A program made the position numbers and the translations under genes. Shown here piece by piece: positions 1-64,000 of a stretch of DNA of 64,000 nt. This DNA is from Chitinophagaceae bacterium (GTDB lineage: Bacteria > Bacteroidota > Bacteroidia > Chitinophagales > Chitinophagaceae). Location: contig JAEUVR010000386.1 of the NCBI GenBank assembly GCA_016786785.1, forward strand, positions 1 to 64,000. Direction: 5' to 3'. Position 1 is the stretch's first letter. Every line of letters starts with the position of its first letter. The notes below the pieces were generated by a model. That model did not search any database and was not told where the DNA came from. It saw nothing but the letters and a program-made list of their open reading frames with translations.

Positions 1-1
1 G

Positions 2-319
2 CATCAGCATATTGGAGCCTGCGCAGATGTCGGACATTGGGCGCGTAGCGGCCTTGATCCCGTTGAATGCCTGAAAAAGCTGGAGGGCCGCGTTTACGGC
101 GTGCATCTAAAAGATATTGTTACTTTCGGCGACCCCGATGCCGAAGATACCGTCGTAAGCAAGGGCGTAATTAATTTCCCTGCGATATTTGCCGAATTGA
201 AAAGGCAAAACTTTAATGGCCAGTTTTCCATTGAGCAGGAATCAAACTGGCATAATAACGTGCCGGATATGATGTTTACTGCAAGATACTTTAAGGAAGA
301 AGTAGACAAGCTTAAATAA
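2..319 (+). CDS. sugar phosphate isomerase/epimerase-like TIM barrel, C-terminal part
   Basis: The gene is cut by the left edge; only its last 105 residues are here. They read as the end of an AP-endonuclease-2-type TIM barrel: an ADVGHW segment, a GVHLKDIV strand with the His and Asp typical of the metal-binding barrel end, and a closing FSIEQESNW strand with the metal-binding Glu. Such proteins isomerise, epimerise or, in 3-keto-glycoside clusters of Bacteroides, act next to Gfo/Idh oxidoreductases and DUF1080 proteins. Those partners lie just downstream at 2281 and 3621, although rmuC intervenes on the other strand. The reading frame is open from base 2. The export signal, if any, lies outside the window. 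Exact substrate unknown. Confidence 0.85.
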   Translation, partial: HQHIGACADVGHWARSGLDPVECLKKLEGRVYGVHLKDIVTFGDPDAEDTVVSKGVINFPAIFAELKRQNFNGQFSIEQESNWHNNVPDMMFTARYFKEEVDKLK

Positions 320-338
320 ATCGAACCTTGTTTTCGAA

Positions 339-410
339 GAGGGCGTATCAGGCGGAAGGCTTCCCAACAGTTGCTGTTCAGGGGCGTTTCGGGGTCTGAT
401 ACGCTCTTTC
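339..410. terminator. convergent-gene stem-loop, probable bidirectional terminator
   Basis: A 9-bp perfect stem, GCGTATCAG at 343-351 and CTGATACGC at 396-404, is extended by weaker GAG/CTC pairing, and a T-rich run follows on the plus strand. It sits between the end of the TIM-barrel gene at 319 and the end of rmuC at 412, so it could serve both. The 44-nt loop is long for an intrinsic terminator. Confidence 0.55.
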
Positions 411-411
411 T

Positions 412-1935
412 TTATTCGGTTATATCCTCTTCCTGAATTTCATTCAACCATTTATCGGGAAGTTTTTTAGCCGTCCGCGCTTCCAGCTTGCGGATGTTCT
501 CGAACCTGCCAATAATGGTATCGCCCTTCCTGGCGCCGTCTTTCAGCCTGTCTATCGCTTCCTTATACGATTTATTGGCCTGGCTTAACCCTGCGCCAAC
601 CTTATCCATCTCTTCAATAAAGGTTACAAATTTATCGTATAGCAGTCCGCATTGCCTGAATATCTCCTGCACATTCTTAACCTGGTTTTCTTTTTGCCAG
701 ATGATCTTTATCACTTTTAAAGTGGCTACCAGGGTAGTGGGGCTGGTCAGTACGATCTTTTTATTCAGCGCCCTGGTAAATAAGGCTTCATTTTCATTTA
801 GGGCGAGGGTGATGGCCGATTCTATGGGCATGAACATAAATACATAGTCGGGCGAATTGATCCCTGAGAGCAGATGGTAGTTCTTGTTCGCCAGCAGGTC
901 GATATGATCGGTAACGCTTTTTAGGTGCAGCTTGAGGTATCTTGCTTTGTCTGCCTCATCCTTCGCATTATAATAGTTAACATAGGCGGTCAGCGACACC
1001 TTGCTGTCGATGATGAGGTGTTTATCGTTGGGAAGTTTTAAAATGAGATCGGGTTTCCGGTTTCGCTCCTGCTCTTCGTCTTCATAAATATCCTGCGTTC
1101 TGTAATCAATATATTTTTGCAACCCTTCTCCTTCGAGGATCAGTTTTAACCGGTCTTCGCCCCACGCGCCCTGGATGCGGGTATCAGACTTCAGGGCGTT
1201 TGCCAGGTTCCTGGCGTCATCGCTTAGCTGCACATTTAATTTTTGAAGAGCGTTTATTTCGACTTTTAAGGAGGAGATATCTTTGATGTCTTCTTTTCTT
1301 GTTTCTTCAACGGTTTTTTTAAACGCTTCCAGGTCGCTTTTTAATGGCGTAAGGATATGGCCCAGCTCGGTTTTATTGGTTTCGACAAACAGCTTTTTCT
1401 TTTCTTCCAGGATATCGGCGGCGATATTTTTAAATTGCTGCTGGGATAATTGGTGCAGCGCGTTGATCTCTTCGCGGAAGACGCTCAGTTTTTCAGCAAG
1501 CCCTTCCTTTTCTTTTTTCAGGGTTGCCATATCCTCGCTTAAACGCAAGACCAGATCATTTTTTTCTTCAGCTTCCGATTCGGTCCGCTGTAATTTACGC
1601 TGAACGAAATCGAAGGTTTCCTTTGACACAAAGGCTTTTTCGACTTCTTCTTTGGATAGTTTTTGTTCCGATAAGCGGGTCAGACGAAGGATCGATTCCT
1701 GGTTGTTGAGAATGGTTGCCTCGCAATCGCCGATCTCTTCCAGCGCCTGCTCATACTGTTTTTCCAGGCGCTCGTATAGTTCGCGATGGATATAATTTCG
1801 CGCCAGTTCTTCTTTATCTATTTTGGAAGCCGCTTCGATCTTTGCGGCGGATAGCAGGCCCTGCATCGCGTAGCGGGCAATTAAATATCCCAGCGCGCAT
1901 CCTGCAAGCAGCGCTGTTAATATGTATATGATCAT
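412..1935 (-). CDS. rmuC: DNA recombination protein RmuC
   Basis: The 507-residue protein has one N-terminal membrane helix (MIIYILTALLAGCALGYLIA), a long Lys/Glu-rich coiled coil over roughly residues 30-240, and a C-terminal RmuC nuclease-like domain with the conserved run GAWGEDRLKLILE, a DLILKLP strand and an IIDSKVSL strand, the last two typical of PD-(D/E)XK-like folds. RmuC limits DNA inversions and rearrangements in E. coli; its enzymology is little known. The start is taken at the ATG at 1935; a TTG three codons upstream is also possible, but the membrane helix begins directly at this ATG. It is convergent with the preceding gene and divergent from the oxidoreductase gene at 2281, with no operon partner. 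Confidence 0.93.
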   Translation of the reverse strand: MIIYILTALLAGCALGYLIARYAMQGLLSAAKIEAASKIDKEELARNYIHRELYERLEKQYEQALEEIGDCEATILNNQESILRLTRLSEQKLSKEEVEKAFVSKETFDFVQRKLQRTESEAEEKNDLVLRLSEDMATLKKEKEGLAEKLSVFREEINALHQLSQQQFKNIAADILEEKKKLFVETNKTELGHILTPLKSDLEAFKKTVEETRKEDIKDISSLKVEINALQKLNVQLSDDARNLANALKSDTRIQGAWGEDRLKLILEGEGLQKYIDYRTQDIYEDEEQERNRKPDLILKLPNDKHLIIDSKVSLTAYVNYYNAKDEADKARYLKLHLKSVTDHIDLLANKNYHLLSGINSPDYVFMFMPIESAITLALNENEALFTRALNKKIVLTSPTTLVATLKVIKIIWQKENQVKNVQEIFRQCGLLYDKFVTFIEEMDKVGAGLSQANKSYKEAIDRLKDGARKGDTIIGRFENIRKLEARTAKKLPDKWLNEIQEEDITE

Positions 1936-2280
1936 TTGACTCAAGCGTTAAGATAAGCCGGCTTAAGGTAGCATTTTTTGTTTTAACTTATTGGCTGTCT
2001 GTTCAGCGATTATCGGCATGGGCGCCAGATCCTGGGATAGCGGTCCGGCTATCCCGATGAAAAGCCGATAAAAATATGGACATACGCTTTTAATGCCTTA
2101 ATTTACTCCGGAAAAAACGGAAACCTTTTTTAATCTACTTATTATAAAAGCGTCCGCGGCGGGTTAGACCAGGAAGGGAACGCCTGTTCAGGCATGTTAG
2201 GGACCAACAGATCTCGAAATGCGACAGGGTATCCCGGAGGTGGAACGCCTGTTTCACGGCTTTGATAGAAAACAACAAAT
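1936..2280. other. 345-bp divergent intergenic region
   Basis: This non-coding gap between rmuC (minus) and the Gfo/Idh gene (plus) should carry both promoters. It holds the nested inverted repeat described separately at 2010-2071 and a 12-bp exact direct repeat, GGAACGCCTGTT, at 2177-2188 and 2242-2253, close upstream of the oxidoreductase start and possibly an operator pair. No convincing open reading frame or -7/-33 pair was found. Confidence 0.5.
2010..2071. repeat. nested inverted repeat (two stacked 8-bp stems)
   Basis: The outer arms are TTATCGGC (2010-2017) and GCCGATAA (2064-2071); the inner arms are GGGATAGC (2034-2041) and GCTATCCC (2048-2055) with a 6-nt loop. Both stems are perfect. 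There is no poly-T tract directly after the structure on either strand, so it is not a typical intrinsic terminator. It could be a structured leader, a small RNA fold or a remnant of a repeat element. Confidence 0.6.
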
Positions 2281-3579
2281 ATGGCTATATCCGGTAAATC
2301 AAACAGAAGGATCTTTTTACAGAAAACGGGCGCTGCCGTTATTGGCGGCTCCCTGGTTATGAACCTGGCGGGCGCCAACCGGGCTCGCGCGGCAGGCCGC
2401 GCCAATACCTTGAAAATAGGATTGATCGGTTGCGGCGGAAGGGGGTCAGGCGCTGCAGTGCAAGCCTTAAATGCCGACCCCGACGTGGCGCTTACCATGA
2501 TGGGAGATGTTTTCCCCGATCGGCTGGAAAAATCCTATCAGGAGCTGTTGGAAGCCGTTCCCGATAAAGTTAAAGTGGACAAAGCGCATAAATATATTGG
2601 GTTTGACGCGTACAAAAAGATCATCGAATCGGATGTTGACGTGGTATTGCTGGCGACTCCCCCGGCTTTCCGACCCGATCATTTTACCGCAGCCGTGAAT
2701 GCGGGTAAGCATGTTTTTTGTGAAAAACCCGTAGCTATTGACGCGCCGGGGATCCGCAAAGTACTGGCGGCGGCAAAAAAATCCAGGGAAAAAAATCTTT
2801 CCGTTGCTTCGGGCTTCTGTTTCCGTTATGATCTTCCCAAACGCGCCTTCTACGAAAGAATATTGAAAGGCGCGATAGGCGACGTGCTCGCCGTATCTAC
2901 CGTCAGGAACGGAGGCTATTTATGGTCTAAGCCGCGGCAGCCCCAATGGACAGACATGGAATATAAGATGAGGAACTGGATGTATTATAACTGGCTGTCG
3001 GGAGATTTTATTACCGAAATGATGGTGCATAGCCTGGACCAGATGTCCTGGGCCCTGGGCGATAAGCTTCCGGTAAAAGCCACCGGAACGGGAGGAAGAC
3101 AAACAAGAACAGAAGAAATATATGGAAACGTATTTGATCATTTTGCAATAGAGTACGAATATGAGAATGGACTGAGGGCATACCATCTTAGCCGTCAGCA
3201 AGAGGGCTGTTCCAGCGTTAGTAAGGTGGAGATAGCGGGCTCCAAAGGAAGAGGGCTGATCATCGGAGGGGAGCATGGAATTACCGGTAAAAAGAAATGG
3301 GCGTACGAGGGAAAAGAGAACAATATGTACCAAACCCAGCATGATGAGTTGTTTGCGTCCATTCGTAGCGGTAAGCCGATCAACGACGGCGAAATGATGG
3401 CCAATAGCACCATGTTGGCGATTTTAGGAAGAATGGCGGCGTATACCGGCCAAACCATCTCCTGGGAAGAAGCGATGCAGTCCAACCAGGTTTTAGCGCC
3501 CGCTATTGATGAATACGGCTGGGATTTACAGTGGCCCAGCCTGGAGATCGCGAGACCCGGTATTACGAAATTTATATAA
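2281..3579 (+). CDS. Gfo/Idh/MocA family oxidoreductase, exported (Tat-like signal)
   Basis: The 432-residue protein is an NAD(P)-dependent sugar oxidoreductase. The N-terminus has a twin-arginine-like stretch (NRRIFLQK) followed by a hydrophobic segment and an Ala-rich cleavage zone, suggesting export of the folded, cofactor-loaded enzyme. A Rossmann domain starts near residue 45 with [11 protein letters not shown]; the family hallmark CEKP lies near residue 150; the C-terminal half is the alpha/beta substrate domain. In Bacteroides, relatives oxidise glycosides at C3 beside DUF1080 proteins, which matches the next gene downstream (41-bp gap). The ATG at 2281 is the first plausible start and gives an intact signal. 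Substrate not known; the exported location makes direct use of free NAD unlikely, and a tightly bound cofactor is expected. Confidence 0.88.
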
Positions 3580-3620
3580 TTATAATAAGGAAGGTTTATT
3601 TATTTTCTCAAACCTATGCT

Positions 3621-4355
3621 ATGGGGATCGTTATAAAAACGTTGGCCGCGCAGATCGGCATATTTTTATGTTCTCTTGTTAACGGAGATATTCATGCGCA
3701 GAAACCGATTGAATTTGGAATGCTTAGCAGCCTGAGCAAAGCCGCGTCCTTATCACAGGAAAAGGATATTCCTTTAAAGTGGATTGATGTTAACACCTCC
3801 AAAGAGACCTGGAAAATGCGCGATGGGATGCTGGTTTGCTCCGGGCTTCCTATAGGGGTGATGCGCTCGGAAAAACAGTATGAAAATTTTATCATGCATG
3901 TGGAATGGCGGCATATGGAGAAAGGCGGCAATTCGGGCGTTTTCGTATGGAGCAGCGCTATTCCCGGCGAAAAGAACCGCCTCCCCGACGGCGTTGAAGT
4001 ACAAATGCTTGAGCTTGGATGGGTAGAGCTGAATACAAAAAATGGAGTAGCGCCCCCCGTCGCTTATGTGCATGGCGAGCTTTTCGGCGTGGGAGGCGTG
4101 AAGACCGTTCCGGATAATCCCCGGGGAGAAAGAAGCAAATCGATTGAAAACCTATGTAAGGGAAAGGGAGAATGGAATACCTATGACGTAGTGTGCGTAG
4201 ACGGGGTGATCAAGCTGTCGGTGAACGGTAAATTTGTCAATGGCATTAGTCAGTCTACTCAGAAAAAAGGATATCTCTGTCTGGAGGCGGAAGGCGCCGA
4301 GATACATTTTCGTAATTTCAGGCTGATCGAATTACCTCCTAGCGCGCAACATTGA
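3621..4355 (+). CDS. DUF1080 (3-keto-glycoside lyase/hydrolase-like) protein
   Basis: This 244-residue secreted protein has a hydrophobic signal segment ending near NGDIHA. The body is a DUF1080 jelly-roll: [12 protein letters not shown], the NSGVFVWSS strand, [10 protein letters not shown], then [21 protein letters not shown] and a closing [15 protein letters not shown], the usual end of the family. Characterised DUF1080 proteins cleave 3-keto-glycosides made by Gfo/Idh oxidoreductases such as the upstream neighbour. The start is placed at the ATG at 3621, because an in-frame GTG further up lies inside the preceding gene. Unusually, bases 4001-4061 recur in inverted orientation at 5201-5261, beyond the SDR gene (see the repeat entries). 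Confidence 0.88.
4001..4061 (+). repeat. inverted repeat, arm 1 (inside DUF1080 gene)
   Basis: This 61-base segment encodes the core QMLELGW..NTKNGV..PPV of the DUF1080 protein. It matches the reverse complement of 5201-5261 at 56 of 61 positions, including 40 consecutive identical bases (4010-4049 against 5252-5213). The spacing between arms is about 1.1 kb and encloses the rest of the DUF1080 gene and the SDR gene. Confidence 0.93.
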
Positions 4356-4400
4356 CTTTTAAAGACTTTGGGCAAAACATCATAATGGACAAGGCTTTGT

Positions 4401-5150
4401 ATGGATTTGAATAATTTTAAGGATAGCGTTGCTGTGATTACCGGAGCGGCATCGGGTATCGGCTGCGCTATTGCGCATCGCCTGCTCCGGGAGGGCGCGC
4501 AAACTGCGTTGATCGATATTAATGGGAAAGCGTTGGAGACGGAATTTAGCCAATACGCTTCTTCTGCGCGTTTGTTTCCTGTTGATATTACCAGCGAATC
4601 ACAGGTTTCCGAAGCAATAGATGAGATTGCCCGGTTTTATGGAAAGGTCGATATACTGATCAATTGCGCCGGTATTACCGGACCAACCGGTATTTTATCT
4701 CATGAGGTCGGCAGCAAAGACCTGCAAACGGTGTTTGGGGTAAACTTCTTCAGTTGTTTTTATACCGCTAAGGCAGTCTTGCCGCATATGCTGAAGAAAA
4801 ATTATGGTCGCATCCTTCATATAGCTTCTATTGCAGGCAAAGAAGGGAATGCGGGAATGCTCGCTTATTCTGCATCTAAGGCGGCTGTTATTGGCATGAC
4901 AAAAACGCAGGGTAAGGAATATGCAGAAACGGGCATAACCATCAATGCGATGGCTCCAACGGTCATCCGGACGCCGCTTGTTGATGCAATGCCAGCCCGG
5001 CAAGTGGAATACATGACCGACAAGATTCCCATGAAAAGATGCGGCACCCTGGAAGAGGCGACCAATCTTGCGTTATATATTGTATCTCCGCAAAATAGTT
5101 TTACCACGGGATTTACTTTTGACCTGACCGGCGGCAGGGCTACTTATTGA
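4401..5150 (+). CDS. short-chain dehydrogenase/reductase (SDR)
   Basis: The 249-residue protein is a classical cytosolic SDR of FabG type. It has TGAASGIG near residue 15 for the dinucleotide, an NCAG motif near residue 90, and a catalytic Ser and Tyr-x3-Lys set in the segments IASIAG and YSASK, with Ser and Tyr 13 residues apart. The C-terminal TGFTFDLTGGRATY is typical of the family. It probably interconverts a hydroxyl and a keto group on a sugar or sugar acid, for example reducing a keto-sugar released by the upstream enzymes; that link is inferred from position (45 bp behind the DUF1080 gene). Its gene lies entirely between the two arms of the 61-bp inverted repeat. Confidence 0.92.
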   Translation: MDLNNFKDSVAVITGAASGIGCAIAHRLLREGAQTALIDINGKALETEFSQYASSARLFPVDITSESQVSEAIDEIARFYGKVDILINCAGITGPTGILSHEVGSKDLQTVFGVNFFSCFYTAKAVLPHMLKKNYGRILHIASIAGKEGNAGMLAYSASKAAVIGMTKTQGKEYAETGITINAMAPTVIRTPLVDAMPARQVEYMTDKIPMKRCGTLEEATNLALYIVSPQNSFTTGFTFDLTGGRATY

Positions 5151-5200
5151 CGCTTTATTGAATGACGAGCGAGCAGGCGCATGAGCCGGTCCTGGCTAAA

Positions 5201-5261
5201 GACAGGGGGCATTACTCCATTTTTTGTATTCAGCTCTACCCATCCAAGCTCAGGCAATTGT
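5201..5261 (-). repeat. inverted repeat, arm 2 (displaced DUF1080 fragment)
   Basis: On the minus strand this reads in frame as [20 protein letters not shown], the same frame as the DUF1080 core at 4001-4061. It lies within a 63-codon open frame (5144-5335, minus) that otherwise shows no DUF1080 similarity I can recognise, so it is a fragment and not a whole gene. It may be a relic of a second DUF1080 gene, an inverted duplication, or one arm of an invertible segment. Confidence 0.85.
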
Positions 5262-5414
5262 TTGGGATTAACGAACCACGCGTAAAAACGAGTTCGGAAA
5301 AAGTTTCCCCTGATTAGAAAATCATTGCGGATCAACAGTCCCGGCGGAATATATAATGGAATTTATCCGATTGTTTTTTTAGATACCTTAGCGTTAAATA
5401 AATAAGAAATAATA

Positions 5415-6878
5415 ATGATTATGAAAAAATTCATTTTGGCCGCATTGCTGGTTTTTCTCTCTGCAGCTTTTGGCTCGGTCTGTATAGCGCAGAGCGCCGA
5501 TGAAGTATACAAAAAGCCGCTCAAAGAAGTGTTGGAGAATATTGAAAAGGTCTTTAATGTTAACCTCGAATGGTCGGATAGCGATGTGAAGAATGTAGAA
5601 GTGCATTATGCGACCTGGCGTTATACCACGGACGTTAAGAGCGCTTTGGAGAATATTCTCGGTTCCGTCGGGTTTGTATTTAATGAGAAAGGCAATAACG
5701 CTTATGTCGTATCTCCATTTGAATACCATAAACGTTCCGTGGAAGCGGGTAAGCGGCATCTCGACCAGTTATTGTCTCTCTATTCCGATGCTTCGGCATT
5801 TGATAAAAGAAAAGCCGATCTGCGGCAATGTATCATCACGACGCTGGGACTTAATACCACGGCTGCGCGTCCTCCGCTGAATCCGATAGTACGCGGCCGG
5901 AAAGTAATGGACGGTTATACGGTAGAAAATGTAGCTATAGAAACCCTGCCGGGCTTTTTCCTGAACGGCAATTTGTACAGACCGAATAAAAAATCCGGAT
6001 CCTTCCCCGTGATTCTTTCGCCCCATGGGCATTTTTATGGCGAGAACGGGTCTACTTCCGGCGATGGCGCCGGGCGTTTTAATGAGAATGTACAATACCG
6101 TTGCGCTGCTTTGGCCAGGATGGGCGCCATTGTTTTCAGTTATGAAATGTATTCCTGGGGCGAGTCTATTGCGCAGACCGGCGGCCGGGATTTTCATTGG
6201 GACCCATTCGCTCTTCGGATGCAAACCTGGAATAGCATGCGGGCATTGGATTTCCTGCTAAGCTTAAAAGGAGCGGATAAAAGCAGGGTAGGCATTACCG
6301 GCGCTTCGGGCGGCGGCACCCAGACTTTCTTAATGACCGCATTGGACGACCGGATCACCGCCAGCGCGCCGGTAGTAATGGTTTCTTCCAGCTTTTATGG
6401 CGGATGCGCCTGTGAAAGCGGGTTGCCGATACATGATTTTTGCAACGGCTACAGGACCAATAATGCTGAAATTGCCGCTATGGCTGCGCCACGCCCCCAG
6501 CTTGTTGTTTCCGACGGAACGGATTGGACGGCTTCAGTTCCGGGAACAGACTATCCCTATCTTAAAAAAGTATATGGCTTGTATGGAAAAGAGAGCAGCG
6601 TAACCAATGTCCATCTGCCTAACGACGAACATGATTATGGGTATTCAAAACGCGTTCCCGTATATCGTTTCTTTGCGGAGACGCTTGGCTTGAACCTGAA
6701 AGCAATTACCGGAAAGGACGGAAATATAGAGGAAAAGAATATCGCGATCCAACATGCCGATGCTTTAAAGGTCTTTGACCAGAACAATCCCATGCCTTCC
6801 ACTGCATTAAAAGGACAGGAAGCCATTAAGCAGGCATTCAAAGCCTTTCATTCGCAGTCGCTATCCCTGGTTCGCTAA
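5415..6878 (+). CDS. secreted alpha/beta hydrolase (acetyl xylan esterase-like) with N-terminal STN-like domain
   Basis: The 487-residue protein has a Sec signal peptide (MKKFILAALLVFLSAAFGSV) and then, at about residues 30-100, a short segment resembling the STN domain of TonB receptors: KPLKEVLENIEKVFNVNLEW, later VKSALENILGSVGFVF and YVV. Residues 150-440 form an alpha/beta hydrolase of the acetyl-xylan-esterase / dienelactone-hydrolase type, with the nucleophile elbow GASGG (Ser298), an oxyanion-side SPHGHF strand, and NDEHDYG as the likely histidine. It probably removes ester groups from a glycan. ATG codons at 5415 and 5421 are both possible starts; 5421 gives the cleaner signal. The gene is followed by a strong terminator. 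Confidence 0.82.
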   Translation: MIMKKFILAALLVFLSAAFGSVCIAQSADEVYKKPLKEVLENIEKVFNVNLEWSDSDVKNVEVHYATWRYTTDVKSALENILGSVGFVFNEKGNNAYVVSPFEYHKRSVEAGKRHLDQLLSLYSDASAFDKRKADLRQCIITTLGLNTTAARPPLNPIVRGRKVMDGYTVENVAIETLPGFFLNGNLYRPNKKSGSFPVILSPHGHFYGENGSTSGDGAGRFNENVQYRCAALARMGAIVFSYEMYSWGESIAQTGGRDFHWDPFALRMQTWNSMRALDFLLSLKGADKSRVGITGASGGGTQTFLMTALDDRITASAPVVMVSSSFYGGCACESGLPIHDFCNGYRTNNAEIAAMAAPRPQLVVSDGTDWTASVPGTDYPYLKKVYGLYGKESSVTNVHLPNDEHDYGYSKRVPVYRFFAETLGLNLKAITGKDGNIEEKNIAIQHADALKVFDQNNPMPSTALKGQEAIKQAFKAFHSQSLSLVR

Positions 6879-6951
6879 CAGTGCATTATCTCGCTGTAAA
6901 AACATTCGGTCTTCGGGAAGAGAAAACGCCTGCATCGGCATGGCAAATGCG

Positions 6952-6987
6952 AATTTCCTCCGGCTACATATAAAGCCGGAGGAAATT
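6952..6987. terminator. strong hairpin between convergent genes
   Basis: A perfect 14-bp stem, AATTTCCTCCGGCT (6952-6965) and AGCCGGAGGAAATT (6974-6987), has an 8-nt loop and is followed on the plus strand by TTTATTTTTT. It ends the hydrolase transcript and, read on the minus strand, directly abuts the stop codon of the M28 peptidase gene, where the A-rich flank also supplies U residues. Confidence 0.9.
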
Positions 6988-9216
6988 TTATTTTTTACCC
7001 TGGCTGATCGGCTGAAGATGAACCGTTAATTTGTTGATCGCCTCCGCTACGGCGTGAATCTCTTCCTGGGCTTTCTCCCATTGGCGCTCTTCAATGGATT
7101 CGCGTATGCCCGGAAGCGTTTTGACGCCATAGCCCGTATACAAACCGGGCGCATAGATAGCATGTTTATACCAGCTTCTTCCGGGAAGTCCTTTCGGCAA
7201 TAGCAATTGTTGTTCTGCCTGGTATAGAACAGCGTTTAACCTCCTGGCGTCTGAATGGGAAGAGATGTCGCTAAATATTTTTTTACCCCCGTCGACGCAT
7301 TGCTGCAATCCGGTCAATGCGTTTTGCAGCGGTGAAAAATCGAGATGGGGCACGGCTCCCTTAAATTCAGGAGCGAGCGTCTTTTGTGTTGGGTCGGCGG
7401 CAAGCGCATAAATATTGTCGGTATGCAATTGTTCCTCTATGAGGGCGGCCTGCCGCATTTCATCGGTCATCCTGATCAGTTGTTTGGCATACTCATCCAC
7501 CGCGCTTACAAGGCCTGTATAATCGAAAGGAAGTATTTCTGCCCCGGCCAGCCGCAGAACGAAGCGGCCAACTGTTTGCGCCAGCGTCACCCCATACAAA
7601 AAGCCCGGGTCTTTAAAACGGCTGTAATGATCGTAAGTGTCATAAATGGAATGGTATTCTCCGCCGCCGCCTTCCCCGCCGTAGCCCAGGTTAAGCGCGG
7701 GGATGCCCGCATGCTGCAGGAAGGCCGTATAGTCTGATCCCGATCCAAGGGGAGACAGCGCTATGCTGTTTTTTGCAGCCGCGTCTTTTTTATCGTTGGT
7801 GGAGGAAGCGCTGGCAGCGTTTTTTGCCAGCTTGCGTTTAAGCACGCTTACATTTGTCTGGGGGTCTGTTACATCCCTGGCTATTTCATTTGTCATTGTC
7901 TGAAAGGCATGCGAGCCTCCTGCGCTTAAAAAGCCGCGGGAGTTGCCGTCGGTGTTAATATATACGATCGCTTTCTGCTGTAGTTCTTTCAGGTTGTCCT
8001 CCACGAATTCGGTAGAACCCAGCATCGCGGGCTCTTCTCCATCCCATGCGCAATAAACGATAGTTCTTTTGGGCCGCCATCCTGTTTGCAGCAAAGCGCC
8101 TATGGCTTTGGCCTCTTCGAGCAGGGAAGCCACGCCGCTGATAGGATCGGCCGCGCCGTTTACCCAGGCGTCGTGATGATTGCCGCGAATGATCCATTCG
8201 TCGGGATATTCGGTTCCCGGGATAGTAGCGATCACATTATAACAGGGAACAATATCCCAGTTGAAGGCAAGCTTCAGCCTTACCTTGGTTTCTCCATCGC
8301 CTATATGATAAGTGAAGGGGAGCGCTCCCTCCCAACCCTTCGGGGCCGCCCTGCCTTCAAGTGAAGAAAGCAGGGGTTGCGCGTCATGATAGCTGATGGG
8401 TAGCGTAGGGATCTTTAAAAGATTGTCTGCCTCGCTACGGTCTATTCTTTTGGCGTCGGCGGTCGATCCGTAAGAGGGAGTGAGCGGATCTCCTATGCGT
8501 ATGGGAAGATCCATTACGCTTCCTCTCTGCACCCCATACTCGTTTTTATAAGCGCCTTTAGGATATACATCCCCGGCGGCATACCCGTCGTCGGCGGGAT
8601 CCGAATAAATGATGCACCCGATAGCGCCATGTTCCTGCGCTACCTTTGGTTTGATGCCCCGCCAGCTGCGCCCGTATTTAGCAATGACTATTTTCCCTTT
8701 TACGTCGACGCCTAACTGCTTCAATGTTTCATAATCTTCGGGAAGCCCGTAATTGACAAATACCAATGCGCCGGTTACGTCGCCATCGGCGCTCCAGGCA
8801 TTGTAAGTCGGCAACTGTCCCTTCTGCCCGCTCGTAGCGTCTTCTTTTAACGCAGGCTCCTTAAGCAGGGCGGTATATTTTTTTGGAGAGGTCATTTCCA
8901 GTATCCTTGTTTTGGGGGTGGGAAACAGCACGTGATAGACGTCCATCCTGACCGTCCATCCATAGTCTTTAAGCTTCTGAAAGATGCTGTCGGCCACGGC
9001 CTTGCTTCCCGGCGACCCAAGATGATGCGGAAAGGCAGACAGGTTCCGGATGACCCCGCCTATATTTTGCGCGCTAAGGGCCGCATCATATTGTTTTTCC
9101 AGCGTTGCCTGCTGCTGCGCCGAGCTGGCGCTGAATCCCGTGATCCCGGGCGTCTGAGCGAAAGAAAACAGATGCCCTCCGGCAATAAGCAGTAAAGAAA
9201 AAATATTTTTTTTCAT
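6988..9216 (-). CDS. M28 family carboxypeptidase, glutamate carboxypeptidase II / PSMA-like
   Basis: The 742-residue secreted protein has a signal peptide (MKKNIFSLLLIAGGHLFSFA), a protease-associated domain (about residues 150-340), an M28 zinc peptidase core, and a C-terminal transferrin-receptor-like dimerisation helix bundle, the full PSMA layout. Zinc and catalytic residues are visible: HHDAWVNGAADP (His, bridging Asp), WDGEEPAMLGSTEF (Glu-Glu pair), INTDGNSRG (Asp) and GEYHSIYDTYD (His). It is expected to trim C-terminal residues, often Glu or Asp, from peptides outside the cytoplasm. The ATG at 9216 is chosen over one nine codons upstream because it starts the signal peptide. It is a monocistronic minus-strand gene, divergent from the lipoprotein at 9409. 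Confidence 0.93.
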   Translation of the reverse strand: MKKNIFSLLLIAGGHLFSFAQTPGITGFSASSAQQQATLEKQYDAALSAQNIGGVIRNLSAFPHHLGSPGSKAVADSIFQKLKDYGWTVRMDVYHVLFPTPKTRILEMTSPKKYTALLKEPALKEDATSGQKGQLPTYNAWSADGDVTGALVFVNYGLPEDYETLKQLGVDVKGKIVIAKYGRSWRGIKPKVAQEHGAIGCIIYSDPADDGYAAGDVYPKGAYKNEYGVQRGSVMDLPIRIGDPLTPSYGSTADAKRIDRSEADNLLKIPTLPISYHDAQPLLSSLEGRAAPKGWEGALPFTYHIGDGETKVRLKLAFNWDIVPCYNVIATIPGTEYPDEWIIRGNHHDAWVNGAADPISGVASLLEEAKAIGALLQTGWRPKRTIVYCAWDGEEPAMLGSTEFVEDNLKELQQKAIVYINTDGNSRGFLSAGGSHAFQTMTNEIARDVTDPQTNVSVLKRKLAKNAASASSTNDKKDAAAKNSIALSPLGSGSDYTAFLQHAGIPALNLGYGGEGGGGEYHSIYDTYDHYSRFKDPGFLYGVTLAQTVGRFVLRLAGAEILPFDYTGLVSAVDEYAKQLIRMTDEMRQAALIEEQLHTDNIYALAADPTQKTLAPEFKGAVPHLDFSPLQNALTGLQQCVDGGKKIFSDISSHSDARRLNAVLYQAEQQLLLPKGLPGRSWYKHAIYAPGLYTGYGVKTLPGIRESIEERQWEKAQEEIHAVAEAINKLTVHLQPISQGKK

Positions 9217-9408
9217 ATTTGACCGTTGAATGTTATCCAGCATTGCTGTTTTGGGTATCTAATATCCGCAAAAAAATATAAAGACCTGTTCTTTTCTTAG
9301 ATTTACTTAGCATATCCGGAAATACCGGTTCGCAGACGCGTCCTGCCCTGGCCTCAGGAATAGCCGGCGCTATAGATGAATCCTTTTAACTATATAAAAA
9401 TGAACGGT

Positions 9409-10371
9409 ATGAAATTATCGACTTGCATATTTTTTTTTGGGCTTGTATGGGGGCTGACAGGCTGCGGCAACAATCAGCAAAATGCGGCGGCGGATAAAGA
9501 AGCATTCCCGGCTGAACTGGTTAAGTTCATCCCTTATCAAAACAATCCCGTTTTTTCCGGTTCCGGCGCCGAAACCTGGGATAAAAAAATCAGGGAGCGG
9601 GGGTATATTTTATTTGAAGACAGCGTATATAAGATGTGGTATACGGGATACAATAATGCATTAAGCGATCAAATGTTCTTAGGGTACGCGACATCGCGCG
9701 ATGGCGTCAACTGGGTCAGGGATTCGACAAATCCTGTGTTCAACGAAAAATGGACGGAAGATATGTTTGTTTTTAAGGATGGAGGAAGGTATTTTATGTA
9801 TGCTGAAGGAAAAAATGATATTGCTCATCACCTTAGTTCTGACGATGGCATACGCTGGCAGGAACAGGGCGACCTGGTCATTCAGCAAGTAAACGGCGAT
9901 ACTATTCCCGGACCTTATGGAACGCCTGTCGTTTGGGTTGAAAACGGGAAATGGCATCTTTTTTATGAAAGGATGGATGCAGGCATCTGGCTCGCTGTTT
10001 CGGAAGACCGTATCCGGTGGAAAAATGTCAGCGATGAACCGGTGATCAAATTAGGACCCTCCGCCTATGATGCGGGCGCTGTTGCCGCCAATCAGGTGAT
10101 TAAATATAAGGGGCGGTATTATATGTATTATCATGCTTCATCGGATCCGGATTGGGCAAAGCCGGGATCGAACGCGTTATGGTCTTCTAATGTGGCCATG
10201 TCTGTCGATTTGCTCCACTGGACCAAATACCCGCTTAATCCGATAGTGGAAGGCGATCATTCGAGCCCCATCCTGGTTTTTGACGGAGCGCAGCCCCGGT
10301 TGTATACCATGCATAACGAGGTATGGCTGTATTTTCCGGAAAAAGACGGCATAAATGATCATAAACCTTAA
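9409..10371 (+). CDS. five-bladed beta-propeller glycosidase-like lipoprotein (GH43/GH32-type fold)
   Basis: The 320-residue lipoprotein has the lipobox LTGC with Cys19. The body shows repeated propeller blades in which a strand is followed by a D-x-x-x-W turn: ATSRDGVNWVRD, LSSDDGIRWQEQ, AVSEDRIRWKN and AMSVDLLHWTKYPLNPIVEG. This pattern is shared by GH43, GH32, GH117 and GH130-like proteins, so the exact glycosidase family is uncertain. It is followed by the heparinase II/III-like gene after only 10 bp, so the two are probably cotranscribed and act on the same acidic glycan at the cell surface. The ATG at 9409 is taken since it begins the signal peptide; in-frame ATGs also lie at 9376 and 9400. 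Confidence 0.78.
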   Translation: MKLSTCIFFFGLVWGLTGCGNNQQNAAADKEAFPAELVKFIPYQNNPVFSGSGAETWDKKIRERGYILFEDSVYKMWYTGYNNALSDQMFLGYATSRDGVNWVRDSTNPVFNEKWTEDMFVFKDGGRYFMYAEGKNDIAHHLSSDDGIRWQEQGDLVIQQVNGDTIPGPYGTPVVWVENGKWHLFYERMDAGIWLAVSEDRIRWKNVSDEPVIKLGPSAYDAGAVAANQVIKYKGRYYMYYHASSDPDWAKPGSNALWSSNVAMSVDLLHWTKYPLNPIVEGDHSSPILVFDGAQPRLYTMHNEVWLYFPEKDGINDHKP

Positions 10372-10381
10372 TCATCCATAT

Positions 10382-12322
10382 ATGAACTGCTTATTAAAAA
10401 TTTTTTCGCTGTCGTTATGGTTATTAAGCGCTCTTGTTGCAACAGGACAACGTAATATCCTGATCAACGAGATGAACAGGGTAGGATTGGAGCATCTGGC
10501 TGCTGCTGCCGAGGATTACCGGCCATTTCCGCGCTATAACGACAGGAGCGGCTGGGAGACCGTCCCCAAAGCGCATAAGGAAAATCTTATCGCAAAAGCC
10601 GAGGCCTACCTGAATTACGACTGGGCGCCTTTGCCGGCTACGGTATTTCTCGAGTATTCGAAGAATGGCAACCGGTCTCATTTTGAAAATATCCAGTTCA
10701 AAAGAAGAAACGTTTTATCAACGCTTATGCTTGCCGAATGCCTGGAGCATAAGGGGAGGTTTCTGGAAAATATTGTGAATGGCGTTTGGGCGACCTGCGA
10801 AGAATCGTTTTGGGGCGTTCCGGCGCATATTTCCATGCAAAAGGATGGCAAGCCGGGATTGCCTGATGTGGCAGAACCTATCGTGGATCTTTTTGCCGCT
10901 GAAACAGGCAGCCTCCTGTCCTGGGCGTATTATTTGCTTCGGGAGCCATTAGACAGCGTTTCACCGCTTATCAGCGACCGGATCGTTTATGAAGTGAATA
11001 GGAGGATCTTATCTCCGAACCTCGAGCGTAATGATTTCTGGTGGATGGGGTATAATCATATCGAGGTCAATAACTGGAATCCCTGGATATGTTCCAACTG
11101 GTTAATAGCCGCCTCGTTGGTTGAACAGGATAAGGAAAAAAAGAAAAAGGCGCTTCACAAGATCGCCGAATGCCTGGATCATTTTTTAAACGACTATCCG
11201 GATGACGGAGGTTGCGATGAGGGGCCTTCCTACTGGGATAGGGCGGGAGGCGCGCTGTTCGATTGCCTCGAATGGTTATATGGCGCCAGCAAGGGCGATT
11301 ATAATGTATTCAATAATCAGTTGGTAAAAAATATTGGCGCTTATATTTATTATGCGCATATCGATAAGGATTATTTTATCGACTTTGCCGACGCTTCGGC
11401 ACGGGTTAACATAAACCCGACGCTTGTATATAATTTCGGGAAAAGAACAGGCAATCAGGAGTTGATGAGCCTGGGCGCATATGCGGCTTCAACGCAAAAA
11501 ATAGAAGAAGGAAAGATAAATGGCAATCTTTACCACATGGGCATTGCCCTGCTCAATGCCCGGGAATTGATGGGAGCGGAAAAACGCGATTTACAACCGA
11601 AGGATTTCTGGCTTCCTGATCTTCAGGTTTTTGGGGCCCGGCAAAAGCAGGGCAGCGCCGAAGGTTTCTTTCTTGCAGGCAAGGGGGGGCACAATGCCGA
11701 AAGCCATAATCATAACGACGTAGGCAATTTTATTCTCTATTACGATGGCAAGCCTGTTATTATTGATATAGGCGTAGAGACCTACACTTCGAAAACATTC
11801 AGCGCGAATAGATATGATATATGGACCATGCGATCGGAATACCATAACCTACCTACCATTAACGGGTATGAACAATCGCCCGGAAAGGAGTACGCGGCTA
11901 AGGATGTATTATTCAAAGCGGGAAACAAGGAGGCTGTTTTTTCGCTGGATATTGCGGGGGCATACCCCCAGGAAGCGGGCGTACAGAAATGGGACCGGAA
12001 ACTGATACTGAAAAGAAGCGGAGCGTTTCAACTGGTCGACGATTATGCATTAAAAGCGGTTACAGGAGAGCTTTTTTTTACCTTAATAACGCCCTGTCTG
12101 CCCGTGGTGAAAGACGGAAAGCTGGTTCTTCAGGGAGATGGATTCGAAGCGATAATACCATACGACAAAAACAAGATGGAACTGGCAACAGAAGAAAAAA
12201 AGATAGAAGACGAACGGTTAAAACATTCATGGAAAGATAAATTGTACCGGATAAAATTTATGCTGAAAAGCCCCAGGCAGAAAGATACCCTCGGGCTGAC
12301 CATTAAAGCAGTTAAGCGTTAG
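10382..12322 (+). CDS. heparinase II/III family polysaccharide lyase
   Basis: The 646-residue secreted protein has a signal peptide (MNCLLKIFSLSLWLLSALVA), an alpha-helical toroid in the first 380 residues with the motif DDGGCDEGPSYWDRAG, and a C-terminal beta-sandwich starting near GGHNAESHNHNDVGNF, whose HNHND set is the family hallmark for the metal/active-site region. Such lyases cleave uronic-acid-containing polysaccharides by beta-elimination in the periplasm or at the surface. An earlier in-frame start at 10355 would overlap the upstream lipoprotein and lacks a signal, so 10382 is preferred. The stop codon overlaps the end of the convergent hypothetical gene by 11 bp. Confidence 0.88.
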   Translation: MNCLLKIFSLSLWLLSALVATGQRNILINEMNRVGLEHLAAAAEDYRPFPRYNDRSGWETVPKAHKENLIAKAEAYLNYDWAPLPATVFLEYSKNGNRSHFENIQFKRRNVLSTLMLAECLEHKGRFLENIVNGVWATCEESFWGVPAHISMQKDGKPGLPDVAEPIVDLFAAETGSLLSWAYYLLREPLDSVSPLISDRIVYEVNRRILSPNLERNDFWWMGYNHIEVNNWNPWICSNWLIAASLVEQDKEKKKKALHKIAECLDHFLNDYPDDGGCDEGPSYWDRAGGALFDCLEWLYGASKGDYNVFNNQLVKNIGAYIYYAHIDKDYFIDFADASARVNINPTLVYNFGKRTGNQELMSLGAYAASTQKIEEGKINGNLYHMGIALLNARELMGAEKRDLQPKDFWLPDLQVFGARQKQGSAEGFFLAGKGGHNAESHNHNDVGNFILYYDGKPVIIDIGVETYTSKTFSANRYDIWTMRSEYHNLPTINGYEQSPGKEYAAKDVLFKAGNKEAVFSLDIAGAYPQEAGVQKWDRKLILKRSGAFQLVDDYALKAVTGELFFTLITPCLPVVKDGKLVLQGDGFEAIIPYDKNKMELATEEKKIEDERLKHSWKDKLYRIKFMLKSPRQKDTLGLTIKAVKR

Positions 12323-12764
12323 GCGGCCGCCGGCTATTTTTATCCAGCATTTGTTTTATTCTTTTAAGATCGGTTATTTCCGTTGGCGAGAGCAATTCGT
12401 TGTTTTCATATTTTGATTTGAGAAAAAGCGCTCTTTTATGGTTGGGATAGGCGGTTAGGATAGCTTCGATAAGCAATCCGGTATCCTTATCCTTTTCATA
12501 TAGGGGAGCCGGTTTAGGAAGAGGAGACCGGTCTTTTGTCGGCATTTTTTTGATAATCGCTTCCAGCGCGGCCAGTTTCCCGGGAGGCATATCTTCTATC
12601 TGGGAAGCCTTGTCATATAAGCCCTGCAATTGTTTTTTGCTCATACTTCCCCATTTGAGATAATGTTTGTACAAACCTATAATGAAAGACGAAACAGGGA
12701 AAGCCATTATACAATCCTCGAGTACGGCGTTGATCATATCTAATGGCGGCTTTTTTTTCTTCAT
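12312..12764 (-). CDS. hypothetical protein
   Basis: The 150-residue protein is Lys-rich and predicted cytosolic, with no signal or membrane helix beyond one moderately hydrophobic stretch (IMAFPVSSFIIGLYKHYL). The N-terminus MKKKKPPLDMINAVLEDCI and the C-terminal helix SPTEITDLKRIKQMLDKN suggest an all-helical fold. I do not recognise the family. Coding status is supported by its length, coherent amino-acid composition and placement between minus-strand genes. Its last 11 bases overlap the end of the convergent lyase gene. No function can be assigned. Confidence 0.6.
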   Translation of the reverse strand: MKKKKPPLDMINAVLEDCIMAFPVSSFIIGLYKHYLKWGSMSKKQLQGLYDKASQIEDMPPGKLAALEAIIKKMPTKDRSPLPKPAPLYEKDKDTGLLIEAILTAYPNHKRALFLKSKYENNELLSPTEITDLKRIKQMLDKNSRRPPNA

Positions 12765-12836
12765 ATCTGCGGAGGTATTTAGGGGATCTGTTTTTTATTG
12801 CTGAACATTACGGGATCAATTTTTTCTTTATGAGCG

Positions 12837-13730
12837 CTAGGCGATCGCTTTTCTCTTTCTGAGAATACCTAAGTTAAAAATTACCACGGAAAAAAGGATG
12901 ATCAGGTAGGCGATGACCTGCGAACCGTTAATGGGCTCCTTATAGTAGCCGATAGCCACTATAAAATTGATCAGCGGGTTAATATACAGGAGGATTCCCA
13001 TTACGGACGACTTCAGTCCCTTGAGCGCATAAAGATTGAGCAATAAGGGAATAATGGTGTATACAACGGCAATGATGAGAATGAATACATAAAAAGAGGT
13101 TTCCGTCGGGACCGCTCCCCGGTATTCAGGATAGAACGGCAGCAGCAGGATGGCGGAGAAGCCGATCTGGACGGCCAGAATCAGGAATTTGTCGAGCTGA
13201 TCATTTTTGGGTTGAGTTACTAGATACAGCGCATAGGATAACGCAACGATCAGGCTGTATAACAGATCGGAGAACTTGTGGGTAGACAGGATAGCGCAGC
13301 TGATTATGCTTAATCCAACAGCAATCCATTGTGCGAGGGATAATTTTTCTTTTAAGAGCAAGGAGGCGAGCAGGGTAGTAAGGATAGGGCATATTATATA
13401 GGCGAAGGAAGCCGCTTTTATGCTTACATGGTTCATTACATAGATGAAAAAAAACCAGTTGGCCATTAATAAGACGCCCCCGCCCAAAACCTGGACAATC
13501 GTTTTATTTCTCTGTTGTCGCGGCATCTGTAAAAGCAGGGTTTTGGTTTCCCTCAGAATACGCGGCCTGATAAAAATATTAATGAATGCCATTATACCTC
13601 CTGCCATAAACACGCGGTAGAAAAAAATATCGAGCGAGGGATAATGGTCGATAGGCTTTAATACAAAACCAAAAAAGCCCCAGATCACAAAAGCTGTAAT
13701 GGCTGCCGCGTAATATTTAGTATTGTTCAT
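12837..13730 (-). CDS. EamA/RarD-family permease
   Basis: The 297-residue inner-membrane protein has about ten predicted helices in two five-helix EamA repeats. The N-terminal helix with FVIWGFFGFVLKPIDHYPS, followed by FFYRVFMAGG, resembles the RarD branch of the drug/metabolite transporter superfamily; the second repeat ends near LLYINPLINFIVAIGYYKEP, a typical EamA finish. The substrate is unknown; relatives export amino acids or other small metabolites. The ATG at 13730 starts directly at the first helix. The gene is transcribed alone, divergent from the amidohydrolase gene. Confidence 0.9.
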   Translation of the reverse strand: MNNTKYYAAAITAFVIWGFFGFVLKPIDHYPSLDIFFYRVFMAGGIMAFINIFIRPRILRETKTLLLQMPRQQRNKTIVQVLGGGVLLMANWFFFIYVMNHVSIKAASFAYIICPILTTLLASLLLKEKLSLAQWIAVGLSIISCAILSTHKFSDLLYSLIVALSYALYLVTQPKNDQLDKFLILAVQIGFSAILLLPFYPEYRGAVPTETSFYVFILIIAVVYTIIPLLLNLYALKGLKSSVMGILLYINPLINFIVAIGYYKEPINGSQVIAYLIILFSVVIFNLGILRKRKAIA

Positions 13731-13953
13731 TATGATGGCGCCGGTCCGCCTGTTTTTGAAGGAGGGTGCTAATGTACGTCGAATGGACGAACATACCTTT
13801 GTTTTAAACGGGCTCGCTCAGTCTTACCCTATTGTAACATTAGCGGCGGCGCCGGTCGCCGAAATATTCCTCTCGCCGGTAGTGTATTTGCAGCTGAGTT
13901 ATATATTTGCAAGGTTGCCCTGCTAAAGGCGGTTGTCAATCTTAATCCTTATT

Positions 13954-15354
13954 ATGAGCATGCATAAAATAAACCTGTATTCCCTGCGGATCACTCCCGC
14001 CCTGATAGCTGTTTTTTTGGCGAGCGGCGTTGCGCTCAGCTCTTGCGATACCAGGCAAAGCGTGTTGCGCAACAGGCAGAAGCAGGCGATCCGGGAAGTC
14101 AACGCCCGCGAAATACCTGTCGGCAATAAGCCTATTGCCATAATAGGCGCCCTGGTAATTGATGGAAATGGCGACGCGCCGATGGAGAATGGATGCGTTA
14201 TTGTCAGCGAGGGAAAGATCTCTGCGATAGGCATTACGGGCGAGATCAAGATCCCTGACGGCGCCGAAGTGGTAGACGCCCAGGGCATGACCTTGTTGCC
14301 CGGTTTTATTGACGCTCATTTTCATCTCGACCGGGTCAAGGATCTGCCTGCTAAATTTTTGCAGCATGGCGTAACCTCGCTAAGGGATCCCGGCGCCTGG
14401 ATAGAAGCGTATGATGAGGAACGCAGATCAGGCAGGCAGATGCCCAGGCTCTTTCTTTCGGGGCCTCATCTGGATATGTTTCCTCCGGCCTATCCCAATG
14501 ACGCTTATATTGTAAGAGACGCTACCGAAGCGGCGAACCAGGTCCATAGAATGATTGATTCAGGCGCTACGGTAATAAAGATATATTTCCGGCTTCCCCC
14601 GGATATTATCCGGGCAATCTGCGAAGCGGCTCATAGTCGCGGTATCCCGGTTACCGCCCATCTCGAAACAACGGAAGCGATGGAAGCGATTGAAGCAGGG
14701 CTGGATGGCGTGGAGCATATTACTTCCTTTGGATTATCGCTTATCTCCCAATGGGAGGGAGAGAAATATCGTCGCGCAGTGCTGGCAGACAACAATGCAA
14801 GGAAGCAGGGACGTTATGAGGTTTGGAAATTGATCGACCCCGATGGTCCTATGGCGGATTCATTGGCGCGGTTTCTCGTTAAGAAGGGAACCTTTGTTAC
14901 GCCTACGTTGGGGCCTTTCGAATACCGATTGCCTCAGCCAATAAAAAATGGCGGAGATACTTCTGCCTTACATCAGTTTGAATCCGATAAGCAGGAGCCC
15001 GATAGCGCCCGGTGGATGGGCTTTAACCGGATGAAGGCGTTAACGGCAAAGCTACGGAAGAGCGGCGTGGCTATTGTAGTAGGATCGCATTCTATGATTC
15101 CTTATGCCGAAGAGGGATGGGCATACCAGCGGGAAATGGAATTGCTTGTAGAAAGCGGCCTCAGCAATGCAGAAGTGATCGTTGCCGCTACGATGGAGAA
15201 TGCCCGTTTCTTTGGCGTTGCCGATAAGCTGGGAAGTATCAACGAGGGTAAAATTGCCGATCTGGTACTGTTGAAAGGAAATCCGCTGATCAATATCAGC
15301 GACGCGCGAAACATTGAACGGGTAATGCTTAACGGCGCCTGGGTGCCCCGCTGA
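13954..15354 (+). CDS. amidohydrolase-family lipoprotein
   Basis: The 466-residue protein has a lipoprotein signal ending VALSSC (Cys31), then a small beta-sandwich and the amidohydrolase TIM barrel of imidazolonepropionase-like type. Metal ligands seen are FHF-type His122/His124 in DAHFHLD, Lys209 in VIKIYF (possibly carbamylated), His236 in TAHLETT and His255 in GVEHIT. The position that normally holds the catalytic aspartate (G-T-D) reads G-S-H here (His379). The C-terminal NEGKIADLVLLKGNPL closes the sandwich as usual. It probably hydrolyses a cyclic amide or dipeptide-like compound in the periplasm. The start is at the ATG at 13954; a TTG at 13933 is in frame but less likely. Confidence 0.88.
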   Translation: MSMHKINLYSLRITPALIAVFLASGVALSSCDTRQSVLRNRQKQAIREVNAREIPVGNKPIAIIGALVIDGNGDAPMENGCVIVSEGKISAIGITGEIKIPDGAEVVDAQGMTLLPGFIDAHFHLDRVKDLPAKFLQHGVTSLRDPGAWIEAYDEERRSGRQMPRLFLSGPHLDMFPPAYPNDAYIVRDATEAANQVHRMIDSGATVIKIYFRLPPDIIRAICEAAHSRGIPVTAHLETTEAMEAIEAGLDGVEHITSFGLSLISQWEGEKYRRAVLADNNARKQGRYEVWKLIDPDGPMADSLARFLVKKGTFVTPTLGPFEYRLPQPIKNGGDTSALHQFESDKQEPDSARWMGFNRMKALTAKLRKSGVAIVVGSHSMIPYAEEGWAYQREMELLVESGLSNAEVIVAATMENARFFGVADKLGSINEGKIADLVLLKGNPLINISDARNIERVMLNGAWVPR

Positions 15355-15415
15355 TCCGCGTTGATCTTCTTCTTCATGCATCTGTATCAGCATTCGGGTC
15401 GGGTTTTCTCTCAGC

Positions 15416-16177
15416 CTATTCGTACAGGCTGTCGATGTTAGCGTCTGACAATTCAATGAATAACCCCGCTATTTTTGCAGCAACCGCTTTAAAAAATCTT
15501 TCTCCCTTTTCTTTGCTTGCCAGCCTGGGGTCGCCGATACCGGTGTCTTTGGTTACCTCTGCCCATCGGCGTTCGGCCCACGCCCAGCCTTCGGAAAGAG
15601 CCTTTATCTTACTCTTTTTTTCATGACCGTCCCCTGCTTCTGAAAGAGGTAGGGCAAGATCGGGCGCTAAATGAAGGATCATGCTGGTTTCCATTTCATC
15701 GGCATGGTCGCCCGTGATCTCGAAGTATTCAGCGCCTTTAACCGCCTGAAACCAATTGCAGGTAGTCAGGAACATCTTGGGGAAGCGCAGGCCCAGCTCG
15801 CGGATCATGGACCTGAAATCGTTTCCTCCATGCCCGTTCAGGATAAGTAATTTATAGATTCCCTGCCGGTTTAGCACTTCAATGATGTCTGAGAGGATGG
15901 CATATTGGGTGCTGGGGTTTAAGTTGATATCAAGCTTAATGTCCTTTTGAGCGGTATTCACGCCGAAGGGGATGGTCGGCAGCACAATGAGCTTAGCGCC
16001 TTTTTCCGAAGCGATCCTCGCCGCTTCCGCAGCGACATGGTCGGCCTCGATCACATCGGTTGCATACGGAAGATGATAGTTATGCGCTTCCGTAGCGCCC
16101 CAGGGCAGCACGGCCAGTTCTATGTGTTTGTCTTTGATCTCTTTCCAGTTTGTTTCAGCTAATAAATAATGCCTCAT
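15416..16177 (-). CDS. creatininase-family amidohydrolase
   Basis: The 253-residue cytosolic protein has all creatininase metal-site signatures: LPWGATEAHNYHLPYATD (Glu30, His32, Asp41), the central LLILNGHGGND loop, and GDHADEMETS with the bridging His and Glu. The family opens small lactams or amides, such as creatinine or the formamide of a riboflavin precursor; the exact substrate is not visible. It converges on the amidohydrolase gene with a 61-bp gap, and both may serve nitrogen scavenging. The ATG at 16177 is used; an upstream in-frame start at 16207 adds residues not typical of the family. Confidence 0.9.
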   Translation of the reverse strand: MRHYLLAETNWKEIKDKHIELAVLPWGATEAHNYHLPYATDVIEADHVAAEAARIASEKGAKLIVLPTIPFGVNTAQKDIKLDINLNPSTQYAILSDIIEVLNRQGIYKLLILNGHGGNDFRSMIRELGLRFPKMFLTTCNWFQAVKGAEYFEITGDHADEMETSMILHLAPDLALPLSEAGDGHEKKSKIKALSEGWAWAERRWAEVTKDTGIGDPRLASKEKGERFFKAVAAKIAGLFIELSDANIDSLYE

Positions 16178-16673
16178 ATGACGTGCGATTATATGTCCGG
16201 TGAACAAAGCCTGACCCGGCTGTTTACATCTTCCGAACGGTTTACGAAAGGATAAAGTTAGGGAGATAAATAAATAAATTCCAACAAGCTCAAGAATTAA
16301 TAGGCATTCAGCAGGATACTGTCAGTGCGTACATTAAGATTCTTCCATGACAGTTTTTTATCAATTACCCTTATCGGTTTTATATATCCTATTTCCTGGC
16401 CGTTGTTGTGGATTTCTTGTTCCGGTGAAACCGCTGAACGGAGTTGAAAATATTAGAGTTCGACACAGAAGGCAAATATCAAATTGAGCGATAGAAACAG
16501 AATTTGATAACCGCCGTCTTTTAAAATCATCATTTATGATACAAAAAATTCCTATAATTGTATCCTTTACGAGGATTAATAATGGGGGGAAGGTATGATA
16601 GCTCAAGGTATCAATTATTGATTTTCGTTTTTTCAATTCATGGCTGACAATTCAGTTGATTAATTAAAGGCTT
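16178..16673. other. 496-bp AT-rich divergent intergenic region
   Basis: This is the longest gap of the window, between creatininase (minus) and ECF sigma gene 1 (plus). It should contain both promoters. A 7-bp inverted repeat, GATACAA (16538-16544) and TTGTATC (16558-16564), is the clearest motif and could be an operator. A 91-codon minus-strand frame at 16361-16636 lacks a recognisable protein signature and is treated as chance. Confidence 0.5.
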
Positions 16674-17255
16674 TTGTTACCTAAAGGAATATATGATGAG
16701 AGGGAACTGCTTCTGCGTATTGTGGAGGGAGATGAGAGGGCTTTTTCCGTTCTGTTTGACAAGTATCGGCTGCCAATTTATATGCATGTGTTGAGTATTC
16801 TTAAGTCGCCCTGTAGAGCAGAAGAAATTACGCAGGATATCTTCTTAAAGATTTGGAATAAGCGCAGAGGGTTATCGGGGATACGCTCATTTGAAAACTA
16901 TCTTTATATCATTACCAGAAATTATACGATTTCCGATCTCCGGAAGAAATTGAAAGGCGACGAGTTGCCGCCCGACCCTGGATCTGCCTGGACGCCAGAG
17001 CAGCAATTGCAGCTTAAGGAATTGAGCGGGCGGTTAAGAAGAATTATTGACCGGCTACCTCCAAAGCGGAAACAGGTATTTATTATGAGCCGTTTAGAAG
17101 ATAAAAGTCATCAGGAAATAGCCAGCGAATTAGGGATCTCTACAGGTACGGTTAATCAGCAACTTATTGCCGCTTTAAGCTTTGTCCGGGCAGAACTCCG
17201 CAATCATATCGACCTGAGTATATTGATGTTTATTCATGCAATAGATCATTTCTAA
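16674..17255 (+). CDS. ECF-type RNA polymerase sigma factor 1
   Basis: The 193-residue protein has sigma region 2 (ERAFSVLFDKYRLPIYMHVL, then AEEITQDIFLKIWNKR) and region 4 (LPPKRKQVFIMSRLEDKSHQEIASELGIS), with no region 1 or 3, as in Bacteroidota FecI-like sigma factors. It should redirect RNA polymerase to the SusC/SusD operon downstream when released by FecR 1. The frame is closed by a stop at 16665, so the only available start at full length is TTG at 16674. It is followed after 99 bp by fecR-like gene 1. Confidence 0.93.
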   Translation: MLPKGIYDERELLLRIVEGDERAFSVLFDKYRLPIYMHVLSILKSPCRAEEITQDIFLKIWNKRRGLSGIRSFENYLYIITRNYTISDLRKKLKGDELPPDPGSAWTPEQQLQLKELSGRLRRIIDRLPPKRKQVFIMSRLEDKSHQEIASELGISTGTVNQQLIAALSFVRAELRNHIDLSILMFIHAIDHF

Positions 17256-17354
17256 AAAAAATATTCCTTCACACACTATGTGCTTTTTCTTTATTGCGTC
17301 TTTATACTAATACAAGCCGGGTCTTGGATATAGCATTGCTTTTAATGGAAACTC

Positions 17355-18554
17355 ATGAATAAATCACTGTTACGGAATTTAGTACAGAAGTATTTAGCGG
17401 AAACGCTTTCAGCGGAGGAATTGGATCAATTACGATATCTGTTAGCGGAAGATGACAGCGAACTTATTCTTGACCAGGAGTTTAGTGATTTGTTTAAGAC
17501 GCAGATGCGGCAAGAATATGTTCTCCCCGAAATAGATCACAGGATTAGGCAATATGTTATGGATCATTTGCGTGATGACAGGGAAAAATCAAACTCGAAT
17601 GATGTCTATAGAACCGTGCGCGGAATGTATTTTCTGAGTCGTTGGGGTTGGGTTGCTGCTTCTGTTGTCCTTGTAATGGCCGCCGGCGCTTATTTCTGGA
17701 AAGCCAATGAAAAAGATACGCTGCAGACTACTGTATCGGTCTCGGCAGCTGATATAGCCCCTGGCAGAGATGGCGCTATTCTTACGTTGGCCGATGGCAC
17801 GCAAGTAGTTCTCGACAGTCTGGGAAATGGGGTAGTCGCTAGTCAAAAAGGCGCACAGGTGCTTTTAAAAAGCCGGCAGTTGACTTATAGCCCAACAGGA
17901 GAAACGACAGACGAGGCATCGTTCAATACTATGACGACGCCCAAAGGCCGTCAGTTCGAGATAAAGTTGCCTGACGGTACAAAAGCATGGCTGAATTCCG
18001 CGTCATCTATCCGGTTCCCTACCGCTTTTATCGGAAAGGAGAGGATTGTCTACATCACCGGAGAGGTATATTTTGAGGTCGCTAAGAATTTCAATATGCC
18101 TTTTAAAGCGATTATTAATGAAACAAGTTCGGTAGAGGTCCTGGGTACGCATTTCAATGTCAATGCATATCTGAATGAGAATAGCGTAAATACTACTTTG
18201 CTGGAAGGCGCCGTCCGGGTCAGTTATTCCGGTAAAACGCAATCGCTTCTGCCAGGGCAGCAGGCCCGATTAAGTAATCAAAACATCGTTGTCGATCAAT
18301 CGCCTGATCTTGAGCAGATCATGGGCTGGAAAAAAGGGCTGTTTATATTCAACAATGACGATGTATATACCGTAATACGCCAGTTGGAAAGATGGTATGA
18401 TATCGATGTCAGGTTTGAAAATGATATTCCGAAGAAACAGTTCAATGGAAAGGTTCAGAGAAACTTACAGCTTTCGCAAATATTAAAAGTATTGGAGGGA
18501 GTTGGAATCCAATTCCGGATGGAAGGAGAGCGAAGGTTAGTGGTATATCCCTGA
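17355..18554 (+). CDS. FecR-family anti-sigma/sigma-regulator 1
   Basis: The 399-residue inner-membrane protein has an N-terminal cytosolic part (about 1-95) that would bind ECF sigma 1, one membrane helix (about 98-115, WGWVAASVVLVMAAGAYFW), then the periplasmic FecR domain with TPKGRQFEIKLPDGTKAWLN and GEVYFEVAK, and a C-terminal DUF4974 segment (IFNNDDVYTVIRQLERWYDI). The periplasmic part would contact the STN domain of the SusC-like receptor encoded next. Order sigma, FecR, SusC, SusD is the standard Bacteroidota arrangement. Confidence 0.95.
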   Translation: MNKSLLRNLVQKYLAETLSAEELDQLRYLLAEDDSELILDQEFSDLFKTQMRQEYVLPEIDHRIRQYVMDHLRDDREKSNSNDVYRTVRGMYFLSRWGWVAASVVLVMAAGAYFWKANEKDTLQTTVSVSAADIAPGRDGAILTLADGTQVVLDSLGNGVVASQKGAQVLLKSRQLTYSPTGETTDEASFNTMTTPKGRQFEIKLPDGTKAWLNSASSIRFPTAFIGKERIVYITGEVYFEVAKNFNMPFKAIINETSSVEVLGTHFNVNAYLNENSVNTTLLEGAVRVSYSGKTQSLLPGQQARLSNQNIVVDQSPDLEQIMGWKKGLFIFNNDDVYTVIRQLERWYDIDVRFENDIPKKQFNGKVQRNLQLSQILKVLEGVGIQFRMEGERRLVVYP

Positions 18555-18591
18555 TCATGATCAAAAAATTCGGATTGAGTCCTAAATAAAA

Positions 18592-18690
18592 ACCGGAAGC
18601 GCTACAACACTCCCGGATGATTATTCAGGTCAATCTTATAAATAAGTCGAGCAGACTGCTTTATTCATCAACCTAAACTGTTACAAAGCT
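18592..18690 (+). promoter_or_regulatory. FecR-SusC intergenic leader with degenerate hairpin, locus 1
   Basis: After AAAAACCGGAAGCG at 18588-18601 comes a partly matching arm CTCCCGG (18610-18616), giving a 7-bp stem with one mismatch. Further on, the TTTATTCATCAACC stretch and a CAAAG close to the SusC start match the other two loci. This probably marks the end of the fecR transcript and the leader of the receptor gene. Confidence 0.6.
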
Positions 18691-21600
18691 ATGTATTTTT
18701 ATGCTTATTGTAACCCCGCTGCTATATTTTTTTTCCGATTAGACGTCCATAGAAAGGGAAAACAAGCAGTGGGGTTTTCAGCCAAAACGTTGCGCGTTAT
18801 GAAATTAACCGCTATTTTATCTCTTGCATTTGCTTTACAAGTCAGCGCTTCCGGATTATCTCAAACCGTAACGTATTCTGCAAGGAACACGCCGCTTAAA
18901 AAGGTTTTTTCATCCGTCGAATCTCAAACGGGGTATGTGTTTTTTTACGACAATGAGATACTACGGAACACGCATCCCGTTACTATTTTTGCTAAGGAAA
19001 TGCCATTGCCGACGTTTATTAAAGCTATTCTAAAGGACCAGCCGATTGATTTCTTTATAGAAAACCAAACGGTGGTTATTCGCAAGAAGAGCGAGCAACT
19101 TATTTATCCGGAGGCCGCTTTATTTAAAGACAAACCGGATTTGCCGCCGGTCGAAATCCGGGGAAAAGTAGTTAACGAACAAGGGGAGCCATTAGAAAAT
19201 GTATCAATGCTCATTGTAGGAACCCAAATTGGAACCGTTACCAATAGCCTTGGCTATTTTACGCTGACCGCTCCTGATAATAAAAATATTTCACTGGAAG
19301 TTTCAAATATAGGATACCTGACCAAACGGGTAAGAGTCGGAACGCAAACTGAAATTAATATTACGCTGGAGCAAGATATTTCAGACCTGAGTAATGTGGT
19401 GGTAGTGGGATACGGATCGCAAAAAAAGGCGACGGTCACAGGCGCAATAAGCACGGTAAGCGGTGAAAAATTAGAACAGGCTCCGAATATTAATTTCACG
19501 AACTCGCTGGTTGGACGATTACCGGGATTGACCGCCGTGACAGGAAGTTCAGAACCAGGAAGGGATGATTCCCAGCTTAGAATAAGAGGGGGCAATACCT
19601 TAGGAGACAACTCGCCGCTTATTGTAGTTGACGGCGTGATTGGAAGAAATATTTCACGCCTAAATTCTTCTGATGTTCTAAGCGTCACTGTCCTTAAAGA
19701 CGCTTCGGCGGCGATTTATGGCGCGCAGGCGGCAAATGGGGTTATCCTGGTGACTACAAAGCGCGGTAAAATTGGCAAACCTACTGTCCAGATCAATCTT
19801 AATCAAGGTTGGTCGAGTCCTACCGTAATTCCCGAAATGGCTGATGCGGCAAGTTATGCGCAGATGATTAATGAAGTTAGTCTATATCGGGGCAGTCCCT
19901 TGCAGTTTACGGATGAAGATATCCAAAAATACAAGGATGGCTCAGATCCCTGGTCGTATCCCAATACCGATTGGTTTGCTGAAACATTTAAAAAATCAGC
20001 GGTGCAGCAAGCTGCCGACATATCCGTAACCGGCGGATCGGAATTTCTTAAGTATTTTCTATCGTTCGGAACCAATTTCCAAGATGGAATTTATAAAAAT
20101 AGCGGAACTAACTATGGACAAGCAAACTTTCGCGGCAATTTCGACGTAAAGATTTCCAAAGACATCAACCTGAGTTTAAATTTAAACGGACAGAAAGAAA
20201 ACAGGCATTATCCAACGGTTGCAACTTCCACAATTTGGGCAACCACAATCAATGGCTTGCCTATCATAACGGCCTATTGGCCAAATGGCCTTCCAGGCCC
20301 CGATACTCAGTTAGGCAGAAGCCCTCTCCAGGCAACGGACGCAACAGGCTATGATAAAGAAAAAAGATATACGCTACAAAGCAATGCTAAATTGGATATA
20401 TCAATACCATGGGTGAAAGGTTTGTCTTTGACTGGTAATGCTTCTTTTGATCAGCTTGTAATAAACAATAAGTTATGGAAGAAACCCTGGATGCTTTATT
20501 CATGGGATCATGTAAGTTATGATCAAAATAATCAACCTGTAATGATCGGAGCGCTGGCAGGATATGCGGATCCCAGTTTATCGCAAACCATGACAGATGC
20601 CAACCAAATAAGTTTAAATCTTTTGCTTAAGTACCAGAAAAGCATTAGCGATAACCACAATCTTAATTTCCTGGTGGGAAGTGAAAGAATTACTTCCAAT
20701 TCCGAAAATTTTTCTGCATTCAGAAGATATTTTGTTTCTACAGCCCTTGATCAAATGTTTGCAGGCGGCGACCTATTAAAAGATAATGGAGGAACCGCAA
20801 GCTTAAGCGCGCGTCTAAATGCTTTTGGCCGCGTTAACTATGACTATTCCAATAAATATTTGGTCGAATTCGTTTGGAGATATGACGGATCCTATATTTT
20901 TCCTGTAAAAAGACAATATGGATTTTTTCCTGGAGTTTCATTGGGATGGGTAGTGTCCAAGGAAGATTTTTGGGATAATAAACTATCGTCAATAAGTTAT
21001 TTTAAACTTCGGGGATCATGGGGACAAACGGGTAATGACCGGGTTTCACCCTACCAATACACCGGAGGCTATCTTCTCGGCGCATCAAATGGGAACTATA
21101 TCTTTAATCAGAATGTATCAGTAAATACTTTATCTTCCAGCCGTACTCCTAATCCTCAGATTACCTGGGAGGTCGCCAATCAGACAAACGTTGGATTTGA
21201 TATGGAAATGCTTGGAGGCAAGTTGAAATTTACCGCCGATTATTTTTATTATCTCCGCACAAATATTCTAGCGCTGCGAAATGCTTCTGTGCCTGCCACC
21301 GCCGGCATTACTCTACCACTGGAAAATATCGGAAAAGTATCTAACCAGGGTTTTGACTTCCAGGCCAGCTATGGAGATAAAATAGCAAAAGATTTTACTT
21401 ATGAAATTTCAATAAATGGCGGGTATACCAAGAATAACATTGTGTTTTGGGATGAATCGCCGGGAGTGCCAGAATATCAAAAATCGACAGGCCACCCAAT
21501 GGGGTCTACATTAAACTACCAGGTAATAGGCGTGTTTAAAGACCAGGCGGCATTAGACAAATACCCCCATTTTGCCACAGCGCGCCCCGGCGATCTTATT

Positions 21601-22152
21601 TTTGAAGATGTCAATAACGATGGCGTAATCGACGGGCGAGACAGGAAGATGGATTATCGGTCGAATTTGCCAACATTTACAGGAGGACTGGCCATAGATC
21701 TCGGGTATAAGAACTTTTATCTTTCCCTGGTAATGCAGGGAGCTGCAGGAGCCGTAAGAAGCATTTACATGGAATCTGAAGGGGAAGGCTTTAACTATCT
21801 TCAGCAAAATGTAGATGGGAGGTGGACGCCTGATAATACAGATGCCTCGAAACCCAGGGCATATAACAGGGTAAGCGACTATTGGAGAGCGGGCATTGCC
21901 TGGAATAACACCTATTATCGAAAGAGTAACGATTACTTAAGACTTAGGACCGTCGAATTTGGTTATAATTTTCCCGCCGCTACTATTAATAGAATTGGCT
22001 TAAATGGGCTAAGAGTCTACTTTAGCGGACAAAATCTTTTTACCCTGACGGGGTTGAAAGATTTTGATCCTGAATCCAACTACATACAGGTATCGGGAAC
22101 CACTTACCCCATTAATAAGATATCCAACTTCGGATTATCAGCAACTTTTTAA
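18691..22152 (+). CDS. SusC/RagA-family TonB-dependent outer-membrane receptor 1 (with STN domain)
   Basis: The 1153-residue protein has an extended N-terminus with a signal peptide near MKLTAILSLAFALQVSA (residues 37-54), an STN signalling domain (about 65-132), a carboxypeptidase-regulatory-like domain (about 155-228), the TonB-box-like VVVVGYG (about 236-242), a plug (to about 355) and a 22-strand-type barrel ending in SNFGLSATF. The STN domain is what allows signalling to FecR 1. With SusD 1, 11 bp downstream, it forms a lidded importer for an oligomeric nutrient. The DNA here is clearly more AT-rich than blocks A, B and D. Confidence 0.96.
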   Translation: MYFYAYCNPAAIFFFRLDVHRKGKQAVGFSAKTLRVMKLTAILSLAFALQVSASGLSQTVTYSARNTPLKKVFSSVESQTGYVFFYDNEILRNTHPVTIFAKEMPLPTFIKAILKDQPIDFFIENQTVVIRKKSEQLIYPEAALFKDKPDLPPVEIRGKVVNEQGEPLENVSMLIVGTQIGTVTNSLGYFTLTAPDNKNISLEVSNIGYLTKRVRVGTQTEINITLEQDISDLSNVVVVGYGSQKKATVTGAISTVSGEKLEQAPNINFTNSLVGRLPGLTAVTGSSEPGRDDSQLRIRGGNTLGDNSPLIVVDGVIGRNISRLNSSDVLSVTVLKDASAAIYGAQAANGVILVTTKRGKIGKPTVQINLNQGWSSPTVIPEMADAASYAQMINEVSLYRGSPLQFTDEDIQKYKDGSDPWSYPNTDWFAETFKKSAVQQAADISVTGGSEFLKYFLSFGTNFQDGIYKNSGTNYGQANFRGNFDVKISKDINLSLNLNGQKENRHYPTVATSTIWATTINGLPIITAYWPNGLPGPDTQLGRSPLQATDATGYDKEKRYTLQSNAKLDISIPWVKGLSLTGNASFDQLVINNKLWKKPWMLYSWDHVSYDQNNQPVMIGALAGYADPSLSQTMTDANQISLNLLLKYQKSISDNHNLNFLVGSERITSNSENFSAFRRYFVSTALDQMFAGGDLLKDNGGTASLSARLNAFGRVNYDYSNKYLVEFVWRYDGSYIFPVKRQYGFFPGVSLGWVVSKEDFWDNKLSSISYFKLRGSWGQTGNDRVSPYQYTGGYLLGASNGNYIFNQNVSVNTLSSSRTPNPQITWEVANQTNVGFDMEMLGGKLKFTADYFYYLRTNILALRNASVPATAGITLPLENIGKVSNQGFDFQASYGDKIAKDFTYEISINGGYTKNNIVFWDESPGVPEYQKSTGHPMGSTLNYQVIGVFKDQAALDKYPHFATARPGDLIFEDVNNDGVIDGRDRKMDYRSNLPTFTGGLAIDLGYKNFYLSLVMQGAAGAVRSIYMESEGEGFNYLQQNVDGRWTPDNTDASKPRAYNRVSDYWRAGIAWNNTYYRKSNDYLRLRTVEFGYNFPAATINRIGLNGLRVYFSGQNLFTLTGLKDFDPESNYIQVSGTTYPINKISNFGLSATF

Positions 22153-22163
22153 TTTTTAAACAT

Positions 22164-23945
22164 ATGAGAAGTTTTAATTCTATAATAAAAATATCTCTAT
22201 TCAGCCTGGTCTTAATGACTTCTTGTGAAAAGGGGTTATTGGATACAAATTCCCTGACGGAATATTCAGAAAAGGACGTATGGAGCGATCCAAGCTTAAC
22301 GCAGTTAGTGATCAACAGACTGTATAAAGAATTTGACTTTGTTTTTTCTGAAGGCATGAAATGCGGGCTTGTTGACGAATCTAATCAAACCTTTGCAGGC
22401 CTTAACTTCGACTATCCAACGATATCGCCCGATTACCTTCCTAACAGAGGCAATTCATTCATAAGCTGGCCAAACTACTATAAAAGCATAAGAGATTGTA
22501 ACATGTTCTTTGAAAAGAAAGATGAGATAAACTGGCCTGCCGGGTTAATTGACGGTAAGACCTTGGAGGAAAGGATGACAGGGGAAATTACTTTTATCAG
22601 AGCTTTTTTATATTCTTATCTGGTCAATTACTATGGCGGAGTGCCCCTGGTCACAAAGGTATATGGCCTTTCAGACGATTTTAAAGTAGCCAGGAACACT
22701 TATGCGGAATGCATAAAATTTATCACGGATGAATGTGATAAAGCCGCGGATCTATTACCTGTTGTTCAAAGCGGCGTTAATGACGGACGGGCCACCAAAG
22801 GCGCCGCGCTTGCCCTTAAAGCCAGGATGTTATTATTTGCGGCAAGCGATTTATATAATACGGAAGTTTTTCCAGGTTATGGGCATCCCGAGTTTTTAAG
22901 ATATACGGACGGAAATAGGGAAAGCCGGTGGAAAGCTGCAAAAGATGCCGCCAAAGCAGTAATTGATATGAATCAGTATCAACTGTATAAAGCTAACCCC
23001 GGGCCAACCGATGATGTTAGTCAGAATATTATAGAACTATTTACGCTGAAAAAAACAGGAGAGGATATCTTCGTAAAATATATCGGTCCACTGGCTGATA
23101 CGCGTGGATATGGTCGTTATACAACGCCCAATGGTTATGGCGGCGTAAGCACTATCACTTTAATAGGAGAACTGGTAGACGATTATGAAATGAACGATGG
23201 ATCGAAATTTAGCTGGGATAACCCGGTTCACGCAGCGGAACCTTATAAAAATCGGGAACCCCGCTTTTACGCTAATGTGCTATACGAAGGCGCTAAATTA
23301 AAACCCAGGCCGGCAAATGCCGTAGGATATGATCCTGTAGGCGTAATTCAGGCTGGAGTTTGGCAAAAATGGGAAAATAATGCCATGGTCGAAGTGTGGG
23401 GATTAGATACCAGGAAAGGCGTTTTTGCGCCTCATAATGGAGGATATACCGGTTATTATAGCAGGAAAATGCTTGATATTTCCGTTAACCAGGCTTTTGA
23501 TCCTCAAACCGTTCCCTGGCGTTATTTCCGGTATGCTGAAGTATTGTTAAACTACGCAGAAGCTTGTATTGAATTAGGACAGGACGAGGAGGCCCGGACC
23601 TATATTAACATGGTCAGGACGAGGGCAGGGCAGCCGCCTGTTACCGAATCAGGAACCGCTTTGCGCGACAGGTATCGCCATGAGCGCCGAATTGAAATGT
23701 CATTGGAGGATCATCGATTTTACGATGTCAGACGCTGGGTAATCGGTCCTGAAGTCTACCATCCCATTCATGGAGTAAATATTGTTTATAAACTTCAACC
23801 CGATCATACTACTGCTACCGCGCCAACCATTACGCCATTTGTGGTAGGAGATAGAAAATGGGTTAAAGCAAGTTACTATTTTCCAATTCCAAGAACAGAA
23901 ATGGAAAAAAATGATCTTCTGGCGCAAAATCCTGATTATAATTAA
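22164..23945 (+). CDS. SusD/RagB-family nutrient-binding lipoprotein 1
   Basis: The 593-residue surface lipoprotein has a short signal ending LVLMTSC. SusD family features include an N-terminal stretch LLDTNSLTEYSEKDVWSDP, helix-rich TPR-like segments, the RYAEVLLNYAEACIELGQ helix and the C-terminal RRIEMSLEDHRFYDVRRWV and PIPRTEMEKNDLLAQNPDYN end. It forms the substrate-binding lid over the SusC barrel encoded 11 bp upstream. Ligand unknown; downstream hydrolases suggest an esterified or amide-containing glycan. Confidence 0.96.
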   Translation: MRSFNSIIKISLFSLVLMTSCEKGLLDTNSLTEYSEKDVWSDPSLTQLVINRLYKEFDFVFSEGMKCGLVDESNQTFAGLNFDYPTISPDYLPNRGNSFISWPNYYKSIRDCNMFFEKKDEINWPAGLIDGKTLEERMTGEITFIRAFLYSYLVNYYGGVPLVTKVYGLSDDFKVARNTYAECIKFITDECDKAADLLPVVQSGVNDGRATKGAALALKARMLLFAASDLYNTEVFPGYGHPEFLRYTDGNRESRWKAAKDAAKAVIDMNQYQLYKANPGPTDDVSQNIIELFTLKKTGEDIFVKYIGPLADTRGYGRYTTPNGYGGVSTITLIGELVDDYEMNDGSKFSWDNPVHAAEPYKNREPRFYANVLYEGAKLKPRPANAVGYDPVGVIQAGVWQKWENNAMVEVWGLDTRKGVFAPHNGGYTGYYSRKMLDISVNQAFDPQTVPWRYFRYAEVLLNYAEACIELGQDEEARTYINMVRTRAGQPPVTESGTALRDRYRHERRIEMSLEDHRFYDVRRWVIGPEVYHPIHGVNIVYKLQPDHTTATAPTITPFVVGDRKWVKASYYFPIPRTEMEKNDLLAQNPDYN

Positions 23946-24148
23946 ATATAACAACATGAGGTTGCCGCTGACCTGGCGCTAGTGAAAATATTTACAGCCA
24001 GTCCTTTCTTACAAATTGGAATTAGCGTAGCTGTTTTGGGAACTGGTAAACATCAACCAAAAATTAATAGAGCTACGTTTTAGCCAAATTTGAATATATT
24101 TCAGCTGAACAATAGCGTGATAGACTATTTAGAAAAAATAACTGAATT
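23946..24148. other. 203-bp gap between SusD 1 and the tandem hydrolase gene
   Basis: This AT-rich region has a 7-bp inverted repeat (CGTAGCT with AGCTACG) about 40 bases apart, which may be a weak terminator or regulatory hairpin. A separate promoter for the downstream degradative genes may lie here, but no clear -33/-7 pair was found. Confidence 0.35.
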
Positions 24149-26644
24149 ATGAAACTCGAAATAATTCTTGCTGGTTTTTTATGGTTGAGTATAAATAATG
24201 TAAAAGCGCAAGAGCCGTCTGTTAACAGCGTGGACATAAGCTATCCATTTGATCATATGCCAGCAGTATTGCCGGGAACGGCGCAACTTACCTGGAATAC
24301 TGATATATCCGCGAAGTTGCTGGATGATGCGCATGTATTTGTCGAAAGAAAAATAGCTGAATCTATAAATGGTCGTTCCGCTTTCTGGCATCGCGACTAT
24401 TCCTCAAAAGACGCTTATGAGGCTTCTGTACAACCAAACAGAGAGCGGCTGATGAAGTCTATAGGCGTTGAAAATAAGCAGGCGTCATTTCTTAATCGTA
24501 ATACGGGATTTAAAGATAGCCGACCAGCAATATTCATGGAAAAAGTATCAAATGTCAACGACCCTATATTTGTGGCCGAAACTGAGAAGTATCGGATTTA
24601 TCAGGTTCGGTGGCCGGTTTTGAATAAAGTTTTCGGAGAAGGATTATTAATTCAACCCAAAAAACAGGCAACGGCCAATATTATTGCTATTCCAGATGCA
24701 GATCAAACTCCAGAACAACTTTGCGGGCTTTCTCCCGGCATTCCCGCTAACTCGCAGTTTGCTCGCAGCCTGGCAGAGAATGGCTTCCAGGTATTAATTC
24801 CAACGCTTATTGACAGGACATTTCTTTTTCCTGGCTCGGCTAGTCAGCAAACATACCGCGAAAGAATTTATAGAGAAGCATTCCAGATGGGAAGACATAT
24901 AATTGGTTACGAAGTTGAAAAAGTCTTAGCAGGAATTGATTGGTTTGAACAAACCTCTCCCCAAGGAACGAAGATAGGAGCGGTAGGTTATAATGAAGGC
25001 GGGCTTATCGCTATGTATGCCGCAGCCGTAGATACAAGAATTGACGCTGTTTTAGTAAGCGGTTATTTTACCTCGAGACAACGGATTTGGGACGAACCTA
25101 TTTATCGTAATGTGTGGGGCCTGCTAACAGAATTTGGAGATGCGGAAATAGCTTCTCTTATTGCGCCGCGTCCTCTTATAGTTGAATATAGCGATGTGGC
25201 AACGCTGGTTGAAAAAGTAATTAATCCGGGCCCCAGGCCGGATAGTATTAACGGGTTTCCTGTTACGGGTTATAAAGGGAGAATACAGACGCCTTCATTA
25301 AAAGAAGTACAATCAGAGTTTAACAGGATCGAAACGATAACAAAAAAGGGATTCCAACCTCATTATTTAATTTCAGGCAACAATAATAAACCCTTAAGCT
25401 TTGGATCGGAAAAGGCCTTAAAAAAATTTTTAGACCAATTGTTGTCAACTGGTCCGACAATTGCAGCAGGCAATAAATCGGAGAAATCTTCAGGGGCATT
25501 TCAGCATCAACAGGTTTCCAATATTATGCCTGTCGATAGGCGAAGGGCTTTTAGTCCAAAGGAGAGGCAGTTTCGTCAGGCAAAAGAGCTGGAAGATCAC
25601 GTGCAATGGCTCCTGCATATTTCGGATGATGAAAGAAATGACTTTTTCCTGTACAAAGCAACGCCGGAATCCGAATTAAAAAACAGAGGGTGGAGCACAA
25701 GAAGTTATCATCCTTATCACTCGCCTGAAAAATTTATCATGAAGGGAAATGAATATCGTAAATATCTTTATGAAGAAGTTATTGGAAAATTTGACGATCA
25801 ACTGTTGCCTGCAAATGCGCGCACTCGAAAAATATATGATTATGAAAGGTGGACCGGATACGAAGTCTTATTGGATGTTTACGACTCTTTCAATGCCGCA
25901 GGAATTATCCTGATACCAAAAGATTTAAGAAAGAGCGAAAAAAGACCAGTCGTTGTTACCCAGCATGGACGGAACGGCATACCTCAGGAGCTTGTTGAAG
26001 GCAACAAAGCCGCTTACAATAATGTTGCGGCAAAACTTGCCGACCAGGGATTTATTGTATATGCGCCTTATAGTCTTTATCGCGGGGAAGACCGTTATAG
26101 GTTTCTGAGTCGTAAAGCCAATAGCGTTAAGGGCTCCTTGTTTTCATTTATTATTTCTCAAAATGAACAGACTTTAAAATGGCTTGGCAGCTTGTCTTTT
26201 GTAGATGCAAAGCGGATAGCATTTTATGGCATTAGTTATGGGGGTGAGGCGGCTATGCGGGTTCCGGCTATACTAGAAGGCTATGCCGCATCAATATGTT
26301 CCGGCGATTTCGGCAATTGGACAAGAAAAGTAGTAGATCCTTATTTTAAAGGCAGCTTCATCAATACGCCTGAATGGGAAATGTCTTATTTCAATATGGG
26401 AAATACATTCAGCTATGCAGAAATGGCCTATTTGATATTTCCCAGACCTTTTATGGTTGAGCGCGGCCACGATGACCTCGTTCAACCAGACGAATGGGTT
26501 GGTTATGAATATTCCAAAGTAAAATATCTATACGATAAGTTTAACCTAGAAGATAAAACCCGAATCGAATTTTTTAACGGAGGGCACTCCATGCGAAATG
26601 AAGGGTCATTTCAGTTTTTGCATAAACATCTCAACTGGCCTTAA
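24149..26644 (+). CDS. secreted tandem alpha/beta-hydrolase, first domain lacking the nucleophile
   Basis: The 831-residue protein has a signal peptide (MKLEIILAGFLWLSINNVKA). Residues 150-435 form one alpha/beta-hydrolase-like domain with a strand-turn-helix VGYNEGGLIAMYAA, in which the usual serine is Asn282. Residues 565-831 form a second one, with elbow YGISYGGE (Ser696), a possible acid in ERGHDDLVQP (Asp775/776) and a His in FNGGHSM (His813). The second domain looks catalytically competent, probably an esterase or peptidase of the dienelactone hydrolase/acetyl-esterase group; the first looks structural or ligand-binding. The gene follows SusD 1 and likely acts on the imported substrate. 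Confidence 0.82.
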   Translation: MKLEIILAGFLWLSINNVKAQEPSVNSVDISYPFDHMPAVLPGTAQLTWNTDISAKLLDDAHVFVERKIAESINGRSAFWHRDYSSKDAYEASVQPNRERLMKSIGVENKQASFLNRNTGFKDSRPAIFMEKVSNVNDPIFVAETEKYRIYQVRWPVLNKVFGEGLLIQPKKQATANIIAIPDADQTPEQLCGLSPGIPANSQFARSLAENGFQVLIPTLIDRTFLFPGSASQQTYRERIYREAFQMGRHIIGYEVEKVLAGIDWFEQTSPQGTKIGAVGYNEGGLIAMYAAAVDTRIDAVLVSGYFTSRQRIWDEPIYRNVWGLLTEFGDAEIASLIAPRPLIVEYSDVATLVEKVINPGPRPDSINGFPVTGYKGRIQTPSLKEVQSEFNRIETITKKGFQPHYLISGNNNKPLSFGSEKALKKFLDQLLSTGPTIAAGNKSEKSSGAFQHQQVSNIMPVDRRRAFSPKERQFRQAKELEDHVQWLLHISDDERNDFFLYKATPESELKNRGWSTRSYHPYHSPEKFIMKGNEYRKYLYEEVIGKFDDQLLPANARTRKIYDYERWTGYEVLLDVYDSFNAAGIILIPKDLRKSEKRPVVVTQHGRNGIPQELVEGNKAAYNNVAAKLADQGFIVYAPYSLYRGEDRYRFLSRKANSVKGSLFSFIISQNEQTLKWLGSLSFVDAKRIAFYGISYGGEAAMRVPAILEGYAASICSGDFGNWTRKVVDPYFKGSFINTPEWEMSYFNMGNTFSYAEMAYLIFPRPFMVERGHDDLVQPDEWVGYEYSKVKYLYDKFNLEDKTRIEFFNGGHSMRNEGSFQFLHKHLNWP

Positions 26645-26705
26645 CCTGTTTTTAGAACCGCTATTTCCGAATATCCTAATATTAAAAAGTTTAATAAGTA
26701 AACGT

Positions 26706-28175
26706 ATGCTCGTATTTTCCAAGATATTTCGATTCGGTCTTATTTATTCCTTAATTTTTTCGATCTCCAATTTCTCTTATGCCGAAAACGTAAAAAATTT
26801 CGGAGCTAAGGGAGATGGGAAGACTGACGATACTTATGCAATCAATAAGGCAATATTAGGATGTAGAGACGGTATAATTGAATTTCCGCGAGGAAACTAC
26901 AGAATAACGCAAACCATCTCCATAGATCTATCGAAAAATGGCGTGCTTGGCATTTCCGGGAAGGGCGGCAGCGCTAGTATCATTATGGCAGGCGAGGGGC
27001 CGGCTTTTTGCTTTATCGGCTCCCATGTAGGCTCGGCCCTGCCTTCTTCGGTTAAACCCGTAACCTGGGAAAGGGAGCGAATGCCCTTGATCGACGCGTT
27101 GGAGATCGTAGGCGCCAATCCCAAGGCCGATGGCATCGAAATACGCAACGCCCTGATGCCAGTGTTCCGCGCTTTGCTCATTCGCGATGTAAGAAATGGC
27201 CTTCATTTTACTTCCAGGAACCGGAACGTTTTGATAAATGCCTGTCATATTTATAATGCGAGCGGTATTGGCATCTATTTAGACAATGTGAATATCCACC
27301 AGATGATCATCAGTAACAGCCATATCAGTTACTGCAAAAAAGGCGGCATTAAAGTAATGAACAGCGAAATCCGAAATTTCGAAATAACCGGGAATGACAT
27401 TGAATATAACTGTGATCCCGCCGGACCCATATCTGCCGATATCTGGATAGATTGCGCACAGGGAGGATCTGTTCGGGAAGGCGCAATATCGGGCAATACC
27501 ATTCAGGCAATCCCCAGTCCGGGCGGCGCCAATATTCGCTTCAGCGGCTTGCCGGCTAACAGCAATAAAATCGGCTTATGGAGTATAACAGGGAACCATA
27601 TCAGCAACCAGGAAACGAATATTGAACTTGATCATTGCCGCGGCGTTAATGTTACAGGAAATACATTTATCCGTGGATATGACCGGCATTTAATCATCAA
27701 TGGCAGCCGAAATATAACGGTTAGCGACAATGTCTTTGATCATAATGATGATTATTTCACGCCAGGCCTGGTTTCGTTAGGCGGGATCTCCGTAAATAAG
27801 AGCCAGGGCATTATACTCAATGACAACATTATTGACGGCGCAGAATATGGGAATGAGAAGAAAGGCGGGGCCGTGGTAATAACGGATAGTCGTGAAGTAT
27901 CCATAAGCGGCTGCCATATTCAAAACCCCAAAATCAACGGCGTTCAAATAGATAACAGCGCCAATGTGCAAGTCGTCAATTGTATCATTAGCGAGGAAAC
28001 AAGCAACCCGAGAATGTTGGCTGGCATCGCGCTAAATGGGTCATGCGCCGGAGCCCTGATTCGGAATAATAATTTAAGCGCCGGCAAAAACGGGAGCATT
28101 GCCAATAACGCAACCGGAGCAATCATCGAAGCTAATATTTTTACCGGTCGGGGCGGAGTTTCTGAAAAAAACTAA
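26706..28175 (+). CDS. secreted right-handed beta-helix protein (pectate-lyase-like fold)
   Basis: The 489-residue protein has a signal peptide (SLIFSISNFSYA) and opens with NVKNFGAKGDGKTDDTYAIN, the classic start of pectate-lyase/polygalacturonase-like parallel beta-helices. The body is a ladder of short repeats of the type xxISGNxIxx: HIYNASGIGIYL, GNDIEY, GNTIQA, ITGNHISN, VTGNTFIRG, VSDNVFDHND, SGCHIQNP. Lyase or glycosidase activity is possible, but catalytic residues cannot be named from the sequence alone. The ATG at 26706 starts the signal; an upstream in-frame ATG at 26598 lies within the preceding gene. Base composition turns visibly GC-richer from about 26930. Confidence 0.85.
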   Translation: MLVFSKIFRFGLIYSLIFSISNFSYAENVKNFGAKGDGKTDDTYAINKAILGCRDGIIEFPRGNYRITQTISIDLSKNGVLGISGKGGSASIIMAGEGPAFCFIGSHVGSALPSSVKPVTWERERMPLIDALEIVGANPKADGIEIRNALMPVFRALLIRDVRNGLHFTSRNRNVLINACHIYNASGIGIYLDNVNIHQMIISNSHISYCKKGGIKVMNSEIRNFEITGNDIEYNCDPAGPISADIWIDCAQGGSVREGAISGNTIQAIPSPGGANIRFSGLPANSNKIGLWSITGNHISNQETNIELDHCRGVNVTGNTFIRGYDRHLIINGSRNITVSDNVFDHNDDYFTPGLVSLGGISVNKSQGIILNDNIIDGAEYGNEKKGGAVVITDSREVSISGCHIQNPKINGVQIDNSANVQVVNCIISEETSNPRMLAGIALNGSCAGALIRNNNLSAGKNGSIANNATGAIIEANIFTGRGGVSEKN

Positions 28176-28193
28176 AAAAACAAACTCATTCTG

Positions 28194-29207
28194 ATGAAAA
28201 ATACTACCCATAAATTATCTATCTGTTTACTTCTTACCATTGCGTTTTCCTGCGTGGCTTCAATCAACATGGCGTATGCAGAAAGAAAGGTTGTCATAGC
28301 GACTATTGGAGCGTCTCCAACAATCAATAAAGACCAGGCGCCGGAGGAATTGGTCAAGCAAATGATCGATTTCTGGAGAAGGCAATTAAAACAGGCGCTC
28401 TATTCAAAAGTTGATCTGATTGTTTTACCCGAAGTATGCGATGCGCCAGGAGGGATGAATGCCGCGGAAAAAACAGCATATCTTAAAGTAAGAAAAAATC
28501 AATTGCTGGATTATTTTTCCTCGGTAGCAAAAGACAACAATTGCTATATCGCATTTGGATCAACCCATGACTCAAATGGCAGTCGGCGTAATTCCCTGAT
28601 CGTGCTTGACAGAAAAGGAAAAGTTGCGGGTATTTATAACAAAAATTTTCCCACCATTCCGGAGATGGATGCGGGCGTTAAACCAGGCGCCGAAGCATCC
28701 GTTATTCAGTGCGATTTTGGAAAGGTAGCATTGGCCATTTGCTTTGATTTGAACTTTGATGAACTGCGCGAACAGTATATTAAGTTAAAGCCGGATATCG
28801 TTTTGTTTTCTTCAGTATATCATGGCGGCCTGATGCAAAATACCTGGGCATATACCTGCCGGTCTTATTTTGTAGGGGCTATTGGAAACATTAAGCTTCC
28901 TTCCGAGATTATCAACCCTCTGGGGGAAGTTGTCGCTGCGAGCACCAATTATTTTAACTATACGAAGGCCGTTGTAAACTTAGATTATAAGCTTGCGCAT
29001 CTTGATTTTAACTGGGAGAAACTGACTAAGCTAAAAGAAAAATATGGCGATGCAGTCGTTATTCATGACCCGGGAAAAGTAGGGGCGGTGATGTTGACCA
29101 GCGAGCACAAGGATATCAGCGCCGCACAAATGGCTAAAGAATTTGATATCGAGTTATTGGATGACTATTTTGATAGGTCAAGACTGATTAAACATAAGCA
29201 TAATTAA
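28194..29207 (+). CDS. exported nitrilase-superfamily (carbon-nitrogen) hydrolase
   Basis: The 337-residue protein is preceded by a Sec signal peptide ending near INMAYA, which is unusual since most nitrilase-superfamily enzymes are cytosolic. The catalytic triad is present and in order: Glu80 (VLPEVCD), Lys150 (IYNKNFPT) and Cys183 (LAICFDLNFDE). It should hydrolyse an amide (amidase or N-carbamoyl hydrolase rather than true nitrilase) in the periplasm. It follows the beta-helix gene by 18 bp and is probably cotranscribed. Confidence 0.9.
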   Translation: MKNTTHKLSICLLLTIAFSCVASINMAYAERKVVIATIGASPTINKDQAPEELVKQMIDFWRRQLKQALYSKVDLIVLPEVCDAPGGMNAAEKTAYLKVRKNQLLDYFSSVAKDNNCYIAFGSTHDSNGSRRNSLIVLDRKGKVAGIYNKNFPTIPEMDAGVKPGAEASVIQCDFGKVALAICFDLNFDELREQYIKLKPDIVLFSSVYHGGLMQNTWAYTCRSYFVGAIGNIKLPSEIINPLGEVVAASTNYFNYTKAVVNLDYKLAHLDFNWEKLTKLKEKYGDAVVIHDPGKVGAVMLTSEHKDISAAQMAKEFDIELLDDYFDRSRLIKHKHN

Positions 29208-29305
29208 ATCGGGTCATTCGCTAAAAATAGCCCATGCAGTCAATGACGAGCGTTTCGACTATCTCTGAGCTATGATCATATGTAAAAGGACTATAATAAC
29301 TAATT

Positions 29306-30412
29306 ATGCTTATTCAGACCAGATGGCTTTTGCCGCTACTCTTCTTTCTCACTATACAAGCAAATGCATATCCCGCGCAAAATGCAGACACTACCATTTC
29401 AATAAATGCTATTGGGGGATTGCAGTTCGATGTGGTCCGGTTCAAAATAAAGCCGGGCACAAAGGTCAAAATTGTCTTCGCCAATAAAGATGACATGAGC
29501 CATAACCTGCTGATCGTCAAACCAGGATCCAGAACAGCCGTGGTAAAAGCAGCCTTGGGCCTGGCAAACGAAGGACAAAGATTGAATTATATTCCGGAGC
29601 TTTCCGAAGTATTATGGGCTGTGCCCGTGCTGGAGCCGGGAGAAACAAAAACAATCAGCTTTACGGCGCCAAAAACAGCTGGCATCTATCCCTATGTTTG
29701 CACATACCCTGGACACGGATCCATCATGTATGGAGCCATCTACGTGACTAACGGCGATATGCCCCCTCTTAATGACGATCCCAATATTCCGCCCAACAGA
29801 AAAACAGCTACAAGCAAAACCAACGGCGCTCATCAAAATCACACGGCTGCCAGATCCCGACCCTATAGGGAAGAGCCGCCCTTTGTGTGCCGCATCTTCC
29901 TTCCCGATGCAAGTCCCGCTGCCATTGCCGTAAGCCTCCCTCGCAATCTATCCTATTGCTGGGATGCAGGCTCCTGCCGACTGCGATATGCCTGGCATGG
30001 CGGGTTTCTTGACAATACCGATATATGGAAGGGACATCACGACGCTTATGGTCTTATCCTCGGAACGGTTTTCTTTCGCGACAAAACAGCCTATCCGCTA
30101 CAGGTAGACAAGCCCGGAAATATCCCTGTTGTAGATTTTAAAGGATATCAACTGATCAATCGATACCCGGAATTTCATTATACGGTCAATGGCATTGACG
30201 TATACGAATTGATAAAACCAAAGGAAGATGCAACGGGGTTAATACGGACCTTCAGAATCCCAAAAACAGACAGAACGATCTGGTTTGTGACAGACCCTGA
30301 AGATGGCGTGCATTATCAGTGCGCCGAGGGAGAATGGATCAATGGAAACCTGAGAATACTACCGGAACAAGCAAGCCGGTTTACGATCATTATGACTAAA
30401 AATAAACCATGA
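29306..30412 (+). CDS. azurin/plastocyanin-domain protein with C-terminal heme-protein-associated domain
   Basis: The 368-residue protein has a signal peptide (RWLLPLLFFLTIQANA). Residues 28-150 form a cupredoxin with a complete type-1 copper site: His66 (DMSHNLLIV), Cys132, His137 and Met141, with the azurin spacing C-x4-H-x3-M in CTYPGHGSIM. After a Pro/Thr-rich linker (about 155-190), residues 190-368 form a second domain with YCWDAGSCRLRYAWHGGF, a segment I associate with proteins of the PVC-type heme/dehydrogenase group. It is probably a periplasmic electron carrier. Its stop overlaps the start of the propeller gene (ATGA), so the two are translationally coupled. Confidence 0.86.
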   Translation: MLIQTRWLLPLLFFLTIQANAYPAQNADTTISINAIGGLQFDVVRFKIKPGTKVKIVFANKDDMSHNLLIVKPGSRTAVVKAALGLANEGQRLNYIPELSEVLWAVPVLEPGETKTISFTAPKTAGIYPYVCTYPGHGSIMYGAIYVTNGDMPPLNDDPNIPPNRKTATSKTNGAHQNHTAARSRPYREEPPFVCRIFLPDASPAAIAVSLPRNLSYCWDAGSCRLRYAWHGGFLDNTDIWKGHHDAYGLILGTVFFRDKTAYPLQVDKPGNIPVVDFKGYQLINRYPEFHYTVNGIDVYELIKPKEDATGLIRTFRIPKTDRTIWFVTDPEDGVHYQCAEGEWINGNLRILPEQASRFTIIMTKNKP

Positions 30413-31908
30413 AACCGTATGTTTCCGCTCTCTTAATAATAGGGCTATATATATTTTCACATTGCTCAACAAAGCAAAACGCCAATGCGCCCGAAACCTC
30501 TTACATAGTGGAGTCTATCGAGATGCCAGAGGGACTTATAGCTGAAACAGGCGGACTTGATTTTTTACCAGATGGCCGACTGGTAGCCTGTTTTCTGAGG
30601 GGAGAAGTGATGATCTATGATCCCAATACAAAAAACTGGAGCCTGTTTGCCGAGGGATTGCACGAGCCGCTTGGGATTTTAACGATCAGCGCATCCGAGA
30701 TGCTGGTCATGCAGCGCCCGGAATTAACGCGGATAAAAGATACCGACGGCGATGGGCAGGCCGATCTGTATGAAAAGGTCACAGATGATTTTGGGTTAAC
30801 AGGCAACTACCATGAATTCAGCTATGGCCCTGTCCGGGATAGGGAAGGCAACTTATTTATTGCGCTGAATTCAGCTTCCGCCGGCGGCGGCATCAGGCCG
30901 GAACTAAGAGGCAGGTTAGATACGGCAGGGCGCGGCTACGGGAAAAGTATGTTTTCTGTAACGCCCTATCGAGGATGGATCATGAAACTGACGCCAGAGG
31001 GAAAGCTGCTACCTTATGCAATGGGCTTCCGCTCCCCCAACGGATTAGGATTCGATTTGCAGGGCAACCTCTTTGTTACTGACAATCAGGGCGATTGGAT
31101 CGGAACCAGTAAACTGCATCATGTGCAGGAGGGAAATTTTTATGGCCATCCGGGCGCACTTGTCTGGAAAAAAGACTGGAACAGGGGAAACCCTTTTAGT
31201 CTTACTGTGCAGGCATTGGATAGCATGCGCACCAAAGCAGCTGTGCTATTTCCGCAGGATATTATTGCCAATTCGCCTACCCAACCGCTCTGCGATATCA
31301 CTAATGGAAAATTCGGCCCCTTCAAGGGTCAGTTGTTCGTAGGAGAAATGAATACAGAACGCATTGTGAGAGTAATACTAGAGCGCATAGCCGGGGAACT
31401 GCAGGGAGCCTGCATTCCCTTCATTGACGCTAAAGGGCTCAGAAGGGGAAATAACCGCCTGGCATTTTCCCCCGACGGTAGCCTATGGACCGGACAGGCC
31501 GCTTATGGATGGGGCGGCGATCACGGCATTCAACGAATCGTTTTTACCGGCAAACAGCCTGCGGATATATATAGCATGAACCTCACAAACCGAGGCTTTG
31601 ATCTGACTTTTACTCAGCCGCTTGATGAATCGACTGCCCTTAGCCCGGATAGTTATCATCTTAAACGCTACTATTATGAATATCACGAAAAATATGGCTC
31701 TGCGCGTATGAATGAGGGGGCAATACCTGTTGCCGATATTAAAATATCGGATGATCGCAAAAAAATATCATTGACATTAGATAGTTTACAAGCAGGATAT
31801 GTCTACCAGTTGAACCTGGGCAACATAAAAACGCAAGCGGGCGATAGTTTAAACAACCATCTTATCTGCTATACGCTCAAAAACCTGTTGCCCGCCGCGT
31901 TACAATAG
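30409..31908 (+). CDS. beta-propeller dehydrogenase-like lipoprotein (PQQ-sugar-dehydrogenase / TIGR02604-like)
   Basis: The 499-residue lipoprotein has a short signal ending IFSHC. The N-terminal 370 residues form a six-bladed-type propeller with GGLDFLPDGRLVACFL, an acidic calcium-like loop IKDTDGDGQADLYEK, FRSPNGLGFDLQGNLFVTDNQG and NRLAFSPDGSLWTGQ, as in soluble PQQ-glucose-dehydrogenase-like proteins and the N-terminal domain of PVC-type dehydrogenases. The last 120 residues form an Ig-like domain. Unlike the related proteins at 39774 and 47808 it has no CxxCH heme domain. It is coupled to the azurin-like gene through a 4-bp overlap, so copper may take the electrons instead. Confidence 0.84.
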   Translation: MKPYVSALLIIGLYIFSHCSTKQNANAPETSYIVESIEMPEGLIAETGGLDFLPDGRLVACFLRGEVMIYDPNTKNWSLFAEGLHEPLGILTISASEMLVMQRPELTRIKDTDGDGQADLYEKVTDDFGLTGNYHEFSYGPVRDREGNLFIALNSASAGGGIRPELRGRLDTAGRGYGKSMFSVTPYRGWIMKLTPEGKLLPYAMGFRSPNGLGFDLQGNLFVTDNQGDWIGTSKLHHVQEGNFYGHPGALVWKKDWNRGNPFSLTVQALDSMRTKAAVLFPQDIIANSPTQPLCDITNGKFGPFKGQLFVGEMNTERIVRVILERIAGELQGACIPFIDAKGLRRGNNRLAFSPDGSLWTGQAAYGWGGDHGIQRIVFTGKQPADIYSMNLTNRGFDLTFTQPLDESTALSPDSYHLKRYYYEYHEKYGSARMNEGAIPVADIKISDDRKKISLTLDSLQAGYVYQLNLGNIKTQAGDSLNNHLICYTLKNLLPAALQ

Positions 31909-32047
31909 TATATCCGCCTTAATCCCGTGTATCTCTTCGTGCACCGCAGCAATCAATTTTCAACCAGCGCGCGCTTCTGTCCGGGGGCTAAAAAACGTAA
32001 AATAAGTCGCGGCTTTTTTTTTAACTATTGCTTCCCTTATTTTCGTG

Positions 32048-32674
32048 ATGGCTAAATCGCGTGATGAATTGTTGAGCAAACCATCTTTATATAATGAACA
32101 GGACCTGCTCCAACCCGCTTCCGAAGGGGATGAGCGGTCTTTTGCATTAATATATAAGCGGTATTACCCTCAACTTCGGCCTTTTATCCTGAAGTACGCT
32201 GATTCGGCGCTGGAGGCGGAAGAGATCATCCAGGAAACCTTTATCCGGGTTTGGTTAAGCAGGGAAAAACTTACAGAGATAGAAAATCTGCATGCATGGA
32301 TCTTTAAGATCGCTTCCAATGAATACCTTTCGGCCTTGCGGAAAAAACTGAAAGATAGGGAAAGGATGGGCGCCCTGATCAGGAATAATCGTCCGGGCGG
32401 CGCGGAAGCTTCTCCCTTTGATCTGGTGAATATTGAAGAGATCAGGCAGGCGGTTAAAGAAGCGGTAGCGTCTCTTCCAGCGCAAAGACGCAGGATATAC
32501 CAAATGAGCCGGGATGAGGGATTGAAGATAACTGAAATTGCAGAGCGGCTTTCCATCTCCCCCCAAACCGTAAAAAATGCGCTTACCGCTTGTTTAAGAT
32601 ACATACGGGAATATCTTTCCGCCGCAGGACATTCCTTTTTACTGCTTTGCTGTTTTTTTCAGGGATATCTTTAA
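32048..32674 (+). CDS. ECF-type RNA polymerase sigma factor 2
   Basis: The 208-residue protein has sigma region 2 (ERSFALIYKRYYPQLRPFIL, EAEEIIQETFIRVWLSREKL) and region 4 (LPAQRRRIYQMSRDEGLKITEIAERLSIS), flanked by a hydrophobic tail LLLCCFFQGYL. It should drive the SusC 2 / SusD 2 operon once freed from FecR 2. ATG at 32048 is preferred to the GTG directly before it. Confidence 0.94.
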   Translation: MAKSRDELLSKPSLYNEQDLLQPASEGDERSFALIYKRYYPQLRPFILKYADSALEAEEIIQETFIRVWLSREKLTEIENLHAWIFKIASNEYLSALRKKLKDRERMGALIRNNRPGGAEASPFDLVNIEEIRQAVKEAVASLPAQRRRIYQMSRDEGLKITEIAERLSISPQTVKNALTACLRYIREYLSAAGHSFLLLCCFFQGYL

Positions 32675-32799
32675 AAAAGACCGTATTGCAATAGTACTCA
32701 TTTCGTTGTTTAGCTTCTTAATAGTCAATGCCCGGGTCATGCCGATGGTAACCGGCCTTGCGACAGGAAAATACCGCTCCGGCAAAACATCTTTTATAT

Positions 32800-34005
32800 A
32801 TGACTGAAGAAAGAATTATTTATTTACTGGATCGACTGCGCAATAGCGAGCTTACCGACGAAGAGCGCAAGGAGTTGGTTACTTTATCAGAAAGCAATAG
32901 CGATGAATTGCTGCAGTTGATTTCGGATATCATGAAAAAGGAGTCTTTGTTCGCCGAGCCTGTCGATGAGGCGATCATGCAGGCGGGTATCGAGAAGGTC
33001 CTTGCAATTGACAAAACAACTGTAGCCGACGCCATGGATCCTGTATCTGTTCGTAAAAGGATTTGGCCTCTTGCGGGACGATCCTGGTTTAAGTATGCCG
33101 CGGCGGCGCTGATCGTTGTGGCTGCCGGCGTTTATTTATGGAAGGGCTCTTCGGGAGAACAAGTATCAGCGCCTGCGATAAGCGGGCATTTTGATATGAA
33201 CGTGGCTCCGGGCGGTAATAAGGCCATGATCACGTTGGCCGACGGTTCAACCATAATCCTGGATAGCGCGGCCAATGGGGAGCTGGCGCAGCAGGGAGGG
33301 GCGCAGATCGTGAAACAGGCAAACGGCCAGATCGCCTATGTTTATGCCGGCCGGCAACCCGATAAGATATATTATAATACCATGACTACGCCGCGCGGCG
33401 GTCAATACAGGTTGACGTTGCCCGATGGCACGCAGGTATGGTTAAATGCGGCTTCTTCCATTACCTATCCGACGGCGTTTGTAGAAGCTAAAAGAACCGT
33501 CTCCATAACAGGAGAAGTTTATTTTGAAGTGGCGAAAATGGAGGACAAACCTTTTCAGGCGGTCGTTAACGATATGACGGTGGAAGTACTTGGAACGCAT
33601 TTTAACATCAATTCCTATAAAGACGAAGCGTCCATGAACGCCACCCTGCTGGAAGGGTCGGTGCAGGTAATCAAAGGGAATGACAAAGTAATATTAAAAC
33701 CCGGCCAACAGTCCATTTCCCTTAATAACGGGCAGGGGTTAAAAGTTGTGAAGGCGAATATTGAACAGGTAATGGCATGGAAAAATGGCGTATTCCATTT
33801 TGAAAACAAAAATCTTAGAGAAGTGATGCGGGAGATTTCGCGCTGGTACGACCTGGACGTGCGTTATGAAGAGGGAACTCCTGATATTGAGTTTGGCGGT
33901 GAAATGGGCAGAGACCTGAATTTGTCGCAAGTGATCAAGGGATTGACAGTTTCAGGACTGCATTTCCGTATGGAAAATGAAAAGACCCTGGTGGTAACGC
34001 CTTAA
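32800..34005 (+). CDS. FecR-family sigma regulator 2
   Basis: The 401-residue protein has an N-terminal cytosolic region, one membrane helix (about 97-115, WFKYAAAALIVVAAGVYLW), the periplasmic FecR domain with TPRGGQYRLTLPDGTQVWLN and GEVYFEVAK, and a C-terminal DUF4974 part (VFHFENKNLREVMREISRWY). It is the partner of ECF sigma 2, 125 bp upstream. An in-frame TTG at 32758 was rejected in favour of the ATG. Confidence 0.95.
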   Translation: MTEERIIYLLDRLRNSELTDEERKELVTLSESNSDELLQLISDIMKKESLFAEPVDEAIMQAGIEKVLAIDKTTVADAMDPVSVRKRIWPLAGRSWFKYAAAALIVVAAGVYLWKGSSGEQVSAPAISGHFDMNVAPGGNKAMITLADGSTIILDSAANGELAQQGGAQIVKQANGQIAYVYAGRQPDKIYYNTMTTPRGGQYRLTLPDGTQVWLNAASSITYPTAFVEAKRTVSITGEVYFEVAKMEDKPFQAVVNDMTVEVLGTHFNINSYKDEASMNATLLEGSVQVIKGNDKVILKPGQQSISLNNGQGLKVVKANIEQVMAWKNGVFHFENKNLREVMREISRWYDLDVRYEEGTPDIEFGGEMGRDLNLSQVIKGLTVSGLHFRMENEKTLVVTP

Positions 34006-34066
34006 ACAAGTTGGGATGGTAATTTTTTCGCGCCGTTTATATAAAATCAAGATATACGAATGAAAA

Positions 34067-34229
34067 ACCGGAAGCGGTTCGAACGCTTCCGGTCAATATT
34101 CGGATTGATCTTTCAATAAAGTCCCGTAAGACTATTTTATTTATCAACCCAAAACTTCCGCCTTGTTTTCAATAGCTGCTATTTGAGGAACGGCTAAGAA
34201 AACGATAGCGGACGAGAAAAAACAAAGTT
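34067..34229 (+). promoter_or_regulatory. FecR-SusC intergenic leader with perfect hairpin, locus 2
   Basis: ACCGGAAGCG (34067-34076) pairs perfectly with CGCTTCCGGT (34084-34093) across a 7-nt loop. This is followed by a TTTATTTATCAACCCAAA stretch and, after about 70 extra bases, CAAAGTT immediately before the SusC start codon. The element aligns with those at 18592 and 61176; the 5' half is likely the fecR terminator and the rest the receptor leader. Confidence 0.72.
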
Positions 34230-37200
34230 ATGCAAATTACCGCTCTTTGTACGCGGTCGGCCTATGCCATTGGCAGGAGGCGCCGGTACATTACCAAAAC
34301 ACTGTTAGTTATGAAACTAACTTCCATTCTCCTGCTAATTGCTGTTTTGCATGTTTCCGCAAGATCTGTTTCCCAAACAGTAACATTTGTGGGGAGGGAA
34401 GCGTCGCTAAAGAAAGTCTTCGACGCAGTAAAAAAGCAAACAGGTTATTTAGTGTTCTACAATAAGGATCTGCTGGAAACGGCAAAGCCTGTTACTGTCA
34501 GCGCGCAGCATATGCCTTTGACCGCTTTCCTGGAAACGGCGCTGAAGGATCAGATGATGGACTATCTTATTGAGAACCGGACGATTTTTATCAGGAAAAA
34601 GGCGGCGCATGGCCTGTCTGTCAATGCCGATGGTCGTTCGCGGGAGGCGCCGCTTCCGCCGGTAACAGGCGTGGTTTATGGGCCGGACGGACAGCCATTG
34701 GCGGGCGTGAATATTGTGCTGAAAGGCGCCGGCACGGGCGTTGTGTCGGATGGAGATGGCAGGTTCTCCATCAATGTCCCAGCCAATGCTATTTTGGTGT
34801 TTTCTTATACTGGTTTTGAAACTGTGGAAATCCGCGTCAATGAGGGCGCCAGCCTTCAGGTAGAACTGAGGCAATCGGAGGGGAAGATAGATAGCGTTGT
34901 AGTCGTAGGTTATGGCACGCAGAAAAAGATCAACCTCACAGGGGCGGTGGACGTAATAGCTGGCGCCGCTTTGCAGAACCGGTCGGCGCCTACCTTATCG
35001 TTGTTGATGCAGGGGCTTTCTCCAAATCTGAATATCGAAATGAGCAACCGGGGCGGCGAGCCCGGGGCGTCCAGTTCCTGGAATATCAGGGGGTTTGGCT
35101 CCATCTCCGGTAATGCAAGCCCGCTTATTCTTATCGATGGCGTAGAAAGCGCTGTTGATGACCTGGATCCTGAATCGGTGCAAAGCGTATCCGTATTGAA
35201 AGATGCATCCGCCTCTGCTATTTATGGTTCACGCGCCCCTTTCGGGGTGGTATTGATTACCACCAAGGCGGGAACCCGCAGCAAAGGCGTAAAAATATCG
35301 TACAACCCTAATTTTTCATGGGCTTCTCCTTTGCGGCTGCCCGAGTTCCGCGACGCATATACCTGGGCGACTGTTTTTAATCAGGCGCAGGCCAATGAAG
35401 GGCTTGCCCCGGTATATCCCGATGAGCAGGTGGAAAGGATCAAAGGATATATGGCCGGCACATATAAAGATGAATATGATATCAACAATCCGCCAGGTAT
35501 TATCTGGAATGGAAGATGGCAGGGCAATGCAAATTACAACTGGCCGCGCCTGTTTTTTAAAAGAAACTCATTGTCCGTCAAGCATAATATCAACCTCGAA
35601 GGAGGCGATGAGAAGACGCAGTATTTTATTTCCGGCGGATATTATGATCAGGGCGGACTTTACAACTGGGGCAACGATTCCTACAAGCGGTATAACCTGA
35701 TGGCCAACCTGAGTTCAAGGGTCAACAACTGGCTGAGATTTAATTTCGGGACGCGGTTTGCTCAAACCATTACAGATTATCCGCTGGGTATTGTCGGGAC
35801 GCCGCGAAGCTATAATTTCCAGGCTATTTTCAATTTTGCGCCAATGACGCCATGGCACAATGCGGATGGCAGCGTCGCCAACCCCATTGTACGGTCCTTC
35901 CAGGCTAGCGGAAGAGATCAAACGACTACAAATGATCTTTGGCTGAAGCTTGGTACAGAGATTGAGCCGGTAAAGGGATGGAAAACAAATCTTGCCTATA
36001 ACTATAATATCGGCGCTGCCTCCAACTTCCAGAATCCGCATCCTGTTCCCGTGCAGATCCCTAACGGAGCGACCGGCAATATCGGCACATCCAGCGCCGG
36101 GGCCGTAGAGAATGAAGCGGGTAATAATTATTTCATATTTAACGCCGTTACTACCTATGAAAAAAACATAGGCGATCATTTCCTAAAGCTGATGGGCGGT
36201 TTTGAAGAAGAGCTGAACAATTACAGATCCCTTTACGGATCCAGGATGGGGCTGATCACGCAAGAGATTCCCGCTATCAGCGCCGCTACAGGCGCAAGTA
36301 CGCTGCACGACACCAGGGGGCATTGGTCTACCGAAGCATTTTTCGGTCGCCTGAATTATAGTTTTAATGACAAGTATTTGTTGGAATTCAGCGGACGTTA
36401 TAATGGCTCATCCCGGTTCGCAAAAGATTCCCGGTGGGGATTTTTTCCGTCGGCATCAGCGGGATACAATATCTCAAAAGAAAATTTCTGGTCGCCGCTC
36501 AGCGATTATGTCGGCGATTTAAAAATACGCGGTTCCTATGGCTCCCTGGGCAACCAGAATGTAAACAATTACCTATATGTTTCGACTATTCCCGTAGGCA
36601 GCAACTTCCCTTATGTGATCGGGAATGAAAGACCGATCTATGCGAACCCGCCTGAGATCCTCAGCAGTAGCCTGACATGGGAAACCGTGACAACGCTTGA
36701 TTTTGGAATCGATGCAAGCTTTCTAAGAGAACGCCTGATGCTTACGTTCGATTGGTACAATAGAAAAACGACCAATATGTTCGGGCCCGCGCAGGACCTG
36801 CCGGCGGTATTGGGGGCTTCTACTCCTTCTGAAAATAATGCCGAACTGTCGACCAAAGGCTTCGAGCTTTCGCTGGACTGGAAAGACAAAATCACGAGCG
36901 ATCTGCATTATAATATCAGGGTAACGTTAAGCGATAATCGCTCAACTATCCTGAAATATAAAAATGATAATAAGATCATTGACGACTGGTACGATGGCAA
37001 ACAGTATGGAGAAATTTGGGGTTTTGAAACGGATGGCCTGATCCAGAAGGCAGGCGAGCCGATGCCTGATCAATCGAAATATTACAGCGTATGGGGCCCT
37101 GGCGATATAAAATATAAGGATCTTAATGGAGACGGCATATTAAATGACGGCAACAGGATGCTATCTGATCATGGAGACCTGAGAATAATCGGAAATATAT

Positions 37201-37766
37201 CGCCCCGTTATGCCTTTGGATTTTCTGCCGGTCTGAGCTGGAAATCGCTTTCCTTTAGCATGTTCTGGCAGGGGATCCTTAAACGGGATTATTTGCCAGA
37301 CTCTTATGCCAGCGTATTCTGGGGCGTTGCCACCGGAGGTTCCCCGGGTTCTGAGTCCTCTATTAATAAGGGCAGCCCTTCGCTCGACTACTGGCGGCCT
37401 GCCGATGAAACTAATTTCCTTGGCCCTAATACAGACGCTTATTTCCCCAAACCTTATTTTGATTATGACCAGTTTATGAAAAACCACCAGGATCAGTCGC
37501 GGTATGTATTGAATGCAGGGTACGCCCGCCTAAAAAATATAATGCTCAATTATACGATCCCGGTAAGATGGTCGAAAAAGGTATTTATGAAAACGGCCAG
37601 GATCTATGTTTCCGGGGAAAACCTGATCACCATCACTCAACTTCCCGAGGTCCTGGACCCGGAAACCGTATATGCCTCCGATCGCAGACTGGGCGGAAGG
37701 GAGTCGACCAGCTTTGTATATCCTGTTTCAAAACGGTATTCCTGCGGCCTAAATATTAGCTTTTAA
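34230..37766 (+). CDS. SusC/RagA-family TonB-dependent outer-membrane receptor 2 (with STN domain)
   Basis: The 1178-residue protein has an extended start followed by a signal peptide around MKLTSILLLIAVLHVSA (from residue 28), an STN domain (about 57-123), a carboxypeptidase-like domain (GVVYGPDGQPLAGVNIVLKG), VVVVGYG TonB-box-like segment, plug and barrel ending YSCGLNISF. It is the receptor of locus 2 and should signal through FecR 2. The pair SusC 2/SusD 2 probably imports the substrate of the heme-protein/ceramidase genes downstream. Confidence 0.96.
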   Translation: MQITALCTRSAYAIGRRRRYITKTLLVMKLTSILLLIAVLHVSARSVSQTVTFVGREASLKKVFDAVKKQTGYLVFYNKDLLETAKPVTVSAQHMPLTAFLETALKDQMMDYLIENRTIFIRKKAAHGLSVNADGRSREAPLPPVTGVVYGPDGQPLAGVNIVLKGAGTGVVSDGDGRFSINVPANAILVFSYTGFETVEIRVNEGASLQVELRQSEGKIDSVVVVGYGTQKKINLTGAVDVIAGAALQNRSAPTLSLLMQGLSPNLNIEMSNRGGEPGASSSWNIRGFGSISGNASPLILIDGVESAVDDLDPESVQSVSVLKDASASAIYGSRAPFGVVLITTKAGTRSKGVKISYNPNFSWASPLRLPEFRDAYTWATVFNQAQANEGLAPVYPDEQVERIKGYMAGTYKDEYDINNPPGIIWNGRWQGNANYNWPRLFFKRNSLSVKHNINLEGGDEKTQYFISGGYYDQGGLYNWGNDSYKRYNLMANLSSRVNNWLRFNFGTRFAQTITDYPLGIVGTPRSYNFQAIFNFAPMTPWHNADGSVANPIVRSFQASGRDQTTTNDLWLKLGTEIEPVKGWKTNLAYNYNIGAASNFQNPHPVPVQIPNGATGNIGTSSAGAVENEAGNNYFIFNAVTTYEKNIGDHFLKLMGGFEEELNNYRSLYGSRMGLITQEIPAISAATGASTLHDTRGHWSTEAFFGRLNYSFNDKYLLEFSGRYNGSSRFAKDSRWGFFPSASAGYNISKENFWSPLSDYVGDLKIRGSYGSLGNQNVNNYLYVSTIPVGSNFPYVIGNERPIYANPPEILSSSLTWETVTTLDFGIDASFLRERLMLTFDWYNRKTTNMFGPAQDLPAVLGASTPSENNAELSTKGFELSLDWKDKITSDLHYNIRVTLSDNRSTILKYKNDNKIIDDWYDGKQYGEIWGFETDGLIQKAGEPMPDQSKYYSVWGPGDIKYKDLNGDGILNDGNRMLSDHGDLRIIGNISPRYAFGFSAGLSWKSLSFSMFWQGILKRDYLPDSYASVFWGVATGGSPGSESSINKGSPSLDYWRPADETNFLGPNTDAYFPKPYFDYDQFMKNHQDQSRYVLNAGYARLKNIMLNYTIPVRWSKKVFMKTARIYVSGENLITITQLPEVLDPETVYASDRRLGGRESTSFVYPVSKRYSCGLNISF

Positions 37767-37777
37767 ATTTTGCAATT

Positions 37778-39520
37778 ATGAAATATTCAAACTATCTATA
37801 TCGTTCCGTTTCATTCATCCTGCTGCTCTCTTTTTCGATAGCCTGCAAAAAAAACTTACTGGATAAATTGCCGCAGGACCAGGTTTCCTCCGAGATATTT
37901 TTCCTGCATACCAACGACCTGAAGATTTATATGAACCAGTTCTATAGCGACGCTATCTTTCCTGTATTGTGGGGAATCATTCTGGATAATCCTTATCCTG
38001 GCGGAGCGGATGATTTTAATAGCGACAACCAGATATCCAGCAATGCGGCGGATGACAGGCTGAAAGGGACCCGCACTGTTTATTCGGCTCCGAGCCTTGG
38101 CGGATGGGATTATACGAATATCCGCGCCATTAATTATTTTTTTGATAACTATCGCAAATGCGAGGATGATTTTAACGCTTATAAACAATACGTCGGCGAA
38201 GCGCATTTTTTCAGGGCCTGGCTTTATTTCAGGCTGCTGCAGCAGTTTGGCAATGTTCCGTACATCAGCGTCGTGCTCGGTACGGACTCGCCTGAATTAT
38301 ACGGGCCGCAAACTGCGCGGAACATTGTGGCGGATAATATTCTCGCCGATCTTGATTCGGCCGCTACGTATCTACCCGAAGAAAAAACAGAAGGCGGAAC
38401 GAGACTGGACAAATGGTCGGCGCTGTTGTTGCTGACAAGAGTAGCGCTTTATGAAGGCGCCTGGGAAAAATATCATAATGGAGACGCTTTCGGAGCAAGC
38501 GCTGCTGATCCTGATAAATATTTCAACCAGGTTGTTACTGCCGCTACGGAGATGATGAACTCCGGTAAGCTGGCGCTTTACAATACGGGCAATCCTGCAA
38601 CCGATTATTACGATCTTTTTAAAATGCGCGATTATTCAGATTCTAAAGAAGCGCTGTTATGGAAAAAATTTTCCGTGGCGCTCGATATTACCAATAACAG
38701 GAATTATAGGCTGGAATATCCTTTCGGTAGATCGCTGACCAAAGGGTTGGCAGACGCTTATCTCTGCACTGATGGAAAGCCAATTGCAGTAAGCCCGTTA
38801 TTCGGGGGATTCAATACCCTTTCCGATGAAATGAAAAACAGGGATCCGCGTTTTTACCAGACGATTTTTACGCCCAGCGCCGCCTGGAAGATAACGAATA
38901 TGACGGAGCCATGGCAAGACGCTTATGTCAAGCTGAATTCGTCTTCCGAGTTTTATGCGCCTACAGGATATGTTCTCCGAAAGACCTATGACCCCGATAT
39001 GAACAATCATAGCTTGAATTATGAGGAGACCCCCGCTATACATTTCCGGTATGCAGAAGCGCTGCTGAATTTCGCCGAAGCCAAAGCAGAGTTAGGAACG
39101 ATCACGCAGGCCGATCTTGATCGTTCAATCGGGTTATTGCGAGCGAGAGCAGGAATGCCTGCGTTGAATATGGCTGCTATTGCAACCGATCCTAATTGGG
39201 AGTTTCCGGGCCTGTCCCCATTGTTGAATGAAATTCGCAGGGAAAGGAGGGTCGAGCTTGCCACCGAGGGTTTCCGGTGGCCGGATATAGCGAGATGGGC
39301 TGCCGCTGACGAATTAATTATTGGCAAAAGGCCGAAGGGTTTTAAGGGAGCGCAGATCGCATCTGCATTTTTTCCTGTAGACGCCAATGGCTTTCTGGAT
39401 CCCTTCAGGGACGCGCTCCCCGCAGGTTACGGTTTCAACCCGGCGCGGGACTACCTGGATCCAATCCCGCCAAACGAAATCATTTTAAATCCAAAACTGG
39501 TTCAGAATCCGGGTTGGTAG
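37778..39520 (+). CDS. SusD/RagB-family nutrient-binding lipoprotein 2
   Basis: The 580-residue surface lipoprotein has a signal ending SFSIAC and continues KKNLLDKLPQDQVSSEIFF, the SusD N-terminal motif. TPR-like helices include FRAWLYFRLLQQFGNVPY and FRYAEALLNFAEAKAELG; the C-terminal IRRERRVELATEGFRWPDIA and PIPPNEIILNPKLVQNPGW close the family signature. Lies 11 bp behind SusC 2, exactly as in locus 1. Confidence 0.96.
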   Translation: MKYSNYLYRSVSFILLLSFSIACKKNLLDKLPQDQVSSEIFFLHTNDLKIYMNQFYSDAIFPVLWGIILDNPYPGGADDFNSDNQISSNAADDRLKGTRTVYSAPSLGGWDYTNIRAINYFFDNYRKCEDDFNAYKQYVGEAHFFRAWLYFRLLQQFGNVPYISVVLGTDSPELYGPQTARNIVADNILADLDSAATYLPEEKTEGGTRLDKWSALLLLTRVALYEGAWEKYHNGDAFGASAADPDKYFNQVVTAATEMMNSGKLALYNTGNPATDYYDLFKMRDYSDSKEALLWKKFSVALDITNNRNYRLEYPFGRSLTKGLADAYLCTDGKPIAVSPLFGGFNTLSDEMKNRDPRFYQTIFTPSAAWKITNMTEPWQDAYVKLNSSSEFYAPTGYVLRKTYDPDMNNHSLNYEETPAIHFRYAEALLNFAEAKAELGTITQADLDRSIGLLRARAGMPALNMAAIATDPNWEFPGLSPLLNEIRRERRVELATEGFRWPDIARWAAADELIIGKRPKGFKGAQIASAFFPVDANGFLDPFRDALPAGYGFNPARDYLDPIPPNEIILNPKLVQNPGW

Positions 39521-39587
39521 AGAGGTTGGAAATAATTTTATATCTCTAAAAGCTGATCTTTCATAGTATTCGCATGCTTATTATTTG

Positions 39588-39640
39588 AAATTTGGTACTT
39601 TAACGGTAAATATCCATACCAACGTTCAATTGCCTGCATT
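39588..39640 (+). promoter_or_regulatory. upstream element shared with the ceramidase 1 gene
   Basis: This 53-base segment matches 42924-42976, directly before the ceramidase 1 start, at 42 of 53 positions without gaps. Conserved cores are AAATTTG, TTTAACG, TAAATA and TCAATTG. Because it is non-coding in both places, a common promoter or leader is likely. Between it and the heme protein gene lies a short ATG-led frame of 14 codons at 39653. Confidence 0.6.
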
Positions 39641-39773
39641 CTCCGGGAATATGAATTCCTCGATTACCGTCGATGCATTGCATGAACTATTTTGATTGTT
39701 AAAGCGCCGGCGGTCGACGAAGTATTGCATCAGGAAATGCATTACCGGTATGGCCGGATTGAAAATGATAAGC

Positions 39774-42700
39774 ATGAAAAAACGGATGAATACTTTTTTT
39801 CCCAGCGCCGCATCTGTTTTATTGATGGCGGCGCTGGTTTGCTGTAAGGATACGGGTAGCCCTGTCAACGCAAGAATGGAAGACGTGGCCGGCAGCGAGG
39901 AAGCGCTCAATTTTATGAGGACATTTGACGGGAGAGGGCTGCTCACCGATAGTTCCAGGCCTATGCAACCCCTCGACGCGCTTGCTAAGTTCCGGCATCC
40001 CGACGACCTGGCGCTGGATCTTGTTCTATCGGAACCTAAGATCACCCAACCTGTTTACATCAATTTCGATCATCGCGGCCGGCTATGGGTGGTTCAATAT
40101 AACCAGTATCCTTATCCTAAGGGAATAAAGGTGATGAACATGGATCAACACATGCGCGCGGAATATGATAAGGTTCCCTTACCTCCTCCCGAAGGGACAA
40201 AGGGAGCCGACAAGATCAGCTTTTTTGAAGATACGGACGGCGATGGAAAATTCGATAAGGCCGTCGATGCGATAACCGGACTAAATATCGCTACCAGCGT
40301 GGAATGGGGCCGGGGAAAGATATGGGTATTGGATCCGCCTTACCTGTTGGCGTATCCCGACCCCAATCAGGACGGCATCCCCGATGGCGACCCGGTTGTT
40401 CATCTGAAAGGATTTGGCATCGAAGACACGCATGCAGTAGCCAACAACCTTCGCTGGGGGCCCGACGGATGGTTGTACGGCGCGCAGGGCAGCACCTGCA
40501 CAGCCGATGTGAGTTCTGCTGTTTCGCATAATATCCGCTTTAACGGACAGGCTATCTGGAGATACCATCCTGAGACGCAGATCTTTGAGATCTATGCGGA
40601 AGGAGGGGGAAATACTTTTGATGTTGAAATAGACGATAAGGGCCGTATCTATTCCGGCGACAATGGCTCCAGTCATGGACGATATTATAAACAGGGAGCC
40701 TATCATGTAAGGAACCTGGGCAAGCACGGCGCTTTTACCAATCCGTATGCTTTTGGTTATTTACCGGATATGCAGCATGTGGGCGATACCCGGAGGTTTA
40801 CGCATGCCTTTATCCGGTATGGCGAACAAAATCTTCCGGAAAACTACCGCGACAAGATGATCGCTATTAACCCCCTGCAGCGCTTTGTGCAGCTTAGCGG
40901 CTTCGAGCCCAAGGGGTCCAGCTTCAAAAATGTCGACGAAGGATATATTCTTCAAACCGATGATCGTTGGTTTAGGCCGGTAGATATCGCGGCCGGGCCG
41001 GATGGCGGCGTGTATATTGCCGACTGGTACGATAGCCGTTTATCGCATGTTGATCCCCGTGATACATGGAGCAAGTCTACCGGCCGTATTTATCGGTTAT
41101 ATAATAGGAATAAAAAAGAGCCCGCTCCTAAATTGGATATTTCCGCCTCTACAAATGAAGCGCTTGTGCAATTGCTTTCGCACAAAAGCAGGTGGTTCAG
41201 GCGGCAGGCGCTGCAGCAATTGGGCAATAGAAAAGATTTCTCCGTTATACCCCTGCTTACCCCTTTGCTTGAGAGCGGCAATGTTCAGACTGCATTGGAA
41301 GCGCTATGGGCCATTCATCTCTGCGGCGGCTTTAATGATACGATCGCTATGATGGCGCTATCGCATCAGGACCCCTATGTTCGCATGTGGGCAGTGAGAC
41401 TGCTGGGCGACAACAATAGCGTTTCTCCGTCTATATCTGCCGCGCTTTCAACGCTGGCCCTCTCTGAACCTCATCCTGAGGTAAGAAGTCAGCTTGCGGC
41501 AACGGCTAAACGCTTACCTGCCCAACAGGCGCTGCCTGTTATTAGAAACCTGTTAAAAGGACATGACGACGCCGATGATCCGGATATTCCCCTGCAGATA
41601 TGGTGGGCGCTCGAATCAAAATCGGTATCGGACAGGGAAGGGACGCTAACATTGTTCGCGGACAGGGATATATGGAATAAGCCTATCGTATTAAATACTA
41701 TCCTGGGTCGGTTGATGCAACGATATGCTATAGAGGGCGGCGCTCAGGATTTTACCGCCTGCGCCAGGTTGATAAAGATGGCGCCCTCGGCTAAGCAGGG
41801 TAAACTGTTGGTAGAGGGACTGCAGGAAGGCCTCCGGGGAAAAAGCATTGACGAACTGCCCGCGGATTTATCGGCGGCGTTAAAACCTTTCCAGGCGGGC
41901 GCGGGCGGAGGATCGCTGACGCTCGCATTGCGCCAGGGACAGCGCAAAGCCATAGAGAAAGCGCTGGCGATCATTGGCGATGATCGAGCGGAGACCGGGG
42001 AAAGGCTGGCGTATATCCGCGTGATGGGAGAGGTCAATGAACCGGGATCGATTCCTGTCCTGCTGAAAATAATAGAGAGCGGACAGTCTTCCAATGCCAT
42101 TAAACAGGCGGCTTTAGCGGCTTTGCCGCGTTATGACGATCCAAAGATCGGCGAGCGAACAGTAAAAGCGTATCCTGATAAGCTTAGATCAGATCTTTTG
42201 GTGCGGAATGCTTCCCTGTTATTGCTGGCCAGCAGGCTCTCCTGGGCAAATCAGCTGTTGGATGCCATTGATAGGAAGAAACAGGCTGGCGAAAAATTTG
42301 TTGCGCATACCATCGATAAATCAGACCTGCCGCCCCAGATCGTTAACCAGCTGATCCTTTTAAACGATCCGAAAATAACGGAAACAGCCAACCGATTATG
42401 GCCGGAAATAAGACCGGCGTCTTCAGCGGATAAGACCCGACGTATCGGGCAGGCTTCTTCCGCCCTGAGATCGGGAAGCGGAGACCTGTTAAAAGGAAAA
42501 TTGATATTTAGCAGCCTTTGCGGAAGCTGTCACCGGCTTTTTGGCGAAGGCGGCGCCATCGGCCCCGATCTCACTGGTTACGACCGAACCAATATAAGCG
42601 ACCTGCTGAATCATATTATCGACCCGGGAGCGTATATAAGAGAAGGTTATGCCGCTTATCATGTCAAGACATCAGATAACAGGAGCTTATTAGGAACCAT

Positions 42701-42890
42701 TAAGGAACGCAGCGGATCGACCGTAGTGATCCAGCCGTTCAATGGCGAACAGATCGCGCTTTCTGTAGACCAGGTAACGAGCATGGACCCGCAAAAAACA
42801 TCTATTATGCCTGAACGATTGTTGGATGGCTTATCTGATCAGCAGATCAGGGATATGGTCGCTTATATCATGAAAAACAGCGCCGACTGA
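39774..42890 (+). CDS. PVC-type propeller/HEAT/cytochrome c lipoprotein 1 (TIGR02604 + TIGR02603-like)
   Basis: The 1038-residue protein has a lipoprotein-like signal ending AALVCC. Its N-terminal domain (about 60-450) is a dehydrogenase-like propeller with LVLSEPKITQPVYINFDHRG, EDTDGDGKFDKAVD and DRWFRPVDIAAGPDGGVYIA. HEAT-like repeats follow (about 470-870), then a C-terminal cytochrome c domain with CGSCH (heme Cys916, Cys919, His920), GPDLTGY and the probable distal-Met segment SIMPERLLDG. It is expected to oxidise an external substrate, perhaps a sugar, and pass electrons to heme. Starts at 39750 or 39765 are also in frame; 39774 gives the best signal. Confidence 0.88.
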   Translation: MKKRMNTFFPSAASVLLMAALVCCKDTGSPVNARMEDVAGSEEALNFMRTFDGRGLLTDSSRPMQPLDALAKFRHPDDLALDLVLSEPKITQPVYINFDHRGRLWVVQYNQYPYPKGIKVMNMDQHMRAEYDKVPLPPPEGTKGADKISFFEDTDGDGKFDKAVDAITGLNIATSVEWGRGKIWVLDPPYLLAYPDPNQDGIPDGDPVVHLKGFGIEDTHAVANNLRWGPDGWLYGAQGSTCTADVSSAVSHNIRFNGQAIWRYHPETQIFEIYAEGGGNTFDVEIDDKGRIYSGDNGSSHGRYYKQGAYHVRNLGKHGAFTNPYAFGYLPDMQHVGDTRRFTHAFIRYGEQNLPENYRDKMIAINPLQRFVQLSGFEPKGSSFKNVDEGYILQTDDRWFRPVDIAAGPDGGVYIADWYDSRLSHVDPRDTWSKSTGRIYRLYNRNKKEPAPKLDISASTNEALVQLLSHKSRWFRRQALQQLGNRKDFSVIPLLTPLLESGNVQTALEALWAIHLCGGFNDTIAMMALSHQDPYVRMWAVRLLGDNNSVSPSISAALSTLALSEPHPEVRSQLAATAKRLPAQQALPVIRNLLKGHDDADDPDIPLQIWWALESKSVSDREGTLTLFADRDIWNKPIVLNTILGRLMQRYAIEGGAQDFTACARLIKMAPSAKQGKLLVEGLQEGLRGKSIDELPADLSAALKPFQAGAGGGSLTLALRQGQRKAIEKALAIIGDDRAETGERLAYIRVMGEVNEPGSIPVLLKIIESGQSSNAIKQAALAALPRYDDPKIGERTVKAYPDKLRSDLLVRNASLLLLASRLSWANQLLDAIDRKKQAGEKFVAHTIDKSDLPPQIVNQLILLNDPKITETANRLWPEIRPASSADKTRRIGQASSALRSGSGDLLKGKLIFSSLCGSCHRLFGEGGAIGPDLTGYDRTNISDLLNHIIDPGAYIREGYAAYHVKTSDNRSLLGTIKERSGSTVVIQPFNGEQIALSVDQVTSMDPQKTSIMPERLLDGLSDQQIRDMVAYIMKNSAD

Positions 42891-42923
42891 TCATTCCGAT
42901 AACGTTCCCATACTTATTGCGTA

Positions 42924-42976
42924 AAATTTGCTATTTTAACGTTAAATAGCAACGCTAACGATCAATTGCTTGTATT
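42924..42976 (+). promoter_or_regulatory. upstream element of ceramidase 1 with imperfect palindrome
   Basis: This is the second copy of the 53-base element at 39588-39640. Here it contains an almost perfect palindrome, GCTATTTTAACGTTAAATAGC (one base offset), centred on TAACGTTA. It ends at the ATG of the ceramidase 1 gene, so it may combine an operator with the leader. Confidence 0.55.
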
Positions 42977-44563
42977 ATGGGAGAACATAGATCTCGAAGG
43001 AATTTTATTAAAAATACAGCCGGCGCTGCGTTGGGGTTAAATTATTTTTTTCCGGCGACGGCATGGGGCGAGCCGGCGCCGGTTGCTACTGGGGACGCGA
43101 AAATCCTCCAGCAATGGGAACAAACCCTGAAAGCCGGATTTGCAGAGGCCGATATTACCCCGGATATTGGCATGGAGCAACCCGGCGGTTATGGCAAGGC
43201 TTTTCACCAGAAGCTGCATGATCCCTGCAAGGTCAGGGCGGCGGTATTTAGCGAGGGAGCCAAATGCGTAGCGTTAATTGGCATTGATGCATTGGCCGTG
43301 CCCCGGTCGCTGGTAGAGAAAGCGCGGAAAGGCATTCAGGCTCGTTGCGGCATTCCTCCGGAAGCGGTGATGATCGGCGCTTCTCATTCGCATTCTTCAG
43401 GCCCTACCTCCATGGTACAGCCGGGAGAATATGATCATGCCGATCCCTTTGTGCAATCCCTGGCTTATGAAAAATCTTCCTGCGCCGATCCCAAATACCT
43501 GGAGCGGGTAGAAAAACAATTGGTGGAGGCTGTCTGCGAAGCCTATCAATCAAGTGAGCCATTGAACCTGGGTATTGGCAGGGGAAAGGAAGAAAAAGCA
43601 GCTTTCAACCGCCGCTTTTTCATGAAGAATGGATTGACCTTTACCCATCCCGGCCAATTGAATCCTGATATTATTAAACCGGCAGGTCCCATCGATCCCG
43701 AGGTAGGCGTGATTGGCGCATGGAATAAAGAAGGCAGATGCGTGGGCTGTATCGTTAATTATGCCTGCCATGCGACTACCAATCCGGGGGGGATATCCGC
43801 AAACTGGGTCTACTATATGGAACAAACCATCCGCGGCGCCATGGGGAATGACTGCACGGTGGTTTTTCTCCAGGGCGCCAGCGGAGATGTAACGCAGGTG
43901 GATAACCGCAATCCGCATGCGAACCGGCAGGGAGAAGATTGGGCGCGGTTCGTCGGCGGAAGAGTAGGCGCCGAGGCGGTTAGGGTACTGCTGGACATGC
44001 CTCGCGGCGTCTTAACGCCTATAGACGTTAAGACAAAGACATTATCGATAAAACGCCGGGTTCCTGGGGCTGAGCGGGTGAAGAAAAGTTATGAGTTGGT
44101 TAAGCAGGATCTCGCGAAGGTTGGCGCTACGACATGGACTTTTGCCAAGGAAATTGTATTGCTCGACGCGAAAATTAAAAAGGAACCCGTTGTTCAGGCT
44201 GAAGTGCAGGCCATACAGGTCGGGCCTGCTGTTTTTGTAAGCAATCCCGCCGAATTCTTTTGTCAGCTTGGGCTGGATATTAAGTCGGGAAGCCCCTTCC
44301 CGTTCACCTTTCCTGTTGAATTGGCCAATGACTGCGTGGGTTATGTTCCCACGAAAGAAGCTTTCGACGCCAATGGCGGCGGTTATGAAACAAGGCTTAC
44401 CTCGTATAGCAACCTGGATATACACGCGGGCCCTATGATGGTAGAAGCAGGATTGGCGCTGACGCGTCAAATGAATCCGGGTAAGGCGCCGGAATGGGCA
44501 GGCGCTCCTGCATTTAAAGCCGTTCCCTGGGGATATGGAGATGTTGGGCCGGAACTGCAATGA
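42977..44563 (+). CDS. neutral ceramidase-like protein 1 (N-terminal domain only), Tat-like signal
   Basis: The 528-residue protein starts with SRRNFIKNTAGAA, a good twin-arginine motif, so it is probably exported folded. The ceramidase catalytic domain is recognisable by FAEADITPDIG, GASHSHSSG (two zinc His), NYACHATT (third His), LQGASGDVTQVD (catalytic Ser), SNPAEFF (zinc Glu) and VGYVPTKEAFDANGGGYET (zinc Tyr). The C-terminal Ig-like domain of Pseudomonas and mammalian neutral ceramidases is absent. It should hydrolyse an amide in a lipid or other N-acyl compound; the true substrate is not known. Confidence 0.85.
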   Translation: MGEHRSRRNFIKNTAGAALGLNYFFPATAWGEPAPVATGDAKILQQWEQTLKAGFAEADITPDIGMEQPGGYGKAFHQKLHDPCKVRAAVFSEGAKCVALIGIDALAVPRSLVEKARKGIQARCGIPPEAVMIGASHSHSSGPTSMVQPGEYDHADPFVQSLAYEKSSCADPKYLERVEKQLVEAVCEAYQSSEPLNLGIGRGKEEKAAFNRRFFMKNGLTFTHPGQLNPDIIKPAGPIDPEVGVIGAWNKEGRCVGCIVNYACHATTNPGGISANWVYYMEQTIRGAMGNDCTVVFLQGASGDVTQVDNRNPHANRQGEDWARFVGGRVGAEAVRVLLDMPRGVLTPIDVKTKTLSIKRRVPGAERVKKSYELVKQDLAKVGATTWTFAKEIVLLDAKIKKEPVVQAEVQAIQVGPAVFVSNPAEFFCQLGLDIKSGSPFPFTFPVELANDCVGYVPTKEAFDANGGGYETRLTSYSNLDIHAGPMMVEAGLALTRQMNPGKAPEWAGAPAFKAVPWGYGDVGPELQ

Positions 44564-44565
44564 GG

Positions 44566-44705
44566 TTGAACATATTCAATGGCCGGAGAAAGACAGGACC
44601 GGGGCCTTTAAATCAGTGTTGCATTGACATTGAACGAATTCAATGATCGGTGAAGCGATAGGATTGGGCTTCTAAGACAACTTGTAATGACGTGAACGAA
44701 TTCTA
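44566..44705 (+). repeat. degenerate 62-64-bp tandem repeat with TTGAA-N4-TTCAA palindromes
   Basis: Two imperfect copies start at 44566 and 44630, and a partial third at 44692. Each begins with a palindrome or its remnant: TTGAACATATTCAA (44566-44579), TTGAACGAATTCAA (44630-44643), GTGAACGAATTCTA (44692-44705). Between these, stretches such as CGGnGAAnnnAnAGGAnnGGG recur. The array fills the gap between ceramidase genes 1 and 2 and ends 17 bp before the second start, so it may be a regulator-binding array. Confidence 0.75.
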
Positions 44706-44722
44706 TAATAAAAAAGACAGAT

Positions 44723-46204
44723 ATGGTTGTGACAGATCGGCTTTATGATAACGGCAGAATGGCTTTTTGTTTCCTGCGCTTGCTTGCTGGTTGTTGCCTG
44801 TTCCTTTGCTTTTCTTCAGGCGCATTTGCTCAACGCCCTGTTTTCCGGGCGGGCGCCGCTGCGGTTAACATCACTCCTAACCTGGGTCAGGGGATAGTGG
44901 GCAATTTCGGCATTCCCCCGCCCGCCGCTTATGTCCATGACGAACTGCATGCCCGCTGCCTTGCGCTGGACGACGGGACCACGCGGTTGATATTTGTGAT
45001 CGTCGACAATGTTGGCATCGACCGCTTGGTGTTTGACGAGGCAAAAAGATTGATCTATAAAGAAACTTTTATTCCCAGGGAACAGGTGTTGCTGGCCGCG
45101 AACCATACGCATTCCGCCGTTAGCGCCGGAGGGGAAGGCGAGAAAAGAAGGGGATGGAACGAGCGCGCGGAACTGGATGCATACCAGACTTTTGTTGCTC
45201 GACGTATATCCGATGGCGTTAGGATGGCGATCCATAATCTTGAACCTGCCCGGATCGGGTGGGGCGTGGGTCGCGTACCGCAGCACCTGTTCAACCGTCG
45301 CTGGAAGATGAAGTCGCCCGTTCTTAACCCCTTTGGCGAAAAAGACCGGGTAAGAATGAACCCGGGCCGTCTCAACCCCGATCTTCAGGAACCAGCCGGA
45401 CCCACAGACCCCGGCGTTTCATTTATTTCCGTTCAGTCACGCGAAGGTCGCCCTTTGGCGCTGCTCGCCAATTATTCGTTGCATTATGTGGGCGGCGTAC
45501 CCGACAATCATATCTCAGGCGATTATTTTGCCGTCTTTGCTGACCGGATACAGGAGCTGTTAAAAGCCGACCGGCAGGATCCTCCTTTTGTAGGCATCAT
45601 GTCTAACGGTACTTCCGGCGATGTGAACAATATCAATTTCGCTGCGCCCGCAGAACAGCATAGACCCTATGAGAAAATGCGCATCGTAGCCAATGATGTT
45701 GCGCAGGAAGTACTTAGGGTATATAAAACTATTCAGCATAAGGACTGGGTAAAACTGAGCGTTGCGCAGTCAGAACTGCCTTTGCAGGTAAGAAAACCTG
45801 ACAAACAGATGCTTGCGCGCGCCGAAAAAATACTTTCCCGCCCCGATACGGTTAAGCCGGCGCATCCGCTGGAAGCGACTTATGCTCAAAGGATCATACA
45901 GATCCAGGAAGAATGGCCCGATCAGGTAAAGATCATCCTGCAGGCTTTCCGTATCGGCGAGCTTGGCATTGCCGCTATTCCGTTTGAGGTATTTACAGAA
46001 ACGGGATTGGAATTAAAAGCCAAGATCCCGTTCAAGACTTCTTTTACCATTGAACTCGCTAATGGCAGTTATGGATACCTGCCCACTCCCGAACAGCATC
46101 AACTGGGCGGCTATGAAACCTGGCTCGGAACCAACAGGGTGGAAAAAGGAGCTACGCAAAAGATCGTCGCAGAACTGCTTAAATTGTTTGATACAATAAA
46201 ATAA
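44723..46204 (+). CDS. neutral ceramidase-like protein 2
   Basis: The 493-residue protein has a Sec signal peptide (FLRLLAGCCLFLCFSSGAFA). It carries the ceramidase N-terminal domain with AAVNITPNLG, ANHTHSAVSAGG (zinc His pair), NYSLHYVGG (third His), NGTSGDVNNINF (catalytic Ser), IPFEVFTETG (zinc Glu) and SYGYLPTPEQHQLGGYET (zinc Tyr). It is far closer to ceramidase 3 than to ceramidase 1, pointing to a tandem duplication. No C-terminal Ig-like domain. The ATG at 44723 is used; the ATG at 44759, giving a shorter signal, is a real alternative. Confidence 0.86.
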   Translation: MVVTDRLYDNGRMAFCFLRLLAGCCLFLCFSSGAFAQRPVFRAGAAAVNITPNLGQGIVGNFGIPPPAAYVHDELHARCLALDDGTTRLIFVIVDNVGIDRLVFDEAKRLIYKETFIPREQVLLAANHTHSAVSAGGEGEKRRGWNERAELDAYQTFVARRISDGVRMAIHNLEPARIGWGVGRVPQHLFNRRWKMKSPVLNPFGEKDRVRMNPGRLNPDLQEPAGPTDPGVSFISVQSREGRPLALLANYSLHYVGGVPDNHISGDYFAVFADRIQELLKADRQDPPFVGIMSNGTSGDVNNINFAAPAEQHRPYEKMRIVANDVAQEVLRVYKTIQHKDWVKLSVAQSELPLQVRKPDKQMLARAEKILSRPDTVKPAHPLEATYAQRIIQIQEEWPDQVKIILQAFRIGELGIAAIPFEVFTETGLELKAKIPFKTSFTIELANGSYGYLPTPEQHQLGGYETWLGTNRVEKGATQKIVAELLKLFDTIK

Positions 46205-46222
46205 CCGCTTGTTGAAAGGCAG

Positions 46223-46252
46223 TAGTTATAAGAACGGAATATAGTTATAAGA
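46223..46252 (+). repeat. 11-bp direct repeat upstream of ceramidase 3
   Basis: TAGTTATAAGA occurs at 46223-46233 and again at 46242-46252, 19 bp start to start, just ahead of the ceramidase 3 gene at 46272. Spacing near two helical turns is what a dimeric activator or repressor would need. Confidence 0.5.
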
Positions 46253-46271
46253 CCTAAACCTGCTATGTATA

Positions 46272-47720
46272 ATGAGAAAAATCAGATTGTTCCTCGCTTG
46301 TTTTATTTTTGCGCCTGCCGGTATTCTTTCCCTGCGCGCGCAGAACGCGGGCGCTAAGGCGTTCCGCGCAGGCGCCGCTACCAGCAATATCACTCCGAAG
46401 ATCGGCTCGTCTATTAATGGAAACCCGAAAGACGGCATTGTCAGGCATATTCATGATGAAACGCATGCCCGCGGTATCGTGCTTGACGATGGAAATACGC
46501 GGCTGGCCATCGTTGTGTCTGATCTTTGTATGGTCTATCGGGAAACATTAGATGAAGCTAAACGCATAGCGAATAACATAACGGGCATCCCTGTGGAAAA
46601 CATGATGATGTCGGCTACCCATACGCATTCTGCAGGCACGGCCTGCTCGGTATTTCAAAGCGATCCGGATAAGGAATACCTTCGGTTTCTTGCGCAACGC
46701 ATTGCGGACGCGGTGATAAGAGCCAATAATAACCTGGCGCCGGCGCGCATAGGGTGGGCCGTAGGAAGAGAACCCACGCAGGTGTTTAATCGCCGTTGGA
46801 GGATGAAGCCGGGAAAGCCTTTAACGAATCCATTTGGCGGAACAGACCAGGTGAAGATGAATCCGGGTATAGGCAATCCCGATTTGCTGGAGCCTGCAGG
46901 ACCTACCGATCCGGGCTTGCCCATTGTTTCCCTACAAACGCCGGATGGCCGCCCCATTGCCTTGCTGGCTAATTATTCCCTGCATTATGTAGGCGGAACG
47001 GGCCCGGGGGAAATATCGGCAGACTACTATGGCATGTTTGCCCGGCGCATGCAACAGTTGCTGCAGGCGGATCATGAGGACCCTTCTTTTGTAGCGATTA
47101 TGTCTAATGGAACCAGCGGCAATATCAACAATATCAATTTTGGAGGAACGCCTCTTCCCGCCATCCTCCCTTATACGCGCATGCGGCAGGTCGCAAATAT
47201 CGTGGCGGCGGAAGCATATAAGACTTATCAGAATATTCATTACCAGGATTGGATTTCCCTGAGCGCGCTGCAGAAAGAAATTACCCTGGGCGTAAGGCTT
47301 CCCGCCAAAGAAGAAGTTGCGCGCGCAAAAGCGATTATAGCCAAAGCAGACGGTCCGGTGATGAATACCATGGAAGAAATTTATGCGCGGGAAACCGTCC
47401 TCATCAATGAATACCCTAAAGAGGTTTCCGTGATCCTGCAGGCTTTTCGTTTGGGCGATCTCGCCATAGCCGCGGCTCCCTGCGAGATATTTGTTGAGAT
47501 CGGGCTCGATTTTAAAGAAAGATCGCCTTTTAAACCGGCTTTCATGATCTCCTTGGCCAATGGCTACAATGGCTATCTACCGACTCCCGAGCATCATAAG
47601 CTCGGCGGTTATGAAACCTGGCGGGCCCGTTCCAGCTACCTGGAGACAAACGCTTCAACAAAGATCATGGAAACCATTTTTGGTTTGATGCAGAAGCTTA
47701 AAAATGAGCAGCCAAAATAG
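46272..47720 (+). CDS. neutral ceramidase-like protein 3, variant active site
   Basis: The 482-residue protein has a Sec signal peptide (MRKIRLFLACFIFAPAGILS). Domain motifs are ATSNITPKIG, ATHTHSAGTACS (zinc His pair), NYSLHYVGG (third His), NGTSGNINNINF, APCEIFVEIG (zinc Glu) and YNGYLPTPEHHKLGGYET (zinc Tyr). The catalytic Ser is kept, but the Asp that follows it in homologues (SGD) is Asn here (SGN), so activity may be altered. It is clearly a sister of ceramidase 2. No C-terminal Ig-like domain. Confidence 0.86.
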   Translation: MRKIRLFLACFIFAPAGILSLRAQNAGAKAFRAGAATSNITPKIGSSINGNPKDGIVRHIHDETHARGIVLDDGNTRLAIVVSDLCMVYRETLDEAKRIANNITGIPVENMMMSATHTHSAGTACSVFQSDPDKEYLRFLAQRIADAVIRANNNLAPARIGWAVGREPTQVFNRRWRMKPGKPLTNPFGGTDQVKMNPGIGNPDLLEPAGPTDPGLPIVSLQTPDGRPIALLANYSLHYVGGTGPGEISADYYGMFARRMQQLLQADHEDPSFVAIMSNGTSGNINNINFGGTPLPAILPYTRMRQVANIVAAEAYKTYQNIHYQDWISLSALQKEITLGVRLPAKEEVARAKAIIAKADGPVMNTMEEIYARETVLINEYPKEVSVILQAFRLGDLAIAAAPCEIFVEIGLDFKERSPFKPAFMISLANGYNGYLPTPEHHKLGGYETWRARSSYLETNASTKIMETIFGLMQKLKNEQPK

Positions 47721-47807
47721 AAACCGGGAGACGGAAATATTTTACTGCATGTATATGTAAGATCCATCAACCTTTTACCAACAAGTATAAGTTTTGAAAA
47801 AAAATAT

Positions 47808-50801
47808 ATGGAAATGAGACGCACCAGCGAAAAAAGAAGGAAGATCCAACAACCTGGCTTTATTGTTTATTGTATCGCTGTATTGATTGTAACCGGCTGT
47901 GCAAGTGAAAATGATAAGCGCCTGCAAAAGGCAATGGACAGTTTTCAACTCGAGCCGGGCTTGCGTATTGAACTGGCTGCTTCCGAGCCCATGGTCATAG
48001 ATCCTGTAGCGCTGGCATTTGACGAAGACAGGAATATGTATGTCGTGGAAGATCGCGGTTATCCGGATTCTTCGAATGGGGGAACGCCTACTACGCTAGG
48101 ACGTATTGCCTTCCTGAAAGATACTGACGGGGATGGTAAATATGATGATCGTGCGGAGTTTGTAACAGGCCTTACCTATCCTAATGGCGTTCTTCCCTGG
48201 CGCGGAGGGATCTTTGTTACCTGCGCGCCCGATATATACTATTTTAAGGATACTACGGGAGACGGCGTTGCGGATATCCGAAAAGTCGTTCTTACCGGTT
48301 TCAGCGCGGATAAGACCGCGCAGATACGCGTGAGCACTCCCATACTGGGATTAGATGGATGGGTGTATATATCAGGTGGATTAAATAGCGGCAAAGTTAC
48401 TTCCCCGGAACACCCAGAGCGCGCTGCCGTCGTTTATGCTTCCGCAGATGGCCGGTTTCATCCCGAGACCCTGGAGTTCCAGGTTACCGGCGGCGTCAGC
48501 CAATACGGTCTCAGTTTCGACAGTTATGGCCGTCGTTTCGGATGCTCCAATCGCCATCCTATCCAGCAAATTGTTCTTGAACCGCGTAGCCTCAGCCGTA
48601 ACCCGCATCTTTTATTTTCACAGACCATCCAGAATGTTTCCGCCTCGGAGGCTGAAGCAAAAGTATTCCCCATCAGCGGCGCGATCACCTCTGCCGATTT
48701 TATTCCCAAGCTGATCGGTCGTTCGCATACCGGAACCTTTACCTCGGCATGCGGCCTGCTGGTATTTAATGGCGCTGCGCTTACTCCTGAACACCGGGGC
48801 AATGCCTTTATCTGCGAGCCTGCGCAGAATTTGGTCCAGCGCCAGATCATGCATCCGAAGGGCGTCAGTTTTTCTTCCTCCCTGCCTTATGAGGAACGGG
48901 AGTTTTTATCCTCTACCGATGAATGGTTCCGTCCGGTATTCCTCCAACACGGGCCTGAGGGCGCGCTCTATATTGCAGATATGTACCGTAAGGTGATTGA
49001 CCATCCTTCTTATGTTCCGGAAGAAGCCAGGGCCTTATTGGATTTTGAAAGCGGCAAAACAGATGGAAGGATATACCGGATCGTCAGGGAGGATTTTCGT
49101 AGAAACAATTCCGTCCCGCCCCTGCTGAGTTCGAAAGCATCTCCGCAACAGCTTCTTAAAGCGCTGGAGTCGCCGGAAGAATGGGAGCGGGAGACGGCGC
49201 AGCGGCTGTTGCTTCAGGATAAAATATCTTCATTGATACCTGAATTAAAACGATGCGTTGCGCAATCTGCTTTACCCGAAACCCGCGTTCGGGCATTGTG
49301 GACGCTTCGCTCCTATGGAGCGCTGGACGATAAAGATATTATCCTGGCATTGGCAGATAAAGAAAGCGGCGTACGCGAGCAGGCGGCATTGCTGGCGGAG
49401 GAATTGATCAAACAATATCCCCGGCTAATAGTTGCCGTAATAGACGCCGCCGCTGATACGGCGGCCCGGGTCCGGTTTAACAGCGCGCTGACGCTGGGCG
49501 CTATAGATGAACCTTCGGTTATTGAGGCGATGGCGGAAGTTGCCGCGCGGGATGGCGCGGACCGTTGGGTAAGAGCCGCTGTGCTGAGCGGTATTGGATC
49601 GCGCCTTCCGGCATTCTTACATGCTTTCCAGGCGCAAAAAGCGCCGGATCCGCAGGCGTTTGCGTCGGTCATGCAGGACCTGGGGCGCTTGTTCGGCAAT
49701 GCCGCTTCGTTAGCCGAATGCAGGCTGCTTTTAAAAAATACGATCCAGGATAATGGCGCCTTAAACGTTGATCATTCCTGGAAAATATATACTATTCTCG
49801 GATTAGCGGAAGGTTTAAGCGGTCGCGCTGAAATGAAAGCCGGTCAGCATAACCTCTTGTACGAGCTGTTGGGTGGAAATGCCGCTGCGAAAGAAACAAG
49901 ATCCCTGAATGTCTTTATGGAGCACGCGTCCAGGGTCGCGCAGGATGAAAAAAGCGTTGCAGGGCTGCGCGTGGTCGCCGCTAACCTTCTTGGCTATAGC
50001 GATTTTGAAAAAGCCGGCAACCTGCTGAAGAACCTGCTGGGCGCCCGCAACCCGCCCGAAGTGCAGCTGGCGGCTGTTTCGTCCCTGGCGCGTATGGGCG
50101 ATGCGAGAGGCGGAAAGCTGCTGATGGCAAAAGAAGCATGGTCTAATTATACGCCAAGCGTCAGGTCGGCGGTGATCGCAGCCATGGTTTCCAAACCGGC
50201 ATTTATACAATTGCTTTTTTCTGCCATACAGGATGGCGCGATCACTGCTCCCGAAATTTCGGCTATGGATAGGGAAAGATTGATCAACAACAAGAACCCT
50301 GGCATCAGCGAGCAGGCAAAATCCTTGTTTAAGGAACTGGAAGGCGGCGGAAGAATGCAGGTATATGAAAGTTATCGCGATATCCTGGTGAAGCCCGACG
50401 ATGCGGTTAAGGGCAAAGCCGTTTTTAAAAGAGTATGTTCCGTTTGTCATGCTCATAGCGGCGAAGGAGGGAAGGTCGGGCCGGATCTGACAGGAATTAA
50501 CAATCAACCCGCAGATGCGCTGTTGTTGCATATACTCGTGCCGAATTATGAAGTATTGCCGGCCTACCAGGCGATTTCGGTACAGACCAGAGACGGACGA
50601 ACGTTGACAGGCTGGCTGGTGGCGGAAACGGAAAACAGCATGACCTTCCGCACTTCATTCGGGGCCGACGAGTCGATACTCAGAACGAACATTAGTTCGC
50701 TGACCAATTCGGGATTATCGTTGATGCCCGACGGATTGGAAAAAAGCATGACAAAAGAAGAGCTGGCAAACCTGATCGCATTTTTAAAAGCCGGTCGCTG
50801 A
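47808..50801 (+). CDS. PVC-type propeller/HEAT/cytochrome c lipoprotein 2 (TIGR02604 + TIGR02603-like)
   Basis: The 997-residue lipoprotein has a signal ending VLIVTGC. Its propeller domain (about 45-410) includes ALAFDEDRNMYVVEDRGYP, the acidic loop KDTDGDGKYDDRAEFVTGL and EWFRPVFLQHGPEGALYIADMY. HEAT-like repeats span about 430-850. The C-terminal cytochrome c domain has CSVCH (Cys877, Cys880, His881), GPDLTG and the probable distal-Met segment SLMPDGLEKSM. It mirrors the protein encoded at 39774 on the other side of the three ceramidase genes and is expected to feed electrons from an external substrate to the respiratory chain or a soluble carrier. Confidence 0.88.
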   Translation: MEMRRTSEKRRKIQQPGFIVYCIAVLIVTGCASENDKRLQKAMDSFQLEPGLRIELAASEPMVIDPVALAFDEDRNMYVVEDRGYPDSSNGGTPTTLGRIAFLKDTDGDGKYDDRAEFVTGLTYPNGVLPWRGGIFVTCAPDIYYFKDTTGDGVADIRKVVLTGFSADKTAQIRVSTPILGLDGWVYISGGLNSGKVTSPEHPERAAVVYASADGRFHPETLEFQVTGGVSQYGLSFDSYGRRFGCSNRHPIQQIVLEPRSLSRNPHLLFSQTIQNVSASEAEAKVFPISGAITSADFIPKLIGRSHTGTFTSACGLLVFNGAALTPEHRGNAFICEPAQNLVQRQIMHPKGVSFSSSLPYEEREFLSSTDEWFRPVFLQHGPEGALYIADMYRKVIDHPSYVPEEARALLDFESGKTDGRIYRIVREDFRRNNSVPPLLSSKASPQQLLKALESPEEWERETAQRLLLQDKISSLIPELKRCVAQSALPETRVRALWTLRSYGALDDKDIILALADKESGVREQAALLAEELIKQYPRLIVAVIDAAADTAARVRFNSALTLGAIDEPSVIEAMAEVAARDGADRWVRAAVLSGIGSRLPAFLHAFQAQKAPDPQAFASVMQDLGRLFGNAASLAECRLLLKNTIQDNGALNVDHSWKIYTILGLAEGLSGRAEMKAGQHNLLYELLGGNAAAKETRSLNVFMEHASRVAQDEKSVAGLRVVAANLLGYSDFEKAGNLLKNLLGARNPPEVQLAAVSSLARMGDARGGKLLMAKEAWSNYTPSVRSAVIAAMVSKPAFIQLLFSAIQDGAITAPEISAMDRERLINNKNPGISEQAKSLFKELEGGGRMQVYESYRDILVKPDDAVKGKAVFKRVCSVCHAHSGEGGKVGPDLTGINNQPADALLLHILVPNYEVLPAYQAISVQTRDGRTLTGWLVAETENSMTFRTSFGADESILRTNISSLTNSGLSLMPDGLEKSMTKEELANLIAFLKAGR

Positions 50802-51033
50802 CAGACGTTTTTTCGATAGTCCGGATTAACCGGTTTTATGCCGGGGATATTCTTAACATATAGTCAGGGCAGGTGCCAGGCGGGAATGAAGCCAATCTTT
50901 ATGGCTGGTATAATTGCGTTGTTAATATAGCAGGATATGTTTTATTCGCCGCATAAGATTGTTGAACGCTTCAGGCTTTGTCAGTATATTGCAGGGGTGC
51001 CCTAATATAAACTGAATGTAAAAAGATAGGATA
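50802..51033. other. 232-bp gap before DUF1080 gene 2
   Basis: No hairpin terminator with a T run was found after the heme protein gene. A plausible Bacteroidota promoter sits near the right end (see 50962-50992), so the DUF1080 and Gfo/Idh pair that follows may be a separate transcription unit. Confidence 0.4.
50962..50992 (+). promoter_or_regulatory. putative Bacteroidota promoter for DUF1080 gene 2
   Basis: TTG at 50962-50964 and TATATTGC at 50985-50992 are 20 bp apart, close to the Bacteroidota -33/-7 pattern (TTG, then TAnnTTTG). The start of transcription would fall near 51000, giving a leader of about 35 nt before the ATG at 51034. Confidence 0.4.
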
Positions 51034-51864
51034 ATGCATAAATTAAAAATTGTTTCTCTTGTATTGGTTTTGGCGCTATTATCAGGAGGCGCGTGTTTTG
51101 CTCAGGCCCCTGCAGGCGGGAACACGGGAAGCGCCGTTGCAAAAAGCAAACCGATCAAACTGTTTAATGGACGCAACTTAGACGGATGGTATACCTTCTT
51201 ACAACATCGCGGGCGCGATACCGATCCTAAAAAAGTATTCACGGTAAAAAATAAAATGATCCGGGTATCGGGAGAAGAGTATGGCTGTATTACCACTAAT
51301 GAAGAGTATGAAAATTATATACTCAGGGCGGAATTTAAATGGGGCGCCAAAACTTTTCCGCCGCGTGTCGACAGGGCCAGAGACAACGGGATCCTTGTGC
51401 ATTCCCAGGGAGAAGACGGAGGTTATTCCGGCATCTGGATGCATTCCATTGAATGCCAGATCATCGAAGGCGGAACAGGAGATATCCTGGTAGTAGGCGA
51501 TAAAACGGACAGGTTTTCCGCAACCAGTCCAACTGCTCCTGAGAAACACAAAGGCGCTTATGTATATCAGCCCGGCGGCCAGCTGACCACGATCAACGGC
51601 GGGCGTATCAACTGGTGGGGCCGCGATCCTGAATGGGAAGATGCGCTGAACTTCAGGGGCAGGCAGGATGTGGAAAAGCCCGTAGGGCATTGGAACAAAA
51701 TAGAATGTATAGCCGAAGGAGACGTTCTCAGCATATTCCTGAACGGCGTGCTGGTCAATAAAGCCATCAATGTAAAACCTTCCAGGGGGCGGATCCAGAT
51801 ACAGTCGGAGGGGGCCGAGATCTTTTTCCGGCGCGTAACGCTTCAAAAGCTCGATCCGAAATAA
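51034..51864 (+). CDS. DUF1080 (3-keto-glycoside lyase/hydrolase-like) protein 2
   Basis: The 276-residue secreted protein has a signal peptide (IVSLVLVLALLSGGACFA). Domain marks: KLFNGRNLDGWYTFL at the N-terminus, EYENYILRAEFKWG, a GYSGIWMHSIECQIIEGGTG strand and a closing EGAEIFFRRVTLQKL. It is a distant paralogue of the DUF1080 protein at 3621, without the repeat segment shared by that gene. It precedes a Gfo/Idh/MocA gene by 80 bp, so oxidation at C3 followed by cleavage of the glycosidic bond is the likely chemistry; the order of steps is from family knowledge. Confidence 0.9.
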   Translation: MHKLKIVSLVLVLALLSGGACFAQAPAGGNTGSAVAKSKPIKLFNGRNLDGWYTFLQHRGRDTDPKKVFTVKNKMIRVSGEEYGCITTNEEYENYILRAEFKWGAKTFPPRVDRARDNGILVHSQGEDGGYSGIWMHSIECQIIEGGTGDILVVGDKTDRFSATSPTAPEKHKGAYVYQPGGQLTTINGGRINWWGRDPEWEDALNFRGRQDVEKPVGHWNKIECIAEGDVLSIFLNGVLVNKAINVKPSRGRIQIQSEGAEIFFRRVTLQKLDPK

Positions 51865-51944
51865 TGACCCAATAACTTTTATGCAGAGCCTTTGTTTGTT
51901 CTGTTTAATTATATTTTAGTATTTAACGTTTAAAATTTTGTGTT

Positions 51945-53027
51945 ATGCCTGATCAGATTAAACCTTTACGAATATTGGTGGTAGGATGCGGAAATATGGG
52001 AGCCTCGCATGCTTTTGCTTATCATACAGAAGACGGATTTGAAATTTGCGGGTTAGTATCCACGGGGAAAACGAAGGAAGCGTTAAATAAAAAACTGGGA
52101 GGAGGATATCCCCTGTTTGATGATTTTGAAAAAGCGCTTGAAGCGACGAATCCCGACGCCGTGTGCATTTCCACCTATCCGGATACGCATGAGCGATATG
52201 CTATCGCTTCTCTCGAAAAAGGCTGTCATGTATTTATTGAGAAGCCGCTCGCCGATTCTGTCGAAGGCGCTGAACGCGTGGCCGCAGCAGCCAAAAAAGC
52301 CAATAAAAAACTGGTCGTAGGCTATATTTTACGCCACCATCCTTCATGGGAGCGTTTTGTAGAGCTTTCACAGACGCTGGGAAAGCCATTGGCGATACGG
52401 ATGAACCTCAATCAGCAAAGCGATGGAAGCATGTGGACCTTACACCGGAACCTGATGAAGAGCCTGAGTCCGATCGTGGATTGCGGCGTACATTATATTG
52501 ACGTAATGTGCCAGATGACGCGCTCAAAACCGGTATTGGTTAGCGCTATTGGCGCCAGGCTTACCGAGGAGATACCTGCAGGCAATTATAATTATGGGCA
52601 ATTACAGATCCGGTTCGAGGATGGTTCGGTTGGATGGTACGAGGCAGGCTGGGGCCCCATGGTGAGCGAGACGGCATTTTTTGTGAAAGATGTCATAGGA
52701 CCCAAAGGGTCCGTGTCGATAGTAGCCAAAGGAGCGGGCGGCGAGGGAAAATCGAGTTCAATTGAATCGCATACCAAAACAGAGTCCCTGCGCGTACATC
52801 ATGCCGATCTGGACAAAAACGAAAAATTTCTTAAAGAGGACGATTGGATAAACCTCGAAGACGAGCCCAATCACCAGGAGTTGTGCAACCGGGAGCAACG
52901 CTATTTTCTAAAAGCCATTCGTGAAAATATTGATCTCACGGATCATGCGCAGGATGCCGTTAACAGCTTGCGGATTGCTTTTGCCTGCGATGAATCGGTT
53001 CGCACAGGCCGGATGGTCGCCTTATAG
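51945..53027 (+). CDS. Gfo/Idh/MocA family oxidoreductase, cytosolic
   Basis: The 360-residue protein has no signal, unlike the other two family members here. It shows the Rossmann motif VVGCGNMGASH at the start, VFIEKPLADS (the EKP hallmark) near residue 105 and the second domain with VDCGVHYIDVMCQMT, whose His is the usual catalytic-site residue of the family. It is an NAD(P)-linked oxidoreductase of a sugar or keto-sugar, probably working inside the cell on products made by DUF1080 protein 2. Followed by a perfect hairpin terminator. Confidence 0.9.
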   Translation: MPDQIKPLRILVVGCGNMGASHAFAYHTEDGFEICGLVSTGKTKEALNKKLGGGYPLFDDFEKALEATNPDAVCISTYPDTHERYAIASLEKGCHVFIEKPLADSVEGAERVAAAAKKANKKLVVGYILRHHPSWERFVELSQTLGKPLAIRMNLNQQSDGSMWTLHRNLMKSLSPIVDCGVHYIDVMCQMTRSKPVLVSAIGARLTEEIPAGNYNYGQLQIRFEDGSVGWYEAGWGPMVSETAFFVKDVIGPKGSVSIVAKGAGGEGKSSSIESHTKTESLRVHHADLDKNEKFLKEDDWINLEDEPNHQELCNREQRYFLKAIRENIDLTDHAQDAVNSLRIAFACDESVRTGRMVAL

Positions 53028-53055
53028 CGCCCGGATTCCTTGCAATGCTTTATAT

Positions 53056-53102
53056 AAATATCCCCTGGCAATAAAACCTTAAGACTTTACCAGGGGATAT
53101 TT
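53056..53102. terminator. 13-bp perfect stem-loop after the Gfo/Idh gene
   Basis: AAATATCCCCTGG (53056-53068) pairs without mismatch with CCAGGGGATATTT (53090-53102) over a 21-nt loop, 28 bp behind the stop codon. The AT end of the stem itself supplies the T residues. It separates the plus-strand operon from the convergent membrane-protein gene. Confidence 0.75.
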
Positions 53103-53196
53103 AATATCTATCCGTTTCCAGGGTCTGCGCGGCTACAACCGGGAGATATTAATAGCTGTTGGTTGCCGGCAGCTCATCAAATGGGGCCTACCTCGA

Positions 53197-54333
53197 TTAT
53201 ATCTTAATAAACACTTTTTTCCGGTAGAGAAAATACAGCATCAGCCATGCCAGTATCAGTCCCCCGAGCGCATCGAATGCGGGATGTAAACGCTCTGGGA
53301 GGGGCGCATACAGACCTGAAAAAAGTCGTTTGGCGCTATATGCAAAGGGGATGAAACGATAGGCAAGATAGATGGTCAGCGAATTCATGCCGATAACATG
53401 AAAGAAGAATGCCCATTTTTTTATCTTCCATACGTCAATGACAACATAAAACAAAGCAAGGGCGAGAAAAGCCATTCCCCCGGTCAGCGAGATAAATGAA
53501 CTTGACCAGAGATGTTTGTTGATAGGGAAATGCAATCCCCATACCAGACCCAGCACAACGCCTGCCGCTCCCGCGAGGACCAGCGCCTGGATCTTTTTCC
53601 CTTCCTTTTTATTTGATCGCAGGATATCGCCGGCCATTGATCCCAACACAGTGAGGCAAAGCGCCGGCAATTGGGTGATCAGCCCGTTTTCATCGTAGGT
53701 TTTTTGATTTAGGCGGCCCGGCAGAAAATGGCGATCTATCCAGCCTACCAGGTTTCCCTCGAAAGAAAGATCGCCTGCGCCGTATCCCGGCACGGGGATA
53801 AGAAACAATGCCGCATAATAAAAGATAAGAATGCCGCCAACCCACCAAAGGCGTTTAAAGAACGAGAAATTCAGGTATAGCACGGTAGCGGCAAATCCGG
53901 CAATACCAATTCTACCCAGCACGCTGGCTACGCGTATGTTAGAAGGCTCGAAGAAAGTAATAGGCGTATTCTTATCAATAATGCCAAGGATGATCAATAA
54001 AAGCATTCTTCGGAAAGCCTTTTTGTACAGGTCTGTTTTACTCAGGCCCATGGCCAATCCCTTATTCAGTGAAAAAGGAATGGAAACGCCGGCGATAAAA
54101 AGGAACAAGGGGAAGATAAAATCATAAAAAGTAAAGCCATTCCACGCAGGATGTTTTAGCTGTTGCGCCAGCGTATCTATCCAACCCCAGCCTGTATTGC
54201 CTTCAAGAAGTTCAATAAAAGCGCCTCCGCCGGAGATGAGTATCATATCAAATCCCCTAAGGGCGTCTATGGAAAACAGGCGGTTTGATTTTTGCGCAAT
54301 CGGTTGTGCGATGGGTTGTGGAGATGTGCTCAT
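53197..54333 (-). CDS. DUF5009 / heparan-alpha-glucosaminide acetyltransferase-like membrane protein
   Basis: The 378-residue inner-membrane protein has roughly ten helices. The N-terminus DALRGFDMILISGGG, followed by HPAWNGFTFYDFIFPLFLFIAGVSIPFS, is the signature of the HGSNAT/YeiB-like family (DUF5009), thought to transfer an acetyl group from cytosolic acetyl-CoA across the membrane to a sugar amine outside. The usual central histidine could be that in WNGF or AWLMLY neighbours and is not certain. It may modify amino sugars released by the surrounding enzymes. Monocistronic. Confidence 0.85.
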   Translation of the reverse strand: MSTSPQPIAQPIAQKSNRLFSIDALRGFDMILISGGGAFIELLEGNTGWGWIDTLAQQLKHPAWNGFTFYDFIFPLFLFIAGVSIPFSLNKGLAMGLSKTDLYKKAFRRMLLLIILGIIDKNTPITFFEPSNIRVASVLGRIGIAGFAATVLYLNFSFFKRLWWVGGILIFYYAALFLIPVPGYGAGDLSFEGNLVGWIDRHFLPGRLNQKTYDENGLITQLPALCLTVLGSMAGDILRSNKKEGKKIQALVLAGAAGVVLGLVWGLHFPINKHLWSSSFISLTGGMAFLALALFYVVIDVWKIKKWAFFFHVIGMNSLTIYLAYRFIPFAYSAKRLFSGLYAPLPERLHPAFDALGGLILAWLMLYFLYRKKVFIKI

Positions 54334-54553
54334 GAGTTAGGCGTCTTCGACGGTTTATTTAGAAATATAAAATACCTGCTATGCTCCCTGCGGAGCTCGT
54401 ATACTTTTATACCGAACTTTTAATCGGTTATTAAAGTAAAATAAAATAGCGAGATCGTCCCAACTATTTTATCAGCCAATGGGATAAGGCTGGTAATAAA
54501 AGCTGGCTTCGATCATCTTATTAAAGACGAATTTCGATAGACGTATAACTATT

Positions 54554-55567
54554 CTAATCGCCTTTAATTCTTCTTATAAAATAAGAGAGTTCGCTCCTGT
54601 TCCACCCTGCGAAGCGTCCGCGCTGTACCACCAGTTCGTTGTCGCCCTCCGGGCGATCCAGGAAATAATGAAATACAAATTTTTCTCTCGGATACTGCCA
54701 GCCCAGTATCTGGCCGAACCGGAGATCATTGAACACCAAGGTATCGCCCCATTTTTCTACCGTATAGAACTGCTGGGAAAAACGCATCAGGTATTGCAGG
54801 TCCTGCCGATCCCTGACAGGGGCCAGTAAGGAGTCGTTCCGAGGAAAATATTCGAATGCTATTTTTTTCCGGCTATCCAATAATGATCGAAAGCCGACAT
54901 AATAACCGTCGTCGTTGCCTGCCACTACGTACCACAGGAGATTGTTCATTGGCGTAGGAGTGGTGAAATACCGGCTATAAGGGATAGCCTGTTCATGCAG
55001 GATTTCCTTTACATCGGCGCTGATCTTTACTTTATTAATAGCGCAGATCCCCAGGTAAAAGAAGGGAATGATCACCCCGAATCTCCACCAGAATCGCCTG
55101 CGGGGATGATAGCTGTTCAGGATAAATAACATGATGATGGCTACGCCCGGCCATAAGGAAAAAAGAGGGTCGGCGACATATATGGCGTTAAACGAGAACC
55201 GGAGATGGCTGAAAGGCTCGAACCATCCTATTCCATAATTGTTGAAAGCATCCAGCAACAAATGCAGCGAGATCTCGGCGGCGAAAAATATCAGCCATTT
55301 ACGGAAGCGGATATTGTGAGGGCGGTGTATGCGTTCCGCCGTCAGCGCCAACACGGGCGAGATCAGCAGGGCAAATAAAAGAGAATGCGTAAACCCCCTG
55401 TGCGCAAGCAGGTTTTCAGGGATATTCAGCCAGAGCCCGGCGATAAAGTCGACGTCCGGAGCGCTTTGCGCCAGGGCGCCCCAGAGCATGGCTTTTTTTC
55501 CAAAACCTTTTCCGAAAAAAGCTTCGCCAACGCAGGCGCCCAATGCTATGTGGGTAAGAGAATCCAT
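54554..55567 (-). CDS. YdjM-like membrane-bound metal-dependent hydrolase (DUF457)
   Basis: The 337-residue protein starts MDSLTHIALGACVGEAFFG and contains APDVDFIAG and AHRGFTHSLLFALLISP, the His/Asp set of the YdjM/DUF457 family of putative membrane-bound metal-dependent hydrolases. There are about four membrane helices in the first 190 residues, and a soluble C-terminal part (about 195-337) with a mostly beta composition. Role unknown; related proteins occur in many bacteria. Not obviously linked to its neighbours. Confidence 0.88.
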   Translation of the reverse strand: MDSLTHIALGACVGEAFFGKGFGKKAMLWGALAQSAPDVDFIAGLWLNIPENLLAHRGFTHSLLFALLISPVLALTAERIHRPHNIRFRKWLIFFAAEISLHLLLDAFNNYGIGWFEPFSHLRFSFNAIYVADPLFSLWPGVAIIMLFILNSYHPRRRFWWRFGVIIPFFYLGICAINKVKISADVKEILHEQAIPYSRYFTTPTPMNNLLWYVVAGNDDGYYVGFRSLLDSRKKIAFEYFPRNDSLLAPVRDRQDLQYLMRFSQQFYTVEKWGDTLVFNDLRFGQILGWQYPREKFVFHYFLDRPEGDNELVVQRGRFAGWNRSELSYFIRRIKGD

Positions 55568-55685
55568 TTCAGGAATAAAGCCGGCCTAAAAGATTAACCG
55601 TTAACAGAATAGAACGACCCCGCAAATGTATCATTTCCGGGCTGTTTTCTACTGTTATTTCCATGACCTGTCTTGAAGAAAATTT

Positions 55686-56591
55686 TTAGATAACAGGACG
55701 TGCCGGCGAAATTGTTTCGGCTAAGTTTAAAAAATGGCTTTTACGGTACTCGAGCGGGGTCATCCCGACTTTTTTCTTGAAGAAAAGATTAAAATGAGAT
55801 TGATTGTGAAAGCCGCATTCATAAAGAATATGGGCAACGGGATCATCGCCTTCGATCAGCATCTTGCAGGCATTGCTTATACGGATTTCTACAATGAAAT
55901 CGGTAAAGGATTTACCAGTATGGCGTTTGAAATAACGGGAGAAAGAAGAAGTGTTCATAAAAACAAGGGACGCCGCTTTTTCTAACGCTATATCTTCCCT
56001 GAAATTCTTAAAAATATAATCGCAAACGGTATTTATTCGACTCGCATCCTCCATACGGGTAGCGGTCATGAAACCTTCTCCGCTCAGAAGCGTATATTGA
56101 TTACAGCGAGAAAGAATATCAAGTATGGTCAGTAGAATAATGTAACGCTGCATTCCGGTTTCCTGCAAAAGATCGGTCATATGCCGGGCAATGACCTTTC
56201 TTACCGACTCGTGAAAGATCATGCCGCGTTTGGCAATATGGATCAGCTTTAATATTTCGGCGATCTCGGGTATGTCCTTCCTGTCCAACCCTATATTGTC
56301 GGGAGAAAAACGGATCACTATGGCGTCGACCAGCTTTTCTGATCCGGGCTGGTAATAGTCTGCATCGCTTTTCCAGAGATGGGGCAGCCCCGCGCCTACC
56401 AGCGTTAGCTCCCCGGGCGCGAACCGCTCTATATTGTTGCCCACAAACCTGGTTCCCGTACTTTGGACAATATAATTTAATTCCAATTCGGGATGAAAAT
56501 GCCAGGGAACAAAAAAGTGAGCGCCGGTAAATCGGGCGGCATGAAAGGATTCGTCGGGATTATTTACGACTTTTACGAATTGGGGTCGCAT
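55686..56591 (-). CDS. AraC-family transcriptional regulator
   Basis: The 301-residue protein has an N-terminal cupin sensor (PWHFHPELELNYIVQSTGTR, FAPGELTLVGAGLPHLW) and a C-terminal double helix-turn-helix with VFMNTSSFSRYFKRHTGKSF and HILYECGFHNQSHFNLFFKK, both standard AraC/XylS hallmarks. It is divergent from the dioxygenase gene at 56742 (150-bp gap), so it most likely controls that gene, perhaps together with the Gfo/Idh gene behind it. Confidence 0.94.
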   Translation of the reverse strand: MRPQFVKVVNNPDESFHAARFTGAHFFVPWHFHPELELNYIVQSTGTRFVGNNIERFAPGELTLVGAGLPHLWKSDADYYQPGSEKLVDAIVIRFSPDNIGLDRKDIPEIAEILKLIHIAKRGMIFHESVRKVIARHMTDLLQETGMQRYIILLTILDILSRCNQYTLLSGEGFMTATRMEDASRINTVCDYIFKNFREDIALEKAASLVFMNTSSFSRYFKRHTGKSFTDFIVEIRISNACKMLIEGDDPVAHILYECGFHNQSHFNLFFKKKVGMTPLEYRKSHFLNLAETISPARPVI

Positions 56592-56677
56592 GTCAATATT
56601 AGTTGCTTGTCAATGTTAAAAATACGGCTATTTTGGCCAGGCTATCCTATTGGTGCAAAAAAAACATTGGAAAATGC

Positions 56678-56740
56678 TTTTATATTAATTGATTGTTCGG
56701 ACCATGAATGGTAGTTTTATTTTATATTAAAATCAATCAA
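56678..56740. promoter_or_regulatory. candidate AraC operator between the regulator and PhyH genes
   Basis: An 11-bp exact direct repeat, TTTTATATTAA, lies at 56678-56688 and 56720-56730 (42 bp, four helical turns apart). Overlapping it is a 7-bp inverted repeat, TTGATTG (56689-56695) with CAATCAA (56734-56740), which ends just before the ATG at 56742. Direct half-sites at whole-turn spacing fit the way AraC-type dimers bind. Confidence 0.5.
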
Positions 56741-56741
56741 G

Positions 56742-57569
56742 ATGGGAAAGTTTAAAAAATTATCAATGGCGGATAAAGCCGCGTTTGACGCCGATGGATA
56801 TGTCGTCGTTAAGTCTTTTTATTCAAAAGAAGAAATTGATCTTTTAATGCAAGCGGCGGAAAATGATAATGTGATCAGGCGCAATACTTACGGAAGGGAG
56901 GATAAAGAGGGGAATACGACTAAACTGGCGCTATGGTACGATCTGAACGATAATATATACAGCAGGTTTGCCCGTTCCGAAAGAATGTATAGAGGGGTTG
57001 AATTATTGCTGAACGACCAACCGGCTCATTTCCATACCAAGCTCATGCAGAAAGAACCTTTTGTGGGAGGCGCCTGGGAATGGCACCAGGATTATGGGTA
57101 TTGGTACAATGATGGTTTTTTGTTTCCCGACATGATCAGCGTAATGGTGGCGCTTTCGGAAGCCAATAAGGAAAACGGGTGTTTGCAGGTGGTCAGGGGA
57201 TCTCATTTAATGGGTAGGGTAGAGCATGGCATGGCCGGGGGACAGAAAGGCGCCGATATGGAAAAAGTAGGTATAGCGCTGGAACGCATGGAATTGGTAT
57301 ATGTGGAATTAGAGCCGGGGGATACCCTGTTTTTTCATTGCAACCTCTTACACCGTTCCGATAAGAATACCAGCCCCACGCCGAGATGGTCGTTGATATC
57401 TACTTTTAACCTGGTAAAAAATAAGCCGTATAAGGAACAACGCTCTTCCTGTTATACGCCCATTGAGCCCATTCCGGATGAATTGATTATGGAAGGAGAC
57501 CTGGTCCTGCATGCGGCGGACGGGGGTTTTCGCCGCCCGAATGATCTGCCGGGAGCAATTAAAAAATAA
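56742..57569 (+). CDS. phytanoyl-CoA dioxygenase (PhyH)-family Fe(II)/2-oxoglutarate oxygenase
   Basis: The 275-residue protein has the iron facial triad: His115 and Asp117 in WEWHQDYGYW and His204 in NLLHRSDKN, with Arg215 in TPRWSL as likely 2-oxoglutarate ligand. Such enzymes hydroxylate small molecules (lipids, amino acids, ectoine, sugars) with molecular oxygen. The substrate is open. It lies 61 bp before a Gfo/Idh/MocA gene and opposite an AraC regulator, so a small inducible catabolic unit is likely. Confidence 0.9.
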   Translation: MGKFKKLSMADKAAFDADGYVVVKSFYSKEEIDLLMQAAENDNVIRRNTYGREDKEGNTTKLALWYDLNDNIYSRFARSERMYRGVELLLNDQPAHFHTKLMQKEPFVGGAWEWHQDYGYWYNDGFLFPDMISVMVALSEANKENGCLQVVRGSHLMGRVEHGMAGGQKGADMEKVGIALERMELVYVELEPGDTLFFHCNLLHRSDKNTSPTPRWSLISTFNLVKNKPYKEQRSSCYTPIEPIPDELIMEGDLVLHAADGGFRRPNDLPGAIKK

Positions 57570-57630
57570 AACCGGAATAGGGTCGCCGCCGCGACGTTCT
57601 GACATCATTATTCATCTTTAATTTTAATCA

Positions 57631-59001
57631 ATGACCCAAAGAAGAGAGTTTATTAAAAAGGCATTAATAGGCGCCGCAGGCGCAGGCATCGGCGGAATCG
57701 GCCTTAGCGCTAAATCTTACGCGTCCATCATTGGCGCTAACAACCGCGTTAACCTTGCCGTTATAGGAATACATGGAATGGGGCAGGGGCATATCCAATC
57801 TTATTCAAACTTAAAGGACGTATCTGTGAACGCGCTTTGCGATGTGGACAGCAACCTTTTTAATGAAAGGATCAAAAAACACTTTACCGATAAAAACCTG
57901 CCCAAGCCTAAAACCTATACGGATATGAGAAGGCTTTTTGAAGATAAGCAGGTCGACGCCGTTTCGATCGTGACGCCTAATCACTGGCATGCGCTGGCGG
58001 CAATATGGGCGATTCAGGCCGGCAAACATGTATCCGTGGAAAAACCCTGCTGTCATAATTTTTACGAAGGGCAGAAGCTAGTGGAAGCCGCTGAAAAGTA
58101 CAAGGTTGTTGTACAGGATGGCGCTGAGCAGCGCAGCAATCCCTGCGCGCAGACAATGGCGGCTTTTCTGCATGCGGGAAAGCTTGGCGAAGTGTATATG
58201 GCAAAAGGACTTTGTTATAAATGGCGGGATACGATAGGTAAAACTCCCGACGGGCCTGTTCCTGCCGGCGTTGATTATGATCTCTGGCTGGGTCCTGCGC
58301 CCAAACGCCCGTTCTCGAAAAATCGTTTTCATTACAACTGGCATTGGAACTGGGATTATGGCAATGGAGATATGGGCAACCAGGGCGTTCATGAAATGGA
58401 TATTGCCCGCTGGGGACTTGGCGTTAGCTTACCTACGAAGATCACGGCTATGGGCGGTCATTTTATGTTTGACGACGATCAGCAAACGCCCAACGATATG
58501 ATTGCCATCTTTGAATTCCCCAACGCTAATGGCGGGGGAGATAAGAAAAAAATACTGCAGTTTGAGGTCCGGCATTGGATCAGCAACCGCGAAGGGGTAA
58601 AAAGCGAAAATCCGCAGCACGGCAATGATTATATGATCAGCGCTGACAATACCGTAGGCAACCTGTTCTTTGGCGAAAAAGGGTTTATGACAAAAAATGT
58701 CAATGAGTGGCAGACGTTCATGGGAAAAGAACGCGCGCCGGGCGAGAAAGGAGAAGGACTGGGAGATCATTACCAGGATTTTGTGAACGCGATCCGGGCA
58801 AACGATCAGCGTCTCGCCAATGGGGATATACGGGAAGGGTTTTATTCCTGCGCGCTTATCCATTTTGCAAATATATCTTTTCGATTAGGCAGGACCCTCA
58901 ACTTCGATCCTGAGAAGATGCAATTCGTCAACGATCCCGAGGCGAATGCTATGATGACCCGCAACTATCGCGCTCCCTTTATCATACCGGATAAGCCTTA
59001 A
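57631..59001 (+). CDS. Gfo/Idh/MocA family oxidoreductase, exported (Tat-like signal)
   Basis: The 456-residue protein starts TQRREFIKKALIGAAGAGIGG, a twin-arginine signal, so the mature enzyme is likely periplasmic with bound NAD(P). The Rossmann motif is VIGIHGMGQGH; the hallmark SVEKPCCHN follows near residue 135; the substrate domain contains NYDW-type WHWNWDYGNGDMGNQGVHEMD and a GDHYQDF helix. Closest in style to the exported oxidoreductases next to DUF1080 genes and perhaps the third enzyme of that kind in the window. It is the last gene before ECF locus 3. Confidence 0.9.
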   Translation: MTQRREFIKKALIGAAGAGIGGIGLSAKSYASIIGANNRVNLAVIGIHGMGQGHIQSYSNLKDVSVNALCDVDSNLFNERIKKHFTDKNLPKPKTYTDMRRLFEDKQVDAVSIVTPNHWHALAAIWAIQAGKHVSVEKPCCHNFYEGQKLVEAAEKYKVVVQDGAEQRSNPCAQTMAAFLHAGKLGEVYMAKGLCYKWRDTIGKTPDGPVPAGVDYDLWLGPAPKRPFSKNRFHYNWHWNWDYGNGDMGNQGVHEMDIARWGLGVSLPTKITAMGGHFMFDDDQQTPNDMIAIFEFPNANGGGDKKKILQFEVRHWISNREGVKSENPQHGNDYMISADNTVGNLFFGEKGFMTKNVNEWQTFMGKERAPGEKGEGLGDHYQDFVNAIRANDQRLANGDIREGFYSCALIHFANISFRLGRTLNFDPEKMQFVNDPEANAMMTRNYRAPFIIPDKP

Positions 59002-59151
59002 CTGAATAAAACGTTGATACGTTGTTAGGAACGGCGTACGTCGCTTTTTATACGCGTAGAAATGAAGGCGCGCCTGTTTACAATCGCATGGCTCACGCGT
59101 AGGACGGGCGGTTTGGCGATACGATTAAAATTATCGTCCGTGAAATTTATG

Positions 59152-59159
59152 TATATTTG
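59152..59159 (+). promoter_or_regulatory. putative -7 box of ECF sigma gene 3
   Basis: TATATTTG matches the Bacteroidota -7 consensus TAnnTTTG exactly and lies 21 bp before the TTG start at 59181. No matching -33 TTG was found at 19-20 bp upstream, so this is only a partial promoter match. Confidence 0.35.
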
Positions 59160-59180
59160 ATCTAAATGTAATATTTAGCG

Positions 59181-59762
59181 TTGCCTGAGATCTCTACATA
59201 CCATGTGAATGAGCTGATTGCTCGCGTGTCGCAGGGCGATGAGGCTTCTTTCAAACAATTATACGATCTCTACAGGGACAGGATATTTTCTATATCCTTC
59301 AAGTTTGCCGGTTCCAGGGTTTTGGCGGAAGACATCATGCAGGAGGTATTTATAAAGTTATGGCTGCATAGAGAAAAACTTTCCGATATCCGTTCTTTCG
59401 ACGCTTACCTCAATGTCATTACGCGTAATCATATTCTTAATTACCTGAGAAAACTTTCTTTCGAAGAGAGTTTTTTAAGGAGCCTGAGCGCCGGGGAAGC
59501 GCCTGTTATTCAGGGTAATTTTGATGCAGTCGCTTATAATGAATTGCAGGGCGCTTTACATAAGGCTGTTTCCCTTCTTCCGCCGCAACAAAAAAAAGCA
59601 TATTTCCTGAGCCGTATGGAAGGGCTAAAATATGAGGAGATCTCGACCTGTTTAAACATTTCACGCAGCGCCGTAAAAAATCATATCGTGGAAGCCCGCC
59701 GTTTCATTAAAAATTACCTTCATCATTATGCGGGCGCGTTGGTATTTTGGCTCCTGTCCTAA
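59181..59762 (+). CDS. ECF-type RNA polymerase sigma factor 3
   Basis: The 193-residue protein has sigma region 2 (EASFKQLYDLYRDRIFSISF, AEDIMQEVFIKLWLHREKL) and region 4 (LPPQQKKAYFLSRMEGLKYEEISTCLNIS). A stop codon at 59169 leaves TTG at 59181 as the only full-length start, as in ECF gene 1. Pairs with fecR-like gene 3, 81 bp downstream. Confidence 0.93.
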   Translation: MPEISTYHVNELIARVSQGDEASFKQLYDLYRDRIFSISFKFAGSRVLAEDIMQEVFIKLWLHREKLSDIRSFDAYLNVITRNHILNYLRKLSFEESFLRSLSAGEAPVIQGNFDAVAYNELQGALHKAVSLLPPQQKKAYFLSRMEGLKYEEISTCLNISRSAVKNHIVEARRFIKNYLHHYAGALVFWLLS

Positions 59763-59843
59763 ATTTTTGCGCTCTACCTGCCCTCTTTTTGTTTTCATGT
59801 GTCTATAATAGACAGGGGTATCCCTGCTATTAAATTAAAGTAA

Positions 59844-61040
59844 ATGGAGAACCCAGTTTCCCGATTAGCCTATTTGTTTTATCGCTTTTTAGAGAATAGT
59901 CTCCAACCGGGCGAGCGGCAGGAATTCCTGGACCTTGTCGGCCGTGAAGAAAATATGGAGGAGCTTAATTTATTAATAGATGAAAGCATACGCGAAGGAC
60001 GGGTCGATCGGAAGATAGACCGGGAACGCGCCGGCCTGCTATTTGATCAGATTATGTATAAGGCGTCTGATAAACGGGCGACGCCGGTCGTTTCTATCCG
60101 GAGAGTCAATTATTTTAAATGGGTTGCCGCGGTTGCGCTGATGGCTACGCTTAGCGGCGCTTATTTCTTTTTTGTTAAGGATAACGCGGCTCGCGGGGTA
60201 GCAGAACAAAAGCTCATTCCTGGAACCCAGGCGATCGTCTCTCCCGGAAGCGAGAAGGCCACCCTCACGCTGGGCAATGGTTTGGTTATCCAACTGGATA
60301 CTGCCCGCAACGGGACTTTGGCCCTGCAGAGCAATGCCGAGATTGTCAAGCTGGATGACGGAACAGTTCTCTACCGGCCCGGGAATCTTCCTGTTGATAA
60401 GGAAATATCTTTTAATACGATAAAAACGCCAAGCGGGGGACAATACCAGATCGTGCTTCCCGACGGCACCAGGGTATGGCTCAATGCGGCGAGCGCGCTG
60501 AGATTCCCTTCTCATTTTTCGGAAAAGAACCGCGAAGTGGCCTTATCGGGAGAAGCCTACTTTGAAGTGGCCAGGGACCCGGGAGCGCCCTTTGTCGTTT
60601 CGGTCGGTCAAAGCGCTGTAACGGTTTTAGGTACGCATTTTAACATAAATGGCTATGGAGATGAGGAAGATCTTTGTACAACCCTGTTAGAAGGGTCGGT
60701 AAGGTTTTCAAACGGGGCTACCGAAAGGACTCTTGAACCGGGGCAGCAGGCAAGGTTGAATCGTAATAGCTCGGCGGTTTCGGTTCATAAGGCGGATATA
60801 GACCAGGTCATGGGTTGGAAGAATGGCTTTTTTGAATTTGATAACATAGACTTAGCCGCCATCATGCGCCAGATCTCCAGATGGTATGATGTTGACGTCG
60901 TATATCAGTCGATCGATAAAAATAAAAAATTAGGCGGCGGTATCAGTAGAAAATCGGCGCTGCCGGATCTGCTTCGTTTATTGGAGAATAGCGGGGTGAA
61001 GACGCGACTGGAAGGCAGAACGCTTATTGTAGGAAACTAA
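59844..61040 (+). CDS. FecR-family sigma regulator 3
   Basis: The 398-residue protein has a cytosolic N-terminus, one membrane helix (about 92-111, KWVAAVALMATLSGAYFFF), the periplasmic FecR domain with TPSGGQYQIVLPDGTRVWLN and GEAYFEVARD, and the C-terminal DUF4974 part (FFEFDNIDLAAIMRQISRWY). Partner of ECF sigma 3 and, through its periplasmic part, of the receptor encoded from 61273. Confidence 0.95.
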   Translation: MENPVSRLAYLFYRFLENSLQPGERQEFLDLVGREENMEELNLLIDESIREGRVDRKIDRERAGLLFDQIMYKASDKRATPVVSIRRVNYFKWVAAVALMATLSGAYFFFVKDNAARGVAEQKLIPGTQAIVSPGSEKATLTLGNGLVIQLDTARNGTLALQSNAEIVKLDDGTVLYRPGNLPVDKEISFNTIKTPSGGQYQIVLPDGTRVWLNAASALRFPSHFSEKNREVALSGEAYFEVARDPGAPFVVSVGQSAVTVLGTHFNINGYGDEEDLCTTLLEGSVRFSNGATERTLEPGQQARLNRNSSAVSVHKADIDQVMGWKNGFFEFDNIDLAAIMRQISRWYDVDVVYQSIDKNKKLGGGISRKSALPDLLRLLENSGVKTRLEGRTLIVGN

Positions 61041-61175
61041 GCCCTGTTATTTAAATAAAATCCGATAACAACAAGAGCTACTGAAATTCTATAACTAAAC
61101 CGTATTGTTTAATTAAAACTATCGCGTATGGAATAAAAAAATGATGAATTATTCTCAGCGATGAACTATATAAAA

Positions 61176-61272
61176 AACCGTTCCGGGTCGTGATCGGAAC
61201 GGTTAGCGGATGGTTCATCGTAAAAACAGTTTCTGAAGGAATGTTTATTAATAAACCAAACTGATCAAAGTT
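61176..61272 (+). promoter_or_regulatory. FecR-SusC intergenic leader with perfect hairpin, locus 3
   Basis: AACCGTTCCG (61176-61185) pairs perfectly with CGGAACGGTT (61195-61204) across a 9-nt loop. It is followed by a 14-bp palindrome, GTTTATTAATAAAC (61243-61256), and CAAAGTT next to the ATG at 61273. Position and layout match loci 1 and 2, although the stem sequence differs, which points to conserved structure rather than conserved bases. Confidence 0.72.
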
Positions 61273-64000
61273 ATGCATTTTTCCATTATCTGGGAATCGC
61301 CTGCGCCAAGGGCGAGATTCCTGATCAAAACGCTGTTAATGACTAAGCTTACGGCGATTTTTTTAATCGCATTAAACTTTCAGGCATTTGCTTTGGGGTA
61401 CGGCCAAACAGTCACCCTTTCTTTAAAAAATGCTTCTGCCAAAAAGGTTTTTAAAGAGGTGATGAGGCAGACGAAGTTCTCTATTATCTATAATGAGGAG
61501 TTATTGCGCCACATCAGGCCTATAGACATCGATATCCAGGACAAGCCTGTCAGTATAGCGCTGCAACAAATTTTTAAGGATCGTCCTTTTGAATTTAAAA
61601 TTGATAAGAATAACATCTTTATATCGCCCCGGGCAACAAACGTTGACGAACATACGAGGAATAACCCGGAGATAACGCAAGCCGCAATAGAGGTCAGGGG
61701 CAGGGTGGTCAGCGGGAGCGGCGAGCCGCTGGCCAATGTAAGCGTTATCGTTAAAGGGACGCAGACAGGCGTAACCACCGACGCTAACGGCGGTTTTCAG
61801 GTCAACGTGCCGGATGAAAGGGCCGTCCTTGTATTTTCATATGTGGGTTTCATACCCCAGGAGATCGCGGTAAACAAACAGACATTCATCAACATTAGAC
61901 TCCAGGAAGAAAATACAGAGCTGGCCGAAGTGGTGGCCGTCGGTTATGGCACGCAGAGAAGGGTGGAAGTTACCGGCGCGGTAGCCCAGGTAAAAGCGGA
62001 GGATTTTACGCAAGGATCAGTAAAAGATGCGGCCCAGCTGTTATCCGGCAAGGTTGCCGGTTTATCCATTGTAACTTCCAGCGGCGATCCCAGCTCGCCG
62101 TCCCAGATATTATTGAGAGGCGTGGCGACCATTAATACCAGCACGCAGCCCCTGATCCTGATAGACGGTATTCCAGGCGATCTTAATACAGTGGCTCCGG
62201 AAGATATAGAAAGTATTGACGTGTTGAAAGATGGGTCTGCTGCGGCAATATATGGTACGCGAGGCACCAATGGGGTGATCCTTATTAATACCAGGCGGCC
62301 GAACGGAAGGATCGAACCCACTATCTCTTATCGGGGATATGTTGGCACGCAGGAGTTTGTAAGGGTTCCGAAAATGCTGAATGCCGAACAGTTCCGTCAA
62401 AAGGTTGCGGAAGGCGTGGCTTTTGACGACCAGGGCTTCACGACCGACTGGGTAAAAGAAATCAGCCGTAAAACTCCTGTCAGCCATCAACATAACCTGA
62501 CTTTCCGCGGCGGAAGCAGTAAGACCAATTACCTGGCTACCCTGAATTACCGGCAACTGGAAGGAGTGGTTTTGAAGTCGGAATACAGGACAATCAACAG
62601 CAGGGTAGACCTGAACCACAATATGTTTGATAATAAATTGAAGGTGAATCTCAATTTTATCAATAATGATTTCAAGACCGGCGTTAATTTTTCCGAGAGC
62701 GACGAGGGACTGGCTGATGCTGAATCGTCCAATATTTTTAACCAGGCCCTGTACAGGAATCCTACCGCGCCGATCAGGAACCCCGACGGATCCTGGAACG
62801 AACAAACCTCTATTTCCTATTATATGAATCCCCTTGGTTTACTGAATGAAACCTATGGCGGATCGCAGCGGCAGATGACACGGGTTAGCGGCAGCATTCT
62901 ATATCAGCCCATTAATGTTCTAACCCTTAAGGCGCTGGTTTCAAGAAGTAAAACCGATCGCCAGTCCGCGCTGGCGCATACCAAGAAACATCTTTCTACC
63001 ATCAGGGACGGTCTCAATGGGTATGCGAGAAAATCGCCTTTTCAAGGCCTGGAAAAATTATTGGAATTAACCGCTGAATATTCGAAATCGTTCAGCGATC
63101 ATAAACTAACTGCGCTGGCTGGTTATAGCTATCAGAAAGACGAGTGGGAATCTTCTTCCATGAGAAACTGGAATTTTCCCGCGGGTAATTTTTCATTTAT
63201 CGACAATATCGGCGTAGGTCAAAGAGTTGGCCAGGGCGGTCCAAACCTGATGAGCAGCAGTAAGTCCGCAGCCAACCTGATCGGCTTCTTTGGAAGGATA
63301 AGATATAACTACCAGGAGAAATACCTGCTGATGGCCAATATCCGTCATGAAGCTTCTTCCCGGTTTTTAGGAACGAAAAAGCCTTGGGGAACCTTCCCTG
63401 CTATTTCAGCAGGCTGGCGGATCAGCGAAGAAGAGTTTATGAGAGGAGTTGGCTTCCTGAGCAGCCTGAAGCTAAGAGCGGGATATGGCATAACCGGCAC
63501 TGCGCCCGATGAGTTGTTTCTGGGCGTAAGCTTATTGGGATACTCCGGCTCCTCGCTGATCAACGGACAATGGGTGCCGGGTTTAGGCCCCATCAGTAAT
63601 CCCAATCCTAATTTAAGATGGGAAGAAAAAAAGGAAACCAATATAGGGCTGGATTTTGAGCTGTTCAATGGAAGGATAGGAGGAAGCATTGATTATTATA
63701 AGCGCACTACCGACGGTCTGTTATATGATTATTCAGTGCCCACGCCTCCCAATGCTTATGGCACTACCAAGGCAAATGTGGGCGTGATGGAAAATAAGGG
63801 CTGGGAGATCCTGCTCAATTTTGTCCCGGTCAAAAATACCCGGCTTTCCTGGAATTCAGCGGTGACTTTTTCTACCAACAGGAACAAGCTGGTTTCGCTT
63901 TCCAACGAGTTGTATGAAACGACCAATCCCTGGTTTAACGCAGGGTATACGGGTTCGCCGGTCTCAACATTTACCCATCGCGTGGAAGTGGGACTGCCCA
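61273..64000 (+). CDS. SusC/RagA-family TonB-dependent receptor 3 (with STN domain), cut by right edge
   Basis: The first 909 codons are present; the frame stays open to the window end. The protein has a signal peptide around MTKLTAIFLIALNFQAFA, an STN domain (about 50-120), a carboxypeptidase-like domain (GRVVSGSGEPLANVSVIVKG), a TonB-box-like VVAVGYG, then plug and most of the barrel. It is the receptor of the third sigma/FecR trio. Whether a SusD follows cannot be seen. Confidence 0.95.
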   Translation, partial: MHFSIIWESPAPRARFLIKTLLMTKLTAIFLIALNFQAFALGYGQTVTLSLKNASAKKVFKEVMRQTKFSIIYNEELLRHIRPIDIDIQDKPVSIALQQIFKDRPFEFKIDKNNIFISPRATNVDEHTRNNPEITQAAIEVRGRVVSGSGEPLANVSVIVKGTQTGVTTDANGGFQVNVPDERAVLVFSYVGFIPQEIAVNKQTFINIRLQEENTELAEVVAVGYGTQRRVEVTGAVAQVKAEDFTQGSVKDAAQLLSGKVAGLSIVTSSGDPSSPSQILLRGVATINTSTQPLILIDGIPGDLNTVAPEDIESIDVLKDGSAAAIYGTRGTNGVILINTRRPNGRIEPTISYRGYVGTQEFVRVPKMLNAEQFRQKVAEGVAFDDQGFTTDWVKEISRKTPVSHQHNLTFRGGSSKTNYLATLNYRQLEGVVLKSEYRTINSRVDLNHNMFDNKLKVNLNFINNDFKTGVNFSESDEGLADAESSNIFNQALYRNPTAPIRNPDGSWNEQTSISYYMNPLGLLNETYGGSQRQMTRVSGSILYQPINVLTLKALVSRSKTDRQSALAHTKKHLSTIRDGLNGYARKSPFQGLEKLLELTAEYSKSFSDHKLTALAGYSYQKDEWESSSMRNWNFPAGNFSFIDNIGVGQRVGQGGPNLMSSSKSAANLIGFFGRIRYNYQEKYLLMANIRHEASSRFLGTKKPWGTFPAISAGWRISEEEFMRGVGFLSSLKLRAGYGITGTAPDELFLGVSLLGYSGSSLINGQWVPGLGPISNPNPNLRWEEKKETNIGLDFELFNGRIGGSIDYYKRTTDGLLYDYSVPTPPNAYGTTKANVGVMENKGWEILLNFVPVKNTRLSWNSAVTFSTNRNKLVSLSNELYETTNPWFNAGYTGSPVSTFTHRVEVGLP

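Follow-up and report, generated by a model that had tools for sequence, protein, structure and literature searches.

The oxidative breakdown of glycans through 3-keto intermediates is a recent and thinly mapped field. In the periplasmic pathway of Caulobacter and Pedobacter, a DUF1080 protein is the proposed 3-keto-lactose hydrolase acting with LacABC (PMC9007349). The 3-keto-disaccharide pathway of B. thetaiotaomicron, BT2157-BT2159 (PMC11300592, PMC9007349), includes BT2157, a 3-ketotrehalose hydrolase (PMC9007349). Ceramidase is the usual reading of PF04734-like genes, in Bacteroidota as well as in Planctomycetota/Verrucomicrobiota. Heme proteins of the TIGR02604 family are without an assigned role. 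Here we describe a locus that brings both protein groups together with DUF1080. It lies in a 64,000-nucleotide stretch of a Chitinophagaceae bacterium (contig JAEUVR010000386.1, positions 1 to 64,000), which we call the window, and consists of the following genes.

32045-32674, forward strand: ECF sigma factor (Sigma70_r2/r4_2)
32758-34005, forward strand: FecR-type anti-sigma factor (PF04773, PF16344)
34230-37766, forward strand: SusC-type TonB-dependent transporter (TIGR04056 859.9 bits; Plug and barrel)
37778-39520, forward strand: SusD-type surface lipoprotein (PF07980 165 bits)
39696-42890, forward strand: heme1, propeller-HEAT-cytochrome c lipoprotein (DUF7133 212 bits, HEAT_2, TIGR02604 220.6 bits, TIGR02603 109.8 bits); the start is probably 39774 or 39786, not 39696
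42977-44563, forward strand: CerA, ceramidase-fold zinc enzyme (homology to CerB and CerC, four zinc ligands kept)
44723-46204, forward strand: CerB, secreted ceramidase-fold zinc enzyme (PF04734 50.2 bits; AF2 model, pLDDT 94)
46272-47720, forward strand: CerC, secreted ceramidase-fold zinc enzyme (PF04734 40.7 bits; DUF1080 fusions of orthologues)
47808-50801, forward strand: heme2, propeller-HEAT-cytochrome c lipoprotein (DUF7133 400.7 bits, TIGR02604 268 bits, TIGR02603 118.8 bits; quinoprotein fold; synteny)
51034-51864, forward strand: secreted protein of the DUF1080 / 3-keto-disaccharide hydrolase family (PF06439 102.7 bits, cut-off 26.8)
51945-53027, forward strand: Gfo/Idh/MocA oxidoreductase (PF01408 95.3 bits)
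53197-54333, reverse strand: DUF5009, HGSNAT/NagX-like membrane acetyltransferase (PF16401 32.3 bits), a convergent neighbour

Between 39696 and 53027, two propeller-HEAT-cytochrome c lipoproteins thus surround three ceramidase-fold zinc enzymes, followed by DUF1080 and Gfo/Idh, and the whole set is preceded by the ECF/FecR and SusC/SusD genes. Every gene named in the first-pass annotation is borne out at its coordinates, all on one strand. The SusC/SusD pair adjoins the catabolic genes, which is what defines a polysaccharide utilisation locus of the SusCD type; the operon contains no glycoside hydrolase from which the substrate could be told. From SusD onward the intergenic gaps are 67-232 bp, and the genes are likely co-transcribed; a terminator scan, with 25 candidates where 16.8 are expected by chance, does not discriminate here. 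Two exact copies of TTTAACGNTAAATA occur, one before heme1 and one before CerA. At up to two mismatches there are 8 matches in the window where 3.1 are expected, and genome-wide there is no clear signal, so with such a small excess we do not press TTTAACGNTAAATA as a shared operator.

The neighbourhood survey proposed in the first-pass annotation was run on 28 Bacteroidota loci, all retrieved solely through the middle ceramidase-like gene, CerB. A heme gene lies within 1 kb of the ceramidase-like gene in 18 of the 28 loci, always on the same strand and across 11 of the 14 genus labels, while chance would give about 0.02 per locus; because of this the gene set is not a chance neighbourhood, and the hypothesis of the first-pass annotation withstands the refutation that a lack of conserved co-occurrence would have brought. 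Chance is also ruled out by the conserved gene order and by fusions: Parapedobacter indicus (L038) retains the order CerA-CerB-CerC-heme2-DUF1080, and in three Cyclobacteriaceae CerC and DUF1080 form a single fused protein (64-67% and 62-65% identity to the window proteins) beside heme2. The proposed five-family set stands in part. Of the 18 heme-linked loci, 8 also have DUF1080, three of them as the fusion; in the other 10 the sequence covered shows no DUF1080. Gfo/Idh is not supported as a conserved component, as the same gene at the same place was seen solely in the window's genus. Of the two heme proteins, heme2 is the one conserved alongside the ceramidase-fold genes, and heme1 is in this survey an addition seen in the window's genus alone. 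The association does not extend to every relative: some close heme2 relatives (G001:C82, G001:C107, G032:C3, G227 and G309) are without a ceramidase-like neighbour, and the Planctomycetota and Verrucomicrobiota relatives of CerB are mostly alone: for 0 of 46 does a heme gene lie within 1 kb.

We propose, at about an even chance, that the locus encodes a respiratory 3-keto-glycoside pathway, linked to SusCD, whose substrate is a saccharide or glycoside that carries acyl, probably N-acyl, groups. We infer its substrate and each of its reactions from families, folds and active-site residues. SusC and SusD, controlled by ECF/FecR, would import this compound into the periplasm. The secreted CerA, CerB and CerC, judging from fold and zinc site, would act as zinc amidohydrolases that remove acyl groups. 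The C3 hydroxyl of the sugar would be oxidised by a dehydrogenase. This is probably a LacA/LacC-type GMC/Gluconate_2-dh3 enzyme whose genes lie elsewhere in the genome, and it would hand its electrons to the heme2 cytochrome domain, perhaps also to that of heme1, and so to respiration. The 3-keto-glycoside would then be cleaved by the DUF1080 protein, as its family membership suggests, and the keto-sugar would be processed in the cytoplasm by the Gfo/Idh enzyme. The original idea, in which sugar oxidation goes together with acyl chemistry, still offers the best reading, without the glycosphingolipid or ceramide substrate, heme2 as the oxidase and Gfo/Idh as a conserved part. More tentatively, the locus may represent a new branch of bacterial 3-keto-glycoside metabolism, in which Cer enzymes act directly on 3-keto sugars or on the N-acyl groups of these as a unit with DUF1080, and the heme lipoprotein is a respiratory acceptor of a new kind for the electrons of the dehydrogenase.

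With the LacABC pathway the locus shares a secreted DUF1080 and a respiratory-type redox partner. It differs in having a large propeller-HEAT-cytochrome lipoprotein as its cytochrome, and in its additional ceramidase-fold zinc enzymes, of which one is joined to DUF1080 in certain genera. The likeness extends to L025 and L111, two related loci that have a GMC/Gluconate_2-dh3 pair, although the window locus itself is without GMC: neither GMC nor Gluconate_2-dh3 is among the genes of 39696-53027, and a GMC search gave no match on contig C433. DUF7133 proteins adjoin three of the five GMC genes of the same genome, and in relatives about 7 of 76 listed DUF7133 genes, counted by eye and all from the window's genus, have a GMC gene no more than 5 kb away. 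We take this adjacency in relatives as a lead, not as proof. With BT2157-BT2159 the locus shares DUF1080, Gfo/Idh and a SusCD organism; to these it adds the heme proteins and the ceramidase-fold enzymes. The Gfo/Idh protein has no recognisable signal peptide and is probably cytoplasmic. It scores far under the BT2158/BT2159 cut-offs (NF058561, 31.1 bits against 750; NF058563, 34.3 against 650), and by these scores it falls outside both families. A literature search, with most subscription journals outside its coverage, turned up no account of these genes in combination, which is weak evidence of novelty.

The Cer proteins carry the acyl part of the proposal. The AF2 model of CerB superposes on the neutral ceramidase of P. 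aeruginosa (2zws; Z 41.4, rmsd 3.6, 402 aligned), and its H128, H254, E422 and Y452 correspond to H97, H204, E411 and Y448 of the 2zws chain, which we take to be the zinc ligands of neutral ceramidase; all four are kept in CerA and CerC. CerA has a twin-arginine-like signal (RRNFIK), and since its PF04734 score of 18.5 bits is below the cut-off of 32.1, we assign it by homology to CerB and CerC and not by Pfam. The three proteins belong to three separate old orthologous groups. They share with neutral ceramidases (2zws/2zxc and human 4wgk) the fold, the zinc ligands and the equivalents of H99, R160 and Y460, the other mapped catalytic residues, but at about 16% identity and with other gene neighbours. 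The nucleophile serine (S250 in the chain, S274 in the full-length protein) is Asn in CerB and CerC and Thr in CerA. Among 48 homologues this position is Asn in 39 and Ser in 1, and the zinc ligands stay. Because of this replacement, amidase activity of the Cer proteins cannot be taken for granted. They could instead be zinc lyases or hydratases that act on the 3-keto sugar before or after DUF1080, with no N-acyl bond involved. This fits the direct fusion of CerC to DUF1080 and the loss of the serine beside an intact zinc site, and the same chemistry is performed by metal-dependent eliminases of another fold, such as AtOGE (PMC10628242). We consider it unlikely, as the retained H99, R160 and Y460 equivalents are consistent with hydrolysis, acyl-chemistry genes lie near several loci, and several acyl or amide specificities would account more readily for the three parallel paralogues.

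The gene neighbours bear on the nature of the substrate. Near related loci we find genes for sugar or acyl chemistry, which support the proposal: AP_endonuc_2, PfkB, DeoC aldolase, PIG-L, polysaccharide deacetylase, CBM6, sulfatase and DUF5009. The last is a possible partner of the module: DUF5009 homologues elsewhere overlap a ceramidase-like gene by 4 bp (L023) or follow one after 50 bp (L057). Other members of the ceramidase-fold family stand with genes for aminotransferase III, M19 dipeptidase, RidA, and D-serine-dehydratase-like and 3HCDH proteins, and the Daejeonella loci have an additional DMFA2_C amidase-like gene. Both observations would suit a module whose substrate is a small amide, N-acyl amino-acid-like or other, and no sugar, with the redox proteins and DUF1080 serving a non-glycosidic step. 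We rate this as less probable still, given the carbohydrate signs in such loci (SusC/SusD, DUF1080, AP_endonuc_2, PfkB/aldolase and CBM6), and given that L025 combines the amino-type genes with the GMC/Gluconate_2-dh3 pair.

In the preferred pathway heme2, and perhaps heme1, would carry electrons. Both have a DUF7133/TIGR02604 propeller, HEAT_2 and a TIGR02603 cytochrome c domain, with both TIGR scores above cut-off and one CxxCH each. The heme residues C877, C880, H881 and M973 (CxxCH and axial Met) are conserved, and the cytochrome domain resembles Kustd1711, with these features retained. In the heme2 model (pLDDT 81 overall), residues 49-430 match the PQQ-dependent sugar dehydrogenase fold of 3a9g (Z 26.0, rmsd 3.2, 288 aligned), and the propeller matches 6i1q (Z 25.3, rmsd 3.4, 291 aligned); PQQ-dependent sugar dehydrogenases and AA12 are the best matches. 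The heme proteins might be PQQ-dependent sugar dehydrogenases themselves, as the first-pass annotation implied. The six-bladed propeller at the N-terminus is indeed common to the PQQ-dependent aldose sugar dehydrogenases/AA12 (3a9g, 2g8s, 6i1q), heme1 has a His one position off the catalytic base, with the Asn equivalent kept and the PQQ/catalytic set partly retained, and the same genome has a GSDH-family protein (L104) in which the residues aligned with YliI are kept. Heme2, however, lacks most of the PQQ and catalytic residues and has HEAT and cytochrome c domains added. In a profile alignment, which involved no structure superposition, YliI H147, R214, N215, Q217 and R341 become I, V, S, Y and W, leaving R343 alone, and 15 of 25 homologues carry Gln in place of His in this motif. 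A search for pqqC gave no match in the genome, nor did its positive control. These residues disfavour heme2 as a PQQ enzyme, and we regard this explanation for the heme proteins as improbable. The breakdown of ceramide or glycosphingolipids by three true ceramidases is very improbable and we set it aside: neutral ceramidase is the sole close solved fold and the zinc site is kept, but the proteins have neither the nucleophile Ser nor the C-terminal domain (CerB and its alignment both end at 2zws chain residue 487), the neutral-ceramidase equivalog NF041649 gives CerC 24.4 bits against a cut-off of 1200 and does not match CerA or CerB, signal-less relatives sit in sugar and amino-compound operons, the neighbours are sugar and small-molecule genes, and among the neighbourhoods examined we recognised neither a sphingoid-base gene nor a lipid gene.

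If the proposed pathway is true, the PF04734-like and TIGR02604 proteins would gain a concrete role, testable in cultured strains such as Parapedobacter indicus, Cyclobacterium, Dyadobacter and Daejeonella, and the natural CerC::DUF1080 fusion would be a ready object for assays.

All seven genes of the operon, on the + strand at 39696-53027, lie where the first-pass annotation had placed them, downstream of paired ECF/FecR and SusC/SusD genes:

32045-32674, + strand, ECF
32758-34005, + strand, FecR
34230-37766, + strand, SusC
37778-39520, + strand, SusD
39696-42890, + strand, heme1, propeller-HEAT-cytochrome c lipoprotein (start probably 39774 or 39786)
42977-44563, + strand, CerA, ceramidase-fold protein
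44723-46204, + strand, CerB, ceramidase-fold protein
46272-47720, + strand, CerC, ceramidase-fold protein
47808-50801, + strand, heme2, propeller-HEAT-cytochrome c lipoprotein
51034-51864, + strand, DUF1080
51945-53027, + strand, Gfo/Idh
53197-54333, - strand, DUF5009

Both heme proteins combine a DUF7133/TIGR02604 propeller with HEAT repeats and a TIGR02603 cytochrome c domain, and each has a single CxxCH. CerA, CerB and CerC belong with PF04734, CerB (50.2 bits) and CerC (40.7) above the cut-off and CerA (18.5) below it. The DUF1080 match reaches 102.7 bits. No signal peptide is recognisable in the Gfo/Idh protein, which is distant from the dehydrogenase families of BT2158 and BT2159. The source genome is a 4.5 Mb draft with an estimated contamination of 6.1%, and an assembly artefact is unlikely because a genome of the same genus (G003, contig C81, 80,782 bases) has the identical gene order. 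Contig C237 of the window's genome holds a second such locus, with SusC/SusD-like genes, a heme gene, three ceramidase-like genes and a CBM6 protein.

Scanning genome contigs with CerB as the sole query gave 79 loci. At least two ceramidase-like genes occur in 23 of the 28 Bacteroidota loci, and in 18 a propeller-HEAT-cytochrome gene lies no more than 1 kb away, in every case on the same strand. Among the ten others, four (L026, L027, L028, L045) lie where a short contig ends, and L034 overlaps with L033. No heme gene lies within 1 kb of the CerB relative in the 46 loci from other phyla. The heme-gene density in relatives carrying CerB-like genes (1.7 per Mb) predicts about 0.02 per locus by chance; the observed 18/28 loci, or 11/14 genus labels as assigned by hand from record titles, are far above this in a binomial comparison that ignores shared ancestry. 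The gene set is a genuine conserved module. A tree built from 99 proteins separates CerA, CerB and CerC into three old paralogue groups, each including Daejeonella/Pedobacter-type and Parapedobacter members, and Parapedobacter indicus (L038) has the window's order of CerA, CerB, CerC, heme2 and DUF1080. The conserved heme partner is heme2; among the surveyed loci, heme1 adjoins ceramidase-fold genes only in the window's genus. Counting fused and free-standing cases, 8 of the 18 loci with a heme gene nearby also have DUF1080, as do genomes G032 and G218. The fused form, a CerC-DUF1080 protein of 762-763 residues beside heme2, occurs in Cyclobacterium lianum (L042), Cyclobacterium sp. SYSU L10401 (L048) and a Cyclobacteriaceae MAG (L041), its domains 64-67% (CerC) and 62-65% (DUF1080) identical to the window's proteins.

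The CerB model (pLDDT 94) matches the neutral ceramidases of P. aeruginosa (Z 41.4, rmsd 3.6, 402 residues aligned) and human (Z 38.3, rmsd 3.3, 405 residues), with nothing else close among the structure matches listed. Residues H97, H204, E411 and Y448 of 2zws, which we take from the ceramidase literature to be the zinc ligands, correspond to H128, H254, E422 and Y452; equivalents of H99, R160 and Y460, presumably binders, are also retained. The position of the presumed nucleophile Ser is Asn302 in CerB, and the C-terminal domain of neutral ceramidase is absent. CerA, CerB and CerC are therefore candidate ceramidase-fold metallohydrolases, not ceramidases. The window's genome also encodes relatives that lack signal peptides; these lie in operons with a DeoC aldolase, PfkB kinase and aminotransferase (L010), an M19 dipeptidase, aminotransferase and 3HCDH (L011), or gluconolactonase and MR/MLE genes (L012), neighbours that all handle small hydrophilic compounds. 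The glycosphingolipid substrate first proposed thus finds no support, given Asn302, the missing domain and these neighbours. Tandem paralogues in Dyadobacter and Cyclobacterium (L036:6931-13028, L055:451-3521) have Pro for the second zinc His, and a heme gene still adjoins them.

An N-acylated sugar is a plausible, though not certain, substrate because of the genes nearby: the DUF5009 gene downstream, on the opposite strand, and the PIG-L, polysaccharide deacetylase and DMFA2_C genes of other ceramidase-fold loci. DUF5009 has been grouped with HGSNAT (PMC12423673) and is reminiscent of the NagX acetyltransferase (PMC9007349). In L023 a homologue and a ceramidase-like gene share 4 bp, and in L057 another homologue lies 50 bp after such a gene. 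Daejeonella-type loci (L030, L031, L034, L040) have further genes for lactate oxidation (LutABC), a PfkB kinase, a DeoC/LacD aldolase and Gfo/Idh, which might hint at a 6-deoxy sugar yielding lactaldehyde or lactate.

The heme2 propeller resembles PQQ sugar dehydrogenase 3a9g (Z 26.0, rmsd 3.2, 288 aligned) and AA12 6i1q (Z 25.3, rmsd 3.4, 291 aligned). Six cofactor/catalytic positions were mapped by profile alignment with E. coli YliI and GSDH-family proteins of the window's genome, with the PQQ-binding residues assigned from what is known of soluble glucose dehydrogenases; heme2 keeps one of the six, and heme1 more. The heme2 cytochrome domain resembles Kustd1711, and its M973 aligns with the distal ligand, M292, of that protein. 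Two related loci (L025, L111) carry a GMC and Gluconate_2-dh3 pair of LacA/LacC type, and three of the five GMC genes in the window's genome adjoin DUF7133 proteins. LacABC relies on a membrane-bound dehydrogenase for the periplasmic oxidation of lactose, and cleavage of the product has been proposed for a DUF1080 protein (PMC9007349). The simplest reading, we infer, is that heme2 would be the cytochrome part for such a GMC/Gluconate_2-dh3 dehydrogenase. The heme gene at L111:7878-10892 (G218:C76) is split into two ORFs by one in-frame TAA, which reflects either an error in the sequence or decay of the gene.

Elsewhere in the window, stretches of about 60 bp before heme1 (39580-39642) and CerA (42915-42976) look related and share TTTAACGNTAAATA exactly, possibly a duplicated promoter or operator. 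The adjacent ECF/FecR/SusCD cluster (16674-31908) includes a double DLH esterase, a beta-helix protein, a carbon-nitrogen hydrolase, a DUF7133 propeller that gives no HEAT or cytochrome match, and a cupredoxin with weak DUF6797. Ceramidase-fold loci of the Daejeonella type (L026, L029, L031, L034) have the cupredoxin-like piece too, at their upstream end. A third ECF/FecR/SusC set starts at 59181-64000, so three regulated transport units lie within 64 kb. At the left end, a second DUF1080 gene (3531-4355) adjoins a gene (2281-3579) that clusters with Gfo/Idh proteins.

The pathway type is already known. No description of ceramidase-fold enzymes and this heme protein in such a pathway was found in the literature searched. 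The first-pass annotation was right to link oxidation and 3-keto-glycoside chemistry with ceramidase-like enzymes.
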